Assembly: GCF_020520425.1 (NCBI RefSeq)
Contig: NC_079492.1
Span: 114,239,157 to 114,303,156 of the forward strand
Source: Spinacia oleracea
Lineage: Eukaryota > Streptophyta > Magnoliopsida > Caryophyllales > Amaranthaceae
Reading direction: 5' to 3'
Length of the DNA: 64,000 nt
Positions 1 through 64,000 of the stretch are shown one piece after another. The first letter of the stretch is position 1; each line of letters opens with the position of its first letter. A model generated the notes under the pieces. The model was not told where the DNA came from, did not search any database, and saw only the letters and a list, made by a program, of their open reading frames with translations. The position numbers and the translations under genes were made by a program.

Positions 1-329
1 CCAACCATCATTAATTATTGTCTACTGTATTTCATACTTCCTCCATATTTTGTAATTACACCATCTTAGATTTCACGTTTGTCAATGCAATATTTTAACC
101 ATTAATATCTCTCTTATACATTTGAAAAGATTATAAAAATTTGATAATTTGAAAATGTATTTCGAGAAGAATCTAACAAGATTCCACATTTACATATAAA
201 TCACAAAAAATAACTACATAAGAATATGAGAATAGTCCTAAAACCTAAGATGGTGCAATTAAAAAAAATGGAGGAAGTATAAATTTATGTTTAGATTATA
301 AATCGTGCATCGCACGGGTATTACACTAG
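1..329 (+). mobile_element. Helitron 3' end, cut by the window edge
   Basis: The stretch ends with a GC-rich hairpin (CGTGCATCGCACG, 304-317) followed a few bases later by CTAG at 326-329 and then T. This is the 3' terminus layout of plant Helitrons. The 5' end is not in the window. A Stowaway-like MITE lies inside it. Confidence 0.5.
35..280. mobile_element. Stowaway-like MITE
   Basis: The ends are inverted copies: TACTTCCTCCAT at the left and ATGGAGGAAGTA at the right. The next bases also pair (a ...CACCATCTTAG / CTAAGATGGTG stretch). It is AT-rich inside and has no coding capacity. Confidence 0.7.
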
Positions 330-330
330 T

Positions 331-790
331 TGACTACTAACCTAAATAGTAATTGATCCACAAATTTTCCTAATTAATAATAAGTACTGGTTATTTAAGA
401 AGTGTATATATACTAAATTCAGATGTATACATACTTAACAATACTATCTACACATGACTCACTAATTTTCGTTATTTTTTTAACAACAAAGTATTCGAGT
501 TTCAAACATACTACCACAAAGAATCGCTTCGAATCATAATTTAAACACCTAATATGGATGTCAAGTTGTCAACTATCTTAATTGTTAAAGGATTGAGGAT
601 TAGTACCTAACTCCTTATCGAGGAACTATGTCTCTCATTTTTTTGTCTTTTAATTATTTATTAATCATGCATTCAAAACTTCAAACATATATATTTACCG
701 CATTTGGTCGATCTGAATAAGCCACAAATAAAGTCGGGCATCGTAAGTTATAAAAGGGGGTAGGAAATTCGTACCTATGGGGCTATGACC
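331..790. other. AT-rich intergenic DNA
   Basis: No gene, RNA or clear repeat ends seen. Confidence 0.5.
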
Positions 791-1062
791 TACTCCCTCC
801 GTACTTTAATACTCGCACCGATTTGACCGATGCGAAGTTTAATACACTTGAATTGAGTTATTAATTTAATGTGTGATAGTTGATAATGAGGTATTTTTTT
901 TAATATAGTTAGTGGAAAATATGTAAAGAGGTAGTTGGGGTGTGAATTTTTAAATGATTATTAATAAGTAAGTGTGAGAAATAATATAATATTGGTAAAA
1001 CATTTCTCATTTATAGAAGCGGTACAAGTATTAAGAGACGACCCAAAAATAAAAACGGTGCA
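791..1062. mobile_element. Stowaway-like MITE, right end degraded
   Basis: It starts with TACTCCCTCCGT and shares its interior with the fuller copies at 26289-26620 and 49058-49389. The right terminus has lost the GGAGGGAGTA end. Confidence 0.6.
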
Positions 1063-1375
1063 ACAAACCTTTAGTAATTTCTAGTAGGCCAATACTTGAT
1101 TACTGGTTTATACAATCAAGAAGTACATGTGCAAAAGATGAGTTGAGGTTATTAACTTATTATGCATGAAGATCTATCATGGAATTCAGGCTTATTATGG
1201 TCGATCAAGATTTATGGATTTCTTGGAGTAAGCGTCGCTGATCATACGCTAATCATAAAAAATCAAATATATAATATAGATCAAATATATAATATAGATC
1301 AAATAAGGAGTACAATAATTTACATTGATATATCATATATATGCTCAGATCTTTCCTAAAATCCTAAAGGATACT
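1063..1375. other. 3' flank of LHCB1
   Basis: AT-rich. It holds a short direct repeat of AAATATATAATATAGATC near 1264-1302. The 3' UTR of LHCB1 probably lies in its right part. Confidence 0.4.
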
Positions 1376-2179
1376 CTACTTTCCAGGGACAAAGTTAGTT
1401 GCGAAAGACCAAGCATTGTTGTTAACTGGGTCAGCAAGGTGGTCGGCAAGGTTCTCCAATGGGCCCTTACCTGTAACAATAGCTTGAACAAAGAATCCGA
1501 ACATTGAAAACATTGCCAATCTACCATTCTTGATCTCCTTTACCTTCAACTCAGCGAAAGCTTCAGGGTCATCAGCTAAGCCCAATGGGTCAAAGCTACC
1601 ACCGGGGTAAAGTGGGTCGACCACCTCACCGAGAGGTCCACCAGCAATACGGTAACCCTCAACCGCACCCATCAAGATAACTTGGCAAGCCCATATAGCA
1701 AGGATACTTTGGGCATGGACCAAACTTGGGTTACCCAAGTAGTCAAGCCCGCCCTCGCTAAAGATTTGTGAACCGGCCTTGAACCATACAGCCTCACCGA
1801 ACTTAACACCATTACGGGCCAAGAGTTCTGGGAAAACACAACCCAAAGCACCCAACATAGCCCATCGGCAGTGGATCACCTCAAGCTCACGGTTCTTAGA
1901 AAAAGTCTCAGGGTCAGCGGAAAGACCAGCAGTGTCCCAACCATAGTCACCGGGGAATTCACCAGTGAGGTAAGATGGGGCCTCACCAGAGAATGGACCC
2001 AAGTACTTAACACGGTCTGGGCCGTACCATGGGCTGCCTGATGAAACATTCTTGGGCTTTCCGGCAGTCTTCCTCATGGTGACCCTTCCCTCACCGAGGA
2101 TTTCGGAGGCGGTTGGGCCTAGCTTTATGGCCTTTCCAGCAAGGGAGGGAGAAGAGAGAGCCATAGTAGAGGAAGCCAT
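1376..2179 (-). CDS. LHCB1: LHCII type I chlorophyll a/b-binding protein
   Basis: One exon encodes 267 residues, the usual Lhcb1 length. The protein is the main antenna of photosystem II, a trimeric thylakoid protein that binds chlorophylls and xanthophylls. Residues 1-35 are the plastid transit peptide. The mature protein starts at Arg36 in RKTAGK, and Thr38 sits at the place of the STN7-phosphorylated threonine. WYGPDR (51-56) is the trimerisation motif. The chlorophyll and ion-pair residues fit mature numbering with an offset of 35: Glu100, His103, Arg105, Gln166, Glu174, Glu215, Asn218, Arg220 and His247. The N-terminus is of Lhcb1 rather than Lhcb2 type. Two cysteines (104 and 165) stand where I expect Ser and Thr. 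The start is the first in-frame ATG and yields a normal transit peptide. No frameshift is seen. Confidence 0.97.
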
Positions 2180-2345
2180 TTTTTGTACAAGGGATAGAGA
2201 GCGAAAGAAATGTAGTGAGTTTGATTAGGATTGTAGTGATGAAGTAAAGATTATAACTTTTGGTTATTTTTATAATAGAAAGAAAAACGGTCCAATTGGG
2301 TATATGTTTATCTATGGGATATCTTTATCTGCATTCTGATTGGCT
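2180..2345 (-). promoter_or_regulatory. LHCB1 promoter of the CAB type
   Basis: Read on the minus strand, a CCAAT box (2339-2343) is followed by three GATA motifs (2326-2329, 2320-2323, 2309-2312) and then a TATAAAA box (2267-2273) about 90 bases before the ATG. A CCAAT-GATA-TATA order is known from light-regulated CAB promoters. Light control is inferred from that resemblance. Confidence 0.7.
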
Positions 2346-2555
2346 AGGAAAGATTTTGGTTAAATCCTAGGTGGCAGCTGCTGAGCCATGAAGTCTGAAG
2401 ATATTTTCAGCTATTGGAAGCTGACCACTGTGAGGAAGACAGGTGGAGATTGTTGGATTTGCATTATCCTAGTTGGATACTTGGATATATGATGATGTCT
2501 TTTTCTGCGCTCTTGTTGGATGTTAACGCAACTACTGGGTCGGGCTCATAAGTGA

Positions 2556-2818
2556 TACTCCCTCTGTCCCTTAATACTCGCACCGTTTTGACTTTTTATA
2601 TTATTCACATAATTCACTTTGACCTATTTTATTTCTAATATATGAAAATAAATATTAGTATATAATATATTGTTGGCTTCATCTTAATGTATATTTTTAA
2701 AATATTAATATTTTAATAAGTGTTTATAATATATAGTTAAAGATATCGGTGGTCAAAGTTGTGCATTGGCATGCGTGTCCAATCAAAACGGTGCGAGTAT
2801 TAAGGGACAGAGAGAGTA
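2556..2818. mobile_element. Stowaway-like MITE
   Basis: Termini TACTCCCTCTGTCCCTTAA and TTAAGGGACAGAGAGAGTA are inverted copies. It lies some 280 bases upstream of the LHCB1 TATA box. Confidence 0.75.
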
Positions 2819-3085
2819 GAAGTTTAAGCCGTTTGGAGTGTGATATTCATGAATTTGTGATAAGGTGAAATGGATTAATTGACGAGAAAAAGGAGATGCA
2901 GTACAAATAAAAAGAAGATAAATTGGAGGGAAATAGAAATTTAGAAGATGGAACGCTGAAATAATAGTTGTGTGGACTGTGGAGTTGTTAATTATAAGGT
3001 TTTAATAAGTGGAGTTGTTAATTTTCACATCTTCAAGACTGTTCATCTACCGTATTTATAAATGAAATAATATTAAAAAATAATA
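2819..3085. other. AT-rich spacer
   Basis: A 14-base stretch GTGGAGTTGTTAAT occurs twice (around 2980 and 3010). The run of T on the minus strand at 3075-3080 serves as the pol III terminator of the tRNA gene. Confidence 0.4.
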
Positions 3086-3156
3086 TGCACCAGCCGGGAA
3101 TCGAACCCGGGTCTGTACCGTGGCAGGGTACTATTCTACCACTAGACCACTGGTGC
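3086..3156 (-). tRNA. tRNA-Gly (anticodon GCC)
   Basis: A 71-base cloverleaf without intron. The acceptor stem GCACCAG pairs with CTGGTGC, the discriminator is A, and the anticodon loop CTGCCAC is closed by GTACC/GGTAC (anticodon at 3122-3124). The A box TGGTCTAGTGG and B box GGTTCGATTCC are intact, and a TTTTTT terminator follows. It is head-to-head with PBCP, only 138 bases from that start codon. Confidence 0.97.
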
Positions 3157-3294
3157 TTATTGATGAGACTAGTAAATTTTGTTTTTCAAATACTATTAAT
3201 AAAGTGATATCGGACAACTGCGATTTGAGTGTCTGAAGTCCACAGGATAGGGAGGAGTGAGTGGGTGAAGGAAGGAAAGTAAAGGAGAGAGAAA

Positions 3295-5646
3295 ATGGTG
3301 GGTGGCAGTAGCAGTGTGTTAAGGTCTTCAATGAGTTCATTTCTATTACCCACTAAACTACCATTAGGCAACAGGATTACCCTGCTTCCAGTTTCTAATA
3401 CTGCTTCATCTCGGGCCACTCACTTCATCAAGTAATGAAAAACCATCCGCTTTTGTTCATTTATTTCTTATTAATGCCTTAATTTCATTATTAAACATTG
3501 AATTAGCAGCATGTGATTGATAGTAATATTTTAATTTTGAGGACCAAGAAAAGAATATGATTGTATTGTTACACAATTGTTTCCACTGTATATACAAATT
3601 TTTAATTTTGAGCTTGACATTTTAATTATGAGATTAGATGCAGTATACTAATTCCAAGTCCATGATCTTGCATGTGCGGAATGAAAACATTCATTAATGA
3701 TTCTGTGAGAACTTTACGAAAGCCTTTCATTCACTTCTCTTTGATGTATTTCAGTTTGCAATTGATTGTATAATAAGAACTCGTCAGCAGTTATTTTTGT
3801 TAATTTTGAGTGTTACCTATATTTCAGTTTATAAAAGTGAAGCATGATATACTTACATACTATTGTGTGATAATCTTCTCGTAGGTCAGAAATGTCACTT
3901 TGTGTTGGAACACATCTTATACCTCATCCAAACAAGGTATATGTGATTTTGCATTCTTAGTTTTCGCCTGCTTTTGCTGCATATAATCTGCAACTAATTG
4001 GTACTTTGTAGGTCGAAAGGGGAGGAGAAGATGCTTTCTTCGTAAGCAGCTTTAGTGGTGGAGTTATAGCTGTCGCGGATGGAGTATCTGGGTATGCATA
4101 ACTCCTTTCCAGTTAAGAGTAATTCCTACCTCAACATTTATAAAATCTGCTGTCACTAAACTTAATCTGTGGCAGGTGGGCTGAACGGAATGTTGATCCT
4201 GCATTGTTTTCGAGAGAACTTATAGCTAATGCATCCTCTATGGTGGATGACACTGAGGTACTAAAGTTATCTAAAGCGGCACTTATTAGGTTGTAGCTGT
4301 AGCAATAAGCTAGGCCTATAAGCTGTACTAAAGAAGTAATCAGTATGTATTGTATGCCAACAGGTGAACTATGATCCACAGGTTCTGTTGGGGAAGGCAC
4401 ATGCTGCTACTTCTTCAATAGGTTCAGCAACAGTGTAGGTTCAGTTTCAAGTGAATGCGCACACATGCATTTTAATTCAAGTATCTCAATCTGATAGCCT
4501 GATCTCACCCCCAACATGCAGAATTGTCGCTATGATGGAAAGAAATGGGATTCTTAAGATTGCAAATGTTGGAGATTGTGGACTACGTCTTATTCGTAAA
4601 GGTCAGTACTGATACTGTCTGCTAATCTCAATTCAAGCCTTGTGTCCACTTTTCTGTTCAACATTTGTGTCTATCCTTCTCTGGGTTTATGTTTTCTATT
4701 AAGGTCACTCTATACTTTGATGAATCAAACAAAACAAGTGACAATACAAGTGGTACATAAATTTCTGATTGTATTTTCGTGTTAATAAGCGTCATGTCTT
4801 AGTGATTTGCAGGACAGATAATGTTTTCGACATGCCCTCAAGAACATTATTTCGATTGTCCTTATCAATTGAGCTCAGAAACTTCTGGTCAAACATTCCT
4901 AGATGCCATGGTAAGAATATATGAGTCCTTTTTCCACCTTCTTAAAAGGTTATATGTGTTTCTGCATTCTACCAAGAATATATGAGTCCTTTCAAACTTG
5001 ATTAATTAGTTGATTTCATCTCTTAATTTCTATGTATACAGGTGAGCAGTGTAAAACTGGAGGAAGGAGACATTGTAGTCATGGGATCAGATGGGCTATT
5101 CGACAATGTTTTTGACCGAGAAATTGTATCAACTATTGGCAGTAACAGGGATGTTACTGAAGCTGGTAATTCTTCCTGCTTTTTTTCTTTACTGTTAAAT
5201 ATCAGTTCTCAGAATTCATAAGGTTAACTTGGTAAGGTTCTTTATGGTAGCCAAGGCATTAGCTAGGCTAGCTAGAGATCACTCGATGGACTCCAGTTTC
5301 GATTCTCCATATTCATCAGAAGCTCGAACCAAGGTAGAGACATTCTTTTGGTGTAATCTTCTTCTCAAAACTCCTTTTCATTGTACTTAATTAGTTAACT
5401 CATTCAGAGATATTTGGTATTGTAGGGTAACGATGTGCCGGATTGGAAGAAGATGCTAGGGATGAAGTTAACAGGCATTGTTTACTTATCTTCTTTAGTC
5501 ACTCTTAAATATCATTATTACTTTCTTGTGTGACCTTGGTAGCTTAACATGATTTTATCGTCATTGAACCAACAGGGGGAAAACTGGATGATATTACTGT
5601 CGTCGTTGGAGAAGTTGTAAATCTTACAGAAAGCTCCTGGGTTTAG
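3295..5646 (+). CDS. PBCP: PSII core phosphatase, plastid PP2C
   Basis: Eleven exons encode 308 residues: 3295-3431, 3885-3936, 4012-4091, 4176-4257, 4364-4434, 4522-4601, 4813-4910, 5042-5165, 5251-5333, 5426-5474 and 5576-5646. Frames join without a stop. The Ser-rich first ~45 residues look like a transit peptide. PP2C metal and catalytic motifs are present: GGEDAFF, VADGVSGWAE, NVGDCG, MGSDGLFDNV and GGKLDDITVVV. The sequence follows Arabidopsis At2g30170 (PP2C26/PBCP) almost end to end as I remember it. That enzyme needs Mn2+ and removes phosphate from PSII core proteins D1, D2, CP43 and PsbH in the thylakoid. Intron 10 starts with GC instead of GT, a choice forced by the conserved LTGGKLDD reading. 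Enzyme class is certain and the PBCP assignment is strong. Confidence 0.93.
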
Positions 5647-6003
5647 ATTAACAAATTACATCAAGGTGAAGCAGCCTCTAGCAACGACGAATCAGATACT
5701 TTAAAAATTGGGAATGTAAATTCAATATCAAGGTAGCAATTTCTCTGTTTTCAAATGTTAATGCTCAAAATTTTGCCTGTAAATTGTTGTCTTACTGATC
5801 ACTTGTCCTTAGAATTTGAGCTCTGCTTGACACTGCAAGCACTTGATGAACTCGATCCAAGATTTTTCTATAATCTTTATGAGAGATTGAATGACAAGTT
5901 TGCGATAACATCAATATCAGAAGATGTCGGCACCATTACAGTATGATTATTACGAAAATTCTGGAGTTAAGTTTTACAATTAAAGTACATAATGTAATAG
6001 CAA
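5647..6003. other. Gap between convergent genes PBCP and UGT87A
   Basis: It should hold both 3' UTRs. A 63-codon open frame at 5755-5946 has no recognisable product. Confidence 0.5.
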
Positions 6004-8241
6004 TCAGGAAATGCATCTAATAAAAGCATCAATATCAGAAGCAGCTGAACCTCCATTTGCAATTGCCTTTCTAAAGACATCTCTTAAGGTTTTTGCTCTG
6101 TCAACCATCTCTTTCCGCTCATCACTTTCAGAGTCCATGAATCTCCTCACACGTTCAGCGATTTCTTCTCTAGAGACTAACTTCTCCTTGTTAAGACCAT
6201 TGTTTATTGCCCTCCATCCTATCTTCATATCATTCACTATCAGCTTACTATTAGGCATTTGATCCCAAAATATAGGACAAGTAAGCATCGGAACACCAGA
6301 ATAGATACTTTCTGAAGTAGAATTCCACCCACAATGAGTCCAAAATCCACCAACAGATGGATGGTTCAACACCTTTAACTGATCACACCAAGACACTAAG
6401 CATCCCTCACCAACACCGCCATCTTTAAACCTTGAAGTATCTCCTCGTGTTACCCATAAGAACCGAACACCACTCTCCTTAATTCCCGCGACAATCTCCT
6501 CCATTTGAGCAGTCGAGATTGAAAGAAAACTTCCTTGTGAAATGTATAAAACCGAGCCCTTTGGCTGGGAATCCAACCACTGTAAGTAGCTTTGATCAAT
6601 AACAGAATTCCCTTCAGTTATACATGGTATATCATTTGATTCGCAGTTCAAGTATGGTATCATAGGGCCAATGTGGTATACTGGAATTGGTAGTTTTTCT
6701 TTTATACAGTTGATCACTTGCTCTTCAAATTCATGGATGGATGTAAATAAAACACATGTTGCATTCTTCAAAATTGTGAAAGTGTCCTGGACACGGAGCC
6801 ACATCTTGTTACCCGCCCCGTCGTAAACTGTTGTCAAGTCTGCAACAGTTGTTGAAGGAAGGCCCGGTATATAGTCCACTACTTCGTTGCCTCTTTCTAC
6901 CAGCATAAGAAAAAGGGGAAAGGGGAAAGGGGGACATGTAAAATTTCAATCCTCTCTTTAAAGTTTAAACCAGCACTTGTTAAGAAGTAAATAGAACTAC
7001 AAGTATGTTACTTAAGGTATCGAGTAACATACTTGTAAATTACATAAGAGTATCAAATACCAAGTATGATAAGATTTTTAATCAATAGCACTTATATAAA
7101 TATTTTAAAAATTAAATGAACAGGAGCAAATTTGACAGTTTGAGTGGACAACAAACCCCTGAAAAGTTGCTTATTACATGGATAAATTCACAACTATTTT
7201 TTAATTATATTCTCAGTTATTATACTACTAGTTTCGTCTCATTTTAATTCACCTGATTTTGGTTATATAATTGCACATTTGCACTACCAATACCATTAAT
7301 ACATTACTCCGTAGTCCGTATGATATTACTACAGGTTTGGTTATGTAAACGCATAATCATTGACATTATGACACTGTTTTTCTAAACAAAACTACACTTA
7401 CCTTCATTGATCATTCTCATTGTCGGTGCAGTACTAATTACTAAACACCCCTTAACTCCGTAAGTAGTCAAAACAGTGGTAGGAGTGATTATCTAAAATT
7501 CGAAATTAATAAAACGGGGCTTATATGTCGTTTGTGACTGTTTTAATGTACCTATATCACTATATATGACCAATACCAATAACTCAATAAGGCCATTACT
7601 TTAAAAAAATCTGTCAATTTGGACATTGCTAAACGATTTCTAGTCTATAATTGGTGGTAAGCACTTAAATTGCTTCATTATTTTAGCTGAGATATTACTT
7701 TAAGCTTAAAGTAAATAAATTGCTGATAAAAAAAATAACCTGAGATATCGAGAGGGAAATGACCATTTTGAACCAGCAAGTCAAAGTGATAGAAAACGGT
7801 AAAAACCGAAGCCGACATTGGAAAAAGCGAAGCCACCGGAATATTCCTTCGATTACCGACATCAACCACCCAATTACTCAACCACGTGTCATAGATAATG
7901 GCTGTCGGCGGCGGCTGGAGCTGGTCAAGTAGTCTCTCAAAGGGCTCCTGGAGCTTAGTAAGGACAGCCTCTAAGAAGCCATCCAAGTCACCGGCTCGGC
8001 CAACCTCAGAGGGGATAACTTGGGGAAGCGCAGCAAAACGGATATTAGCCGGCGGCTTGGGCTCGGAGCTGAGGATGTCGAACCATTCTTCAGTAACTAC
8101 AAAAGTGAAGAGGAAATCATTGGATTTAGAGAGGATGAGTTTGCAGAGGTTGAGCAATGGGTTGATGTGACCTCTGCCTGGGTACGGTATCGCCACCACG
8201 TGCCGGTGTTTGGTGGCTGAGATTTCGGCGTTGTTGTCCAT
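6004..8241 (-). CDS. UGT87A: UDP-glycosyltransferase, family UGT87A
   Basis: Two exons, 8241-7740 and 6896-6004, are joined in phase 1 over an 843-base GT-AG intron and encode 464 residues. The N-terminal half has the acceptor-side motif PYPGRGHINP with the catalytic His at residue 25 and VVTEEW. The C-terminal half has the 44-residue PSPG donor box at 337-380, running from WCDQ through HCGWNS to FWDQ. Its final Gln points to UDP-glucose as the likely donor. The exon-1 end and exon-2 start (ERGNEVVDYIPGL) follow Arabidopsis UGT87A1/A2 (At2g30150/At2g30140). The acceptor substrate is unknown; UGT87A2 affects flowering time in Arabidopsis. A cytosolic enzyme is expected, as there is no signal peptide. 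No defects are seen. Confidence 0.93.
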
Positions 8242-8332
8242 TTTACCAAAACTAAATAAGAGGGTTAGTAGATTTTAGCTTAGTAAGAAACTAGGTTAAA
8301 TTTTTTTTTTTTCGGTATAACAGTGTAACTTA

Positions 8333-8954
8333 TACTATCTCCGTTTTTTTTTAAATGGACACAATTATTTAGGTACGTTTGCCAATGCACGATTTCAAAC
8401 CTTAATATCTCTAATTGTGTATCGAAAAAAATTATACAAAGTTGATATTTAAATAATATTTACTGATACGAATTTAATAATGGAAAATTTGGTAATATTA
8501 ATCCAAACTTTGGCCAATTTTCTTTTATTAAGCCCACCTACGACATATTTTTTAATAATCCCACATTTACTACCCAACGACTTTTATTGGGCCCAATACG
8601 TCATAAACCTATTATAGGCGGTAATATGTCCCTACGTGGCAGTACTCTCTCTCGTTATATTCAGTCATCATCATCAATTCATCACCATCTCGATGACTTT
8701 TTCACCGATTACTGGTCACTTCAGCCTAATAAAAGTCGTTTGGTAGTAAAGGTGGGATTATTAAAAAATATGTCGTAGGTGGGATTAATAAAAGAAAACC
8801 GGCCAAATGTTGGATTAATATTACCAAATTATCCTTTAATAATACCCCACACGATTATGTTTTTTCTTAGGTAACCACAAAAGGAAGTCAAAGGTGTTTG
8901 TGTGAATAGTGTCTAAAACCCCATTATGTCATATAAATAAGAACAAAGGAAGTA
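8333..8954. mobile_element. Stowaway-like MITE split by another MITE
   Basis: Left part 8333-8481 and right part 8835-8954 together match the family member at 33885-34142 (shared interior words such as TTGATATTT and GATACGAATTTAA). The inner element at 8482-8834 sits in the middle. This lies just upstream of UGT87A. Confidence 0.6.
8482..8834. mobile_element. Mutator-type MITE with 9-bp target duplication
   Basis: It has inverted repeats of about 105 bases (left GGAAAATTTGGTAATATTAA, right the complement of GGATAATTTGGTAATATTAA). They are flanked by the 9-base duplication TTTAATAAT at 8473-8481 and 8835-8843. A 9-base duplication is the Mutator-superfamily signature. The interior of about 140 bases is unique here and not coding. 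Confidence 0.8.
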
Positions 8955-9099
8955 TGGAGTAGTATGAAGTATAACGTCCGTGGCACTATTCCGTACTTCA
9001 ATAGAAAATGTCTAAATACGGGGTATTTCACTACTATTTCGTAGTATTATTTTCAACTAGATAGATTAATTCTTTTACAAAAATCACGCTAATTTACTA
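8955..9099. other. AT-rich spacer
   Basis: Nothing recognised. Confidence 0.4.
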
Positions 9100-9461
9100 C
9101 TCCCTCCGTCTCTTTTTGTTCTTTACGTTTTCCTTTTTGGATATTTTAAAATGTTCTTTACATTTCCTTTCATATTATTACATAAATTACTTATTTTCTA
9201 TCAAAATTTGTGTCCAATTATTATTTTAACCAATTAAATTCATTGGATCATTTAATCTCATTTAATCTCTCACACTTTTCTATTGGGACATTAAATTTTT
9301 CTCATTTCCCAATCTCATTTGATAAAAAGTGAAAACATTATAAATAAACGTAATTTATCTTGTTTAAATAAAAAAATTGAGGAATCCCGATGCAAATTAA
9401 TTAATCGTTAAAATTGCGTGAAAATATCAAACGTAAAAAACAAAAAGAGACGGAGGGAGTA
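9100..9461. mobile_element. Stowaway-like MITE
   Basis: Ends TACTCCCTCCGTCTCTTTTTG and the complementary CAAAAAGAGACGGAGGGAGTA. About 360 bases and AT-rich. Confidence 0.8.
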
Positions 9462-9535
9462 ATATTGAATTATGAAGTAAATAAAATTGTGAATTTTTAT
9501 TGGTTGTTGGTCAAAAAAGATAAAATTATTAATTA

Positions 9536-10928
9536 CTAGATTTAAAGCCCGTGCGCCGCACGGGTTAAATTCATTTTTTTATGAGATTTTTTTTCAATTT
9601 TAAACAATAGTTAGAACAGTGATTATTTTATAATCAATGAGTATGTCAATTTTAACGCGTCTTTATTTATCTATTAAAATTTTTCAAAATTTATCTCTTA
9701 CTATCTTTTACCGGGTCTTTATTTATCTCTTTTTATTTTTCTCTTATTATCTTTTATTGAGTTTTATTTATCTTTTAAAAAATTTAAAAATTATCTATTT
9801 TTATTTTTCTCTTATTATTTTTTACTGAGTTTTATTTACCTTTATCTCTTATTATCTTTTAGCGGCTCTTTATTTATCTATTTTTATTTTTCTCTTATTG
9901 TCTTTTACTGAGTTTTATTATCTTTATTTCTTATTATCTCTTGCCAGGTCTTTATTTACATATTTTTATTTTTTAATAAATCTGAAATAATATATTTATT
10001 TGATGATATGTAAATCTTACGTGGCGCTCCGAATGCTCTTCAAAAACCTCCCCTTTTATTAAAATATCAACGTGACACCTAATTATTTATTTACGTGGCT
10101 CTCCTGCACATTTGTTCTTTGATTGTGACTATTCAGCTGCTGTGTGGAATGTTATTCTACATAGTTTAAAGTTCAGCAGGAGAGCTGCTTCGTTTGATCA
10201 AGAATTAGCCTGGGTAATGAAAGCTACCAAGAGAACCGGGGATAGATACAAGTTGTTTGTGATGTATTTTGCTGAGTGTATTTACAGCATTTGGCTGCAA
10301 AGGAATGAAATGGTGTTTAACCATAGATGTAGAAGTCCTGCTGATATTATTTCAGACATCAAGTTTAGAGTTGCTTGTAGGGCAACTGCTAGCCTGCATG
10401 TGTTTCTTTTAAAATAGCTTCTGTTGTAGTTGGGTGGTTGTTCTTTGTTGTTGTTGGTTGTGTTCTGGTGGTTTGGGCTTTCTGTTGTCCTAGCTTTGTC
10501 TAGGTGTAACTCCCTCTTTTGGTAATAAAATAACTTTATTTGCCAAAAAAAAAATTAATTCAAAAAGAATTTAGAATTTTTTTCATTTGCCGGAACCATT
10601 AGATTTCTACGTATCGCTCTAGTATTGGATTAGTGTTTGATTTTGGATAGAATTTTATTTTACATTAGTGTTTGATTTTGGATTGAAATATATTTTAGAT
10701 TTATTTTATAATTATTAGAGTATTTGATTTTGGATGGAGTTGTATATGTTATTAATTCATTAATTAAAATATATACTTGGCACCTAATTATTTATCTACG
10801 TGGCACTCGACTTTTTTAATTCAAAAATAAATTTGAAAACTTATTTTTCATTGGCCAAAATCATTTGATTTCCTATGTGGCGCTCTAACATTTCAGCAAA
10901 TGTGTCTCCTTTATTTATACATATTAGA
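9536..10928 (-). mobile_element. Non-autonomous Helitron
   Basis: On the minus strand it starts with TCTAATATGTATAAATAAAG at 10928. It ends with a hairpin (CCCGTGCGGCGCACGGG, 9550-9566) and CTAG|T at 9536-9539, the full Helitron end set. Inside are diverged units with the shared phrase ACGTGGC.CTC near 10018-10040, 10094-10104, 10797-10809 and 10875-10890. No Rep/helicase is present. A LINE tail is inserted in it. Confidence 0.75.
10105..10554 (+). pseudogene. 5'-truncated LINE, C-terminal fragment of ORF2
   Basis: The open frame up to 10417 reads FFDCDYSAAVW ... FAECIYSIWLQRNEMVFNH. This is the zinc-finger-like region at the C-terminus of plant LINE reverse transcriptase proteins (zf-RVT type). 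It is followed by a G/T-rich 3' UTR and an A-tail (10545-10554). Truncated 5' end plus poly(A) is the normal outcome of target-primed insertion. It interrupts the Helitron at 9536-10928. Confidence 0.75.
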
Positions 10929-11640
10929 TTTTAGTTAGGAGTTACTGTTACAATTTTAGGAGTATAGGATTCCGACAAAAAATATTAAGTTGGAAAAAAG
11001 GCTTATCAAATCATTATAAAGTATCCGTTGCTTTTAGAATTAAATTAACTAGTTAGTAGCTCGGATGTCCTGGAGTGTTGCATATATTTTATGTTTTTTT
11101 TTATCATTTAAAATTCACTTAAATAATACATTTCTTTATAAATGTGTTTGCAGAGTAATATAAATCTCATTATTTATGCAGTTGAAAAATAAAATTTGTT
11201 AACCAACCATCGGTAAACTAAATTTTTGAGTAATAACCATTATTTGCGTAAACTTTATTTTTTGTACTATTTACTTATGACATATCATAAAAAATTTAAT
11301 TTACAAAGTTGAAATACATTTTGGAGGAAAACAAACACATTTGATTAGCTAAAGAAAGCGCAACATTATTTTTTTCCTATTTTTTTCTCTGTTAGTTTTT
11401 TATGTTTAATCTAAATAATTAAATTTCTACCATTAATTTTTAAATGGAAAAAATTAAGAAAAAAATTTGTTACCATAAAGTGTTACTCAAATACATAAAT
11501 TTGGGCATTAAAGTTTTACACATTCATAAGAATGACTTTTCTCTTTTTTAATTGTTTTAGAGTCAGAAGTTGTATTGTTGGAGTAATGGATAAAACTTTG
11601 CATTAACATATGGGAGGTCATGAGTTCGATGATGCATGGA
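10929..11640. other. AT-rich intergenic DNA
   Basis: No gene seen. Around 11580-11640 a tRNA-like fragment (GAGGTCATGAGTTCGATG) may be the head of an old SINE, but the evidence is thin. Confidence 0.35.
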
Positions 11641-12291
11641 TATCAACAACTTTTATGTGATGACACAATAAACAATAATGTGTGTGTATGAAGATGACAT
11701 GTCATTTGCCAAATCATCGCAGGGGAGGGGGGCTCGAAACAGAGGAAAGAGAGGAGGGAGAGAGAAGGTGGCGTTGGGCTCGGGATCTGGACGACGCGGC
11801 AGCACCGAAACCGCGCCTGGGAGGCGGCGGAGGTGGGGTGGTTCCGCGGCGACGGAACAACAAGGGGAGGAGAGAGGGTGGTCGCGCAAAACAGGGGGAA
11901 TACAGGGAAAGTTTGAGGGTGTTTTCCGGTCAGTTCTGGGCGGCGCAACAGCAGCTCACCGGGAATTGTGTGATGAAGGTGGGTTTAGGAGGTGGAGAGG
12001 TGGTTGGGGAATGGTGGCTGCGTGGCTGGGCGGTGCGGCAGAGGGACGATAAGGGGAAGGGGAAACGCGGCTCTGCGGGCCGGTTATGGTCGAGAGAAGA
12101 GGGTGGGGGTTGTGGTGGTGGTGGTGATGGACTGAAAAAGCCGGGAGGTGAGGTTGGGCAATGGTGGTTTCAGTGGCGGCAGCCACCGATGGTGGTGGCT
12201 CGAGCAAAGCAGGAAACAAGGGAGGGGTAATTTTTCAGTTTTTGGTTAACTGATTTTTGGGTTGAGAAAAATGGGAAAGAAAATGGCTATT
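11641..12291. other. GC-rich block of unknown origin
   Basis: About 500 bases of purine/G-rich, GGTGG-rich sequence (11720-12230) stand out sharply from the AT-rich surroundings. Several overlapping frames are open on both strands, as expected from composition. None shows a known domain. It may be a 5' region captured by a transposon. Confidence 0.4.
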
Positions 12292-12309
12292 CACTAGAGG
12301 AAAAATCGT

Positions 12310-12490
12310 CATGTGCTTCACTTCGAATGCGGCTCATTTATTAAATTGGCAGCACTTGATAGCACAAAAAAATGAAGAAAAAATACATATTTACAAGTGC
12401 GGGCTCATTTTAAAAAATTGGCAGCACTTGAGTTCAAGTGCGGGGTTAAAACTCAAGTGCGGGCTCATTTTACAACGAGCAGCACAAAAT
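12310..12490. repeat. CACTA left subterminal repeats
   Basis: Four or more copies of the word AAGTGCGGGCTCATTT or its variants alternate with GGCAGCACTTGA. The same words occur at the right end. Confidence 0.75.
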
Positions 12491-13131
12491 ATATTTCTAA
12501 AATTGTTTACCAAATACTTTCATCTCCCGCCTCTCCTCCTCCTTCTCTGGTTACTGCTTTTGCCTCAAACATTTTCTCATTTTCTCGCTGCTCTCTCTTT
12601 CTCCATCCCTTCCCCTCTCTGGTTTCTATGCTCCTTCCCCTCTCTGGTTCTCTGGGTGCAAAATTTAAAATTCACAGCACACACCGCACGACTAGCCGCG
12701 TCCGTTGTTGTTCCCCACCGTCGCGTCGCCTCTATTGTTCCCCCACCACCGCGTCGTCGCTGCTGTTCGCCCACCACCGAATTCGTCCTCTTCATGCCGT
12801 CGCCGAAGCACACACGCGTAGCTCCTCCTTATCGCTTATAGGTTTGTAACTTAAAACCTAATTGTTGAAAAAATTCCCTAAATTGTTAATTTTATTGTTT
12901 TAAATTTTTGAATAACATTGTTGCTATTTCTTCGTTAAATATTCAATTGGTTTCTGAATACATTTCATTATTTGTTAATTTGTTCAATTGGTTTCTGAAC
13001 ACAGAGAAAAGTATTTCTAATTTTTATTTTATCCTCCTCTTTGATGGTAGAGTTGGAAGGACAACCAAGAGAAGTTTGAAATTACTTTCTGGAAAATTGA
13101 AGACCAATCTTATATTGTCTATGGTTGATAG

Positions 13132-13468
13132 ACAAGGTTAGGAAACCCGGAAGTTCGGAAGGTGGTTGATCAATGTCTACAGGATCATCTCGTGGAATAC
13201 TTAGAGTTGCATCCTGATGTTTTAGATTCCATCCTTTCAAAGGCTTTGAATGCTCTAAAGGTAAACTTTGATATTTTCTTGATGTTGTTCAGTGCGCAAA
13301 GCTAAGCTGACTGTATTACTGAACTGCAAGTTTCTTCTGTTTTTTCATTTCAGGCGGCTCTGGCTTCCAAGAGGGCTAGGGAGCTAGTGAGACAGAAGAG
13401 TGTCCTAAGGTCATCTTCTCTTCCTGGAAAACTTTCTGATTGCTCTGCCACAAATCCTGAGGAAGCAG
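13132..13468 (+). pseudogene. GYRB: Captured gyrase B fragment, downstream exons
   Basis: Two exon pieces with an intact intron between them (13261-13353, GT-AG). 13132-13260 reads [15 protein letters not shown] ... [17 protein letters not shown]. 13354-13468 reads [18 protein letters not shown] ... [17 protein letters not shown] and then runs into a GT donor. This is the middle of plastid/mitochondrial DNA gyrase subunit B, ahead of its Toprim domain. All frames are open. It lies inside the CACTA element and lacks the rest of the gene, so it is a transduplicated fragment rather than a gene. Confidence 0.85.
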
Positions 13469-14624
13469 GTAGATATAGTATCTTTTCTCATTTAGTTATT
13501 GCAATCTTTTCTGTGAGTGGGAAGTGATCCACTAGGTTTCCGATGCGTCAAATTTTTCCTGTTCTTGGATGTGATTAGCAACTTCCTTACAAGGACCAGC
13601 CCTTTTGAGTTTGGGGAGAAAAGAGGGAAACCCTACCTGCAAGGAAACATTAACCGAAAGGCTAGAAAATGAGCGTCAAAACCAGATTTACTGGTTGATC
13701 TTTATTGTAAACTCGGTAAAGTAGGTCAAACTGCGTCAAATTAAGTCAAACTTCCCTCCAGTCTTTGTTTGTTCCCTTTCTTTAACGTCGTTGATCAATC
13801 AGCAACCTGGACATTCTTTCCTTGTAATGTTGATTTGTGCTAGGGCCCTTTTCACTATCCATCTTATGTAGTAGGAAATTGTATGTTATTTGGCATTTTG
13901 CGCCAATATCTATTCACCCCCCTGTTGCTCAATATTTAACAAGTATTTCCCCATGGCTTTCTCAAAAAATTCCTCTAAAATATGTCTCTTAGGTTTGATA
14001 GTAAAGCTGGATTCTGTCGTGGTCGACTAGTCGTTTTTGAAGAAGTCAAACTGCAGTAGAAAACTCAGAACAAAGTATATACTGGAGAAAACAATATGCG
14101 AAAGATGTGTAGTTTTATCTCACTAGGTCTTCACAGGTGAAAGTTTGTCCCAAGTGTTATGTGTTTAAAGCCTTAGTGATGTGTTATTTCCTCGTGGACA
14201 GAATATAGAAATTTTTGTAGGTGGTTGGTGACCCTGAAAGTTGGGACAAAATTTTTGACAATGTTCAGTTCATTTAAAACTTCATAAAAATCATTTATAT
14301 GTCCATATTTTCTTATCTTGGTTGCTTAGATGTTGTTGGATTCTCAGAGTTTACTTGCTTTGCTAATTTGCTTAATGATGTAATGGATATTTTCTCATCT
14401 TTAGTTTGATTTCATGTTTTCCTTTGTCAGGGTGCTTACCCAAGTATATTCGCATCCGAGTGCTTCTCTTTATTTGATCTTAATACTGAGCTAAAAATAG
14501 TTTGCACGTTTAAATGTTGCTATGTCTCTTCTGGTTTTGTTCAACATAGAAGATTGTCGATCTTGTTTATGTGCTTGAAGAATTGCTCCTACCAGGTTGG
14601 ATTAACCTGCTAAGTATTTCATAG

Positions 14625-14954
14625 GTGTTCGGATGCATATTCAGATACAATGTTGGGTTACGCCAACAGCATACGCACAGTTGATGGTGGTACACACATC
14701 GATGGCTTCAAGGCTTCATTGACAAGAACTCTGAATAGTTTAGCAAAGAAATCAAAGGCTAACAAGGTGCATTGCTATCTTCACAGATTCTTCACTTTTG
14801 AGATTTTCTTTGAAAATAAATCTAACTTTTGATCGTCGGTCTTGTTTTACATTTATTTACCTTCTTGCGAGGGCTGAAATAGTAATCAGATATAATTCTT
14901 ATAATATAAGAACACAATTATGCTTTCAGGACAATGATACATTCCTGAATGAGT
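14625..14954 (+). pseudogene. GYRB: Captured gyrase B fragment, upstream exon
   Basis: The exon 14625-14766 reads [18 protein letters not shown], then [10 protein letters not shown] and [16 protein letters not shown], and ends at a GT donor. In a normal gene this precedes the NPEVR exon found at 13132, so the order here is reversed although the strand is the same. A possible next exon start (GACAATGATACATTCC, 14931) is cut off by the satellite array. Confidence 0.8.
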
Positions 14955-17900
14955 ATTTGAAACATAAAATTAATTGTATTAAACATGGAAAGACTTTAAA
15001 ATACTCATTTAAGTTCATTAGATGAAAGTTGGGATAATCAATTAGCCATTTGGAAAAATTGATATTGACAGTTCCAACTATGGCCGTTTAACTTTTAAAG
15101 GTCCCAACTTTTGATTATTCTAGAGTGGTCTCAACTTTAAGGTGTGTTTTCCAAGAATGGTCCTTTGGTTTATTAAACTATTAATTAAGTTGATTTAAGC
15201 ATATCATACTGTTCCATTTACTTCATTTAATTAAAAAATATGATTATTGCACGAGAGATATGAGTGTTAATTAAGTTATTTAGCACTTAATTTTAACTAA
15301 GGGACCATTTTTGGAAAACACTCTCTATAGTTGGGACCACCCTGACATAATCAAAAGTTGGGACCTTTTAAAGTAAATCGGCCATAGTTGGGACCGATAA
15401 TATCAATTTTTCCTAGCCATTTTAGTCAAAATGTGACCGATAATGAACTAACGAGGCTTAAATGTGCATAACTTCACCAAAATGGGTGAGAATGTGTCTT
15501 TGAAACTTAAAACTAAGTGTATCAAACATGGAAAAACTTTAAAATACTCATATAAGTTCATTAGTTGAAAGTTGGGACCGAAATTAGCCATTTTAATCAA
15601 AATGTGGCCGATAATGATCAAACGAGTCTTGAATGTGCATAACTTCACCAGAATGGGTAAGGAATAGTATTTGAAACATAAAACTAAGTGTATTAAACAC
15701 GGAAAGACTTTAAAATACTCATTTAAGTTCATTAGTTGAAAGTTGGGACCGAAATTAGCCATTTTAGTCAAAATGTGACCGATAATGAACTAACGAGGCT
15801 TAAATGTGCATAACTTCACCAAAATGGGTGAGAATGAGTGTTTGAAACATAAAAATAAGTGTGTTAAACATGGAAAGACTTTTAAATACTCATATAAGTT
15901 CATTAGTTGAAAGTTGGGACCGAAATTAGTCATTTTAGTCAAAATGTGGCCGATAATGATCAAACGAGTCTTAAATGTGCATAACTTCACCAAAATGGGT
16001 AAGAATTAGTATTTGAAACATAAAAATAAGTGTATAAAATATGGAAATACTTTAAAATACTTATTTAAGTTCATTAGTTGAAAGTAGGGACCGAAATTAG
16101 CCATTTTAGTCAAAATGTGACCGTAATGAACTAACGAGGCTTAAATGTGCATAACTTCACCAAAATGGGTGAGAAAGAGTGTTTAAAACATAAAAATAAG
16201 TGTATTAAACATGGAAATACTTTAAAATACTCATATAAGTTCATTAGTTGAAAGTTAGGACCGAAATTAGCCATTTTAGTCAAAATGTAGCCGATAATGA
16301 CCAAACGAGTCTTAAATGTGCATAACTTCACCAAAATGGGTAAGAATTAGTATTTGAAGCATAAACATAAGTGTATCAAACATCTAAAGACTTTAAAATA
16401 CTTATTTAAGTTCATTAGCTGAAAGTTGGGACCGAAATTAGCCATTTTAGTCAAAATGTGACCAATAATGAACTAACGGGCTTAAATGTGCATAACTTCA
16501 CCAAAATAGGTGAGAATGAGTGTTTGAAACATAAAACTAAGTTTATTAAACATGGAAAGACTTTAAAATACTCATGTAAGTTCATTAGTTGAAAGTTGGG
16601 ACCGAAATTAGACATTTTAGTCAAAATGTGGCCGATAATGATCAAACGAGTCTTAAATGTGCATAACTTCACCAAAATGGGTGAGAATTAGTATTTGAAA
16701 CATAAAACTAAGTGTATCAAACATTTAAAGACTTTAAAATACTTATTTAAGTTCATTAGTTGAAAGTTGGGACCGAAATTAGCCATTTTAGTTAAAATGT
16801 GACCGATAATGAACTAACGAGGCTTAAATGTGCATAACTTCACCAAAATGGGTGAGAATGAGTCTTTGAAACATAAAACTAAGTGTATTAGGAATGGAAA
16901 TGCCTTAAAATACTCATATAAGTTCATTAGTTGAAAGTTGGGATCGAAATTAGCCATTTTAGTCAAAATGTAGCCGATAATGATCAAACGAGTCTTAAAT
17001 GTGCATAACTTCACCAAAATGGGTAAGAATTAGTATTTGAAGCATAAACATAAGTGTATCAAACATCTAAAGACTTTAAAATACTTATTTAAGTTCATTA
17101 GTTGAAAGTTGGGACCGAAATTAGCCATTTTAGTCAAAATGTGACCAATAATGAACTAACGGGCGTAAATGTGCATAACTTCACCAAAATAGGTGAGAAT
17201 GAGTTTTTGAAACATAAAACTAAGTGTATTAAACATTGAAAGACTTTAAAATACTCATGTAAGTTCATTAGTTGAAAGTTGGGACCGAAATTAGACATTT
17301 TAGTCAAAATGTGGCCGATAATGATCAAACGAGTCTTAAATGTGCATAACTTCACCAAAATGGGTGAGAATTAGTATTTGAAACATAAAACTAAGTGTAT
17401 CAAACATTTAAAGACTTTAAAATACTTATTTAAGTTCATTAGTTGAAAGTTGGGACCGAAATTAGCCATTTTAGTTAAAATGTGACCGATAATGAACTAA
17501 CGAGGCTTAAATGTGCATAACTTCACCAAAATGGGTGAGAATGAGTCTTTGAAACATAAAACTAAGTGTATTAGGAATGGAAATACTTTAAAATACTCAT
17601 ATAAGTTCATTAGTTGAAAGTTGGGACCGAAATTAGCCATTTTAGTCAAAATGTAGCCGATAATGATCAAACGAGTCTTAAATGTGCATAACTTCACCAA
17701 AATGAGTAAGAATTAGTATTTGAAACATAAAAATTAGGTATCAAACATGGAAAGACTTTAAAATACTTATTTAAGTTCATTAGTTGAAAGTTGGGACCGA
17801 AATTAGCCATTTTAGTTAAAATGTGACCGATAATGAACTAACGAGGCTTAAATGTGCATAACTTCACCAAAATGGGTGAGAATGAGTTTTTGAAACATAA

Positions 17901-18140
17901 AACTAAGTGTATTAAACATGGAAAGACTTTAAAATACTAATATAAGTTCATTAGTTGAAAGTTGGGACCGAAATTAGCCATTTTAGTCAAAATGTGGCCG
18001 ATAATGATCAAACGAGTCTTAAATGTGCATAACTTCACCAAAATGGGTGAGAATCAGTATTCGAAACATAAAAATAAGTTTATTAAACATGGAAGGACTT
18101 TAAAATATTTATTTAAGGTCATTAGATGAAAGTCGGGACA
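14946..18140. repeat. 171-bp satellite-like tandem array
   Basis: About 17 head-to-tail monomers of roughly 171 bases. Each carries AAATGTGCATAACTTCACCA and GTTCATTAGTTGAAAGTTGG. Two monomer types alternate (GAACTAACGAGGCTT and GATCAAACGAGTCTT), giving a ~342-base dimer. The block 16345-17027 repeats as 17028-17710 with a 683-base period (four monomers). The first monomer is broken by the insertion at 15052-15413. Confidence 0.9.
15052..15413. mobile_element. Mutator-type MITE in the satellite array
   Basis: Inverted repeats of more than 100 bases start GGAAAAATTGATATT and end AATATCAATTTTTCC. The 9-base duplication TAGCCATTT flanks it (15043-15051 and 15414-15422). It is a separate family from 8482-8834 although both begin GGAAAA. 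Confidence 0.85.
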
Positions 18141-18560
18141 GAAATTAACCAATCTTATTATTATACGGTTCATTATTTCTTTGTTATGAACAATTAAGTC
18201 TAATTTATTGTACGGTTCAATATTTATAATATAACTAAAGTATATATATATATTTTTTGATGGTCGATCTTCTTAAGGTTTTCAATAATACGAGGGAGCG
18301 GCTTTTCACCTTTGAGGAGATAGATGAAGTTCGAGAAATGTTCGCAAACTTCATTACCAGTGACTGTCTTTGATATTTTCTTGTACTGAATCTTAAATTG
18401 TGGATGCTAGTTTTCATATGATTGTAATGTAATCGACTTTTATATTTATAATTATATAAAATTATCTATATAATTGGATACTTTTTAAATGACGTATGGA
18501 GGTTAATTAGTGGCGTGGTCCAATTGTAATATGTAGCAGGGAAATCGGTTATATAACAAA
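18141..18560. other. CACTA interior right of the satellite
   Basis: AT-rich. A 44-codon plus-strand frame (18259-18393) ends LFTFEEIDEVREMFANFITS before a stop and has coding-like composition. I do not recognise it. It may be another captured 3' exon. Confidence 0.3.
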
Positions 18561-18561
18561 T

Positions 18562-18960
18562 CTAGGTCAAGTGCGGCTCATTTATAGGCCAAGTGCGGCT
18601 CATTTTTATGCTTGTGCTGCCCATTTCTATGTCAAGTGCGGACTCATTTTCAAATTTGGCAGCACCAAATATGTCAAGTGCGGGCTCATTTTCAATATTG
18701 GCAGCACCAAATATGTCAAGTGCGGGCTCATTTTCAAAATTGGCAGCACCAAATATATCAAGTGCGGGTTCATATTCTAAAATTGGCAGCACAAAATATT
18801 TCAAGTGTGGGCCATTTTCCAAATTGACAGCACTTGAAACATCAAGTGCTGCCAAAATATTGGCAGCACTTGAGAAACATCAAGTGCGGGCAGGCCATGT
18901 GCTGCACATGTAAAAGCCCGCACTAAACCCCTTAAAATGAGCTCGCACTTGAGGTTTTTT
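18562..18960. repeat. CACTA right subterminal repeats
   Basis: Seven or so copies of CAAGTGCGGGCTCATTTT, each followed by GGCAGCACCAAATAT with a period near 42 bases, then degenerate inverted copies up to the terminus. Confidence 0.8.
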
Positions 18961-18968
18961 CTCTAGTG

Positions 18969-19551
18969 GTTTATAACGATAAGTTGAGTGAAGGAGAAGC
19001 TGAAATACTTGGGGATAAGCAAGTGAATGAGGACTGAATTGAGGGAAAGAGAGGAAAGAAGGAATTGCTTCCTTCTTCCTGGTACACGTGAAGAGCAAAG
19101 AAAGAGAAGAAAAAAAATGAAGTTTTTCTCTTTAGGGCATTCTAGTCATTTCACTTTAGTTAGGCAAAATTCAGAAAATTGATTTCTATTTTTAGGAAAT
19201 TAATTGGAATAAAAATGTTTAATTAAAACTAATTTTCGAAATAATTCTTTATAAAAATATCGTTAACGAAAAATAAATTTAGTTTTCGAATATAATAAGA
19301 ACATTTCGAAATGATTAAAAATCCGAAAATAATTAAGCTTTAAAAAGGTTGTTAAGCTCGTAAATATGAAATTAAATTATAAAATATGAAAATAAAATAA
19401 AATAAAATCGTTCAACAATATTAAAAACAATCAAATGAAATAAAATTTCGTTAATTAAAATAAAGTTCGAAATTAAAATTTAAAACGATTTTAAGCTAAA
19501 TAAAAATAATTAATCATAATTAATCGAGTTTTAAAAATTCGGGGTATTACA
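18969..19551. other. Possible LTR remnant
   Basis: A very AT-rich stretch with many TTCGAAAT words ends in TTCGGGGTATTACA, similar to 3' ends of Ty3/gypsy LTRs. No second LTR, primer site or coding part is seen, so this is only a suggestion. Confidence 0.3.
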
Positions 19552-19809
19552 GAACATGACAACTCTTATCTTGGTTTGATTACCCGTCACATTGGTGAAT
19601 TAGCTAATTTGTTTGCTTTTGTTAATTTCATTCATGTATTTAGAGAGGCTAATGGAGCGGCACATGCTGTAACTCATTTGAGTCCTATAGATTACTCAAC
19701 TAGAGTGTGGGTGGATGTCTATCCTAGTTTGATTGAAGATGTAATAGGCTCGGACTTTTGCTTATCGTTTAATGAAATCTAAGCCTTTATAGGTTTCCCA
19801 TAAAAAAAA
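19552..19809 (+). pseudogene. 5'-truncated LINE/RNase H-like fragment
   Basis: The open frame to 19782 reads NSYLGLITRHIGELA, FVNFIHVFREANGAAHAVTH and then a Trp-containing tail. This is the C-terminal part of the RVT_3-type RNase H domain found in plant non-LTR retroelements. An A-rich tail follows (19801-19809). Confidence 0.65.
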
Positions 19810-19835
19810 CAAAGAACAAAAAGAGGCGAACGGAG

Positions 19836-20163
19836 TACTCCCTCCGTCCCTTAATACTCGCACCACTTTTCTTTTCGGGTTGTCCATTAATACTTGCACC
19901 GTTTCTATAAATGGAATTTTTTTACCAATATTACATTATTTCTCACACTTACCTACTAACCACCTACACCCCTACTCCCAACAAAAAATCATTTAAAAAT
20001 TCACATCCCTCACTCCACACTCTCCACCCCTTACACATTCCCATTAACTATGTTAAAAAAATACCACACTATAAAATAACTCATATTAAATTAATAAGTC
20101 AATTCAAGTATCTTAAACTCCACACCGATCAAACCGATGCGAGTATTAAAGGACGAAGGTAGT
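19836..20163. mobile_element. Stowaway-like MITE
   Basis: It starts TACTCCCTCCGTCCCTTAAT and ends with the complement, slightly decayed (ATTAAAGGACGAAGGTAGT). The ~20 bases to its left look like the right end of a different MITE. Confidence 0.75.
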
Positions 20164-20605
20164 CAAGTCAATTCTAGTTCCTTTATATGAGGTACTTCTT
20201 TATATTTTAATTTTTAATCTTTCTTGTTTGTCATTTCTTGCCTTATCTTTTTTAGTTTCTCATACGCTGTGTTACTGCGTATTTGAGGAATTTATATCTC
20301 AAATTATTGGAAGGCAAATAAGTTCCGAAGTTGGATTTATATTTTTTACTTATGGTTTGCACAATTTTATTAATCTTTGAATGACAAATAAATCACAAAA
20401 TTGGATTTATAAGTCTCAAATTTGGATGTATGAACTTGAAATCTTTTAGTCTTCAGTACTCTTACTTTGCCTATAGCCCTAAAATGTCAGGAACGGTTAT
20501 GTGTGTGTAAGAAAAATAATTATTGTTGTGTACTTTCGTGAGGAGAGAGGAAAAGTAAAATATTGTTTAATGAAAAAGTACAAAAAGTTGACGTGGTGAT
20601 GGGTG
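20164..20605. other. AT-rich DNA with half of a broken MITE
   Basis: Bases from about 20480 to 20614 match the interior of the MITE at 28774-29138 (shared AAGAAAAATAAT, GAGAGGAAAAGTAAA, GATGGGT.G). The match resumes beyond 26268, on the far side of the inserted element. Confidence 0.5.
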
Positions 20606-20635
20606 GTAGGAAAACGCAATTTTTTGGCTGCCCTC

Positions 20636-20734
20636 GGGTACAGCCAAGCTGGCTGTACCCCTAATCAAACGACGTCGTGTGATGCGGGTACAGCCAGCGC
20701 TGGCTGTACCCCCCCCCCCGAAAACGACGTCGTT
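20636..20734. repeat. Left palindromic terminus
   Basis: Palindromes at 20636-20660 (11-base arms, 3-base spacer) and 20686-20711 (13-base arms, no spacer) share GGGTACAGCCA. ACGACGTCGT (20669-20678) and AACGACGTCGTT (20723-20734) follow each. A run of C (20709-20719) adjoins. Confidence 0.85.
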
Positions 20735-20876
20735 CAGCGTACTTTTATCCCCTTCCTGAGTTTCCTAAGTTTTCTAACTCTTTTTTTTTTGTTTCTTCTT
20801 CTTCAAGTTGCGATATATCTTGTTCTTAGGGTTTATTTCGATTTGTTCTCTCCTATTTTCTCTCTCCTCTGTTTCC

Positions 20877-22811
20877 ATGGAGCTCGCAGTTATGGAAAAT
20901 TCTGAAGCTCTTTTCGAATCTAATTCTGGAATTTTAAGTACATTGATGTCAGAACGTAAGTTTATATTTTTATTATTTTCATTTATTTGTTTTGATTTCA
21001 ATGTTTTTGGTTTTGATTGTTTTCGATTTTATATTTTGATTTTGGATAAAATGTGTTTAGAATTTTGTTATTTTTCGTGTTTTCGCTGGATATTTCGATT
21101 TTGATTTGTTTCTTTGTTTTTGTTTTCTGCAGATTTTCTTATTTTTTTGCAATTGTACGTTATTTTTTGTTCGATTTTTATTCATAATTTTATTTATTAT
21201 CAATGTATATAATGTTAATGAATTTTTAGCTCAGATCTTATGAACATTATATATTTTGATAAAATACATATTATGTTATGAATTTTTGAATTGTTCTGTC
21301 CCAAAAGAAAATATTGGTCAATGGTCATTGTTTACTTATAACATTCTTAACAAATATATGAATATTCAGTTCAAGGAAATTGAACATTGTCTACAACAAT
21401 AATGAACATTTTATTGAATGACTTTGAATGTTACGTATATTAGTAATGAACATTGCATTGAAATATAATGAATATTTTTTATTTAGATAATGAACATTGT
21501 ATTGTATTATATTGAACTTTCTATTAAGAGTTATTGATCATTACCTATGTTACAATGAACATTTAATTCAAGTATTTTATCATTATTTATAATTTATAAT
21601 GAACATTTTATTTAATGATTTTGAATATTACCTATGTTCGTAATTACCATTTTATTTAAGTACATTGAACAACACCTAATTAAGGAATGGACATTCTATT
21701 TTTAACATTACTATTTTAATATTGAATATTTTATTTAAGGATATTGAACATTTCAATTTTCCATTGTTAGTTATTATTGAAATTGATCATTCACTATTTT
21801 AACATTGAACAATCACTAGTTTAACATTGAACATTTCTTCCTTTCGCAGTGAATAAGGAAGTAAGTCTTTTTGTTGAAGGGTCAGAATCTATGTTAATGA
21901 TGAAGGAAGTTAAAAATGAAGACGAAGCTTATGATTTGTATAATGAATATGCTTTTAGTAAAGGTTTTGGTATTAGGGTTGGGAAAGGTCGGAAGCGTCA
22001 AAACAGTGAATTTTATACTATGAAACGGTTCTTGTGTAGCTGCGAAGGGGTTAAAGATGAAAAAAGGAAGAGAACAAGGTCTTATGCTAGATTGGATACG
22101 CGTACTGGGTGTACTGCTTTTGTTCAGTTTTCTATTGGTAAAGATGGTGTATGGACGGTTGTGAATCATAATATGATTCATAATCATGTTATGGTTCCTC
22201 TAAATAAGAGGCATTTGATAAGATCACAAAGGAAGGTTAGTAAGGAGGCTCTTTACTTTATGTCTACTTTAAAAGCTAGTGGTGTTAAAGTGTCTGATAC
22301 CTTGAGGGTTTTGAGGAAAGAAGTAGGCGGATCACCTATGGTCGGTTTTACAGCTAGTGATGCTTATAATGCTTTATCACGTGCAAAAGCTAATAAACTT
22401 GAAGGTCATGACTGTCATCAGTTAATCAAGTATTTTGCTCAGAGAAATTCCAGTGAAGAAGGTTTTTATTATGACTTTGAGCTTAGTGAAGAAGAGGGAC
22501 TTTTAAGTTTCTTTTGGCGTGATGGTCGGATGAAGAGAGATTATGATTATTTTAGGGATTTATTGGTTTTTCATACTCTTTTGTCTTCTGCATCAGCTGC
22601 AGGTGCCATTTTCTCAGCTTCTATTTGTGCTGCAACGGCAGCTATATCTATCCTTTCGTCAGCTTCTTTGCTGGCCATTGCAGCAGCAGCAGCTGCAGCT
22701 ACCATTTGTGCAGCCTTTTTTTTGTTGTTCTGCTTTATGCTCTTTGCTAAAAGTTGTTTCAGTAAGTTGTTGCCCCTGATAAACAAAGAACAAAAAAATT
22801 CAATAAATTAA
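20877..22811 (+). pseudogene. Truncated FAR1-type MULE transposase
   Basis: Exons 20877-20955 and 21850-22811 join in phase 1 (C|TG gives Leu). The first ATG follows a CT-rich leader. Residues ~45-155 form a FAR1 DNA-binding domain with EAYDLYNEYAFSKGFGIR, CSCEG, TRTGCTA and the HNH zinc ligand. Then comes the spacer that precedes the MULE domain (FFWRDGRMKRDYDYFRDLLVF). At about 22570 homology stops, exactly where the first catalytic Asp (normally in FDTTY) should follow. The remaining 80 residues, rich in Ala and Ser, are just the antisense of the minus-strand gene's last exon. DNA binding could survive; transposition activity could not. Intron 1 (20956-21849) is full of TGAACATT words. Confidence 0.8.
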
Positions 22812-25610
22812 ACCGACAAATGTGTGATCATATATATGAAAACGTATGAAAAATATCATTTATATATAAAGTTACAAATAAAGAAGAAAGAAAGAGTTGT
22901 TCAATAATAAAGAATAAACCATAAAAAATAAAGAACAAACAATTCCAAATGAATGAACAAACAATGAAACCATTATGAACAAATATGCAGAAGAAAATGA
23001 ATTGTAAAAAAATGCCAAATTCTACCTATTTTTTGTAGCAATCTTTCTTTGTACCAAAGATTTTGAAGACTCTTCTTGATCTATTTCACTGTTATTTGAA
23101 TAATATATTTTTAATATACATGCTATTTTATATAAAAATTATGAACGATTCAACTAAATTGAAAATTCATATTAATTTTTACCTTGATGTTTTTTGAACT
23201 TCAGGCTGTGATTTTGATGAAGATTTCTTATCTCCTTCACTGTAATTTGAATAGTAAGGTGTAAACGTACAAGTCATTTTATATAAAATTAATAAAAAAT
23301 TATTTAAAAAGCTAAAAATGGACATTATATTATACTGTGAAATTTGAACCCATGACTAAAAACTTGAACATTAGGGTAAAAACTTTGAACATAAAGGTAA
23401 TAAACTTTGAACAAAATGGAGAAAAGTTTTAAACATAATAGGTAAATTTGAACATTTGACTAAAAACTTTGAACATAAAGGTTAAAAACTTTGAACAAAA
23501 TGGAGAAAAGCTTTGAACATATAACCAAATAGTTTGACTGAGATATAAACAGAAAGAAAGGCTTTGAACATATGACTAAAAACTTTGAACATAAAGGTTA
23601 AAAAATTTGAACGAACAATGGAGAAAAGCTTTGAACATATAGGAGAAGCTTTAAACATAATAAGTAAATTTTTTGATCATAATTCATAAAAACTTTGAAC
23701 ACAAGGAGGAAATTTTTTGAACATAATTCATAAACGCAGATGAGATAAACTTTCAATTTATGAATGAATATTAAGCCATACACAATTGAACAAATAACTT
23801 TAAGAAAAAGAACATTTATATTACATGCATAATGTAGTAAAAAAATGGACATTATATTATACCTCAATGGTTTTTGAACTTCTGTCTCAGAAGTTGTACA
23901 TGCCTTCCCATCTCCTTCACTGTATTTTTTATTAATATGATGTTAATGCACACATTATATTATATAATATTAAAAATCATTCAAATTTAATAAAAAATTT
24001 ATATTATCTTATACCTTAATACTTTCTGAACCTCTGGCTGGGATTTAGTTGGTCTTCGCTTAAATTTGAGTATTAACCTTTGTGGTTGTTCTCTAGATTT
24101 TATAAATGTATAACTAATGAGTGTCCAGAGAAAAATTCAGTTTGAAGAAATGAATATTTTATGAAAACAAAATGAACATTTAACATAAAAACAGTTATCA
24201 TGAGTTTTAATAATAAAAAGGACTGAAGAAATGAACAAAAGTTCAAACATTGAAATTATGAATATAGTAGTTGAAATAATTGAAGATTTCTAAACCAAAC
24301 TTAGTATATCAGAGTAAACGAACATTTTATTAAAAAGAATTGAATATTTTAGCAAAATAAATTGAACATTTTTCGCAGATGAGTGTAGATTTAAAATTTT
24401 ACTGTAGAAAAATTGAATATTAGTACAAAGAACATTTCCATTATGAATATAATACTAGAAATAATTCATAGTATATTCCAAAACAAAACTCTGTAACAAA
24501 ATATATTCCAGAAAAAAATTGAACATTTTATAAAAAGAAAATGAACTATCAAAATATATTGAATATTTTATAAAAAGAAAATGAATATTTTATCAAAATA
24601 TATTGAACATTTTGGAGACAGACAGTTACCATGATTTCTGGATTTAGTTTTTGGACATATGAATGAACAAATGTTCAAATCATTTTAATTATATATATAA
24701 CATTCGAAATAATTCAGTATTCCTAAAGAAAATCTCAGTAGACCAAAAAGGATATCCAGTTTGGAATATATGATCATTTTCCAAAAAGATATTGAATATT
24801 CTGCTATAATCAATTGAACATTTTGCATAAGATAGTTATCATGAGTTCTCAAGACTTAATTTATTTTACAGAGGAATGAACAAAACTCAGTGGACCAAAA
24901 TGAATATCTAGCTTAAACAATATGAACATTTTACACATAAATTGAACATCTAACATAAGATTAGAAAAACTCAACAAAAGTTCATCACATTTACATTATT
25001 ATAATAATATTTAAATTAATTGACATTCCCAATCCAAATTTTAATCATCAATAAGATTATTGTTAAATCTCTATGAATATGAACAATGTATCATTAATTT
25101 GTATTTGTATTGTACCAAATGTCAAAAACGGCACATTCGCAAATTAAATAGAAATAGATATTCAAAAACATAAAAATTACTTACTGGAATGTGTCTATTT
25201 GCTTTTCAGCTTCAATTTCCTTCTCAATTTCGTATTTTCCAGTTCTATGATCAAAAAACCAATAGTTAGGGTTTGGTTAAATCATCACGCAACGAAAATG
25301 AACATTAAATTAAAAACGATTGAACATTAACATAAAATTGATTGAACATATGTAAATTAAAATGAATTTATCTACGAAAACTTAAAATAACTTACTCCTT
25401 CATGTCTGGTTGCTTTGCATTCCCGATTTTTTGCTCTTCACTAGATCTTCCAGTCCTATAGCCAAAAAATCAGAAGTTAGGGTTTGCTAACATCATAAAC
25501 CAAAAAATTGACCATTATAATGAAATTATTTGAACATTATAAAGAAAAATACTGAAAATAACTGAATTAAACAAATATTTAAGTAATAAAGCAGTTGCAT
25601 GTTCGAAATC
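21250..25610 (+). repeat. GAACA-word field
   Basis: Dozens of copies of TTGAACATT, TTTGAACATAAAGG, TGAACAAA and similar words fill the introns of both convergent genes. Almost all carry GAACA on the plus strand, so they are sense in one gene and antisense in the other. Exons are free of them. Confidence 0.8.
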
Positions 25611-25807
25611 TGAAATTAAATTACATACGTTTCCTTTTTTTCTTTCGGCATCTTCGTTTTTCTGAAATAGAACGAAAATAAGCAAAATTAGATTTCATTT
25701 TAGTTCGAAAATAAAATCGAAACATCAGAATCAATTGTAATTACTTACTTTTTGCTTTTCGGTGGATTTTGAAGCTTGTTCATGTCAATTTCGTCACGAA
25801 CATCCAT
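22571..25807 (-). CDS. Nine-exon gene of unknown function in the element
   Basis: Exons on the minus strand: 25807-25749, 25661-25629, 25455-25396, 25244-25185, 24092-24015, 23919-23863, 23239-23183, 23088-23026 and 22775-22571. Each is bounded by AG and GT and the joined frame has no stop. The product has 223 residues. All eight introns are phase 2, so each inner exon is a multiple of 3. Exons 6 and 7 are duplicates (SEGDGK... and SEGDKK..., both 57 bases, both ending EVQK plus two residues), exon 5 ends alike (PEVQKVL), and exons 3 and 4 are also alike (TGRSSEEQKI / TGKYEIEKEI, both 60 bases). The product is Lys/Glu-rich and probably disordered up to residue ~155, then an Ala-rich likely helix (AAAAAAAMASKEADERIDIA). 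The stop codon's last base lies on the junction with the transposase, so the true C-terminus may be lost. I recognise no domain. The convergent layout recalls maize mudrA/mudrB, but no mudrB similarity is evident. Confidence 0.65.
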
Positions 25808-26155
25808 TTTTCTCTTTTTTTTCAGTAAAAAGAAGTCACAGATTTCTTCTCTTGATATTTTGTGGAAATTCAGCTTTAATAATGAAGATTAGTAGCGGTT
25901 TGAAGAGAGAGAAAGTTGATTGAGGTGGTTGCAGGAAGTTTAATGGCGGTTTTAAGAGAGAGAAAACAACGAAGTAGAAGAGTGGGCAGAGGAGAGAGAA
26001 AATTTTTTGCGTGCTGAGAATTTGAAAGGTTTTCGAAATGATTTTCCTCTTTTTTTTTGTATTTATAGGCGATTCTTGCGCGAAATTTATTCCCATCACG
26101 TGCCACAATATTTGCTTACCCGCGCGTGGGTTCCACGCGCTTAACAATGGCAGGG

Positions 26156-26245
26156 GGTACAGCCAAGTTGGCTGTACCTGGGTATTTTACCCAAACGACG
26201 CTGCGCGTCGTTTTGGGCAGGGGGTACAACCATCTTGGCTGTACC
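26156..26245. repeat. Right palindromic terminus
   Basis: Palindromes 26156-26178 and 26223-26245 carry GGTACAGCCA / TGGCTGTACC (one arm mutated to GGTACAACCA). AAACGACG...CGTCGTTT lies between them (26193-26212). The layout mirrors the left end. Confidence 0.85.
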
Positions 26246-26288
26246 TGGGTATAGCAATTAGGGATATGTAGGAAAAAGTAATTGTGTG

Positions 26289-26620
26289 TACTCCCTCCGT
26301 CCCGGAATACTCGACCCGGTTTGACCGGCACAGAGTTTAAGGAATTTGAATTGACTTATTTAATTTAATAGGTAGTAGTTGATAGTGGGGTATTATTTTA
26401 ATGTAGTTAGTGGGAGGTGGGTTAAGAGGTGGGGTTGGGGGAGAGTAGGGGTTGAATTTTTAATTATTTTTTGTATGGAGTAGGGGGTGGGTGGGTTAAT
26501 AGGGGTGAAGTGAGAAATGATATAATATTGTTAGAATATTTCCATTTTTAGAAACAGGTCAAGTATTAAGGGACGGCCCGATAAGGAAAACATGTCAAGT
26601 ATTCCGGGACGGAGGGAGTA
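26289..26620. mobile_element. Stowaway-like MITE
   Basis: TACTCCCTCCGTCCCGGAAT at the left and the complement at the right, with an inner diverged repeat (CAAGTATTAAGGGACGG). Same family as 34886-35215 and 49058-49389. Confidence 0.85.
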
Positions 26621-26671
26621 AATAATAAGCTAGCAATAATGATTTTTGGAAAATGATAAAATTATGGTTTA

Positions 26672-27091
26672 GGCTCTGTTCGGCAAAATTAACGGTAGCG
26701 GATAGCGTTTAGCGGTTGAGTAGCGGGTAGCGGTTGAGTAGCGGGTAGCGGTTGAAATAGCGAGTAGCTGTGAATAGTAGCGGGTAACGGTTAACTGTCA
26801 AAGTAGCGGGTAACTAATATGAGTGTTAGGCAAAAGTAGCGATTGATATTATAAAATAAAAATAAAAGCAAGAATATTATTTAAAACTTTATTATAAATT
26901 TGGCAAACGCTACCCGCTACCTTAAACGCTACTAATTTTAACGTTTGACAAAAGCTACCCAATCGTTACCTCAACCGCTAACCGCTACCTAAATCGCTAC
27001 TTTACCAAACACTAATAAATTTTACAAGTAGCGTCTTGAATAGGTCAAAATGCTACCCGCTACCTCAAACGCTACCGCCGAACACGCCCTT
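26672..27091. mobile_element. MITE rich in GTAGCGG words, hAT-like
   Basis: Left end GGCTCTGTTCGGC and right end GCCGAACACGCCC are inverted copies. The left third holds many GTAGCGGGTAGCGGTTGA words and the right third their complements. No target duplication could be fixed, so the superfamily is uncertain. Confidence 0.65.
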
Positions 27092-27884
27092 GAAATAAAA
27101 ACAAAAAACATTTTAGGGTAATCAAACATAAGCTCAAATGGGATATGAAGGTCTAGATAAAAGTAGCAAGTCGTCCGCAAATATTAAGTGAGTAATGTTA
27201 AACTTTTCATGTCTTGGATGAAAATGAAAGTCAAGAATGCGAGTGAGGTGATCAAAAAATTTCTATTAGAAAAACATGAATATCATTTAGAAACAGACGG
27301 AGTAAAACTTTTATCTTTTGATTTAAGAGTAATTTGGAAAGTGTACCAATTGTTGGATTCAATTCATTTGTTTGGTGCATGTGTGATCAATTCTCATTAA
27401 TGATTTGATATTATTTCCCCTTTTTACTTTAGATGGGTACTTTTTCTTGCCAAACATGTGCATTCATTAAGTGGGCCTCTAAAACCATGTTTTGTATTTG
27501 ACAAGAGGTAAAACTAAAAAGATTTGATAGATTAGTAACAATTGCAAAGAATTCCCCGCAGTGAAAAAATAATACGAGTAGGTGTGAAAATAAAAAGATT
27601 TCCATCTCCTATGGCCATCTAACTTGGAACTTTGGAAGCACGGATTATATACTTTCGAAAGGCTATATTGTCAACATAAAAACGTTTTCCCACTTTACAT
27701 CAACAAAAAAAAAAGGACGTTTTTAAGGAAGAATCATTGAATGATTATGTTTTTATGTCATAAATTCTCATTAACTTAAAATATGTATTGACGGAGCATG
27801 ATCAACAAGATGCAATTGTCATAAGGTTTTAACTTTATAGGTTTAGAAATCTCGCATATCCATGGTACGGTGATACATATTGAC
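27092..27884. other. AT-rich intergenic DNA
   Basis: No gene recognised. TATTGACGGAGCATG occurs at 27787 and again at 27879, possibly part of the LINE fragment that follows. Confidence 0.4.
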
Positions 27885-28391
27885 GGAGCATGGAACAAAC
27901 TCACTTTCAGAGCAGGGATGAGTTGGGTATATAGGCGAGATTTCTAAACCGGTTCTTCAACAACTAATCACATCGGAAACAAGAATCATTGGGGGTTGTG
28001 AGTATGGTTTAGGGCAATCGGCTCTACATGTTGAGGCAATGACTTGCCTGTGAGCTCTTCGATGGGCAAAGGATTCCTCTTTGACCGAAATAGTGGTGTA
28101 CACTGACTCGGCTACCTTGCTTTCTTACTTACAGAAACAGCTCTTGCCAAATATTCTTGTCAGTTGGACAGTGAAAGCTATTTTCAAGATAGGTAAGGAT
28201 TTTAGGACTTGTGTGATCAACAAGGTGCAACGAGAACATGGGCAGAAGAACAAGTGCATTCTGCCCATGTTATGGTGAAAAGTGCGACAAATGATGTATT
28301 GTAATTCGTTACACCATTCGGTATTATGCCTGATAGTTAATTAGCTTGTTTTTCTTTTACTTGTATCTTACTTATCCAAAAAAAAAAAAAA
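27880..28391 (+). pseudogene. 5'-truncated LINE with RNase H-like domain
   Basis: Frames read IDGAWNKLTFRAGMSWVY, then after frameshifts AEAMTCL.ALRWAKDSS and TEIVVYTDSATLLSYLQKQL. The order and motifs (DGAW, AEA, TDS) are those of the RVT_3 RNase H domain of plant non-LTR elements. It holds stops and shifts and ends in an A-tail (28378-28391). Confidence 0.7.
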
Positions 28392-28773
28392 TGTATTTAC
28401 ACGTAAAAAAAATTGAACAATTGTGATTAACAAAACCCTAACATTGCATATGTTTATATTGACATCTTATGTGGTTTAGGAAAAAAAATGAAAGATTAGA
28501 ACCATAATTACTCCCCACCTTTGGGATCCCCACTTAGACAAGACATTACCACTATTTATACACTTCGTATTACTTTTTCATACATTAAATCTTTTGTTGA
28601 TACTTGTATTTAAGATATTTAATGATGGGCCTAAGAATGGACCTACTAACCCGAGTAATTTTTTTTATTATGATTGAAAAATTGTTGCAATCGTGCATGA
28701 TGGATGATGGATGATGGACGAGGATATTTCCGTTATTATTTATATTCTAAAAGAGTTTGTGAATAATAAGAAC
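28392..28773. other. AT-rich intergenic DNA
   Basis: Nothing recognised apart from a short GATGGATGATGGATGATGGA repeat near 28698. Confidence 0.4.
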
Positions 28774-29138
28774 TACTTCCTCCGTTTTTAAATGATATTT
28801 TATTTGGTAAAAAATACATTAGATTCAGTTGCAATCCGACTAACTCACTTCATCATCTTGATACTTTACAGACTTTTTAAGAAATTGCATGTGTGCAAGA
28901 AAAATAATAATTGTTATGTATTTTTATGAGAAACGAGAGAAAGTAAAGATTTGTTTAATAAAAAGTAAAAAAAAAATGGATGTGGAGATGGTTGAGTCGG
29001 AAAAATAAATGTATGTAAAAAACAACAATTATGTTTGATGGATAATTGGGAAAAAATTATGACTTAAAATATAAATAGGAGACATTTATGGAATTTCCGA
29101 TTAGAAAATTAAGAATATCTTGTAAAAAGGAGGGAGTA
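28774..29138. mobile_element. Stowaway-like MITE
   Basis: Starts TACTTCCTCCGTTTTTAAAT and ends AAAAAGGAGGGAGTA. It lies 220 bases beyond the stop codon of the CMF gene. It serves here as the intact relative of the MITE broken by the element at 20615-26267. Confidence 0.65.
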
Positions 29139-29356
29139 AAAAGTGAAAAATGCATATTGTACGAATGATTGATGCAAATGTGGTCCACCATACACAAGAC
29201 ATAAAAATGTATTGGAGAAATTTCCAAAAAGTGCTGATAATTACCAAAAGGCAAAAAGTGATGAGAATTGTACAAAAACAAATAAAAGTCACCAGCAAAA
29301 AGTTCAATAGTGCGAAAATATCTTCTTATAGTGAAGATATTTTCCTCCTTTATACA

Positions 29357-29898
29357 TTATAATTTTTTATCTGAAATTCTCTTCACAAAACGACCCTGCA
29401 AATACAAAAAATAGATACGAGAGTATGAATTACCACAAACGAATAGGATAATATTTAAAACGGGAAGAAAATACTTTCTATGTTCTTATTTATAGGACAC
29501 AATTGAATTTTACATAATATTTACAAAAATGCTCATTTGACTTCGTTTTGTGATTTATATTTAAGAGAACACATAGTCGTGTGGGGTCTTATTACATTCG
29601 TCTCAATAAATATTTTTTAAGTATTAACTTTTTATAATTTTTTCGTACCCATAATTGAAGATATTAGTGTTAGAAATCGTGCATTGACAAACGTGCCTAA
29701 ATAATTGTGTCATATACAAATGAACAGAGGAAGTAGTAATTAACAGTACCTTAAGACGAGGTCGTTTATCTGCATTGAGTTTGCGGACTTGATATCTAAT
29801 CTTTTTAGAAAAGAGTCTACTTTGACGTTTTTCTTTGTATCGAAGAACCCTCGTTTCTCTTCTTCTTCTTTCATCTTCTAAATTTGGTACTTCTCCCA

Positions 29899-29935
<37 letters not shown>

Positions 29936-30923
29936 CAAAATGTTAAGTCCTCAACCTCTTTTTAACCAATCACCATTCATATAGCATATATAGAAATGTA
30001 AAAGGAACTTTATAACCACAAATATATGCATGGACACTTTGTATCATGTATTACCTCTGTTTCTAAAAGTTTTTTACGCTTTGGAAAATGTGTTCAAAGT
30101 ATAAAAATTTTGACCATAAATTCTCACCATTGTATACATCAAAACGTTACATGTAAGATCTTGTTAGATTGGCCTCGGGATGTATTTTCAAAATATCATA
30201 TTTTTATAATTTTTTCACATACGAAATTGGATATATTAGTAGTTAAATATTGCATTGGAATCCGTGTAAATAGTAATTGTAAAGATCTTTTTGAAACGGA
30301 GGTACTAGTAATAAGCAATAACTATATAAATAGAAAACATAGGAAAATAAAAAACGACAATGTATATATAAAGAACAGAAAAACAATGAGCTTAAAAGTG
30401 AAGAAACACTAACGTAATGATGATCTGAGACGGATAAAGAAGGATGATGATGGTTGTGAGCTCGAAGAGAACCTCGATTGGACCAAGCTTCAAGTACTTG
30501 TTCATAATTCAAGTTGAGATTTAAGCTTGATTTTGTATCCTCCATAACATTTTCATCCCAAAATCCACAAAAACTCCCAAAACTTTCACTTTTCACATCA
30601 CTATTAACATCATCACTAATAGACTTATAATTATCGAAACTCTCATCTCTAATTTCTTCTTGATTTGGTAATAATGATTCCTCACTTTCCCAATTTGAGC
30701 TAAAAAAATCCCACCCAAAATACTCATGTTCCTCACAAATATTATTATTCACCACAATTTGATCATCTTCTTCAACTTTTGCTTCAATGTGATTGATCCC
30801 CAAAAACCCTTTAATTTCTTCTAAAGTACCAATACTTTGATAATTTTGTGGTACTAATTGTTGCTCTTCCTTTTTAGGACTCCTTAACAAAGATTTATGC
30901 CTCATCTCTCTATCTCTCTTCAT
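29357..30923 (-). CDS. CCT-motif family (CMF) transcriptional regulator
   Basis: Three exons, 30923-30414, 29899-29750 and 29395-29357, all phase 0, encode 232 residues. The acidic N-terminal part (170 residues) ends [17 protein letters not shown], a motif typical of CMF proteins. Exon 2 begins [15 protein letters not shown] and leads into the CCT domain (about 184-226: [20 protein letters not shown] ... [17 protein letters not shown]). There is no B-box, so it is a CMF rather than a CONSTANS protein. CCT domains give nuclear targeting and bind NF-YB/NF-YC. Relatives act in flowering, sugar response and plastid gene control; the specific role here is unknown. Each intron holds a MITE. The start is the first ATG of the open frame. 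Confidence 0.9.
29472..29735. mobile_element. MITE in CMF intron 2
   Basis: Ends TACTTTCTATGTTC and GAACAGAGGAAGTA are inverted copies. It fills 264 of the 354 bases of the intron and ends 15 bases from the 5' splice site. Confidence 0.65.
29900..29932. repeat. (TA)n microsatellite at a CMF splice acceptor
   Basis: Fifteen or so TA units directly precede exon 2 and stand in place of a pyrimidine tract before the ATAG acceptor. Confidence 0.85.
30052..30304. mobile_element. MITE in CMF intron 1
   Basis: Ends TACCTCTGTTTC and GAAACGGAGGTA are inverted copies. It makes up half of the 514-base intron. Confidence 0.65.
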
Positions 30924-32029
30924 TTTTATTTTTTAAGGGAAAGTGTCCACAAAATTTTGGGAGCGGCATAGTATAAGTATGAAAATATCCTACAACAAAT
31001 TTATTTAAATTTAATTCCAAAAAAAAAAGTGGGAAGTCTAGGTGGCAGCTTATCTTCTATTGGTTGGTTAATAGATGATGGGCTTACTGTTCTGTGATTG
31101 GTACAAAAGGTGACAGGCTGACAGCATGGAAGATTGGAAGAAGCTGTTAGTAGGCCCAAAAAAAGGACTCTTAGTGGGCCTCCTTTTGAGTAAAAGGACT
31201 CTATGTGGGCCTTCAATTTAAGTCCAGTTCTTTTCATCTGTGCAATGGTAAGAAAAAAATGAGTACAAAATTTACTAAACGTAAAGTGAGGCCCAAGCCC
31301 ATGAGATGACACGAGTCACCGGGTCAGTTGTCATTTTGTCCTTGGATTAGAAGACCCAAATGTACGACTTTAATGAGGGATGTTTATTTTTTCTCCAAAT
31401 GAAGAAGGATGTCCAATCAATGAAATTTTGAGAAGCAGAAAAAGAATCTTAATAAGCTAATGGCTAATTATTAAGCACCTAATAGTTAGTTAAGAAAGGA
31501 GGTGAGAGAAAAAATTGTCGATTAATTATGGGTTTGGGTTACACCGAAGGTAAGAAGTCTTTGTACCATTTATAAACTCATAAAAATAACTCAACAAATT
31601 TACTGAATGGTAATATTTTTTTCATCTCATTCTTCAGTATGGAACATCTAGAGAGAGTTTTTCAGTGGGATTTCAATAATTATTTATCGCATGTGAGTTG
31701 CTCATATTCTTGACCTAAAATTTGTTATTTTGGAACAATTATAATCCAACCTAGTTAAATATTTCTAAAACGGAGTATTACATTTAAGAAAAATTTATCA
31801 ATTACTATCTCACTTATTAGGGAGTGTGTCATTTACTGCCGATGTAATGTTAACCCAACCTAGTTTTTTCTAAAAAAAAAAAAAAAAAAACCAATCTAGT
31901 TCACACGCATAATTGAGACTGATGTTTGGTTTCGTATTGTCTTGTGAATCCGACCCAATATTATTTTATGTTCCACAAATAATTTTGAAAGACATCTATG
32001 TACAAAATAAAATAATTATTACGTAGTCT
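30924..32029. other. Upstream region of the CMF gene
   Basis: It should hold the 5' UTR and promoter. It contains the tandem phrases AAAAGGACTCT.AGTGGGCC at 31162-31214. No other feature seen. Confidence 0.4.
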
Positions 32030-32680
32030 TAACGCTGCAAATGAGCTGATACGTGCGCTAACAACTCGATAACAAGCTCGGTCAAAGCTCGTTTATTAAA
32101 TAATGAACGAGTTTGAATAAAAATTCTAGGCTCGAAATGTTCACGAGCGAAACTCGAACAACATCATGTTTGGCTCGTTAATGTTCACGAGCACTCGTTT
32201 ATAGTTCATTAACTACTCATTTATAAGTTCGTTTATAAGCCCGTGTATAACTCGCTCAACCTCAAAAAAATAACTTCAACGGAATACAATACTTCATAAG
32301 TATTTGTAAAAAAAAAAATATATGACCCTTAAATGTCAAGAAATGTATAAAACAGAAGCAAATCTAGTAGTATAATATCCCAAAGAATATTCCAGTCATA
32401 CATATATTTTGTGAAGTTTCTCCTTGATTATATGATTCAAATCAATTTGACGATTTCTCAAAGCTCGTTTATTAAGCTCGAAAAAAAGCTCGTTTAGCTC
32501 GAGCTAAACGGCGAGTCCAAGCTGAGCTCGAAACATCCTAATGCTTAGCAAACAAAGCTCGAACAACAAATTGCATAACTCGGTTAAGCTCGAAACAAGC
32601 TGGAACAGTGAAAACCTTATCAAGATTAGCTCAAATAAGGTAAAACTCGGATCGTTTCGAATTTGTATCCCTACGTAGCT
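32030..32680. repeat. AGCTCG-word repeat block
   Basis: Words AGCTCG, CTCGAA, GAGCTC and TCGTTTAT(A/T)AGCTCG occur tens of times in both orientations, around a plain AT-rich centre (32270-32440). It looks like a transposon whose arms are built from this word. Ends could not be set. Confidence 0.55.
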
Positions 32681-33751
32681 TGTCTTTTTGTCTTTGCGTG
32701 GCTAAACTTTCAAAAGAAAATAGCAAGCATATGATCAACATTTTTAATACTCCCGTGAAAAAACATGTTTAATACTTAGGGGACCTCCACATGGTGGTGG
32801 GGGTGGGGGGGAGCATGTAATATACTTTTCAACTAGCAAATCTTAACCCCAAAAAGTCTACTGTTCTGTACTAATTAAGGTAAAAAATTCTTTCATACAG
32901 CAATATAATAACATGAATTTGTACATGTCAAAGGCTTGTGCAACTTAATATGTGTACGTAAGATTGTGTTAAGAGTAATAATTCACATTTGAATTGGGAC
33001 AAATTGTCCTATACGAAAAAAAGATGGAAATCGGTCTTTAACCAAAGAAAGTACAAAATAGAAGTAGAAGATCGTTGGGTATTCCAACTATCATCAGTTC
33101 GTTTTAGAATAGAATCTATTAGGGTTATACTTCGTATGTAGTTAGATGTATTATATGTGACATTTCTTTCACTCGAAACATAACATTACATACTTAACAA
33201 GAAATATGTATACAAAAATTATCAAAATCAGATTACATTGTTCAAAGTAAAAAATACGGGACATCGTCCGGAACATACACTAATTATATACTCCATATAA
33301 AAGTTGATCGATTAACTAAGTAGGACGTGGCGGCGGCAATATATATATATATATAAGAGGTGTAACCGTGTAAGTGTGTAACCTCTTTTCTTGTACAGAG
33401 GTGTAACCGTGTAAGGATAACAAATTATTGAAGTGTTGGTTCATAACTAATTAATCATTTTTACTTAATGAGTGAGTAATGTCAACTTCACGTTCACACA
33501 CTTGAGCCTTAGTTGCACACTTGCACTGCATGTCCATCTCATGAACGTCGTTTTACTAATAATTATTCCGGGCTCGGCAATTTGGCTCCCGTAATTGTCC
33601 ACCGGATAACGACTGTGCTTGGATGGCTGGAGATAAGGTTTTCCGTCGGCCGTCCCCAGCGCCTCCCCCCACCCCTACTCCCTTATCCAGTTATCCCACA
33701 TCATTTCTTGGTAGATACGGTAGTCATTAAGCTAAATTAAAGTTATTGTCA
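32681..33751. other. AT-rich intergenic DNA
   Basis: No gene seen. There is a (TA)n run at 33341-33356 and a repeated GTGTAACCGTGTAAG at about 33359 and 33402. Confidence 0.4.
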
Positions 33752-33884
33752 TACTCCCTCCATCCCATAAATATAGTTCCGTTTGACTAAAAATACGGGT
33801 TTTAAGAAAAGAGGAATATAGTACATGAGAAATTGGAGTGTTTATGCTAGTACATTGATGATTGATTTGTATGAGAAAGTAGAA
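33752..33884. mobile_element. Stowaway-like MITE, left half only
   Basis: TACTCCCTCCATCCCATAA matches the left end of 42043-42371. The right end is missing, and another MITE begins at once. Confidence 0.55.
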
Positions 33885-34142
33885 TACCGCCTCTGTTTCA
33901 CAATACTTGCATCATTTCTTTTTTTATGTATCCCAACATGCTTCTTTAAACATTAATATCTCTCATTGCGTATAAATAAAAATTATAAAAAATTGATATT
34001 TGGATTCCTCACATTGATACGAATTTAAAAAGATCTCACTAGACTGTTTGTTTTTACATAATGTGAAAAAATAATTGTCGAGTTAGTTAATGAATAGTGT
34101 CCAAAAGAGAAACGATGCATCTATTGCGGAACGGAGGAAGTA
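33885..34142. mobile_element. Stowaway-like MITE
   Basis: Ends TACCGCCTCTGTTTC and GCGGAACGGAGGAAGTA. The interior matches the split copy at 8333-8954. Confidence 0.65.
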
Positions 34143-34885
34143 TAATACATGCAAAAGAGAACAGCAACTTTTCGGTAGGACCGCCTCACGGCGCGTGTAG
34201 GAAAGACCAGGTAAGACAATCACGCGCGCGTATCTTCACGCGCGGTATAAATTGACTTTTTTTTCTCTCTCCTCTCATTTTCTGTAAACTCCATCTTCTC
34301 TCCTCTCATCGTTCTCCCTGTAACTCAAAACCCCTAAACTCCTCCTTCGCGATCTCTTCTTCTCCTCCGCCGCAAACCCTAGTTTCTTTCGCCGCGATTT
34401 CTACCACAAAACGAATTCCATGGATCTCTCACCGTCGTATCCACATGAAAACTTCAAGATTGATTATGGTTGGTGGTCGAGGTTGACGAATTCTCTTCTA
34501 CGGCGGTCTATGAGTAGTTCTGGAAGGTGCTCTAAATTCGATGCTGGTGTCATTGGTGTTTTGCGAGGAGGGTTGATTCGAATCTGGGCATGGTTGTTGT
34601 GTTTGATTGGCGAGGGAGATGGTGTTGTGTTTGGGTGTGCTGAAATTAGGTTTTTTTATTATAGATTTTTTATCTGCCTTTGATTCGTTGCGGTGGTTGT
34701 GGTTTTTAATTTAGTTGAATTCAGTCACGCCACCCATCACCGGTGGATTCGATGATGGTGAATTAGGCGGCGGAAAGGAAGTCGGAGTGAGGAATGGAGT
34801 CACAAGAAAAACCACTGAATGTAGATGTATTTCAGTATATTGAAATTTCTCCTGTAGTTTTTTTTTTATAGAATTTTGTTTTAGT

Positions 34886-35215
34886 TACTCCCTCCGTCCC
34901 GGAATACTTGACCTGTTTTCCTTATCGGGGCGTCCCTTAATACTTGACCTGTTTCTAAAAATGGAAATATTCTAACAATATTATATTATTTTACTCCACC
35001 CCTATTAACCCACCTACCCCCTACTCCATACAAAAAATAATTAAAAATTCAACCCCTACTCTCCCCCAACCCCACCTCTTAACCCACCTCTCACTAACTA
35101 CATTAAAATAATACCCCACTATCAACTACTACCTATTAAATTAAATAAGTCAATTCAAATCCCTTAAACTCTGTGCCGGTCAAACCGGGTCGAGTATTCC
35201 GGGACGGAGGGATTA
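34886..35215. mobile_element. Stowaway-like MITE
   Basis: Inverted-orientation relative of 26289-26620. Left end TACTCCCTCCGTCCCGGAAT; right end GGGACGGAGGGATTA. Confidence 0.8.
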
Positions 35216-35479
35216 TAATTTTTTTATATTTAGTTATGAAATAAAGTGTTTTAGTTATCTTTTTGCATTTTATTTTTGGTTATAAGCAACAAATCATCAA
35301 TGTCTTTTGATGTTAATTTTCTGAATCTGAAAAAATCCACTAAAACTCAAAAAAATTTAACTAAAACACAAAATAAAGAAACTAAAACCGCAGAAATCTT
35401 AACTAAAGCTCAAAAAAAAAAAACTAATACTAAATTTTTTAAACTAAAAATATATAACTAGAACTCAATTTTTTTTTTT

Positions 35480-36880
35480 AAAAATCCTAACTAAAACTTC
35501 AAAAACAATAACTAAAGCTCGAAAATCCCTAACTAAAACTCAGAAAATCTTAATTGGTCTCATTGCTTTAACTAAATCATTTCATTGCTTAATTAATTGG
35601 TTCTATTGCTTTAACTAAATCGTTTCGTTGCTTAACTAATATGTTTCATTACTTAACTAATTGAATTCAAACTTAACTGATTGGTTTCATTGCTTAACTA
35701 ATTGAATTTCAAACTTAACTAATTGTTTCGATTGCTTAACTAATTGAATTTCAGGTTTACCTAATTGGTTTCGTTGCTTAACTAAATCGTTCCATTGTTT
35801 AACTAATTGGTTTCATTGCTTAACTAATACGTTACATTACTTGACTAATTAAATTTCATGTTTAACTAATTAGTTCATTGCTTAACTAATTGGTTTCATT
35901 GCACAACTAATTAGTTCCATTGCATAACTAATTGGTTCAATTGTGTAACTAATTGGTTTCATTGATTAACTAATTGAATTTCAAACTTAACTAATTGGTT
36001 CAATTGCTTAACTAATTGAATTTCATGCTTAACTAATTGGTTCAATGCTTAACTAATTGGTTTCAATGCTTAACTAATTGGTTTCAATGCTTAACTAATA
36101 GGTTACATTACTTGACTAATTGAATTTCAGGTTTAACTAATTAGTTCAAATTCTTAACTAATTGGTTTCATTGCTTACCTAATTGAATTTCAAACTTAAC
36201 TAATTGGTTCGATTGCCTAACTAATTGAATTTCAGGTTTACCTGATTGGTTTCGTTGCTTAACTAAATCGTTCCATTGTTTAACTAATTGGTTTCATTGC
36301 TTAACTAATACGTTACATTACTTGACTAATTAAATTTCATGTTTAACTAATTAGTTCCTTGCTTAACTAATTGGTTTCATTGCATAACTAATTAGTTCGA
36401 TTGCATAACTAATTGGTTCAATTGTGTAACTAATTGGTTTCATTGATTAACTAATTGAATTTCAAACTTAACTAATTGGTTCAATTGCTTAACTAATTGA
36501 ATTTCATGCTTAACTAATTGGTTCAATGTTTAACTAACAGGTTACATTACTTGACTAATTGAATTTCAGGTTAAACTAATTAGTTCCAATGCTTAACTAA
36601 TTGGTTTCATTGCCTCACTAATTAGTTTCATTCCATCACTAATTAGTTCAATTGCTTACTAATTGAATTTCAAGCTCAACTAATTGATTCCATTGTTTAA
36701 CTAAACGGTTTCATTGCTCAACTAATTGAATTTCCGTCTTAACAAATACTTTATTTATATCTGTAAACTTATAAATTTTATCGCTTAACTAATTGGTCTC
36801 GGTGCTTAAATAATTGACTTCAATGCTTAACTAATTTACTCCATTGCTTAACTAATTGAATTTTATATTAACAAAAAAAA
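35480..36880. repeat. CTTAACTAATTG-word field
   Basis: About 60 degenerate copies of CTTAACTAATTGGTTTCATT and CTTAACTAATTGAATTTCA run head to tail. A block of about 481 bases is itself duplicated (35761 matches 36242). Confidence 0.85.
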
Positions 36881-38219
36881 TTTCACGAAATCATAACTAA
36901 TTCTCAAAAACTCTTAACTAAAATCCAGAAATGTGTAACCAAAATAAACGTATTATTAACTAAAACATATAAATGAACCAAAATTGTTACAATCCAGGAA
37001 TTAATTGCACTTCTTTGCAATTTTACCATAAAAATTATTACTAAACCATTTTATTTATTAACTAAATATAACTAAACTATGACTAAAACAAATCTGTAAT
37101 GACAAAGCAGCTCCTTTAATTTAACAACAAGGAAGACCAACAACAACAATAGTTGTTACGACTTGCGAGGCCTCTGCAACATTGTTCCTTCGCATTCCCG
37201 CCACCGCCACAGCCGCAACCAGGGAATTAGAGCCGCCAACACAACAACCACAAGATCTGTTCCACCACAGCAAGAGGAACTCATTCAACCAGCACATAAC
37301 ATCGAACAATGGCGATTGGCGACTCTCAATCTTCACGCCGACGCTTCTCCTTCCCTTCCTTCATCTCTCGCTGTTCGCCGACGATCTTTTTTCGCAAGAA
37401 CCCTAATTTCTCGCCGGAATTTAATAAAAGGAATCACAAAAACAAAAACAGAAAATCAAATTCCAAATAAAAACTCAATCCTAATAATTTCAAGGAAATG
37501 AATCGTAATCTCCAGCATTCAAATACGAGTAATAATTTTAGATCGAACATCAAACCTATTTTGAACGCGGAGATCCAGTGGTTGCGGACTTACGAGCGTC
37601 CTTTGTGGTGAGAGAAGACGAACACTACCGCCGGCGGCGCCGCGATCGACTACGCCACCAAAATTCGTCGTTGCTAAAACATCAAATTCGTAGAGAAACG
37701 ATCAAATTCGCATAGAAACGAGCAACTTCGCATAGAAACGAGTAAATTCAATCGAATTTGGCGACAACGCCGCCACCTTCCTCACCGCTTCTTCGCCGGG
37801 AAACTTACAAAATCGTAGAAACGAAGATGAAGCAGATAGGTTGAGTCAGAGATCTGAAGAAATCGAGTTGAATGGAAGTAGAAGAAGGATCGACGAAGAA
37901 TCACAGAGCTTTCTCTCTCCTCAAAGTTGGAAGGTGAACAGTGATAAGAAATGAGGAAAAAATCGTGTAAAAGGGGCTTTTATAGGACCCGAATAATGTG
38001 ACCCGCGACCAGCCCAGCAAGACTTGACCCGCGAATACAACCCAACTATAAGGTGGTCTTACAGGAAAGACCGCCTTATACAAAAGTTTGTAAAAAGAGA
38101 ATTGGAAAGTGGAATCTAATATATATATATATATATATATAGGGGTATAGGAGAGGGATCCGGTGAGAACACCTCCTTATGTAAGAACACTTCTTATGGT
38201 GAGAACACTTTTGCACTCT

Positions 38220-39170
38220 CTATGTTCTATATTTATTCAACAATGTTCTAAATTTGCTAACTCATGTTCTAAATTTATTCAACGATGTTCTAAATTTATT
38301 TAACCATATTCTAAATTGGTTCAACCATGTTTTAAATTTATTCAAGCATGTTTTAATTTTATTCAACCATGTTTTAAAATTTTAACTTCATGTTCTAGAT
38401 TAATTCAAGCATGTTCTAAAATTATTCAACCATGTTCTAAATTCTTAACCTCATGTTCTAGATTAATTCAAGCATGTTCTAAAATTATTCAACCATGTTC
38501 TAAATTTGTAAGCTCATGTTCTAAATTTATTCAAGCATGTTCTAAATTTATTCAACAATGTTCTAAATTTATTCAACGATGTTCTAAATTTATTCAACGA
38601 TGTTCTAAATTTATTCAACGATGTTCTAAATTTATTCAACGATGTTCTAAATTTGTTCAACCATGTTCTAAATTTATTCAAAGATGTTCAAAATTTATTC
38701 AACAATGTTCTAAAGTTAGAACATGAGAATGTAGTCAACACATATACATATATACATGCATGTTCTAAACTTTTAAGCTCATGTTCTAAATTAATTCAAA
38801 CATGTTCTAAAACTATTAAACATGTTATAAAACTATTCAAGCATCTTCAAAATTAATTCAAGCATGTTCTAAATTTATTCAATCATGTTCTAAATTTTCA
38901 AGCTCATGTTCTAAATTTATTCAATCATGTTCTAAATTTATTAAATGATGTTCTAAATTTTTTCAAGCATGTTCCAAATTTATTCAAGCATGTTCTAAAT
39001 TTATTCAACCATGTTCTACATTTATTTAAACATGTTCTAAATTCATTCAAACATGTTCTAAATTTATTCAAGCATGTTTTAACTTTTTCAACGGTGTTCT
39101 AACTTTATTCAAGCATGTTCTAAATATATTCAAGCAAGTTCTAAAATTTATTATAGCATGTTTTAATGCT
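38220..39170. repeat. ATGTTCTAAATTTATTCAA array
   Basis: Roughly 45 copies of an 18-19 base unit in one orientation. The most regular part is 38520-38720. The open frames over it are products of the repeat. Confidence 0.9.
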
Positions 39171-40009
39171 GCCACTTTTCTTTATTGCCAATGTACACTT
39201 GATATATGTTGGCAATTAAGAAGAGATACATACAGAAAAATAAAATAAAGATAAACTAATTGCGCAACCATGTACTACGATAAGCCACGGTGTTCACAGC
39301 GTAATTTTGCAAATTTAGAGGCTACAATCAACACTTTGAGAGTGAAATATTTACCAAACAACTTCCAGGTTTACACAATCTAAATAGATAAACTCCGATA
39401 TTCTACCGCACCAGCACCAAAGAAATAACATAATATACCAGTATACAATTGCAGGTTTCCAAAATATTAAGGTCGTACTGATTGGAATGTAATTAAAAAC
39501 ATCTGGTAAAGTTGCTAGAAACATTCGAAGTTTGATTTGCAGGTTCACATATATGTTTTGATTTCGAAGAATCGATTGAAAAATCGATTGAAAATTGCCG
39601 ATTAAAATTGATTTTGAATTGAGAAATCGAGAAATGAGAATTACTGGATTGAAATTACCGATTGAAATTGCTGATTGAAATTAGTGGATTTCTGGTTCAA
39701 TTTGACCGGCGAATTTGTTCGAGCGGCGACGAGAAGAGAAGGAACCACCGCGAGCAACGGCGACGATCGATTTAGGCGAGGTTGAATTGAGAAATCAATT
39801 TTGGCGAGATTAAAATCGATTTCAATTCGATTTCGAAGAATTTCAGCGAGATTGAATTAAGAAATCGATTGAATTGAATTTCACCGAGATTGAATTGCTG
39901 AATTGAAATTACTTTTACCTGATTCGCGAACCACAACTAACGCCACCACCATTTTTGGTTCGATTTCAGGTTCGGCGACCAACGATGGAATTGCTGGGAG
40001 CAGCGGCGA

Positions 40010-40095
40010 TCTGCGGCGGCGAGCAGCGTCGAGCGACGGCGGCGAGCAACGGCGAGAAGCGGCGGCGAGCAACGGCGAGAAGCGGCGGCGAACTG
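40010..40095. repeat. GGCGGCGAGCAACGGCGA minisatellite
   Basis: Four to five units of GCGGCGAGCAACGGCGAGAA in the right arm of element B. Confidence 0.7.
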
Positions 40096-40299
40096 AGCAG
40101 TGAGAGAAGCGTTCGAAAGGAGAGAGAGAGAGGGGAATCGAAGAGAGAGAAATAGGGCTGGAAATAATGAAAAAAATGGTTAAAAAATAATTATATTGGG
40201 ATATTTGTTCATAATAATTACGAAAATGCCATTATTAAAAAGTGTTCTCACCGTAAAGAAGTGTTCTCACCGTAAGGAAGTGTTCTCACGAGAGCCTTC

Positions 40300-41809
40300 C
40301 TATATATATATATATATATATAAGGGAGTTTTTTGGAGAGCATTTAGAGCATCCACATAGGATTTCCACGTCATCACATGGAATTAACTAATATTAAAAA
40401 TAAATAAATAATATTAGAGTCTTGCATAATTTAAATTGTAGATAATATGATAAAGATAGATTTCAACAAAAAATTATCCTACTTCTCTTCTAACTTTTTG
40501 TATATATATCCATATTCCTTTTTCAATTGAGCCGCTCACCAAGCACATATAGAACAAGGTAGAATATTACTCAAAATTAGTCATCCCCTCATCCTAATCG
40601 CCTATTTTACAACCACCAAAAACTACATGTAGGATACGAAGATACCTTCACACGGATGAAACATTGCTCGCTCAAGATTTAGGGATAAACTAATGATGTC
40701 AATTTTTTTTGGTAAAATCATTAGAAATTTAGCAGATATTATGGCACTAAGTTCGTTAAAAGCTTGGATAATAATCTTAGTCCGAGCTTAACACGGTCAA
40801 GCAATTCAGCTGAACATGCTTACAAAGTTTATTCATACAGTAGTATTCTTTAAAGTCGATGGTGGAGTATATATTACATATATCGGTTGCACACAAGAAA
40901 AAGTGAAGCACAAACTTTAATTTAAGGAGGGCGATTGCTGCAACAAATTATAGTAGACTGCTACTGTGCAATTGAGGAATATTTAAAAATGGATTTTACT
41001 TGGATAGTTTTTTTTTAAGCATGCCGATTGTAGTTATTGATAATTAATAAATTGTAATTGTAATTTCAATTACATTAATAGTAAGGATCCAATTCACTTT
41101 TTTTTTTTCCTATCTCTTAGCCCGAATAAGTGGCGTTCATTAATTAACTATAAGCTTTGCCTTCGTGGCCTTCTTTAAAGTCATATTTAAACTAAATTCC
41201 AAATAATACATATTTTCGGATAACTTTACGTCAAAGTATACATTAAGAATTGTAGCTTCTTGTAATGATCTCTTACTTTGTACGTGTGGAGTGAATAATC
41301 AATATCCCTCGGCCTTGGTTTTGCTCAATCCGTTGACGAAAGTTTATCATCAGATAAATCTAGAATCTTCTATTGGTATCAAATGGTATAGCACCTTCGG
41401 TATTGGATATGATCATCTAAACGACGAGTACAAAGTAATTTCGATGAATGATTGGGTTTCATACAAAGTTTATGTTTACAGTCTAAGAGATGGTTACTGG
41501 AAAACGAAACTATTTAATATACAATTAGTTTATATTTTTAGATAATTATCAAGTATGTAATAGAGTTTTATTTACCTTAAACCTTTGATGGGAAAAGATA
41601 GTAAGAGAAAAAGATTCAATTATCTCCTTTAAAAAATCCCTTCAAAAAAAAAAAACAATTCCCTATAAAATATAAGATAGAATTACAAATGGGGAGTTAT
41701 ATCAAATGCAAAATAAATACAATAGAAAGTTATCTTAAAGTTTTTATTCTAAAAAATAAAAAAGTGCTCTGTATTGACAAACCCGTGCATCGCACGGGCT
41801 TCATACTAG
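40300..41809 (+). mobile_element. Helitron with a gene fragment
   Basis: The 3' end has a hairpin, CCCGTGCATCGCACGGG (41783-41799), and CTAG|T at 41806-41810. The 5' zone after the TA run reads AAGGGAGTTTTTTGGAGAGC and then a CACGTCATCAC phrase typical of plant Helitrons. The exact TC start is blurred by the (TA)n that it shares with element B. Confidence 0.6.
41240..41540 (+). pseudogene. F-box-associated domain fragment
   Basis: The frame reads VASCNDLLLCTCGVNNQYPS, LLNPLTKVYHQI, FGIGYDHLNDEYKVISM and YKVYVYSLRDGYWKT. This is the first half of the FBA_1 repeat region of plant F-box proteins (GSCNGLLCL, LWNPSTR, GFGYD...DYKVV, VYSL...W). No F-box and no end. It lies inside the Helitron, so it is a captured piece. 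Confidence 0.7.
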
Positions 41810-42042
41810 TATAATACATGGGTGAAGTTTTCAATATATTTTGGGACGACCGATTTGAAAAACATGACTATAACTTTGGGACAAAACGAGTACTACGTAC
41901 AATAATGCTGAATTGCTGATTTTTAATGATTATCGATGGCTTAATTGGTTAAAGTCGATCAAAACTAATCTACAAAATTTACCTGTCTCTCTCTACGTTG
42001 ACTAAAAAAGAGCATGATTTGAAAGTACGAAAGTCTTTTTTG
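41810..42042. other. Intergenic DNA
   Basis: Nothing recognised. Confidence 0.4.
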
Positions 42043-42371
42043 TACTCCCTCCGTCCCATAATATAGTGCCCGTTTGACCAAAATCACGGTTATTAAGGTT
42101 AAGGATAACATTGATAATAAAAACAATAATGATTTGTACTTTCAAGATAAAGTACATGTTAGTTGGCAAAAATGGAGAGATAAATTATAGATTAAAGGTG
42201 TATACATAATAAATAGGCCTAAAAGGGACAAAAATCAAGCACATGGGTTGAATAAAAGTCAAAAAGTACAATTTTCAAAGTAAAAATTAATGGTTTAAAA
42301 TAGAAATAGGCACATCATTTAGGGACACCATTTTAGGAAAACAGGCACTATATTATGGGACGGAGGGAGTA
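42043..42371. mobile_element. Stowaway-like MITE
   Basis: Ends TACTCCCTCCGTCCCATAAT and ATTATGGGACGGAGGGAGTA are inverted copies. Confidence 0.85.
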
Positions 42372-42972
42372 AAAAATAAAAATAAAAATATATATACAAG
42401 TGAGATGCCACCTTGAAAGAACTTATTGGAGTGGATCGATTGTCGATATGGTTGGGCTAACCCGGCTTGCTATGCTGGCACAGTGGCACCATATATAGTA
42501 CTCCGTTAGGGATAACACGTGAACTTAACACGTAAAGAAACAGCCGGCTAACCATCAGCTTGACTTAAATTTTTAAACAGTGGACATGGCCAATTTGGTA
42601 ACTTGCTAATTCTACGTAACAAGGAAAATACCTTTAAAAGCCATGTTACTCAACAATAAATCCACATGCAATTGCTTAGTATTGACTCTTTTAATATATA
42701 AATCCGCCTTCAATATGTTCTAACTTCTACACTTCCCTTTCAAACCAACTTCAACGCCTGCATCTTTTATAATTACATTATTTTTATCTTACAATTATTT
42801 TATATGTATCGAATCCTTTGATTATACGTTGGAAGCACGTTTAGGAAGATGTAACAGAAAAAGTCAAAGGATGACACACACACAAAAAAAAAGAAGGACA
42901 AAGAAAAAAGAAAGAGCTCAACTTTTAACAAGTAATCTAATTTGATTGCAAGAAAAGAAAAAAAGGGTAAAT
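42372..42972. other. 3' flank of the LBD gene
   Basis: The 3' UTR should lie at its right side. No other feature is seen. Confidence 0.4.
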
Positions 42973-43629
42973 TTATGTCCAGAGAGACTCTCTTTTAAGA
43001 GGGTCCTGAATTACATTGGCAGTAAAATCATTAAGGTAATGCTGGAGATTACTGAAGTTGTTACTAGTTGCTAAAAGAAGAGATTTTTCATCTGCAAAGT
43101 CTATCTGGTTTTGAAGTAACGCGGTGGTCATCGGGTCTTGCTGCATTTGAATGCTTAGTATTTCTGCTTGAGCCACTGCCAGCTGCATTTGTAGCTGTGA
43201 GACTTGGTTTTGCAGGAATGAAATTGCACCTACACACCCATAAACAGGGTCCCTTATCCTCGCATTTGCTTCGTATACCAAACTGCTCACTGCATCTGCT
43301 CTCTGCTCAACTGGAATTTCCTGAGATTTTAAAAGAAAACAACAGCTTACAATTATATAGGATAAAACTAATGCATACCATTTTATTCGTGTCAACTTAG
43401 GCCTTTTAAATTTGCACTAGTGTTATATTTGTTGAATTCGCGAATAAAGAGATGGAGGGTGTCAAACCTGCAACATTTTGCTGACATTGCTTGCACCAAA
43501 GACCTTATGAACAAGGGCAAACCTTTGAGGGTCTTCAGGAGGGAAGTAAGGAGCAAAGATGCAGTCCTTAGCGCAACGCCGTCTCAACAACTTGCATGAT
43601 GCACAAGGTGAACTTCCACTTCCTCCCAT
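42973..43629 (-). CDS. LBD12: LOB-domain protein, LBD12-like
   Basis: Exons 43629-43468 and 43320-42973 join in phase 0 over a 147-base intron and encode 169 residues. The LOB domain is complete. The C-block has Cys 9, 12, 19 and 23 (CX2CX6CX3C). The GAS block begins [11 protein letters not shown] and ends with [10 protein letters not shown]. The Leu-zipper-like coil is [20 protein letters not shown]. These make it a class I LBD, a plant-specific DNA-binding regulator of lateral organ and boundary development. The start [15 protein letters not shown] matches the LBD12 subgroup (At2g30130 in Arabidopsis). An upstream in-frame ATG at 43659 would add 10 residues and is less likely. The intron position after KMLQ is the conserved one. 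Confidence 0.92.
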
Positions 43630-43659
43630 GCTAGCTTTTTCTTCTCTATAACTAAACAA

Positions 43660-45035
43660 AGACTACAAACTTATACCAGGCTAGAAGCTTCACCTCTGAT
43701 AGTTTGATGATGAGTTGATGGAATAAATAAGACAGGGATATGATTTTAGAAGCAAAATGGGCCAAGGTCACATATATTTATACTACTTTGAGGAGGTACT
43801 TATATAATAATAATCTTAGAGTTGAATGGATCCCACACATAAAAATAAGGTTCAAACTAGGGATAGAGAGTTTATTTAAGACATATTAGAATATCAAGGA
43901 ATATGTACAAATGGAAATGAGAGCTTGATTAAACAGCACACCTACCCTCACTCCCTCAGGCCTCAGCTCAATAGGAGGATACTGGTCAGGTTTAGCCGTT
44001 AGGCAATGAATACTTTTATCATGTAAACTAATTCGACCACATACTGGAGCACCTTCTTTAGATTAGTGTAAACACTACCTAGTTTTCTTTCCTAATAAAA
44101 AATAAACATGGTGGAACAACCCTCTTACAACCTCTAAAATGTGGAGCGGTTTTTGTAAAACGAAAACAGTTCTAAAAATAGTCACATAATTTAGTGATTT
44201 AATTAGACACTTTTATTATCTCTAAGCAAAGGTAGCTAGCAACTACCAAGGGTATAAAGGTCAATTCGAATATAAGAGAAGACCACCGCCCCGGCGCGTG
44301 ATAGGTTGGCATCCATGCAATTGTTTCAATTCCACGTTCCCATTTGACTAATCTAGTTATATTCTCCCCTCCTTGGCTACTCCTACACGTGAGTGTGAAA
44401 TAAAAAGTACAACTAAAAACATACCAAAGAGGGGTAATTAAAACAGAACAATTGGGTTAAACAAATGTTAAAATACATAATTAAGCAGGTGGGATAATAT
44501 ATGAAAAAACCTAAGCTAGTCTGATTTAAGAGTGAGAAATGGGCTCGACGTGAATGTTTGTTGGCAGACATTCACATCTTCAAAGATAACACACGTCAAA
44601 CATCTATCACGTATCACAATGTATGCTCTATCAAAGATCTTTGCCATCAGACCAGTATTATCGAACCTAACCATTGTCAAAATTTGTGGGTGTTTGGGTC
44701 CTTCGGGATATGATTCCATAGTTTATTCTAAACGAGGTAGTTATTTATTAAACATATACAAATACAAAACTGAAGAATCTCTAGATTTTATGTGTCTACT
44801 TCAAAAGCATGACTATTTGGATTCATCACAACTAACAAAAGCTTCATGTATAACGAAGTATTTGTCATCCACTTCTTTTCGTGTAGGGAAGAAACTAAGA
44901 AATGAACAAGTATATTTTTTGTTGCAACGGGTTGACTTTCATGCATATCAATGCGTGTGTTTTTAAATACTTGTATTATTAATCGTAAGTTAAAATTATA
45001 AAAGTTGATATTTTGAAGTATATATGAGCTATATA
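43660..45035. other. Upstream region of LBD12
   Basis: It should hold the LBD12 promoter. A 144-codon plus-strand frame (44532-44966) has no recognisable motif and lies in AT-rich DNA. I do not call it a gene. Confidence 0.4.
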
Positions 45036-45490
45036 CGGCAAAATTACTAAAAAATATCAAAATTTCTGAATTACACCTCTATTTCAAGTAATTATCAATC
45101 TACATCCACATCAACAAAGAAAACCGATTAATTTTCTTCAACGAGTCAGGACTACATCGCCAACTCAATTAGTGATGTCGTCCTCTTACATCGCCAATTG
45201 AATTAGCAACGTAAGAGGACTACATCGCTAATTTAGTTGACGATGTAAAACTTTTTACCTTTGTTTTAATCGGTGGAATTGGACAAACAAATCGCTAAAT
45301 CAATTGGCGATAATGTCAGGTAAATCGCCAATAGGCGGTAAACAACATTGTCAACTCAATTGGGGATTTAGTGTTATACCGTGAAAAAAATAGTAGTCTT
45401 TAAAACAATGTTGATGTAGACGATAGATTGAGAATTTATCAAAAAAAAAAGGGGCGTATTTCTGAAATTTTGACATCTTTTTGGTATTGA
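45036..45490. mobile_element. Foldback element 1 with ATCGCCAATT words
   Basis: The left arm (AAAATATCAAAATTTCTGAA ... AATTATCAATCTACATCCAC) is the inverted copy of the right arm (GTTGATGTAGACGATAGATTG ... CTGAAATTTTGACAT). Between them are several palindromic words such as ATCGCCAATTGAATTAGC and ATCGCTAATTTAG. Confidence 0.7.
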
Positions 45491-45559
45491 CATCAATTGA
45501 AAAATAGAAAAATAGAAAGAAAAAAAAAGTCATAAAAAAAAGGATTTTCTTTGGGAAAA

Positions 45560-46084
45560 TTTCCAACAAAAATGTTAAAAGATATCAAAATTCTAGAAAT
45601 ACGTTCCTCTTTCAATAAATTTTCAATCAACGTAAGCATTGATATAAAGACTAATATTTTTTTTCCCGGTTCAACACTAAATCGCCAATTCAAATTGCGA
45701 TATTGTTTAGTAAAATTGTCAATTGAACTGACGAGTTACCTGACATCAACATCATTTTGATTGACGATTTTACTATAAAACATCGAAAATTCAATTGATG
45801 AATTTGTTATTTGTCTACTTTCACTGCTAATTGAGTTGGCAATTTTGGTTGTCCACTTCCACTATTAAAATAAAGGTAAAAAGGTGTACATCGCCAACTC
45901 AATTAGCAATGTCCTCTTACATCACCAATTCAATTAGCAATTTAGTGCACTACACCGCTAATTGAATTGGCGATATAGCCTTGACTTGTCAAAAAAAAAA
46001 AAAAATAGACCAATTTTCTTTGCTGAAGTGGACAGTAGATTGAAAATTAATTGAAATATGAGCATATCTCGGGAATTTTATCAT
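45560..46084. mobile_element. Foldback element 2 with ATCGCCAATT words
   Basis: Arms match those of element 1 (left AAGATATCAAAATTCTAGAA, right AGATTGAAAATTAATTG ... GGGAATTTTATCAT, inverted). The centre again holds words such as ATCGCCAATTCAAATTGCGA and CCGCTAATTGAATTGGCGAT. Confidence 0.65.
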
Positions 46085-46085
46085 A

Positions 46086-46511
46086 CTAGTTGTTGGATCG
46101 TGCGCTAGCGCCCACGATCCCCCAAGGTATACAAGTTTATTTACATTTACAAATTTACGTTAAATACTAGAAAGCAATGCTACAGTTCGATTTGCATGTA
46201 ATTAATAATATGAAATCATACATACGTTTACGATATTTATGCATTGATATTGTAGCATTCTACAAGCAACATTTATAGGAGAGACGAGAGGGCTGAGGAA
46301 AACTAGGTTAGAAAGAATGATGAGAGAAGTTCGTTTGAATGGATTATTGGGCTGCCAAGCCAACAAAAGGATGAAGAAAAGGCAAAAGAGAAAAAAAGGA
46401 GACCAAGGGTATAATTGTCCCCACACTATTGATAAGAATAAGAAGAAAAAAAAATTAAGGCACAAAATAAGAGTAAAATATTAAGTGCACTCTTAGGTGA
46501 ATAATAATAGA
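46086..46511 (-). mobile_element. Short Helitron, 5' end uncertain
   Basis: Minus-strand 3' end: hairpin GGATCGTGGGCGCTAGCGCACGATCC region (46095-46120), then AACAACTAG|T at 46085-46092. A possible 5' end TCTATTATTATTCACCTAAG starts at 46511, but the base before it is T rather than A. Confidence 0.4.
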
Positions 46512-47938
46512 AATTCAAGGCTTTATAAGTTTTAGGATTTTAGCATTTAACCGATATTGCTCAATATATATCCCACATGACCATATTTATCATAGATAGT
46601 CATTTATAAACAATACAAAAGTCAAACTATTTGCAATTTAAGAAACATTCAACTTAAGAGTTGTTAGGAATTAAACACAACTTAGTTAAGTTGACAAGAA
46701 TACGAAACGGACTTGGAGTCAAATATAAGTCTTTTGCACCATCCCTACATTAACTTTGACCAAAATTTCTTACTAATATACAAAAACCAAATGTTATTGT
46801 GTAATGTATTGATGATTAGTCTTGATGTGTATGTTACAAAATAAAACAAATAAGTCTAGAAAAACAAAATTGTTTAATTTTCATCCATGTACATTCATAA
46901 CTTGTTTCAACCATAAAGTTATCCTCATCCACCCTTAACTTCGAAAGGTATACCCACTTAATTAATACTTGTTCATTCTATTATCTGATCACATCTACTC
47001 CACCATTAACTTTATTAAGTTATAAATGACATCAATTGAGGGGTTATTGTTTTATTTTGCAGGAACTTAATAATACCATACTATTTGAGGGGAGGAAATC
47101 TAAATTTTCTCACAAACACTTGTGTCTTTTATTATTGTATTTGCTATTGTTCTACATTGTATTTGCACGATTTATTCCTAATTATTTGTGGCACGCATTT
47201 GGTTATAACAAGAGTCTAATGGAAAAGCAACCTACACGTCCCAATTACCCTTGAAATTGTTCCATCATATTGGATTATTGGTGGGAAATTATGGGCAAAA
47301 ATTCTCTACGATGCACATGCACAAGGCTTGCACATCCCTCTTCTAGTCTTCCCCCCTAACTTGCTACGAAGGCGGGTTGTGGCCGGTATACCATTACACT
47401 TCAAATTCACAACCCACTTTCACACCATCGGGAATGGTTTGTTTTGGCTGGAAGTTGCGATATATATCGTTACCTTCCGGGAAGATACCAAACGATTGCC
47501 GCCTGCCTATTTTACACATTCTTTTTGTCTAATGATTGATTATTATCTAGTTTGAAAGAACTTTAAATCGGTCAACAATAACCACTCAATGTGGATTATG
47601 CACTCTAGAAACTTAAAAAGTCTAGATATATGCATGTTAACCTCTAAACAAGCAGAGACTAAATAAATATTATGCATAGTCAAATATTACGTACTTATTT
47701 ACATACGAAAAGGCATTCTCAAGTTATGAAAAGTTTAATATTAGGTAAATACAGACATGATTCGCCTATTTTTATTTATTTCAGAAAAAACAAGAATTTT
47801 TTTTATCCAAATTCAATTCAGACCTTAAATAAGTTCAAATAAGCTAGTGAAAACAAGGTAAATACTGAATAGAACGCACTCGATGAGATAAAAAGGGTAA
47901 GCATCATATATTCACATAATGTTACACTCCATAAGAAT
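46512..47938. other. AT-rich intergenic DNA
   Basis: Some less AT-rich DNA at 47240-47560 has open frames on the plus strand, but none looks like a known protein. Confidence 0.4.
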
Positions 47939-48201
47939 TACTTCCTCCGTCTTTTAATACTCGCAACGTTTGGACTTTTGCCACTATTCATATAATCTAC
48001 TTTGACTATTCATAATGTTTTTTATATAAGATAAAACATAGTCATGTAGGATCTTGTTAGATTCGTCTCAATGTATATTTTCAAAATATCAACTTTTTAT
48101 AATTTTTGCATAAAGAGAATTTAAGATATAAATGATCAAAGTTGTGCATCGGCATGCGTGAAACTAACAAACGTTGCGAGTATTAAAAGACGGAGGAAGT
48201 A
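47939..48201. mobile_element. Stowaway-like MITE
   Basis: Ends TACTTCCTCCGTCTTTTAAT and the complement ATTAAAAGACGGAGGAAGTA. Confidence 0.85.
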
Positions 48202-48434
48202 TTTCCGTATTTCGCGTGCAGTTTCAGGATGGAAATGCATCGTGTCATGCAAATAACATCATAAATTCAATCACCCCGTGCACAGACAAAAAGTTTCTGC
48301 GAAAAGTTTTATAGTATTACGACTTAACTTAGGAGAGCACGGTGTTCATATTCAGAACACAAATGCTTTGAAAAAAAAATAAAAAAAACTCAGACGGACA
48401 AAGAATTTAATTATAAACATCTGATTTTCATAGA
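48202..48434. other. AT-rich spacer
   Basis: Nothing recognised. Confidence 0.4.
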
Positions 48435-48745
48435 ATAATTTGGATCGAATCCATAATCATATTCTAAAGTTAACAAGATGCTCACTAGAATTTATTTGGA
48501 TTACATTCATAATCATATATATTCAAAAGTTAACAAGATACTACGTATTACTCACTATAGTTTATTTGGATTATATTCATAATCATATTCAGAAGTTAAC
48601 AAGATATTACTCATTAGAATTTACGGAGTATTTGGATTAAATCCTCCATAAGACCATATTTAAAAGTTAACAACCACTCACTAGAACTTATTTGGATTTA
48701 AATCCATAATCATATTTGCAAGTTAACAGGATATAACTCACATAG
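48435..48745. repeat. Tandem repeat of ~60-75-base units
   Basis: Five degenerate copies of TTTGGATTA.ATTCATAATCATATT...AAAGTTAACAAGATA...CTCACTAGAATTTA follow each other. Confidence 0.8.
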
Positions 48746-49057
48746 ACCATTCAACGAGATTGAGCATCAAACAAAGATCTAAGGATTATTAAATTAGAGA
48801 GTCACTACAAGAAGATTAATTATAATTGAAAATAAAATTACCATCAAGGGTGTACAACCCTAAGACCTATTCACAGTGTAGCATTAAATGCATTTCACAT
48901 GATTCCAAGTTTTATAATCTTTTGTTCCAAGAAAAACAACACTCATTCCACAATTGTCATTGTAAGTTGAAATGTCTCAATGTCTCAATTCTAATTACAC
49001 TCAAGTATTAGCAGAGATAACCGGAACTTAACCGGGAATTAGATTGATAACTACTAA
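48746..49057. other. AT-rich spacer
   Basis: Nothing recognised. Confidence 0.4.
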
Positions 49058-49389
49058 TACTCCCTCCGTCCCGGAATACTCGATCCGGTTTGACCGGCAC
49101 AGAGTTTAAGGGACTTGAATTGACTTATTTAATTTAATAGGTAGTAGTTGATAGTGGGGTATTATTTTAATGTAGTTAGTGGGAAATGTGTAAAGGGGTG
49201 GGGTTGGGGAAGAGTATGAGTTGAATTTTTAATTATTTTTTGTATAGAGTAGGGGGTAAATGAGTTAATAGGGGTGGAGTGAGAAATAATATAATATTGT
49301 TAGAATATTTCCATTTTTAGAAACAGGTCAAGTATTCAGGGACGGCCCGATAAGGAAAATAGGTCAAGTATTCCGGGACGGAAGAAGTA
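49058..49389. mobile_element. Stowaway-like MITE
   Basis: Relative of 26289-26620 with the same orientation. The right end has decayed to GGACGGAAGAAGTA. Confidence 0.8.
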
Positions 49390-49400
49390 TATCCACATAA

Positions 49401-49855
49401 CTAGATTAGGTCCCGTGCCCGCACGGTTATTTGAAAATTATTAACTGACTATCTTTTTTAATTGAAATATTTATCCCTTAAATCTATTGCGTAATTAATA
49501 AATCTCGAACGTACTCATTTTATCATATAATATATAATTTCCGCTCTATTACGTATTATATATTTTATATGTTTAATATGATGATTTGAGCGAATTAAAT
49601 ATTTGATATGCTTAATATGAACAAAATATTATTATTGATATGAAGATCTGACTAAATATTACCAAAATTGTGTAATAATGTCATATTTAATAATCTTATA
49701 ATTTTTTCTATTTATAAACATTTATATAAAAGGAGAGAAAATAAAAATAGAATAAAGTAAATATTTTTTTTAGGAAAGAATTTTTGGCGGGAAAAAATCG
49801 CACCAGGAATTGACACGTGTCATTCCTGGTGTCTCTTTTAGTATATAGTAATAGA
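49401..49855 (-). mobile_element. Short Helitron, 455 bp
   Basis: On the minus strand it starts A|TCTATTACTATATACTAAAA and ends with the hairpin CCGTGCGGGCACGG (49412-49426) plus CTAG|T (49400-49404). Near the 5' end an inverted repeat (CACCAGGAAT / ATTCCTGGTG, 49801-49831) is built around CACGTG. Confidence 0.75.
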
Positions 49856-50030
49856 TGCTATAGTTACATTGTTATAATTAATGTACGGAGTACTAATAAC
49901 TAAGTTGTTGGATTGCTCTCATCCTATATTTCTCATCCCAAACTGTCTAATTGATTAATTATAACATTATACGTTCATAATAATGCCTCATCTTGTAATC
50001 AACATCTTTTCTAATAGATGTTTACTTCGA

Positions 50031-50337
50031 GCACGTTTGGTATAGTGTTTTTAAGTGATGGAAATGGAATCACTTAACTATTTCCATTACCTTATGTTTG
50101 GTATGATAGGTGTGGTAACACAATCCCTTTCCTAAGGTAACCATTATCACCATTTGTTACCTCTTTCAACTCTATGGTAACAAAATTGTTACCCTCATCA
50201 ATCCCTATTTGTGACAAGTGACTCTTTTCTTACGGTATATCAAACAACTTGTAATGGTAATAGTTAACATTACCGTTTCCCCTTCTTATTTATGTCCTTT
50301 CCATTTCCTTTCCTAAATTTATACCAAACATGCCCTT
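50031..50337. mobile_element. MITE with GTTTGGTAT ends
   Basis: GCACGTTTGGTAT at the left and ATACCAAACATGC at the right are inverted copies. The interior has matching TTTCCATTACC-type words. The superfamily is undetermined. Confidence 0.6.
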
Positions 50338-51687
50338 CGTATGTACATAGTACTCCGTAGTATTTTGTATACATGGTAAGAAGAAGTACCCTTGTAATTG
50401 ATACCACGCCATTGGGACTTGAGAGTACTGAGAGGGAAAGGACAAGGGTTTACCCACCTTGAAGAATCGCAACTAATAGTAATCAAACCTTAATTTGTTA
50501 GACCAATACTCGCTTTAGAGATGTAACTAGTGAAGAAGCATACATACTTCCTTTTACATATATACTTGCAATAAACTCAAATTACACCAAGTTTTCCTTT
50601 TTTTTGTTCTAATGGCTGATCAAACGCTTGAAATGCGTGTTCTTTACTTAATTAATTGTTTTTAAAAATTGAGGTAAGCTTACCTGCAATTTCAGGTCTA
50701 AGTTTTCAACCCCCTAAGCTCTAGGAAGAAGAGAAAAACGGAAAAACAGGTTTAGAACCTTGTAAAGTTAGCTTGTCTTAAGTGTATTATTTATTCATTG
50801 AACAAGGTGAAAAGAAAAACAGACATCTCTCACTACATAAGAGAAGAAGAATCAATGATAGGTCCAATGCACTCATTTAATGCGCTTTGAAGATTCGATT
50901 CTCGAAAATTGCAACATTTTCTAATCCATGCAAAAATGACGAGTACAAGCAATGTTATACAATAAAAATTTCTAGACTGAAAGCCAACTCACCTCAATAG
51001 TCCAACTGCTTAACCAGAATTTGTTAATAGGTTCCCAATGAAAGAAAGATATCCTAATTCAAACAGCAATCTGCATCAACAGCATATATTTAATCAAAAT
51101 TCTGTATCAAGCAAAACAACTGTACACATGGTTGCTGAAAACCTAAATATTTCTTTTTAACATATCAGATTAGATTGTTTCTCAAATCAGAATTAGATTC
51201 AAGCAGACATGTTGCCATGTTGAATCTTGAATGTTAGTTCTTAAGTATTTTATTAAGACATCATAAATTTTTGTTTGACCTGTCTCTGATGTATTACTGA
51301 TTTGCTGAATGTTAGGTTTGATATTAGTTGGTTACATGAACAAACAACATTGCATTACCACCTTGCTGCTAACAGTGCTCTTGCTCTTAGTCTGATACGC
51401 ACAATAAACAAGAAGTGCTGGCAGTTTAGTGAGTCATTTTAATTTAGCGAGTTATAGTCCGAAAGGCATGTTGCAGTGAACCATTGACCTCATCAGAATC
51501 GAACAATGGTCATATGAAAATGTACATGACACACATTCCAATTTTAAACCTCGAGAAATTTTCCAATGAGTTAGGTCTCATAATCCAGGACATAAAACTA
51601 ACCTTCTGGTCTACAAACATTCAAGGAAAGTATACACTAGAGGCAAAAGTTGAAAGGACCTGAAATGCATGGATCTGATCGATTATG
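50338..51687. other. Downstream flank of the DFO-like gene
   Basis: The 3' UTR should be at the right side. The composition is less AT-rich than the repeat regions. I found no further exon. Confidence 0.4.
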
Positions 51688-54600
51688 CTACTGATTTTTT
51701 AGACGTAAAAAATTACGTATGTTCTGCTGCTTGATCCCATCTCTAAAGCAGATACTTGCAGTAAACTTTGCTTCTTTAGAAAATGAAGACTGTTTAATGC
51801 TCAAAGTTTTCCTTCTCGTGTACTCTGTGGTTTGCCCCTGAACTGAGAAATCACCAAAAGAAGTTCAGTATGGTGTTACAAACAACAGTACAGGCAGACG
51901 AACCAAAAAACCTCCTAATATTATTGGTTGCAAATAACAGAATATACTAACAAAATTCAGACAAGACCAAGTTAACCAATCAGAAATTACACAGTGATGA
52001 AACCCTGCAGTCTCATTCTATACAGAACATATGCACATTATTACTTCTGTATTGCTAAGTCTGGAATATTTCCCTGGCATATCTTATTCTAGGCATATTG
52101 ATGCACTGAGAATAACAAATTCAGAAATCAGACCAAACTTCAAATACAGGGCACTACACTTCAGGACATTTGTTTCAATGATTTGAGTGAAACAGCGAAA
52201 AAATAATTTAGTTTCTCAAGTAGGCCTAGATTACTAGCTATCAACAAACTTTCATGAAAGAACTCCTTTAATTTCATAGGAAAAAGAATGAAACAGATTC
52301 TAGTTTCCAGCCAGCGTAATTATCTTGTCTAGTTGTCTTACTAAAAAAACAATGTGCAAAAAGCAGCCAAAAAGGCCCAAGAAAACAATATAACACACAC
52401 ACACACACCTATACATGTACAACATGCATACCAAACTACAAAAGAAAACCAAAAAATTCAAATATAAATGAAGACAGATAGTGGAAGGGAATAAAAAAAT
52501 TGTTAGTACGTGAAACCTCCTCGGGTTGGGGCCATGTTTGGATACTGATAATATCTGTTCCCAGTGCACAAGGAAGTAAGGACTACAATATACAGTTACA
52601 ATTAGTCATTATTTGCCAGGGTACTTATAATTTCCATAGTTATAAAAAAAAGTTTCATCCAACAAATTCATATACATGGACAGAGGCAGGGCCGGGCACT
52701 GTCTGGGGCAGTAATGTTACTATGTTTTGGTTATAGGGATCAAAAGTTGGCTTTAAGCTTTGTCTCTAAAATCTAGAGTCAAGCATGTCCTTGGTTTGTG
52801 GCACCTGTAGCTTCGAAATAGTTAATCAAAATAGTGGGACTTTATTAGGTCCAACAGACCAAAATCCAAATGGCCAAGGAAATCCACATAAGGTTGTCTG
52901 TCTGGGAGCCCACTGTAAGACCTGATTGAACCATGAGTTATATGCTAACTTTGAAAATATTTCAAGCTCTATTTCCAGATTAACGGTGTGTTTGGATAGC
53001 AATATAGAAGGGAAAAGAAGGGAAGAGAAAGAGGAGGAAGGACCTAAGGGGAGGGAAAGAAAGGGAGGGGGAAGGTAAGTTCCATTTTCCCTCCAAATTT
53101 GGATATTAAGTAGGGAGGGAAAATGGATCTCTGCCTCTCTCTCCCTTCCTTCTCCCAACCTTTTATCCAAACAAGGGAGTTTGTTCTCCTCCCTCCTTCC
53201 TTCACTTTCTCTTCATTTCCTCTTATCCAAACAAAGTGTAGACGTACTCTATTCCAAGAGAATATCTATGACAGTATGACCATAGTCTTTATCTATTGAG
53301 AGTTAGGCACCTCGCAGGACAAGGAGCAGATTATAGTCATCAACATTTGACATAGCATAGCACATTGGGCATTATAACCTTTATAGGTAAGGCCATTAAA
53401 AGTTCTCTATGCAGCATTGCAGCATCTGTTTCTACCTTGTACAGGCATGAGATAGAGAACCTCTGAACAACCCTGTCAACATTACCAACTAACATGATTC
53501 GTAGCACAACAACAATTACTGGATGAAGATCAATACCCTTGCATCACTATGGAACTAAATGAGAGCGGTTAGTGGCTATGGATTTTGCTACATGGAACTC
53601 ACAATCTTGGGGAGCATGATGTAATGGACCACCCAACCTTGACCCACCTATTCTGGTCTATTTGTACGCGGATCAAAAAGGGGAGCAGACACCACAACAA
53701 CAACACTGCAAGGGAGGGGGAAGCACTAACAGGAGCTGTTGTGTTAGAAACCAACCTTCCTTTACTTGTATTTTGCTTATCTAATGTTTTCTAGGACTTT
53801 TCTAATAGGTTTCTAGAATTTAGATAGAATTATGTTATTGTCAATCCCGTGTTCATTTGTAGTTTGTAGCTATTTCAAAATACACCTCTATGAGAATTGA
53901 GGGGTGTGAATGAATAAATTCCTACTTCTCACCAATTGTTGTCATTGCTTTATTGCTTGTGTTTTGTTGTAGGCCTTTATTGATATTGTGCCGCACTCGC
54001 CCTAAAGCACCCCAAAGTCCCGCAATCAGATAAATTCCCGTCGTCGGTCCAGCTTGTGCCTGCTGTGCGCACACAAGCGCCCGATCGACCCTCGTCCCTC
54101 CCTCTTGTCGCCAATAGGCAAAAGTGCCCGTTCTTATCAAACGCTTGTTCGTGCCTCTACGAGCCCCAAGACACTCATTCCACACAAGACTTGCGTCATT
54201 TCCGCCAAAAGGCAAGAGCGTGCCACACGGATCCGGTGCCAAAACATAATTCGGACCGTGACACGTTGGCACTAATTGACAAAAAAGAGCAACAGAGCAT
54301 TAATGTTTGTAACAACCTTGATGTATAAATAGGAAAAGAGAGGAAAGAGAAAGGTATTGAGAATTGTATTGGCTTTTGGAGATGTTTTGTAATCAGTACT
54401 CTTTCAGTCTTTTGAGTTCTTCAATCAAGCTTTCTTTTTCTTGTTTGTTGTGTGTTTGTTGTTGAGCCAAGCAAGGGCATTGCACATGACTCGGGTTTTC
54501 ATTTGAGCAGGAGTGCAGGACTTCAAAGTCAAGACAAACCCTGAGTATGATCTAATGTTTAGAGTCAAACTCACTTCCCCTAACCATGATCAGTCAATAG

Positions 54601-57418
54601 CTCCATAATTTAAGCATTTAATAAGACTATGAGGACTTGAGGAGTACCTTAATCTAATATTGCAGGGAATCATGTGAAATTGTGAACAGTGACGATTGAT
54701 TCATTAGGAGTTTGGCCCAAAGTGTTTAGAGGTGATCATATCCACCCAAGTTATAAGTAATAAGGTCCTCTGTTGTCCAGAACCCATGAGGACGCTTATC
54801 CTGCAGAAATTAAAGGATCGGAGAGCTTCCACAATAACAATGAACGCTTTAGTGACATCCTTGGTAACTTGTAATACTTAGCAAAGGGTTCTTAAGAAGT
54901 TAAGTGATAAAGTGAACTGAGAAATCGTCGAGGGAAAAGTCTATAACGAAAAGCACTATGCCTAAATCAAACTATATAGCTGGCTAGCCTGGCTCTATCT
55001 CAGGGCATTGGGTATTCGGGTGTATGGAGAATCATAAACACAATTGGGATTGTGGAAAGCCAGTTGGTCCACCACTAAGCCAACCACACTCTTTATCCCA
55101 CATTTCGAGTAAGTGCTGACTGCTTACCCATCTACGGTGGTGGCTAGAAGCATTCATGCATAAACTTAGTCACTATATACAACTCAACTGAAGTATAACC
55201 ACAAAACTACAAATATTGATCAGGAATTACCACGCCCAAAATAAATTAACATAAAGGATCCAAAATTGAGATAACAAATTAGGATATATAAAGCATACCA
55301 GAATGGCAAGTAGATAATCTGATAGCAATATCCTTAAGTCTCTGTATCTTATTGGTGGTCCATGTAGTATCAAAAAGGTTGTCACAATTATAATCACCTT
55401 TCACGTTAAGACACAGAAGAGCGTTTTCGCATGCCTGATAAGAACAGTGAGAAGTAATATAATTATATAAATACCGTAGATGATCAGGTTAAAAACAATG
55501 AGATTAAACAGATAATTCCTTAAGATACTTGAAGCAGAAGTTTTGATACAGCTAATGAACCAGCATCGTGAAATTATGTTCTTTAAGCAAAATAGATGGT
55601 ACGATTTTCATGAAACCACCCAAGTTGATAATTCAAACTAAAATTTCATACTTCTAAGTGAACGGAACAATTTAATAGAAATCCATTGAAGTGCCATTAC
55701 TCCCTCTGAGGGAAAAAACAACACATGAGCAAACCACCAATATATATGCCCCAGCAATATCAAGGACAGTCTTTTCAATATAAACCAAACAATCAATCCA
55801 GTACCCATTAAAAAAAATCAAAGCCAGCCATCCAGCGGTTCTTTTACAGTTGGCTGGAAGGACAGAAATCAAATGTGTGCGCCTTACTCCTTCAAGATAA
55901 GACTCATAAGAGGTATTTCCTATTTGACCCGCTGGAAAAGCATTAACACGCTCATACCTGAGGGTAGTTTAGTGAGGCTGTCCATTAAATCCATCATAAA
56001 ACTGCGCTATAAAATGGCCATTGTGATTAAAGTGGACTAATGTGGTGGCTAAAACACTTGCCTAATGTGAGGCTTCCAGTGGATGTTTGTTGTTCATGTT
56101 TGTACGGATTACAACATAATAAACAGATACTTTTCTGGGACATGACCTGATCCTACAAGTTTTATTTTACACATCTGATGGCCAAAAATCAGCACTAGTC
56201 TACAGAAAGACGGTCTTAAAGATAACAATAAAAAACAACCGGTACATGCTCAACTATCGGTCCGTGACTCCATGACGGTTCCATTTTGTAGCGAATAAGT
56301 GGCAGTCAGAAATGCTTTAATCACCATCAAGAGTCCGAGACTCCTAACAGAAGATTCCATTTCATAAACAATCAGAACCATACAGCTAGCAATTAAGCGA
56401 AAATACCTTCACAGTGACAGAGTAAAATTCATTGTTAAAAGCATCTTCAGCAAACTTCATCCACTCACTGCATGAAACTCGTAATTCCGGATGACTAATA
56501 GTCCACGAATCACGCAGAACCAAACCTTCATATCTCACAGCCAAGCAACTCTACATTTACAACAACATTGTGTGAACGTAGAACATCAATTCCAGCACAA
56601 TGGAGCAAAATTTATCATCGTCGTCATCCAAGCATGTCAATATCAACAAAACCGAAACCGCATAAATGTTTGCTACAATTCAGACCTAGCACTTTCATCG
56701 ATTCTGTGTCCTATCATCAACAAAACATTCAAATAAGAATAAATACTGAAAAATCGAAAAATTAAACGCCAGAGCAAAGTGTGACAAATTTTCAGAAAGA
56801 GAGAGAAAGACCTAGTATCGAGGACATGTAGAACACCAATTCCAGTAGGACGAGTACTAAAATTCCACAATTAGACAAAATTAAACATTGTCATTATCCA
56901 TAGCAGGTTAAAATCGACAAAATAATGACCGCAAAATGTTTTGCTACAACTCAGACCTAGCATTTTCATCGATTTTGTGTCAGATAATCATCCAAAAATT
57001 CAAGTGAAATAACTGAAAAATCGAAAAATTGGAGCAATTTATGACGAAAATTGAGATAGAAAAAAGTACCTCAAGATCATCGACGATGGCAAAAGCGCGA
57101 ACGAGGAAGTCGAGAATCAGTAACTTATGTTCAACGGGTTTCTCAGAAGCTTCGCGGATGGCAATCAAAGATTCTGACCTTAGAAATTCTTTTAATTCAC
57201 TTCGAAATTCGAGCAATAATTTCACGTCCTTTGATGATAAAATCAACTCCAGAATTCGCAGTGTAGAATCATCAAATCTGTTGCCAAAATTCAGGACAAA
57301 TTTTCATGTAAGATAAAGGTTGCAATAGAGTAATAATCTGATAATGTTGTTTTGAATTTTGAAGGAGAAATAACCTTCTCAGTTTGATTTGGGAGCAGAA
57401 GAGAGAAACGTCTGCCAT
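51688..57418 (-). CDS. DFO: DOUBLE-STRAND BREAK FORMATION (DFO)-like protein
   Basis: Five exons, 57418-57375, 57277-57070, 56550-56407, 55434-55299 and 51842-51688, join without stops and encode 228 residues. It starts MADVSLFCSQIKLRRFDDST, goes on with LELILSSKDVKLLLEFRSEL, KFAEDAFNNEFYS and ACENALLCL, and ends with a basic segment (EYTRRKTLSIKQ ... KQQNIRNFLRLKNQ). I know this pattern as a small plant-specific family that I link to Arabidopsis DFO, needed for meiotic double-strand breaks. The name comes from memory and should be tested; that this is a real gene is well supported by five consistent exons. No catalytic motif is seen. Intron 4 is 3.46 kb, swollen by insertions. Confidence 0.72.
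52984..53238. mobile_element. MITE in DFO intron 4
   Basis: GGTGTGTTTGGATA at the left pairs with TATCCAAACAAAGTG at the right. The interior is a G/A-rich half and a C/T-rich half that pair (GGGAAAAGAAGGGAAG / CTTCCTTCACTTTCTC). Confidence 0.6.
53730..54560. other. Possible retroelement remnant in DFO intron 4
   Basis: A GC-richer island (53980-54270) lies between AT-rich flanks with a TATAAATAGG box (54325) and a long T-rich stretch. It resembles LTR and leader DNA, but no paired LTR or coding domain was found. Confidence 0.25.
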
Positions 57419-57629
57419 TTTAGGAGGGAAGAAAATGCGGAAGTTTTTGGGAATTGATACTTGTGAATTCTTAATTTTGAATTGTGAATCAGTTGCCGTC
57501 GTATAAATATGTTCCGGTGTGCCGGCCTCAGTGCGTCCAGAAGTGATGTAGGCCAAGGCCCAAATCATGACTTGGACTTTGGACAATAAGGCCTCTGTTC
57601 TCTTCCCCTTATTTTAACTTTATTTCAGG

Positions 57630-57845
57630 TCTGATAAGATAAAATAATGGCCAATAAGATAAGATAAGTTCAGGGTCAATAAGATAAGATAAGATAAGAT
57701 AAGGTAAATATTACATAAGGTTATACTATAAGTTTCAATATGATAAGGGTCAATAAGATAAGATAAGGGTCAATAAGTTCAGATAAGATAAGATAAGGGT
57801 CAATAAGATAAGTTCAGGGCCAATAAGATAAGATAAGTGAAATTC
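57630..57845. repeat. GATAAGATAAG minisatellite upstream of DFO
   Basis: About 25 copies of GATAAG in runs, split by GGTCAATAA or TTCAGGG(T/C)CAATAA. It begins some 210 bases upstream of the DFO start codon. Confidence 0.85.
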
Positions 57846-57898
57846 AGGTGAAGAGAACACTACCTAATAAACCTATCAAGTTATCACATGACACATAG

Positions 57899-58671
57899 TC
57901 CCTGTTTGGTTATGAGCTGTTAGTTGTTAGCTGATAGCTAATTTGATAACTGTTAGCTTTTAGCTATTTGCATTAGCTAATTTGACTAGCTGTTTGCATT
58001 AGCTAATTTGACTAGTTGGTTGCATTAGCTGTTTGTGTAAAAGTGTTTGGTAAATTAGCTGATAGCTGTTAGCTGTTTAATGTGTAAAATGACCATTAAG
58101 AACATTGACATACTTTGTTTCTTATTAATATTAGACAAATATTTTTATTGTGTTAATTTTTTCTCTCTATATTTTTCTAATAAACATTGACTAAATAAAA
58201 TAATTTTTTTTTAAAATTACTCTTTATTTAATTTTTTTAATAATATATATTTTTCAAATAGATAAATATTACTAATAAAATTTAGTATGATTGCAATATA
58301 CTTCAATTGCTTCAAAGTACTAATATAAAATTTATTACAACAAAAAACGAATCTAGTAAATATGGTGAAATGAAAAAGAAAGTGTGAGTAACGTTTTTAG
58401 GAGAAAAATATGTAGGGTACCAAGGTTGATATATAGTGGTTGAAATAATAGACAATAGTAGGACAAAATAGTCATTTTCATCCACTTTCTCAAACCTCTA
58501 GTTGCAAAAAGCTCTTATATTGAGCCTTTTCAAAATTAGCTTTTTCACCCCAAAACTCTCTTCCAATCTCTCCTAACCAAACACTCTCAGTTAGCTTTTT
58601 CTAAAGGTCAAACCTCTAAATCACACAAAAAGCTCTTTTTTCCTCAAACCTCTCCTAACCAAACACCCCCA
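57899..58671. mobile_element. Repeat with GTTTGGTTA ends
   Basis: CCCTGTTTGGTTA at the left and TAACCAAACACCCCC at the right are inverted copies. The left part is built of GTTAGCTGATAGCT words. An AT-rich centre separates it from a right part with AGCTCTT words. Confidence 0.55.
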
Positions 58672-58898
58672 TACTCTTTAATTTTTATTTTAGAAGTTTC
58701 ATCTTAACCGACATGAGTATTAAAGAAGCATAGTTAAATTTGATATAATAATGCAAGTGGAGTAGTAGATAATAAAGAAATACTTGTATAAAAAAACAAG
58801 TGGTGTGTTAAAGCAAATTTATTGACATGTGGTGGAATATCCCTATCAATAATTTTAGTTATCTAGAAAAAACAAAAATGGAATTATTTATGATTTAA

Positions 58899-59192
58899 GT
58901 GGGCTAGTTTGGTTGACATTCTAATGCATGGGAAGTCTATTTTCCTAGGAAGTGAAGTGCAAAGTAATTGTTTGGTTGACATGAGCATGGGAAGTAAAAC
59001 TTCCTATGAAGTTCTATTTCCCCCCAAAATGGAGGAAGTTGCTTACCTAGTCTCCCCTAGGTAAGTAGAACTTCCCATGGAATTTCTAACTTACTATGCT
59101 CAACCAAACAAGAATACTTAATTCCTAGAAATTAAAACACATGGGAAATGAAAATATAAGATATAATTTTCCAAGTGCAACCAAACATCACC
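58899..59192. mobile_element. Tourist-like MITE
   Basis: GTGGGCTAGTTTGGTTG at the left and CAACCAAACATCACC at the right, with TAA on both sides (58896-58898 and 59193-59195). This is the target duplication of PIF/Harbinger MITEs. Confidence 0.6.
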
Positions 59193-59339
59193 TAATAAAC
59201 AATTGGGAAGTGGGTGTAAAAGTAACCAAAAATGAAATAGTGACTCATAAAAAATACGGCAAAAAGTAGTAATTGTGACTCCATAAATATATGGAGGGAG
59301 TATTACGATCCTTAGGGTTGTTTTTCTACCGGTACGTCT

Positions 59340-59510
59340 TTGTAATAAATAATGAGGTATATTTATATTGGTTTAGTGATAAAGAATATGGGTTGAAAAC
59401 AATAATAGATCATAGGTTCGAGTCTCCTCACCCATTTCTACTCTGATTTTTTAATGCACTGATGGGGTTACGATTTAAGAATGTAAATCGATGTGTTGAT
59501 TAAAAAAGCA
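59340..59510 (+). mobile_element. SINE-like tRNA-derived fragment
   Basis: TTGGTTTAGTGATAAAG resembles a pol III A box and AGGTTCGAGTCTCCTCACC a B box, about 50 bases apart as in tRNA-derived SINEs. No tail or duplication could be set. Confidence 0.4.
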
Positions 59511-60551
59511 TGTTCAAAACAGGAAAGCAAATAATTTTAAGGGTATATTCGGTATCAATAATTTTAAGCCAATAATGTCCTGATTTGAGGATCCAAGGGG
59601 ACATTCGATTGGAGGTCTTCTGGAAAGGGAAAGGTAATCAACTACCTTCATTCCTTTTCTTGTGGTTTGTTAGACCAATTCAATCATTCCCTTTACCCAC
59701 TTGATCCCCCAACATCCCTCTACCATGATCCCCCCCCTCCAAGGAATCACCGTAACCCCCAAACTCCTCTTCACCCAACCAATTTAACTACCACTTTGAC
59801 CGTCCTTGACCAACACACCACCACCTGTCCAAGGTCCCAACACCTGCGCCGCCCTCACCAAAACCCTCCAAAATCCGTTGAACCTACTTACAATACCGAA
59901 CCACCACCAACCACCACTCGATCTGCAGCCACCGAATCGTACAACCACCACCCAACAACCCTCTACAACCACTGAAACCATCATACCACAACCAAAACAA
60001 CCCTAATACCATCAAAATTATATTACCCAACACAAAAACCAAGCATCCAACCCCCGAAATGGACCCCAACTACCCAACGTAAACCCTAATCTCATCGGAA
60101 AACTAGATCTAAAAGAGAGATGAAAAATAGAGGAGAGATAAAGAGGCGGAAAGGGCGCGAGGCAGCAGTGGCCGGAGGCATGGGCGGCCTGTGAGGGAGT
60201 GTAATGGGCGGCGCTCGTAGGGGAGGCGATGGGTGGAAAACTCTTCTGCTTCTTCAGCGTTAAAGCGTAGTTGGTCGAAAAACGTTGAGGATGTTCCACC
60301 ATTAACGACATTTTTTAGCAAACTTAGTTCAATTTCTTAAAAGAATTACAACTCTCATAACAATGCTGGAAAACCTAGCAAAATTGCAACGAAATTAGAA
60401 TTTTGGGACGAAATCAGTGATGATTGCAGATTGAGGGAAGGGATGGTAGGAAGAATGAATTTCATTTTAATTTTTGCAAACCAAACTTGCAATAATATAG
60501 TGATTTCCTTTCCATTCTTTTCTAAACCCTTTTTTTATTCCATTTCCTTTA
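59511..60551. other. Intergenic DNA with a C-rich block
   Basis: 59690-60070 is rich in CCACCACC and has open frames on both strands from composition alone. 60080-60300 is GC-rich and leader-like on the minus strand. No product recognised. Confidence 0.4.
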
Positions 60552-60894
60552 GGCTTTATTTGGTTGGGAGGAATTGGAAGGAAAAGAAAAGAAAGCAAAG
60601 GTAAAATAAGGTTTCCTGTATTTGGTACAAATAATTATATGGGAAGTGGAGGAAATGAAAGGAATTGGAAGGAAAGCTCCTTTACAAAATTTTCACTTTC
60701 CTTTCCTTCCAAAATTGGAGGAATTCGGAAGGAAAGAGAAAATTAAAAGCTGTCATTTAGCTTTCCCTTCTCTTCCCTTCATTTCTTTCCCCTAAACCAA
60801 ACACAGGAAAATAAAACCTATTTGCCCTCCCTTTCTTTTCCCTTCCTTTCTTTTCTCTTCCTTTCCTTTACTAATAATGAACCAAATAGGGCCT
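60552..60894. mobile_element. Tourist-like MITE near the FLX promoter
   Basis: GGCTTTATTTGGTTGG at the left and AACCAAATAGGGCC at the right, with TTA on both sides (60549-60551 and 60895-60897). The interior is GGAAGG-rich left and CCTTCC-rich right. It ends about 130 bases before the FLX start codon. Confidence 0.75.
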
Positions 60895-61025
60895 TAGTCG
60901 TGTGAACCAAACGGCCCTAACCTTTTCTACCACCACCATAGGCGTGGGAAACTGGGAATCGCTTGAAATAAAAGGGGCGAAGAGCCAAGCCCACAACTGT
61001 TGACGAACCGGCGAAGGTGAGAAAG

Positions 61026-63705
61026 ATGGCCGGAAGACATCCCCTTTCGCGAGTCCCACCACCATCTCTAATCGTGTCCCACCACCGTGAAATCCAGGGT
61101 CTCCTTCTCGACCAGAAAGAAATGGTCGCAATGCACGCGGCTATCAAGCAAGAACTCGTCGCCGCCGATCTAGAGCTCCGGAAACTCTCCGCCACCGCCC
61201 GAGAAATCAGGGAGGAGAGAGAATCACAAGTTAAGGAGCTTTATGATAAATCCCTAAAACTAGAGACAGAGGTTCGCGCCATTGAAGCCCTTAATTCCGA
61301 GCATACGCAAGTAATTGGTGACATTCAGAAATTGACGGAGAGTAAAATTCAACTTGCTGCTCAATTAAAGGTTCTTGATACTGAGTTATCTGACTTATCT
61401 CGGGTTAAGATTGATGCTTCCCAAGTTCCTGTTATTCAGGCTGATGTTGATAAAATGAAGCAAGAGCTTCTAAAAGGAAGGTGTTATTGAATTGCTGTTC
61501 ATCTTACTGAATTTTAATTTCATTGTTTTTTTATTCCATTTATTTGGTTTTTTTTTTCTTCTTAATTAATTGCAAAGGGTGATTTTTATATTTTTTTGTG
61601 GAATTGGGATTTAATTTGGGGATTTCTTTAATTATAGCTATTTGCATGTGGAATTATGAAATGTTTTGATGTATTGTGTTCATAATTAATCGCTAGTCTC
61701 TTGGAGTATGCCACCCCCATCCCCTAGGACGTTAACCAACTTAGATACTTGTTTGGTACTTGGGTCACAGTATGGGATTGTAAATTTTAAATTTTTAATA
61801 GCATTACTATGATCAGTTGGCTTAGCTTACGAAAAGTGAAGTGGGTGTTATTTGGGGTTTCCTAAAAATAGATTTATGTTGGGAATGTATTCATGAAGTT
61901 GGGTTTTAAGATTTGATTGGGGTTGTCTAATATTGTTTATCTCATTGTTGTTGAATATTGGGGAATCAACAGAGCTGCAGTAGAATATGAAAAGAAGACA
62001 CGGGAAGCTAACCTTGAACTGAGTCAAGCAATGGACATGAAAATGAATTCTCTGCAACGTGATATTGATATGCTACGTGCTGAGCTTGCTAATACTGAGA
62101 AACGAGCAAGGGCAGCTGCTGCTGCTTCAAATCCAGGTATGCAGTTTCCCGAACTTCATTTCAAGTGTTTCCTACTTTTTTATGCCGTCTTAATTTCATG
62201 TTTCAAAACTTTCACCAATAGTATTTGCATATTCGATAATTTATGTATGCGTGTTTCATGTTCAGATCCTGGATACATGGGAAACTATGGAAGTCGTGGT
62301 ATGGCATATGAAGGAGGTCCTTATTCTGTTCAATATTCCATGCATCAGGTATGGCCATTATTTCCATCCATGCCTAAGAAGCTGTGTTATTACAAATATC
62401 TGAGTGATGTTATGATGCTCACAGTGTCATACTGGGAGTCACTTGAAGGTAACAGATGTGCCTTAGGAATACTGTCAGAAAGCAACTTTTAGTTTGCAAA
62501 AATTCACGGTTGATGGAAGTTTCACAAATTTTCTTGATTAGTTTAAAATATAGAAATCAAGTCAGTTTAGGTAAACTGAAATCCTAAATATGCTTTCAAC
62601 TTTCAAGGTCAGGGACCAAAAGAGGTATTGTACTGCTTTCGAGAAAACTGTTTTGGTTAGTGAACTTCCAAAAACTGAATCAATTAATCATCCGTAGATG
62701 TGTTATTGGATGGAGTATTGGATTTTATGATGCCTCATTATCCAGAAGGCCCTTTTTTCTAGCTTAGTTATTTTCAGTTTTCACCTTAGAAAAAAAAGGT
62801 AATACAGAGTAAGATAAACTTGCTATATAGGCACCCAGAAATATGATGGAAGGAATTGGGGATGATAACGTGGAAGAACATGAAGTTCGTGCTTTGCCAT
62901 GGCTAACATTGTCAATCTTTCTCAGTGAGGGAATAGAGAAGGAAGAACTGAAGTGGGTTGTTTAACTTAAAAATTAAAACAGCTAGTTAGTGGTTAACGT
63001 CAGCGGTTTCTTTGGCAAAACAGAAAATATGGTCCTTGATAAGATTCTAGTGGACAGTAATGTGGAAGTATTTTTTACCAAAGAGGGAGGTCATGCGGGG
63101 AATTTTGTTTTGGTTGTAACGTTGTTATGGGAAAAGATTTTGTGCCATCAGCTATTACTCCGTACTATCTTTAAGGTTTCTTGTGACCAGTCCATCTCAA
63201 TGTTGGTAAGGCCTTGACATATGTTTGATATTTCCTTTCCTATAGGGGCTTAGGGTACAATATGTCTTTGTCGACGGTGCTAGTTTGATAAATCTAAAGT
63301 ACTAACATGGTTAGAGCAAACCAGTAAAGCGTTGTTGAATGCCGCTTTGGCAGATCTCAATAAATCACGTTTTTTTTACTATAGCTTAAGCGAAGTTAAA
63401 AGTTAGCTGAGAACCATATTCAGATTATGATTGTATTTGCAACATCACTCAAGGGGTTTTATACTTTTATTTTGTTTTAAAAGATGAGTTCATATATTTC
63501 ATGAGAAGTACTTTGTCCTTTTCTTTTGCTGGGAATTTTTTGAGGCTCTAAGCTATTTATTCACAATAAACACTGTCTGAAGTCACAGTTTGTTCTGTTT
63601 CAGGGGCAACTAACGGCCGATAGTACTTCCTCATCTCTATATGGACGTCCACCAGGTAGTCATGGTCCATTTGACGCCCAACAGCTTCATGTGCGGAAAG
63701 GATGA
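61026..63705 (+). CDS. FLX: FLX family coiled-coil protein
   Basis: Four exons, 61026-61480, 61973-62136, 62266-62348 and 63604-63705, encode 267 residues. The N-terminus MAGRHPLSRVPPPS leads into a long heptad-rich coiled coil (~20-195) with REIQGLLLDQKEMVAMHAAI, KELYDKSLKLETEVRAIEAL, KMKQELLKGRAAVEYEKKTR and a Lys/Arg/Ala stretch. The C-terminus is Gly/Tyr-rich (YMGNYGSRGMAYEGGPYS). This is the FLC EXPRESSOR/FLX-LIKE family; Arabidopsis FLX works with FRIGIDA to raise FLC expression. Its role outside Brassicaceae is unclear. The ATG at 61026 is preferred over 61017 because family members start MAGR or MSGR. Which paralogue it is rests on position as well as sequence. Confidence 0.85.
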
Positions 63706-64000
63706 TCTATGCCTTCTCCTTTCTTTCAAGGCTACCTGCAACTCTGCAAACTTTAATTGTTGAAAATGATCTTGAAAACTGATTTTGGCTGAAACCAGAA
63801 ACAAAATAAGAGAAATATAGTTCAAGTCGGCAAGTTGCACATCCCTCAACCTCTCAGCTTAACACAGGAACAAATTTTCTGCTCCAACGATGAATTTGAT
63901 TGCCCGCCTCCGTTTGGTTTACCCCTGGATTCATGGATATGAGTAGGGGTTAGACAGCAATTTTCTGTGTTGGGATTTTACTGTATCTCAGAATTTTTCT
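63706..64000. other. 3' UTR and flank of FLX
   Basis: Presumed 3' UTR. Nothing else is seen. Confidence 0.4.

Follow-up and report, generated by a model that had tools for sequence, protein, structure and literature searches.

A single stretch of spinach (Spinacia oleracea) DNA, 64,000 nucleotides long and here called the window (contig NC_079492.1, positions 114,239,157 to 114,303,156), holds an open frame of 223 residues that is spread over nine small exons on the minus strand of a Mutator-like element (MULE). An initial annotation, made from the letters alone, considered that this chain could be an accessory protein of the element, similar in position to mudrB, or a captured host gene growing by exon copying. 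The locus, thus, raises the question of what such a chain is, to which gene it belongs and what that gene would do for the element that carries it.

The element and its deletion

The exons lie within an internally deleted FAR1-type MULE (Table 1), since copies in the same genome stop at 20615 on one side and at 26267 on the other, save for 1-7 chance matches into the flank at the latter. An exact 9-bp target-site duplication (GTAGGAAAA in the window) is found around the window copy, L022 and 7 of 13 further copies; when a shift of 1-3 bp at the ends is allowed, 10 of the 13 have one, and L010, L016 and L020 fail. Full-size relatives are about 16.4 kb long (16.27-16.41 kb in 10 of 13 measured), and at least 40 left ends, that of the window included, are present in the genome (40 of 383 candidates scored). 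All copy counts given here are lower bounds, as the genome search scored part of the candidates.

Both ends carry a subterminal palindrome, GGTACAGCCA-nnn-TGGCTGTACC, which has three matches in the window at three mismatches or fewer and none in 100 shuffles; searches of viral contigs with this palindrome and with the protein returned nothing useful. At the right end there is also an inverted pair, GCGCGTG / CACGCGC, which we take to be a FHY3/FAR1-type site. Both of its sites occur in the window and in eight of the nine copies examined (the ninth has one), and the leftmost 300 bases contain no such site.

The plus strand carries a FAR1 transposase gene, convergent with the nine exons, whose window copy matches the FAR1 domain in a Pfam search (PF03101, E=8e-19); the MULE domain was not found by the same search, because of the deletion. 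The convergent gene of L029 matches MULE (PF10551, E=4.1e-29) and, both above the cut-off, FAR1 (PF03101, E=2.7e-19) and SWIM (PF04434, E=0.00043). As no MuDR N-terminal family appeared among the Pfam matches of the L029 transposase, the element is not filed as a VANDAL.

The deletion removed about 10.7 kb from the window copy and fused the FAR1 gene to the second gene within exon 9, a truncation that had been overlooked in the initial annotation. A 200-base query for the joint matched in 12 other places as two halves separated by 10.7-10.9 kb, and joined halves were found only in the window (40 of 90 candidates scored). These comparisons show the window copy to be a non-autonomous derivative, which has lost the catalytic domain of the transposase and, from the second gene, its conserved domains.

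Table 1. Coordinates of the features in the window
Feature	Position	Strand	Basis or remark
Internally deleted FAR1-type MULE	20615..26267	.	5653 bp; both limits are ends of same-genome copies
Left target-site duplication	20606..20614	.	9 bp
Right target-site duplication	26268..26276	.	9 bp
Subterminal palindrome, left end	20637..20659	.	pattern match, up to 3 mismatches
Second left-end palindrome, longer by one base	20687..20710	.	read from sequence, aligned
Subterminal palindrome, right end, inner copy	26156..26178	.	pattern match
Subterminal palindrome, right end, outer copy	26223..26245	.	pattern match
Inverted pair GCGCGTG / CACGCGC	26122..26140	.	right end; site match in window and copies
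FAR1 transposase gene, exon 1	20877..20955	+	open frame, GT donor joined to exon 2
TGAACA array in FAR1 intron 1	21241..21833	+	11 sites, one strand
FAR1 transposase gene, exon 2	21850..22574	+	ended by deletion joint ahead of catalytic domain
Deletion joint	22575..22577	.	3 bp common to both sides
TGAACA sites in second-gene introns	22954..25536	+	30 of the 41 in the element; read along the gene, TGTTCA
Second gene, exon 1	25749..25807	-	frame and copies
Second gene, exon 2	25629..25661	-	frame and copies
Second gene, exon 3 (unit A)	25396..25455	-	frame, unit alignment, copies
Second gene, exon 4 (unit A copy)	25185..25244	-	frame, unit alignment, copies
Second gene, exon 5 (unit B, end alike)	24015..24092	-	frame, unit alignment, copies
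Second gene, exon 6 (unit B)	23863..23919	-	frame, unit alignment, copies
Part of intron 6 with motif-array block between two 22-bp direct repeat copies	23314..23862	-	copy comparison
Second gene, exon 7 (unit B)	23183..23239	-	frame, unit alignment, copies
Second gene, exon 8 (unit B, most diverged)	23026..23088	-	frame, unit alignment, copies
Second gene, exon 9, start of Ala/Glu-rich stretch	22571..22775	-	frame and copies; shortened by deletion

The nine exons as part of a larger gene

All nine exons were recovered where they had been placed, with 672 nt, 223 residues and eight introns that are, as claimed, all GT-AG and all phase 2. The inner exons (33, 60, 60, 78, 57, 57 and 63 nt) are indeed multiples of three, and their equal phases add no evidence, because only symmetric exons can be duplicated with the frame kept. 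The proposed growth by exon copying is borne out, as the duplication took in whole exon-plus-intron units, but the description of exons 6 and 7 as near copies was too strong. The 87-nt unit formed by exon 7 and its flanks is 72% identical to the exon 6 unit and 63% identical to the end of exon 5, and the unit of exons 3 and 4 reaches 76% over 59 nt, mainly in the end of the preceding intron. The block in intron 6 is missing from L023-L026 and L028 (intron 6 of L026 and L024 is displayed without it), and 276 bp of it resemble, at about 80%, an intron farther along the second gene.

The frame of exon 9 continues to 299-306 residues in 15 other places (150 of 346 candidates scored), while the stop codon of the window's second gene lies one base past the deletion joint. 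The nine exons are, therefore, the 5′ part of a second gene in a FAR1-type MULE family with complete members of about 16.4 kb; the 223-residue product of the window is a fragment, and its reading as a complete protein was rejected. The suggestion of a mudrB-like accessory protein holds insofar as this is a MULE gene convergent with the transposase, and fails insofar as the chain is the N-terminal part of something larger. The nine-exon piece has no Pfam match, and a captured host gene, which is not needed to explain these exons, was rejected as their source.

The exons could be placed in 19 of the 20 same-genome copies fetched (L023 lacks the front). Canonical dinucleotides are kept at all eight mapped introns in 15 of these 19, which led us to reject a chance chaining of splice sites. 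The exceptions are the acceptor of exon 2 in L015, the donor of exon 1 and the acceptor of exon 7 in L024, the acceptor of exon 7 in L025 and that of exon 3 in L028; the anomaly at exon 7 of L024 is a 36-nt exon extension behind a normal CAG, and L025 has a similar 36-nt gap. In addition, the frame is unbroken in 14 of the 19, so that neither a lack of related copies nor random frame breaks speak against the earlier reading of these exons as coding. Among four diverged copies, which are related and not independent, 7 of 11 length changes in exons are divisible by three, versus 11 of 103 in introns.

Conserved domains and selection

Past the nine exons, the complete copy encodes an Ala/Glu-rich stretch, a domain similar to DUF1985/PMD, a part similar to DUF287 and an Ulp1 peptidase domain. 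The match to DUF1985, obtained with pieces joined by eye, covers profile positions 18-140 (123 of 141) at E=0.0024 and 18.3 bits, versus a cut-off of 35.1. That to DUF287 covers 19 residues at E=0.0013 and 19.5 bits (cut-off 21) with the exon alone, and has E=0.0058 in the joined piece. Peptidase_C48 (PF02902, Ulp1) was matched at E=4e-5 and 24.0 bits, above its cut-off of 20.7, the score being 19.4 bits without the preceding exon; among solved structures, the best relative of this stretch was SENP7, at an E of only 0.59.

The ratio pN/pS is 0.64-1.08 for exons 1-9 (four diverged copies) and 0.78-1.02 for the Ala/Glu-rich stretch (five diverged copies), versus 0.07-0.22 for the DUF1985-like exon A (five diverged copies) and 0.17-0.51 for exon B, which in L028 was aligned over part only. 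For L026 and L028, these ratios are based on pairwise alignments across repeats, and those of L028 are the least reliable, as this copy is 16% diverged in the pairwise alignment versus 8% in the multiple one. The DUF1985-like domain is under purifying selection, and the nine-exon N-terminus is the fast-evolving, variable part of the protein.

A short motif in one orientation

A short motif, ATGTTCAA, recurs in the non-coding DNA of the element, and almost all of its sites point the same way. In the window element TGAACA occurs 41 times versus 4 in reverse, and none of the 41 sites is in an exon; each of the 19 copies has 37-58 versus 3-7. The complete copy has 89 TGTTCA sites versus 6 (17 versus 13 in a 40-kb control), only two of the 89 being inside the listed coding frames, which make up 4667 of 15200 bases. 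Moreover, 38 of 65 gaps between neighbouring sites (130 bp or less) measure a multiple of 22 bp, give or take one base. Of 17 control windows taken from outside the element, 5 (a satellite, 21-bp arrays and 56951-60300) also yielded one-strand words, so this measure is not specific alone. A role of the motif as a splicing signal was rejected, given that it runs in the same direction as one gene and opposite to the convergent one.

Four related families (L042-L045) were chosen by distance, before their sequences were seen. L042 has the motif of the window family (TGTTCAA, 24:0), and the last bases are altered in L044 (TAGAACA, 26:0, the array running opposite to the gene) and in L045 (GTTCTTT, 11:0); in L043 the motif is on both strands (15 and 16). 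The core TGTTC is kept in the related families and is one-strand in three of the four. The 22-bp spacing is seen in L042 (9 of 19) and L044 (17 of 17) and does not hold in L045 (3 of 13). PMD is matched by L042 (E=8e-6), which hits it rather than DUF1985, and by L044 (E=0.0083); L043 and L045 match neither domain. A distant DUF1985/PMD family has a different motif, TTGTAYT (146:0), for which the 22-bp spacing does not hold at the two loci tested (1 of 11 and 0 of 9). The ten best DUF1985 matches (L030-L039; 150 of 893 candidates scored) look mutually related and do not amount to ten independent tests.

Possible roles of the second gene and the motif

We consider it probable that these observations belong together: the nine exons would be the front of a FAR1-type MULE second gene which, when complete, encodes an anti-silencing protein of the VANC/KIU type, for which we infer motif binding and demethylation. 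The conserved core of such a protein would consist of the DUF1985/PMD-like and DUF287-like parts and Ulp1, with a fast-evolving N-terminus made of copied exons. By analogy with VANC, it would bind the ATGTTCAA arrays in the element's own non-coding DNA, often two helix turns apart, and the bound protein would strip DNA methylation from the copies that carry them. As the window copy retains its 41 sites, complete copies could still act in trans to open it despite its lack of a working transposase. This reading also explains why phase-equal, copied mini-exons are found in a fast-evolving, repeat-bearing N-terminus. Several observations weigh against it: the DUF1985 and DUF287 scores stay under their Pfam thresholds, L042 hits PMD in place of DUF1985 and L043 and L045 hit neither, and the transposase is of the FAR1 type. 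Further counterpoints are the two-strand motif of L043, the opposed array of L044, the families and loci in which the 22-bp spacing fails, the one-strand words that simple tandem repeats can also produce, and the 16-kb kochia element, for which no expression was seen.

A broader proposal, which we put forward tentatively, is that spinach FAR1-type MULEs carry their own VANC-type anti-silencing code, with a core ATGTTC, last bases specific to each family (AA, TA or TT), two-turn spacing in some of them and reader N-termini diversified by exon copying. Copies shortened by deletion, like that of the window, might then persist as targets that keep the code and encode neither working protein.

The arrays might instead be passive minisatellites, spread by slippage and gap repair, with the exon copies as a by-product and no protein reader. 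The 22-bp period suggests as much, as do the 22-bp direct repeats flanking the intron 6 block, the resemblance of this block to another intron and the similar one-strand counts of other tandem repeats in the window. However, many sites are single and are spread in the same orientation along 15 kb occupied by two convergent genes, coding frames are spared, and the TGTTC core persists across families, so we regard this explanation as unlikely.

About equally unlikely, or slightly more so, is that the ATGTTCAA arrays are sites at which the FAR1 transposase acts in transposition, the second gene having a separate function, such as the removal of SUMO from host proteins through Ulp1. Such a division is consistent with the FAR1 DNA-binding domain that the element encodes, with the like or altered arrays of related families and with the Ulp1 match above its cut-off. 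Yet the sites share one direction throughout the element and lie in introns, neither mirrored toward the ends nor filling the termini, and it is instead CACGCGC, presumably the FAR1/FHY3 site, that is found at the right end. Finally, a function of the truncated chain itself, as a mudrB-like accessory or a competitor of the complete protein, is very improbable: its frame is open, and L021 and L022, the closest of the compared copies, show two and three exon changes relative to it, but its stop lies just past the joint, the conserved domains are gone and, with the joint in one place only, the fragment has not visibly spread.

Comparison with known systems

VANC is a plant transposon case of the sequence-specific undoing of an element's own silencing, and the transposase of VANDAL elements is MuDR-like. 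A 2022 EMBO J paper on VANC reportedly describes helical periodicity of the motifs and the gain and loss of domains. According to PMC5735166, VANC has DUF1985 and DUF287 together with variable regions bearing tandem peptide motifs, its exon-intron variation is linked to tandem repeats, and VANC21 targets motifs that share an orientation and lie in introns and elsewhere in non-coding DNA. The spinach gene resembles VANC/KIU of the Arabidopsis VANDAL elements in its DUF1985-like and DUF287-like parts, whose matches are weak, in Ulp1, which is found in KIU, and in conserved domains beside variable, repeat-bearing regions, here duplicated exon units. Like VANC targets, its motifs are short, same-oriented, non-coding and different between families, and, as in the non-TIR VANDALs, the tips lack a clear terminal inverted repeat. 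Unlike in VANDALs, the convergent transposase is of the FAR1 type with SWIM, and the motif is ATGTTCAA, frequently with 22-bp spacing. We found no paper linking DUF1985 or VANC with FAR1-type MULEs in the open-licence literature and, as far as could be checked, a VANC-like system on such an element is new. If true, the same anatomy on a different MULE branch would provide natural variants with which to study how protein and motif change together.

The spinach element resembles the ULP1-carrying MULEs (CUMULE/Kaonashi type) of melon, grape, Arabidopsis and rice in bearing an Ulp1 domain. PMC2528002 reports such a MULE in grape, and PMC13317346 reports them in melon, Arabidopsis and rice and regards Ulp1 as an old capture.

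With MuDR, the element shares a second gene beside the transposase, the likeness to mudrB being one of position alone. The genes mudrA and mudrB of maize MuDR are convergent, and mudrB is not known to have DUF1985 or Ulp1. According to PMC6446971, mudrB lies beside the transposase and is apparently needed for integration, and Jittery/FAR1 MULEs are described with FAR1 at the N-terminus and SWIM at the C-terminus of one ORF. The spinach element agrees with this group in FAR1 and SWIM and differs from it in its large second gene.

The kochia EPSPS locus contains, as described in the accessible portion of PMC6808082, a FHY3/FAR1 mobile element of about 16 kb with four predicted genes, FAR1 and SWIM being in one of them; that portion reports no expression for the 16-kb element with the FAR1-like gene, files its second gene under the ubiquitin-like superfamily and does not mention motif arrays. 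In the combination of FAR1 and SWIM in one gene, and in its size of about 16 kb, the complete spinach element is like the one in kochia.

The element and its deletion

In our reading, the nine minus-strand exons make up the N-terminal, exon-copying portion of a gene like VANC/KIU, truncated by a deletion and lying within a non-autonomous FAR1-type MULE that retains its motif arrays. The ends of this element are both flanked by GTAGGAAAA and those of another short derivative, L022, by CACAAATTC. No clear inverted repeat was found at the tips; paired palindromes around GGTACAGCCA-TGGCTGTACC lie immediately inside each end. In the genome searched (894 Mb, 242 contigs), the left end is matched over most of its length at at least 40 places, window included (40 of 383 candidates scored), and the last exon at at least 43 (150 of 346 scored). 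Twenty copies, of 9.9 kb each, were sampled: 15 are 98.0-99.4% identical to the window as far as 22575 and diverge after it, and L023-L026 and L028 are more diverged (about 87-95%). Both ends could be read in 13 copies, ten of which measure 16.27-16.41 kb, while the three longer ones (22.1, 26.7 and 26.7 kb) presumably gained length through insertions. Exact 9-bp duplications are present in seven of these 13, and in three more if the ends may shift by 1-3 bp; even so, none was seen in L010, L016 and L020. Since copies L009 to L014 differ from each other by only 0.1-0.4% across 3.7 kb, the family has spread recently.

The copy in the window has arisen from a longer element by deletion. The halves of a 200-base query across the joint are contiguous in the window only (among 40 scored candidates) and lie 10.7-10.9 kb apart, with a 3-base overlap, in 12 other places; the element lengths give a loss of about 10.7 kb. 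The stop codon of the 223-residue frame is one base past the joint. The convergent FAR1 gene of the window contains a FAR1 domain (E=8e-19) and no transposase domain in a Pfam search, and it resembles the complete relative (L009 and L029, which are contiguous and carry about 10 kb of extra sequence) only up to the start of the minus-strand gene. In that relative, whose likeness to the window ends at 21881, within the FAR1 gene, the convergent gene encodes a transposase with FAR1, MULE and SWIM domains. A frame in the same sense (L029, 3393-4001) holds a tandem, ATKAPS-like peptide repeat, a further repeat expansion inside the same element.

Positions of features in the window
Feature	Position	Strand	Remark
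Satellite	15270-18144		16-17 copies of a 170/171-bp unit; identities point to several unit types
Short elements, TACTCCCTCCGTCCC-like ends	19836-20163, 26289-26625, 34881-35216, 49057-49389		Stowaway-like; two flank the MULE, one each side
MULE	20615-26267		
FAR1 gene, exon 1	20877-20955	+	
FAR1 gene, exon 2	starts 21850	+	
FAR1 frame beyond the joint	22575-22811	+	Runs into antisense of exon 9, gaining an Ala-rich hydrophobic tail; frames open on both strands
Nine-exon frame	25807-22571	-	
Inverted CACGCGC pair	26122-26140		FHY3/FAR1-type site; restricted to the right end; pair complete in 8 of 9 copies, a single site in the ninth
21-bp array, unit TAATTGGTTTCATTGCTTAAC	35551-36858		Higher-order period of 481 bp
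21-bp array of ATGTTCTAAATTTATTCAACC	38222-39166	one strand	25 of 31 gaps between ATGTTCT copies measure 21 bp
TAAGATA	56951-60300		16 vs 0 across 3350 bp

The nine exons and the complete gene

The initial annotation had described a nine-exon frame with duplicated exons, and both parts hold: the GT-AG borders, phase-2 introns and 223 open codons were confirmed, and the repeats in the DNA are entire exon-plus-intron units. Exons 5 to 8 trace to one founder unit and exons 3 and 4 to another, and the equal intron phases are explained by the need for a duplicated exon to be symmetric if the frame is to survive. All nine exons were located in 19 of the 20 copies; the frame is unbroken in 14 of them, with stops in L015, L020 and L028 and frameshifts in L025 and L027. 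All introns keep canonical splice dinucleotides in 15 of the 19; in L024, exon 7 has been extended by 36 nt behind a normal CAG, which accounts for its unusual acceptor, and the donor of exon 1 is altered.

By itself, the nine-exon product matched no family in a Pfam search. In the complete relative, the gene continues with a 306-residue frame rich in Ala, Glu and Lys, which to the eye resembles a coiled coil. It is followed by a DUF1985 match (E=0.0024, profile positions 18-140 of 141; below cut-off), a stretch resembling DUF287 (E=0.0013 with its exon by itself; below cut-off) and a Ulp1 peptidase domain (E=4e-5; above cut-off), the exon borders of this part of the gene having been joined by eye. 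VANC proteins are presented with two domains, DUF1985 and DUF287 (PMC5735166), and KIU is the name used for Ulp1-bearing VANC genes (PMC13317346).

Selection sets the two halves of the protein apart. For the DUF1985-like exon A, pN/pS is 0.22 in L024, 0.15 in L025, 0.07 in L026, 0.15 in L028 and 0.13 in L023, with no length changes, and for exon B it is 0.17-0.51 where computable (L026 has one single-base gap), while it reaches 0.78-1.02 in the Ala/Glu-rich stretch (five diverged copies) and 0.64-1.08 in exons 1-9 (four diverged copies), the values of L026 and L028 being impaired by alignment through repeats and the ratio not being meaningful in close copies, which have too few changes. Length changes in the Ala/Glu-rich stretch are all multiples of three in L023-L025 and not so in L026 and L028.

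One-strand motif arrays

The most telling feature is the motif arrays outside the exons. The element has TGAACA at 41 plus-strand sites against 4 in the reverse orientation; the 20 plus-strand copies of TGAACATT in the window all fall within the element, as does one of the 4 reversed copies. None of the 41 TGAACA sites overlaps an exon, exons making up 1472 of the 5653 bases. A splicing signal is ruled out, as the sites point the same way in the intron of the FAR1 gene as in those of the gene convergent to it. The complete copy contains 89 sites against 6 (2 of the 89 in its listed coding frames), compared with 17 to 13 in a control of 40 kb of the window, and each of 19 copies has 37-58 against 3-7. 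Among the 65 gaps between neighbouring sites that do not exceed 130 bp, 38 match a multiple of 22 bp (two helix turns) to within one base. Intron 6 illustrates how the arrays move: its array block lies between two copies of a 22-bp direct repeat, is about 80% like an intron further along the gene over 276 bp, and is absent from L023-L026 and L028.

VANC21 has been described to bind a nine-base motif that is packed densely and with uniform orientation into the introns and remaining non-coding DNA of VANDAL21, grows via tandem repeats and varies among families (PMC5735166, PMC10398659). Other DUF1985-like families were therefore surveyed. At the ten loci with the highest DUF1985 scores (150 of 893 candidates scored), each of which passes the Pfam cut-off, TTGTAYT occurs 146 to 0 in the sense of the gene and TGTTCA 1 to 3; in the MULE under study, TTGTAYT occurs 5 to 11. 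In the distant DUF1985/PMD family to which these ten loci belong (L030-L041), TTTCCGA reaches 28 to 0 over ten pooled loci, and the PMD match of L039 has E=5e-21; by eye, no transposase was recognised there, and frames resembling those of retroelements were noted close by on the opposite strand.

Three of the four closer families carry a one-strand array, one of which opposes the gene: TGTTCAA at L042 (43% identical; 24 to 0), GTTCTTT at L045 (11 to 0; shuffles up to 7) and TAGAACA at L044 (26 to 0), which is ATGTTCTA running against the gene. At L043, strand bias was not significant (best word 9 to 0, shuffles up to 10), and TGTTC, mostly TGTTCTA, occurs on both strands (15 and 16). The 22-bp spacing is present at L042 (9 of 19 gaps) and L044 (17 of 17) and absent at L045 (3 of 13) and two TTGTAYT loci (1 of 11 and 0 of 9). 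A recognition code that diverges would be expected to leave just such a common core, ATGTTC, with varying last bases. As ordinary tandem repeats also yield one-strand words (5 of 17 control windows beyond the element), such arrays alone are no proof. Elsewhere in the window, the ATGTTCTAAATTTATTCAACC array has the motif of the family at L044 and perhaps belongs to the target array of another element.

Comparison with VANDAL elements

The carrier described here is not a VANDAL, and its DUF1985 and DUF287 matches lie below cut-off; consequently, membership of the gene in VANC/KIU falls short. Its anatomy is established; by likeness to VANC/KIU, an anti-silencing role is predicted for the gene, and the proposal that it may work like them is well supported at the sequence level.
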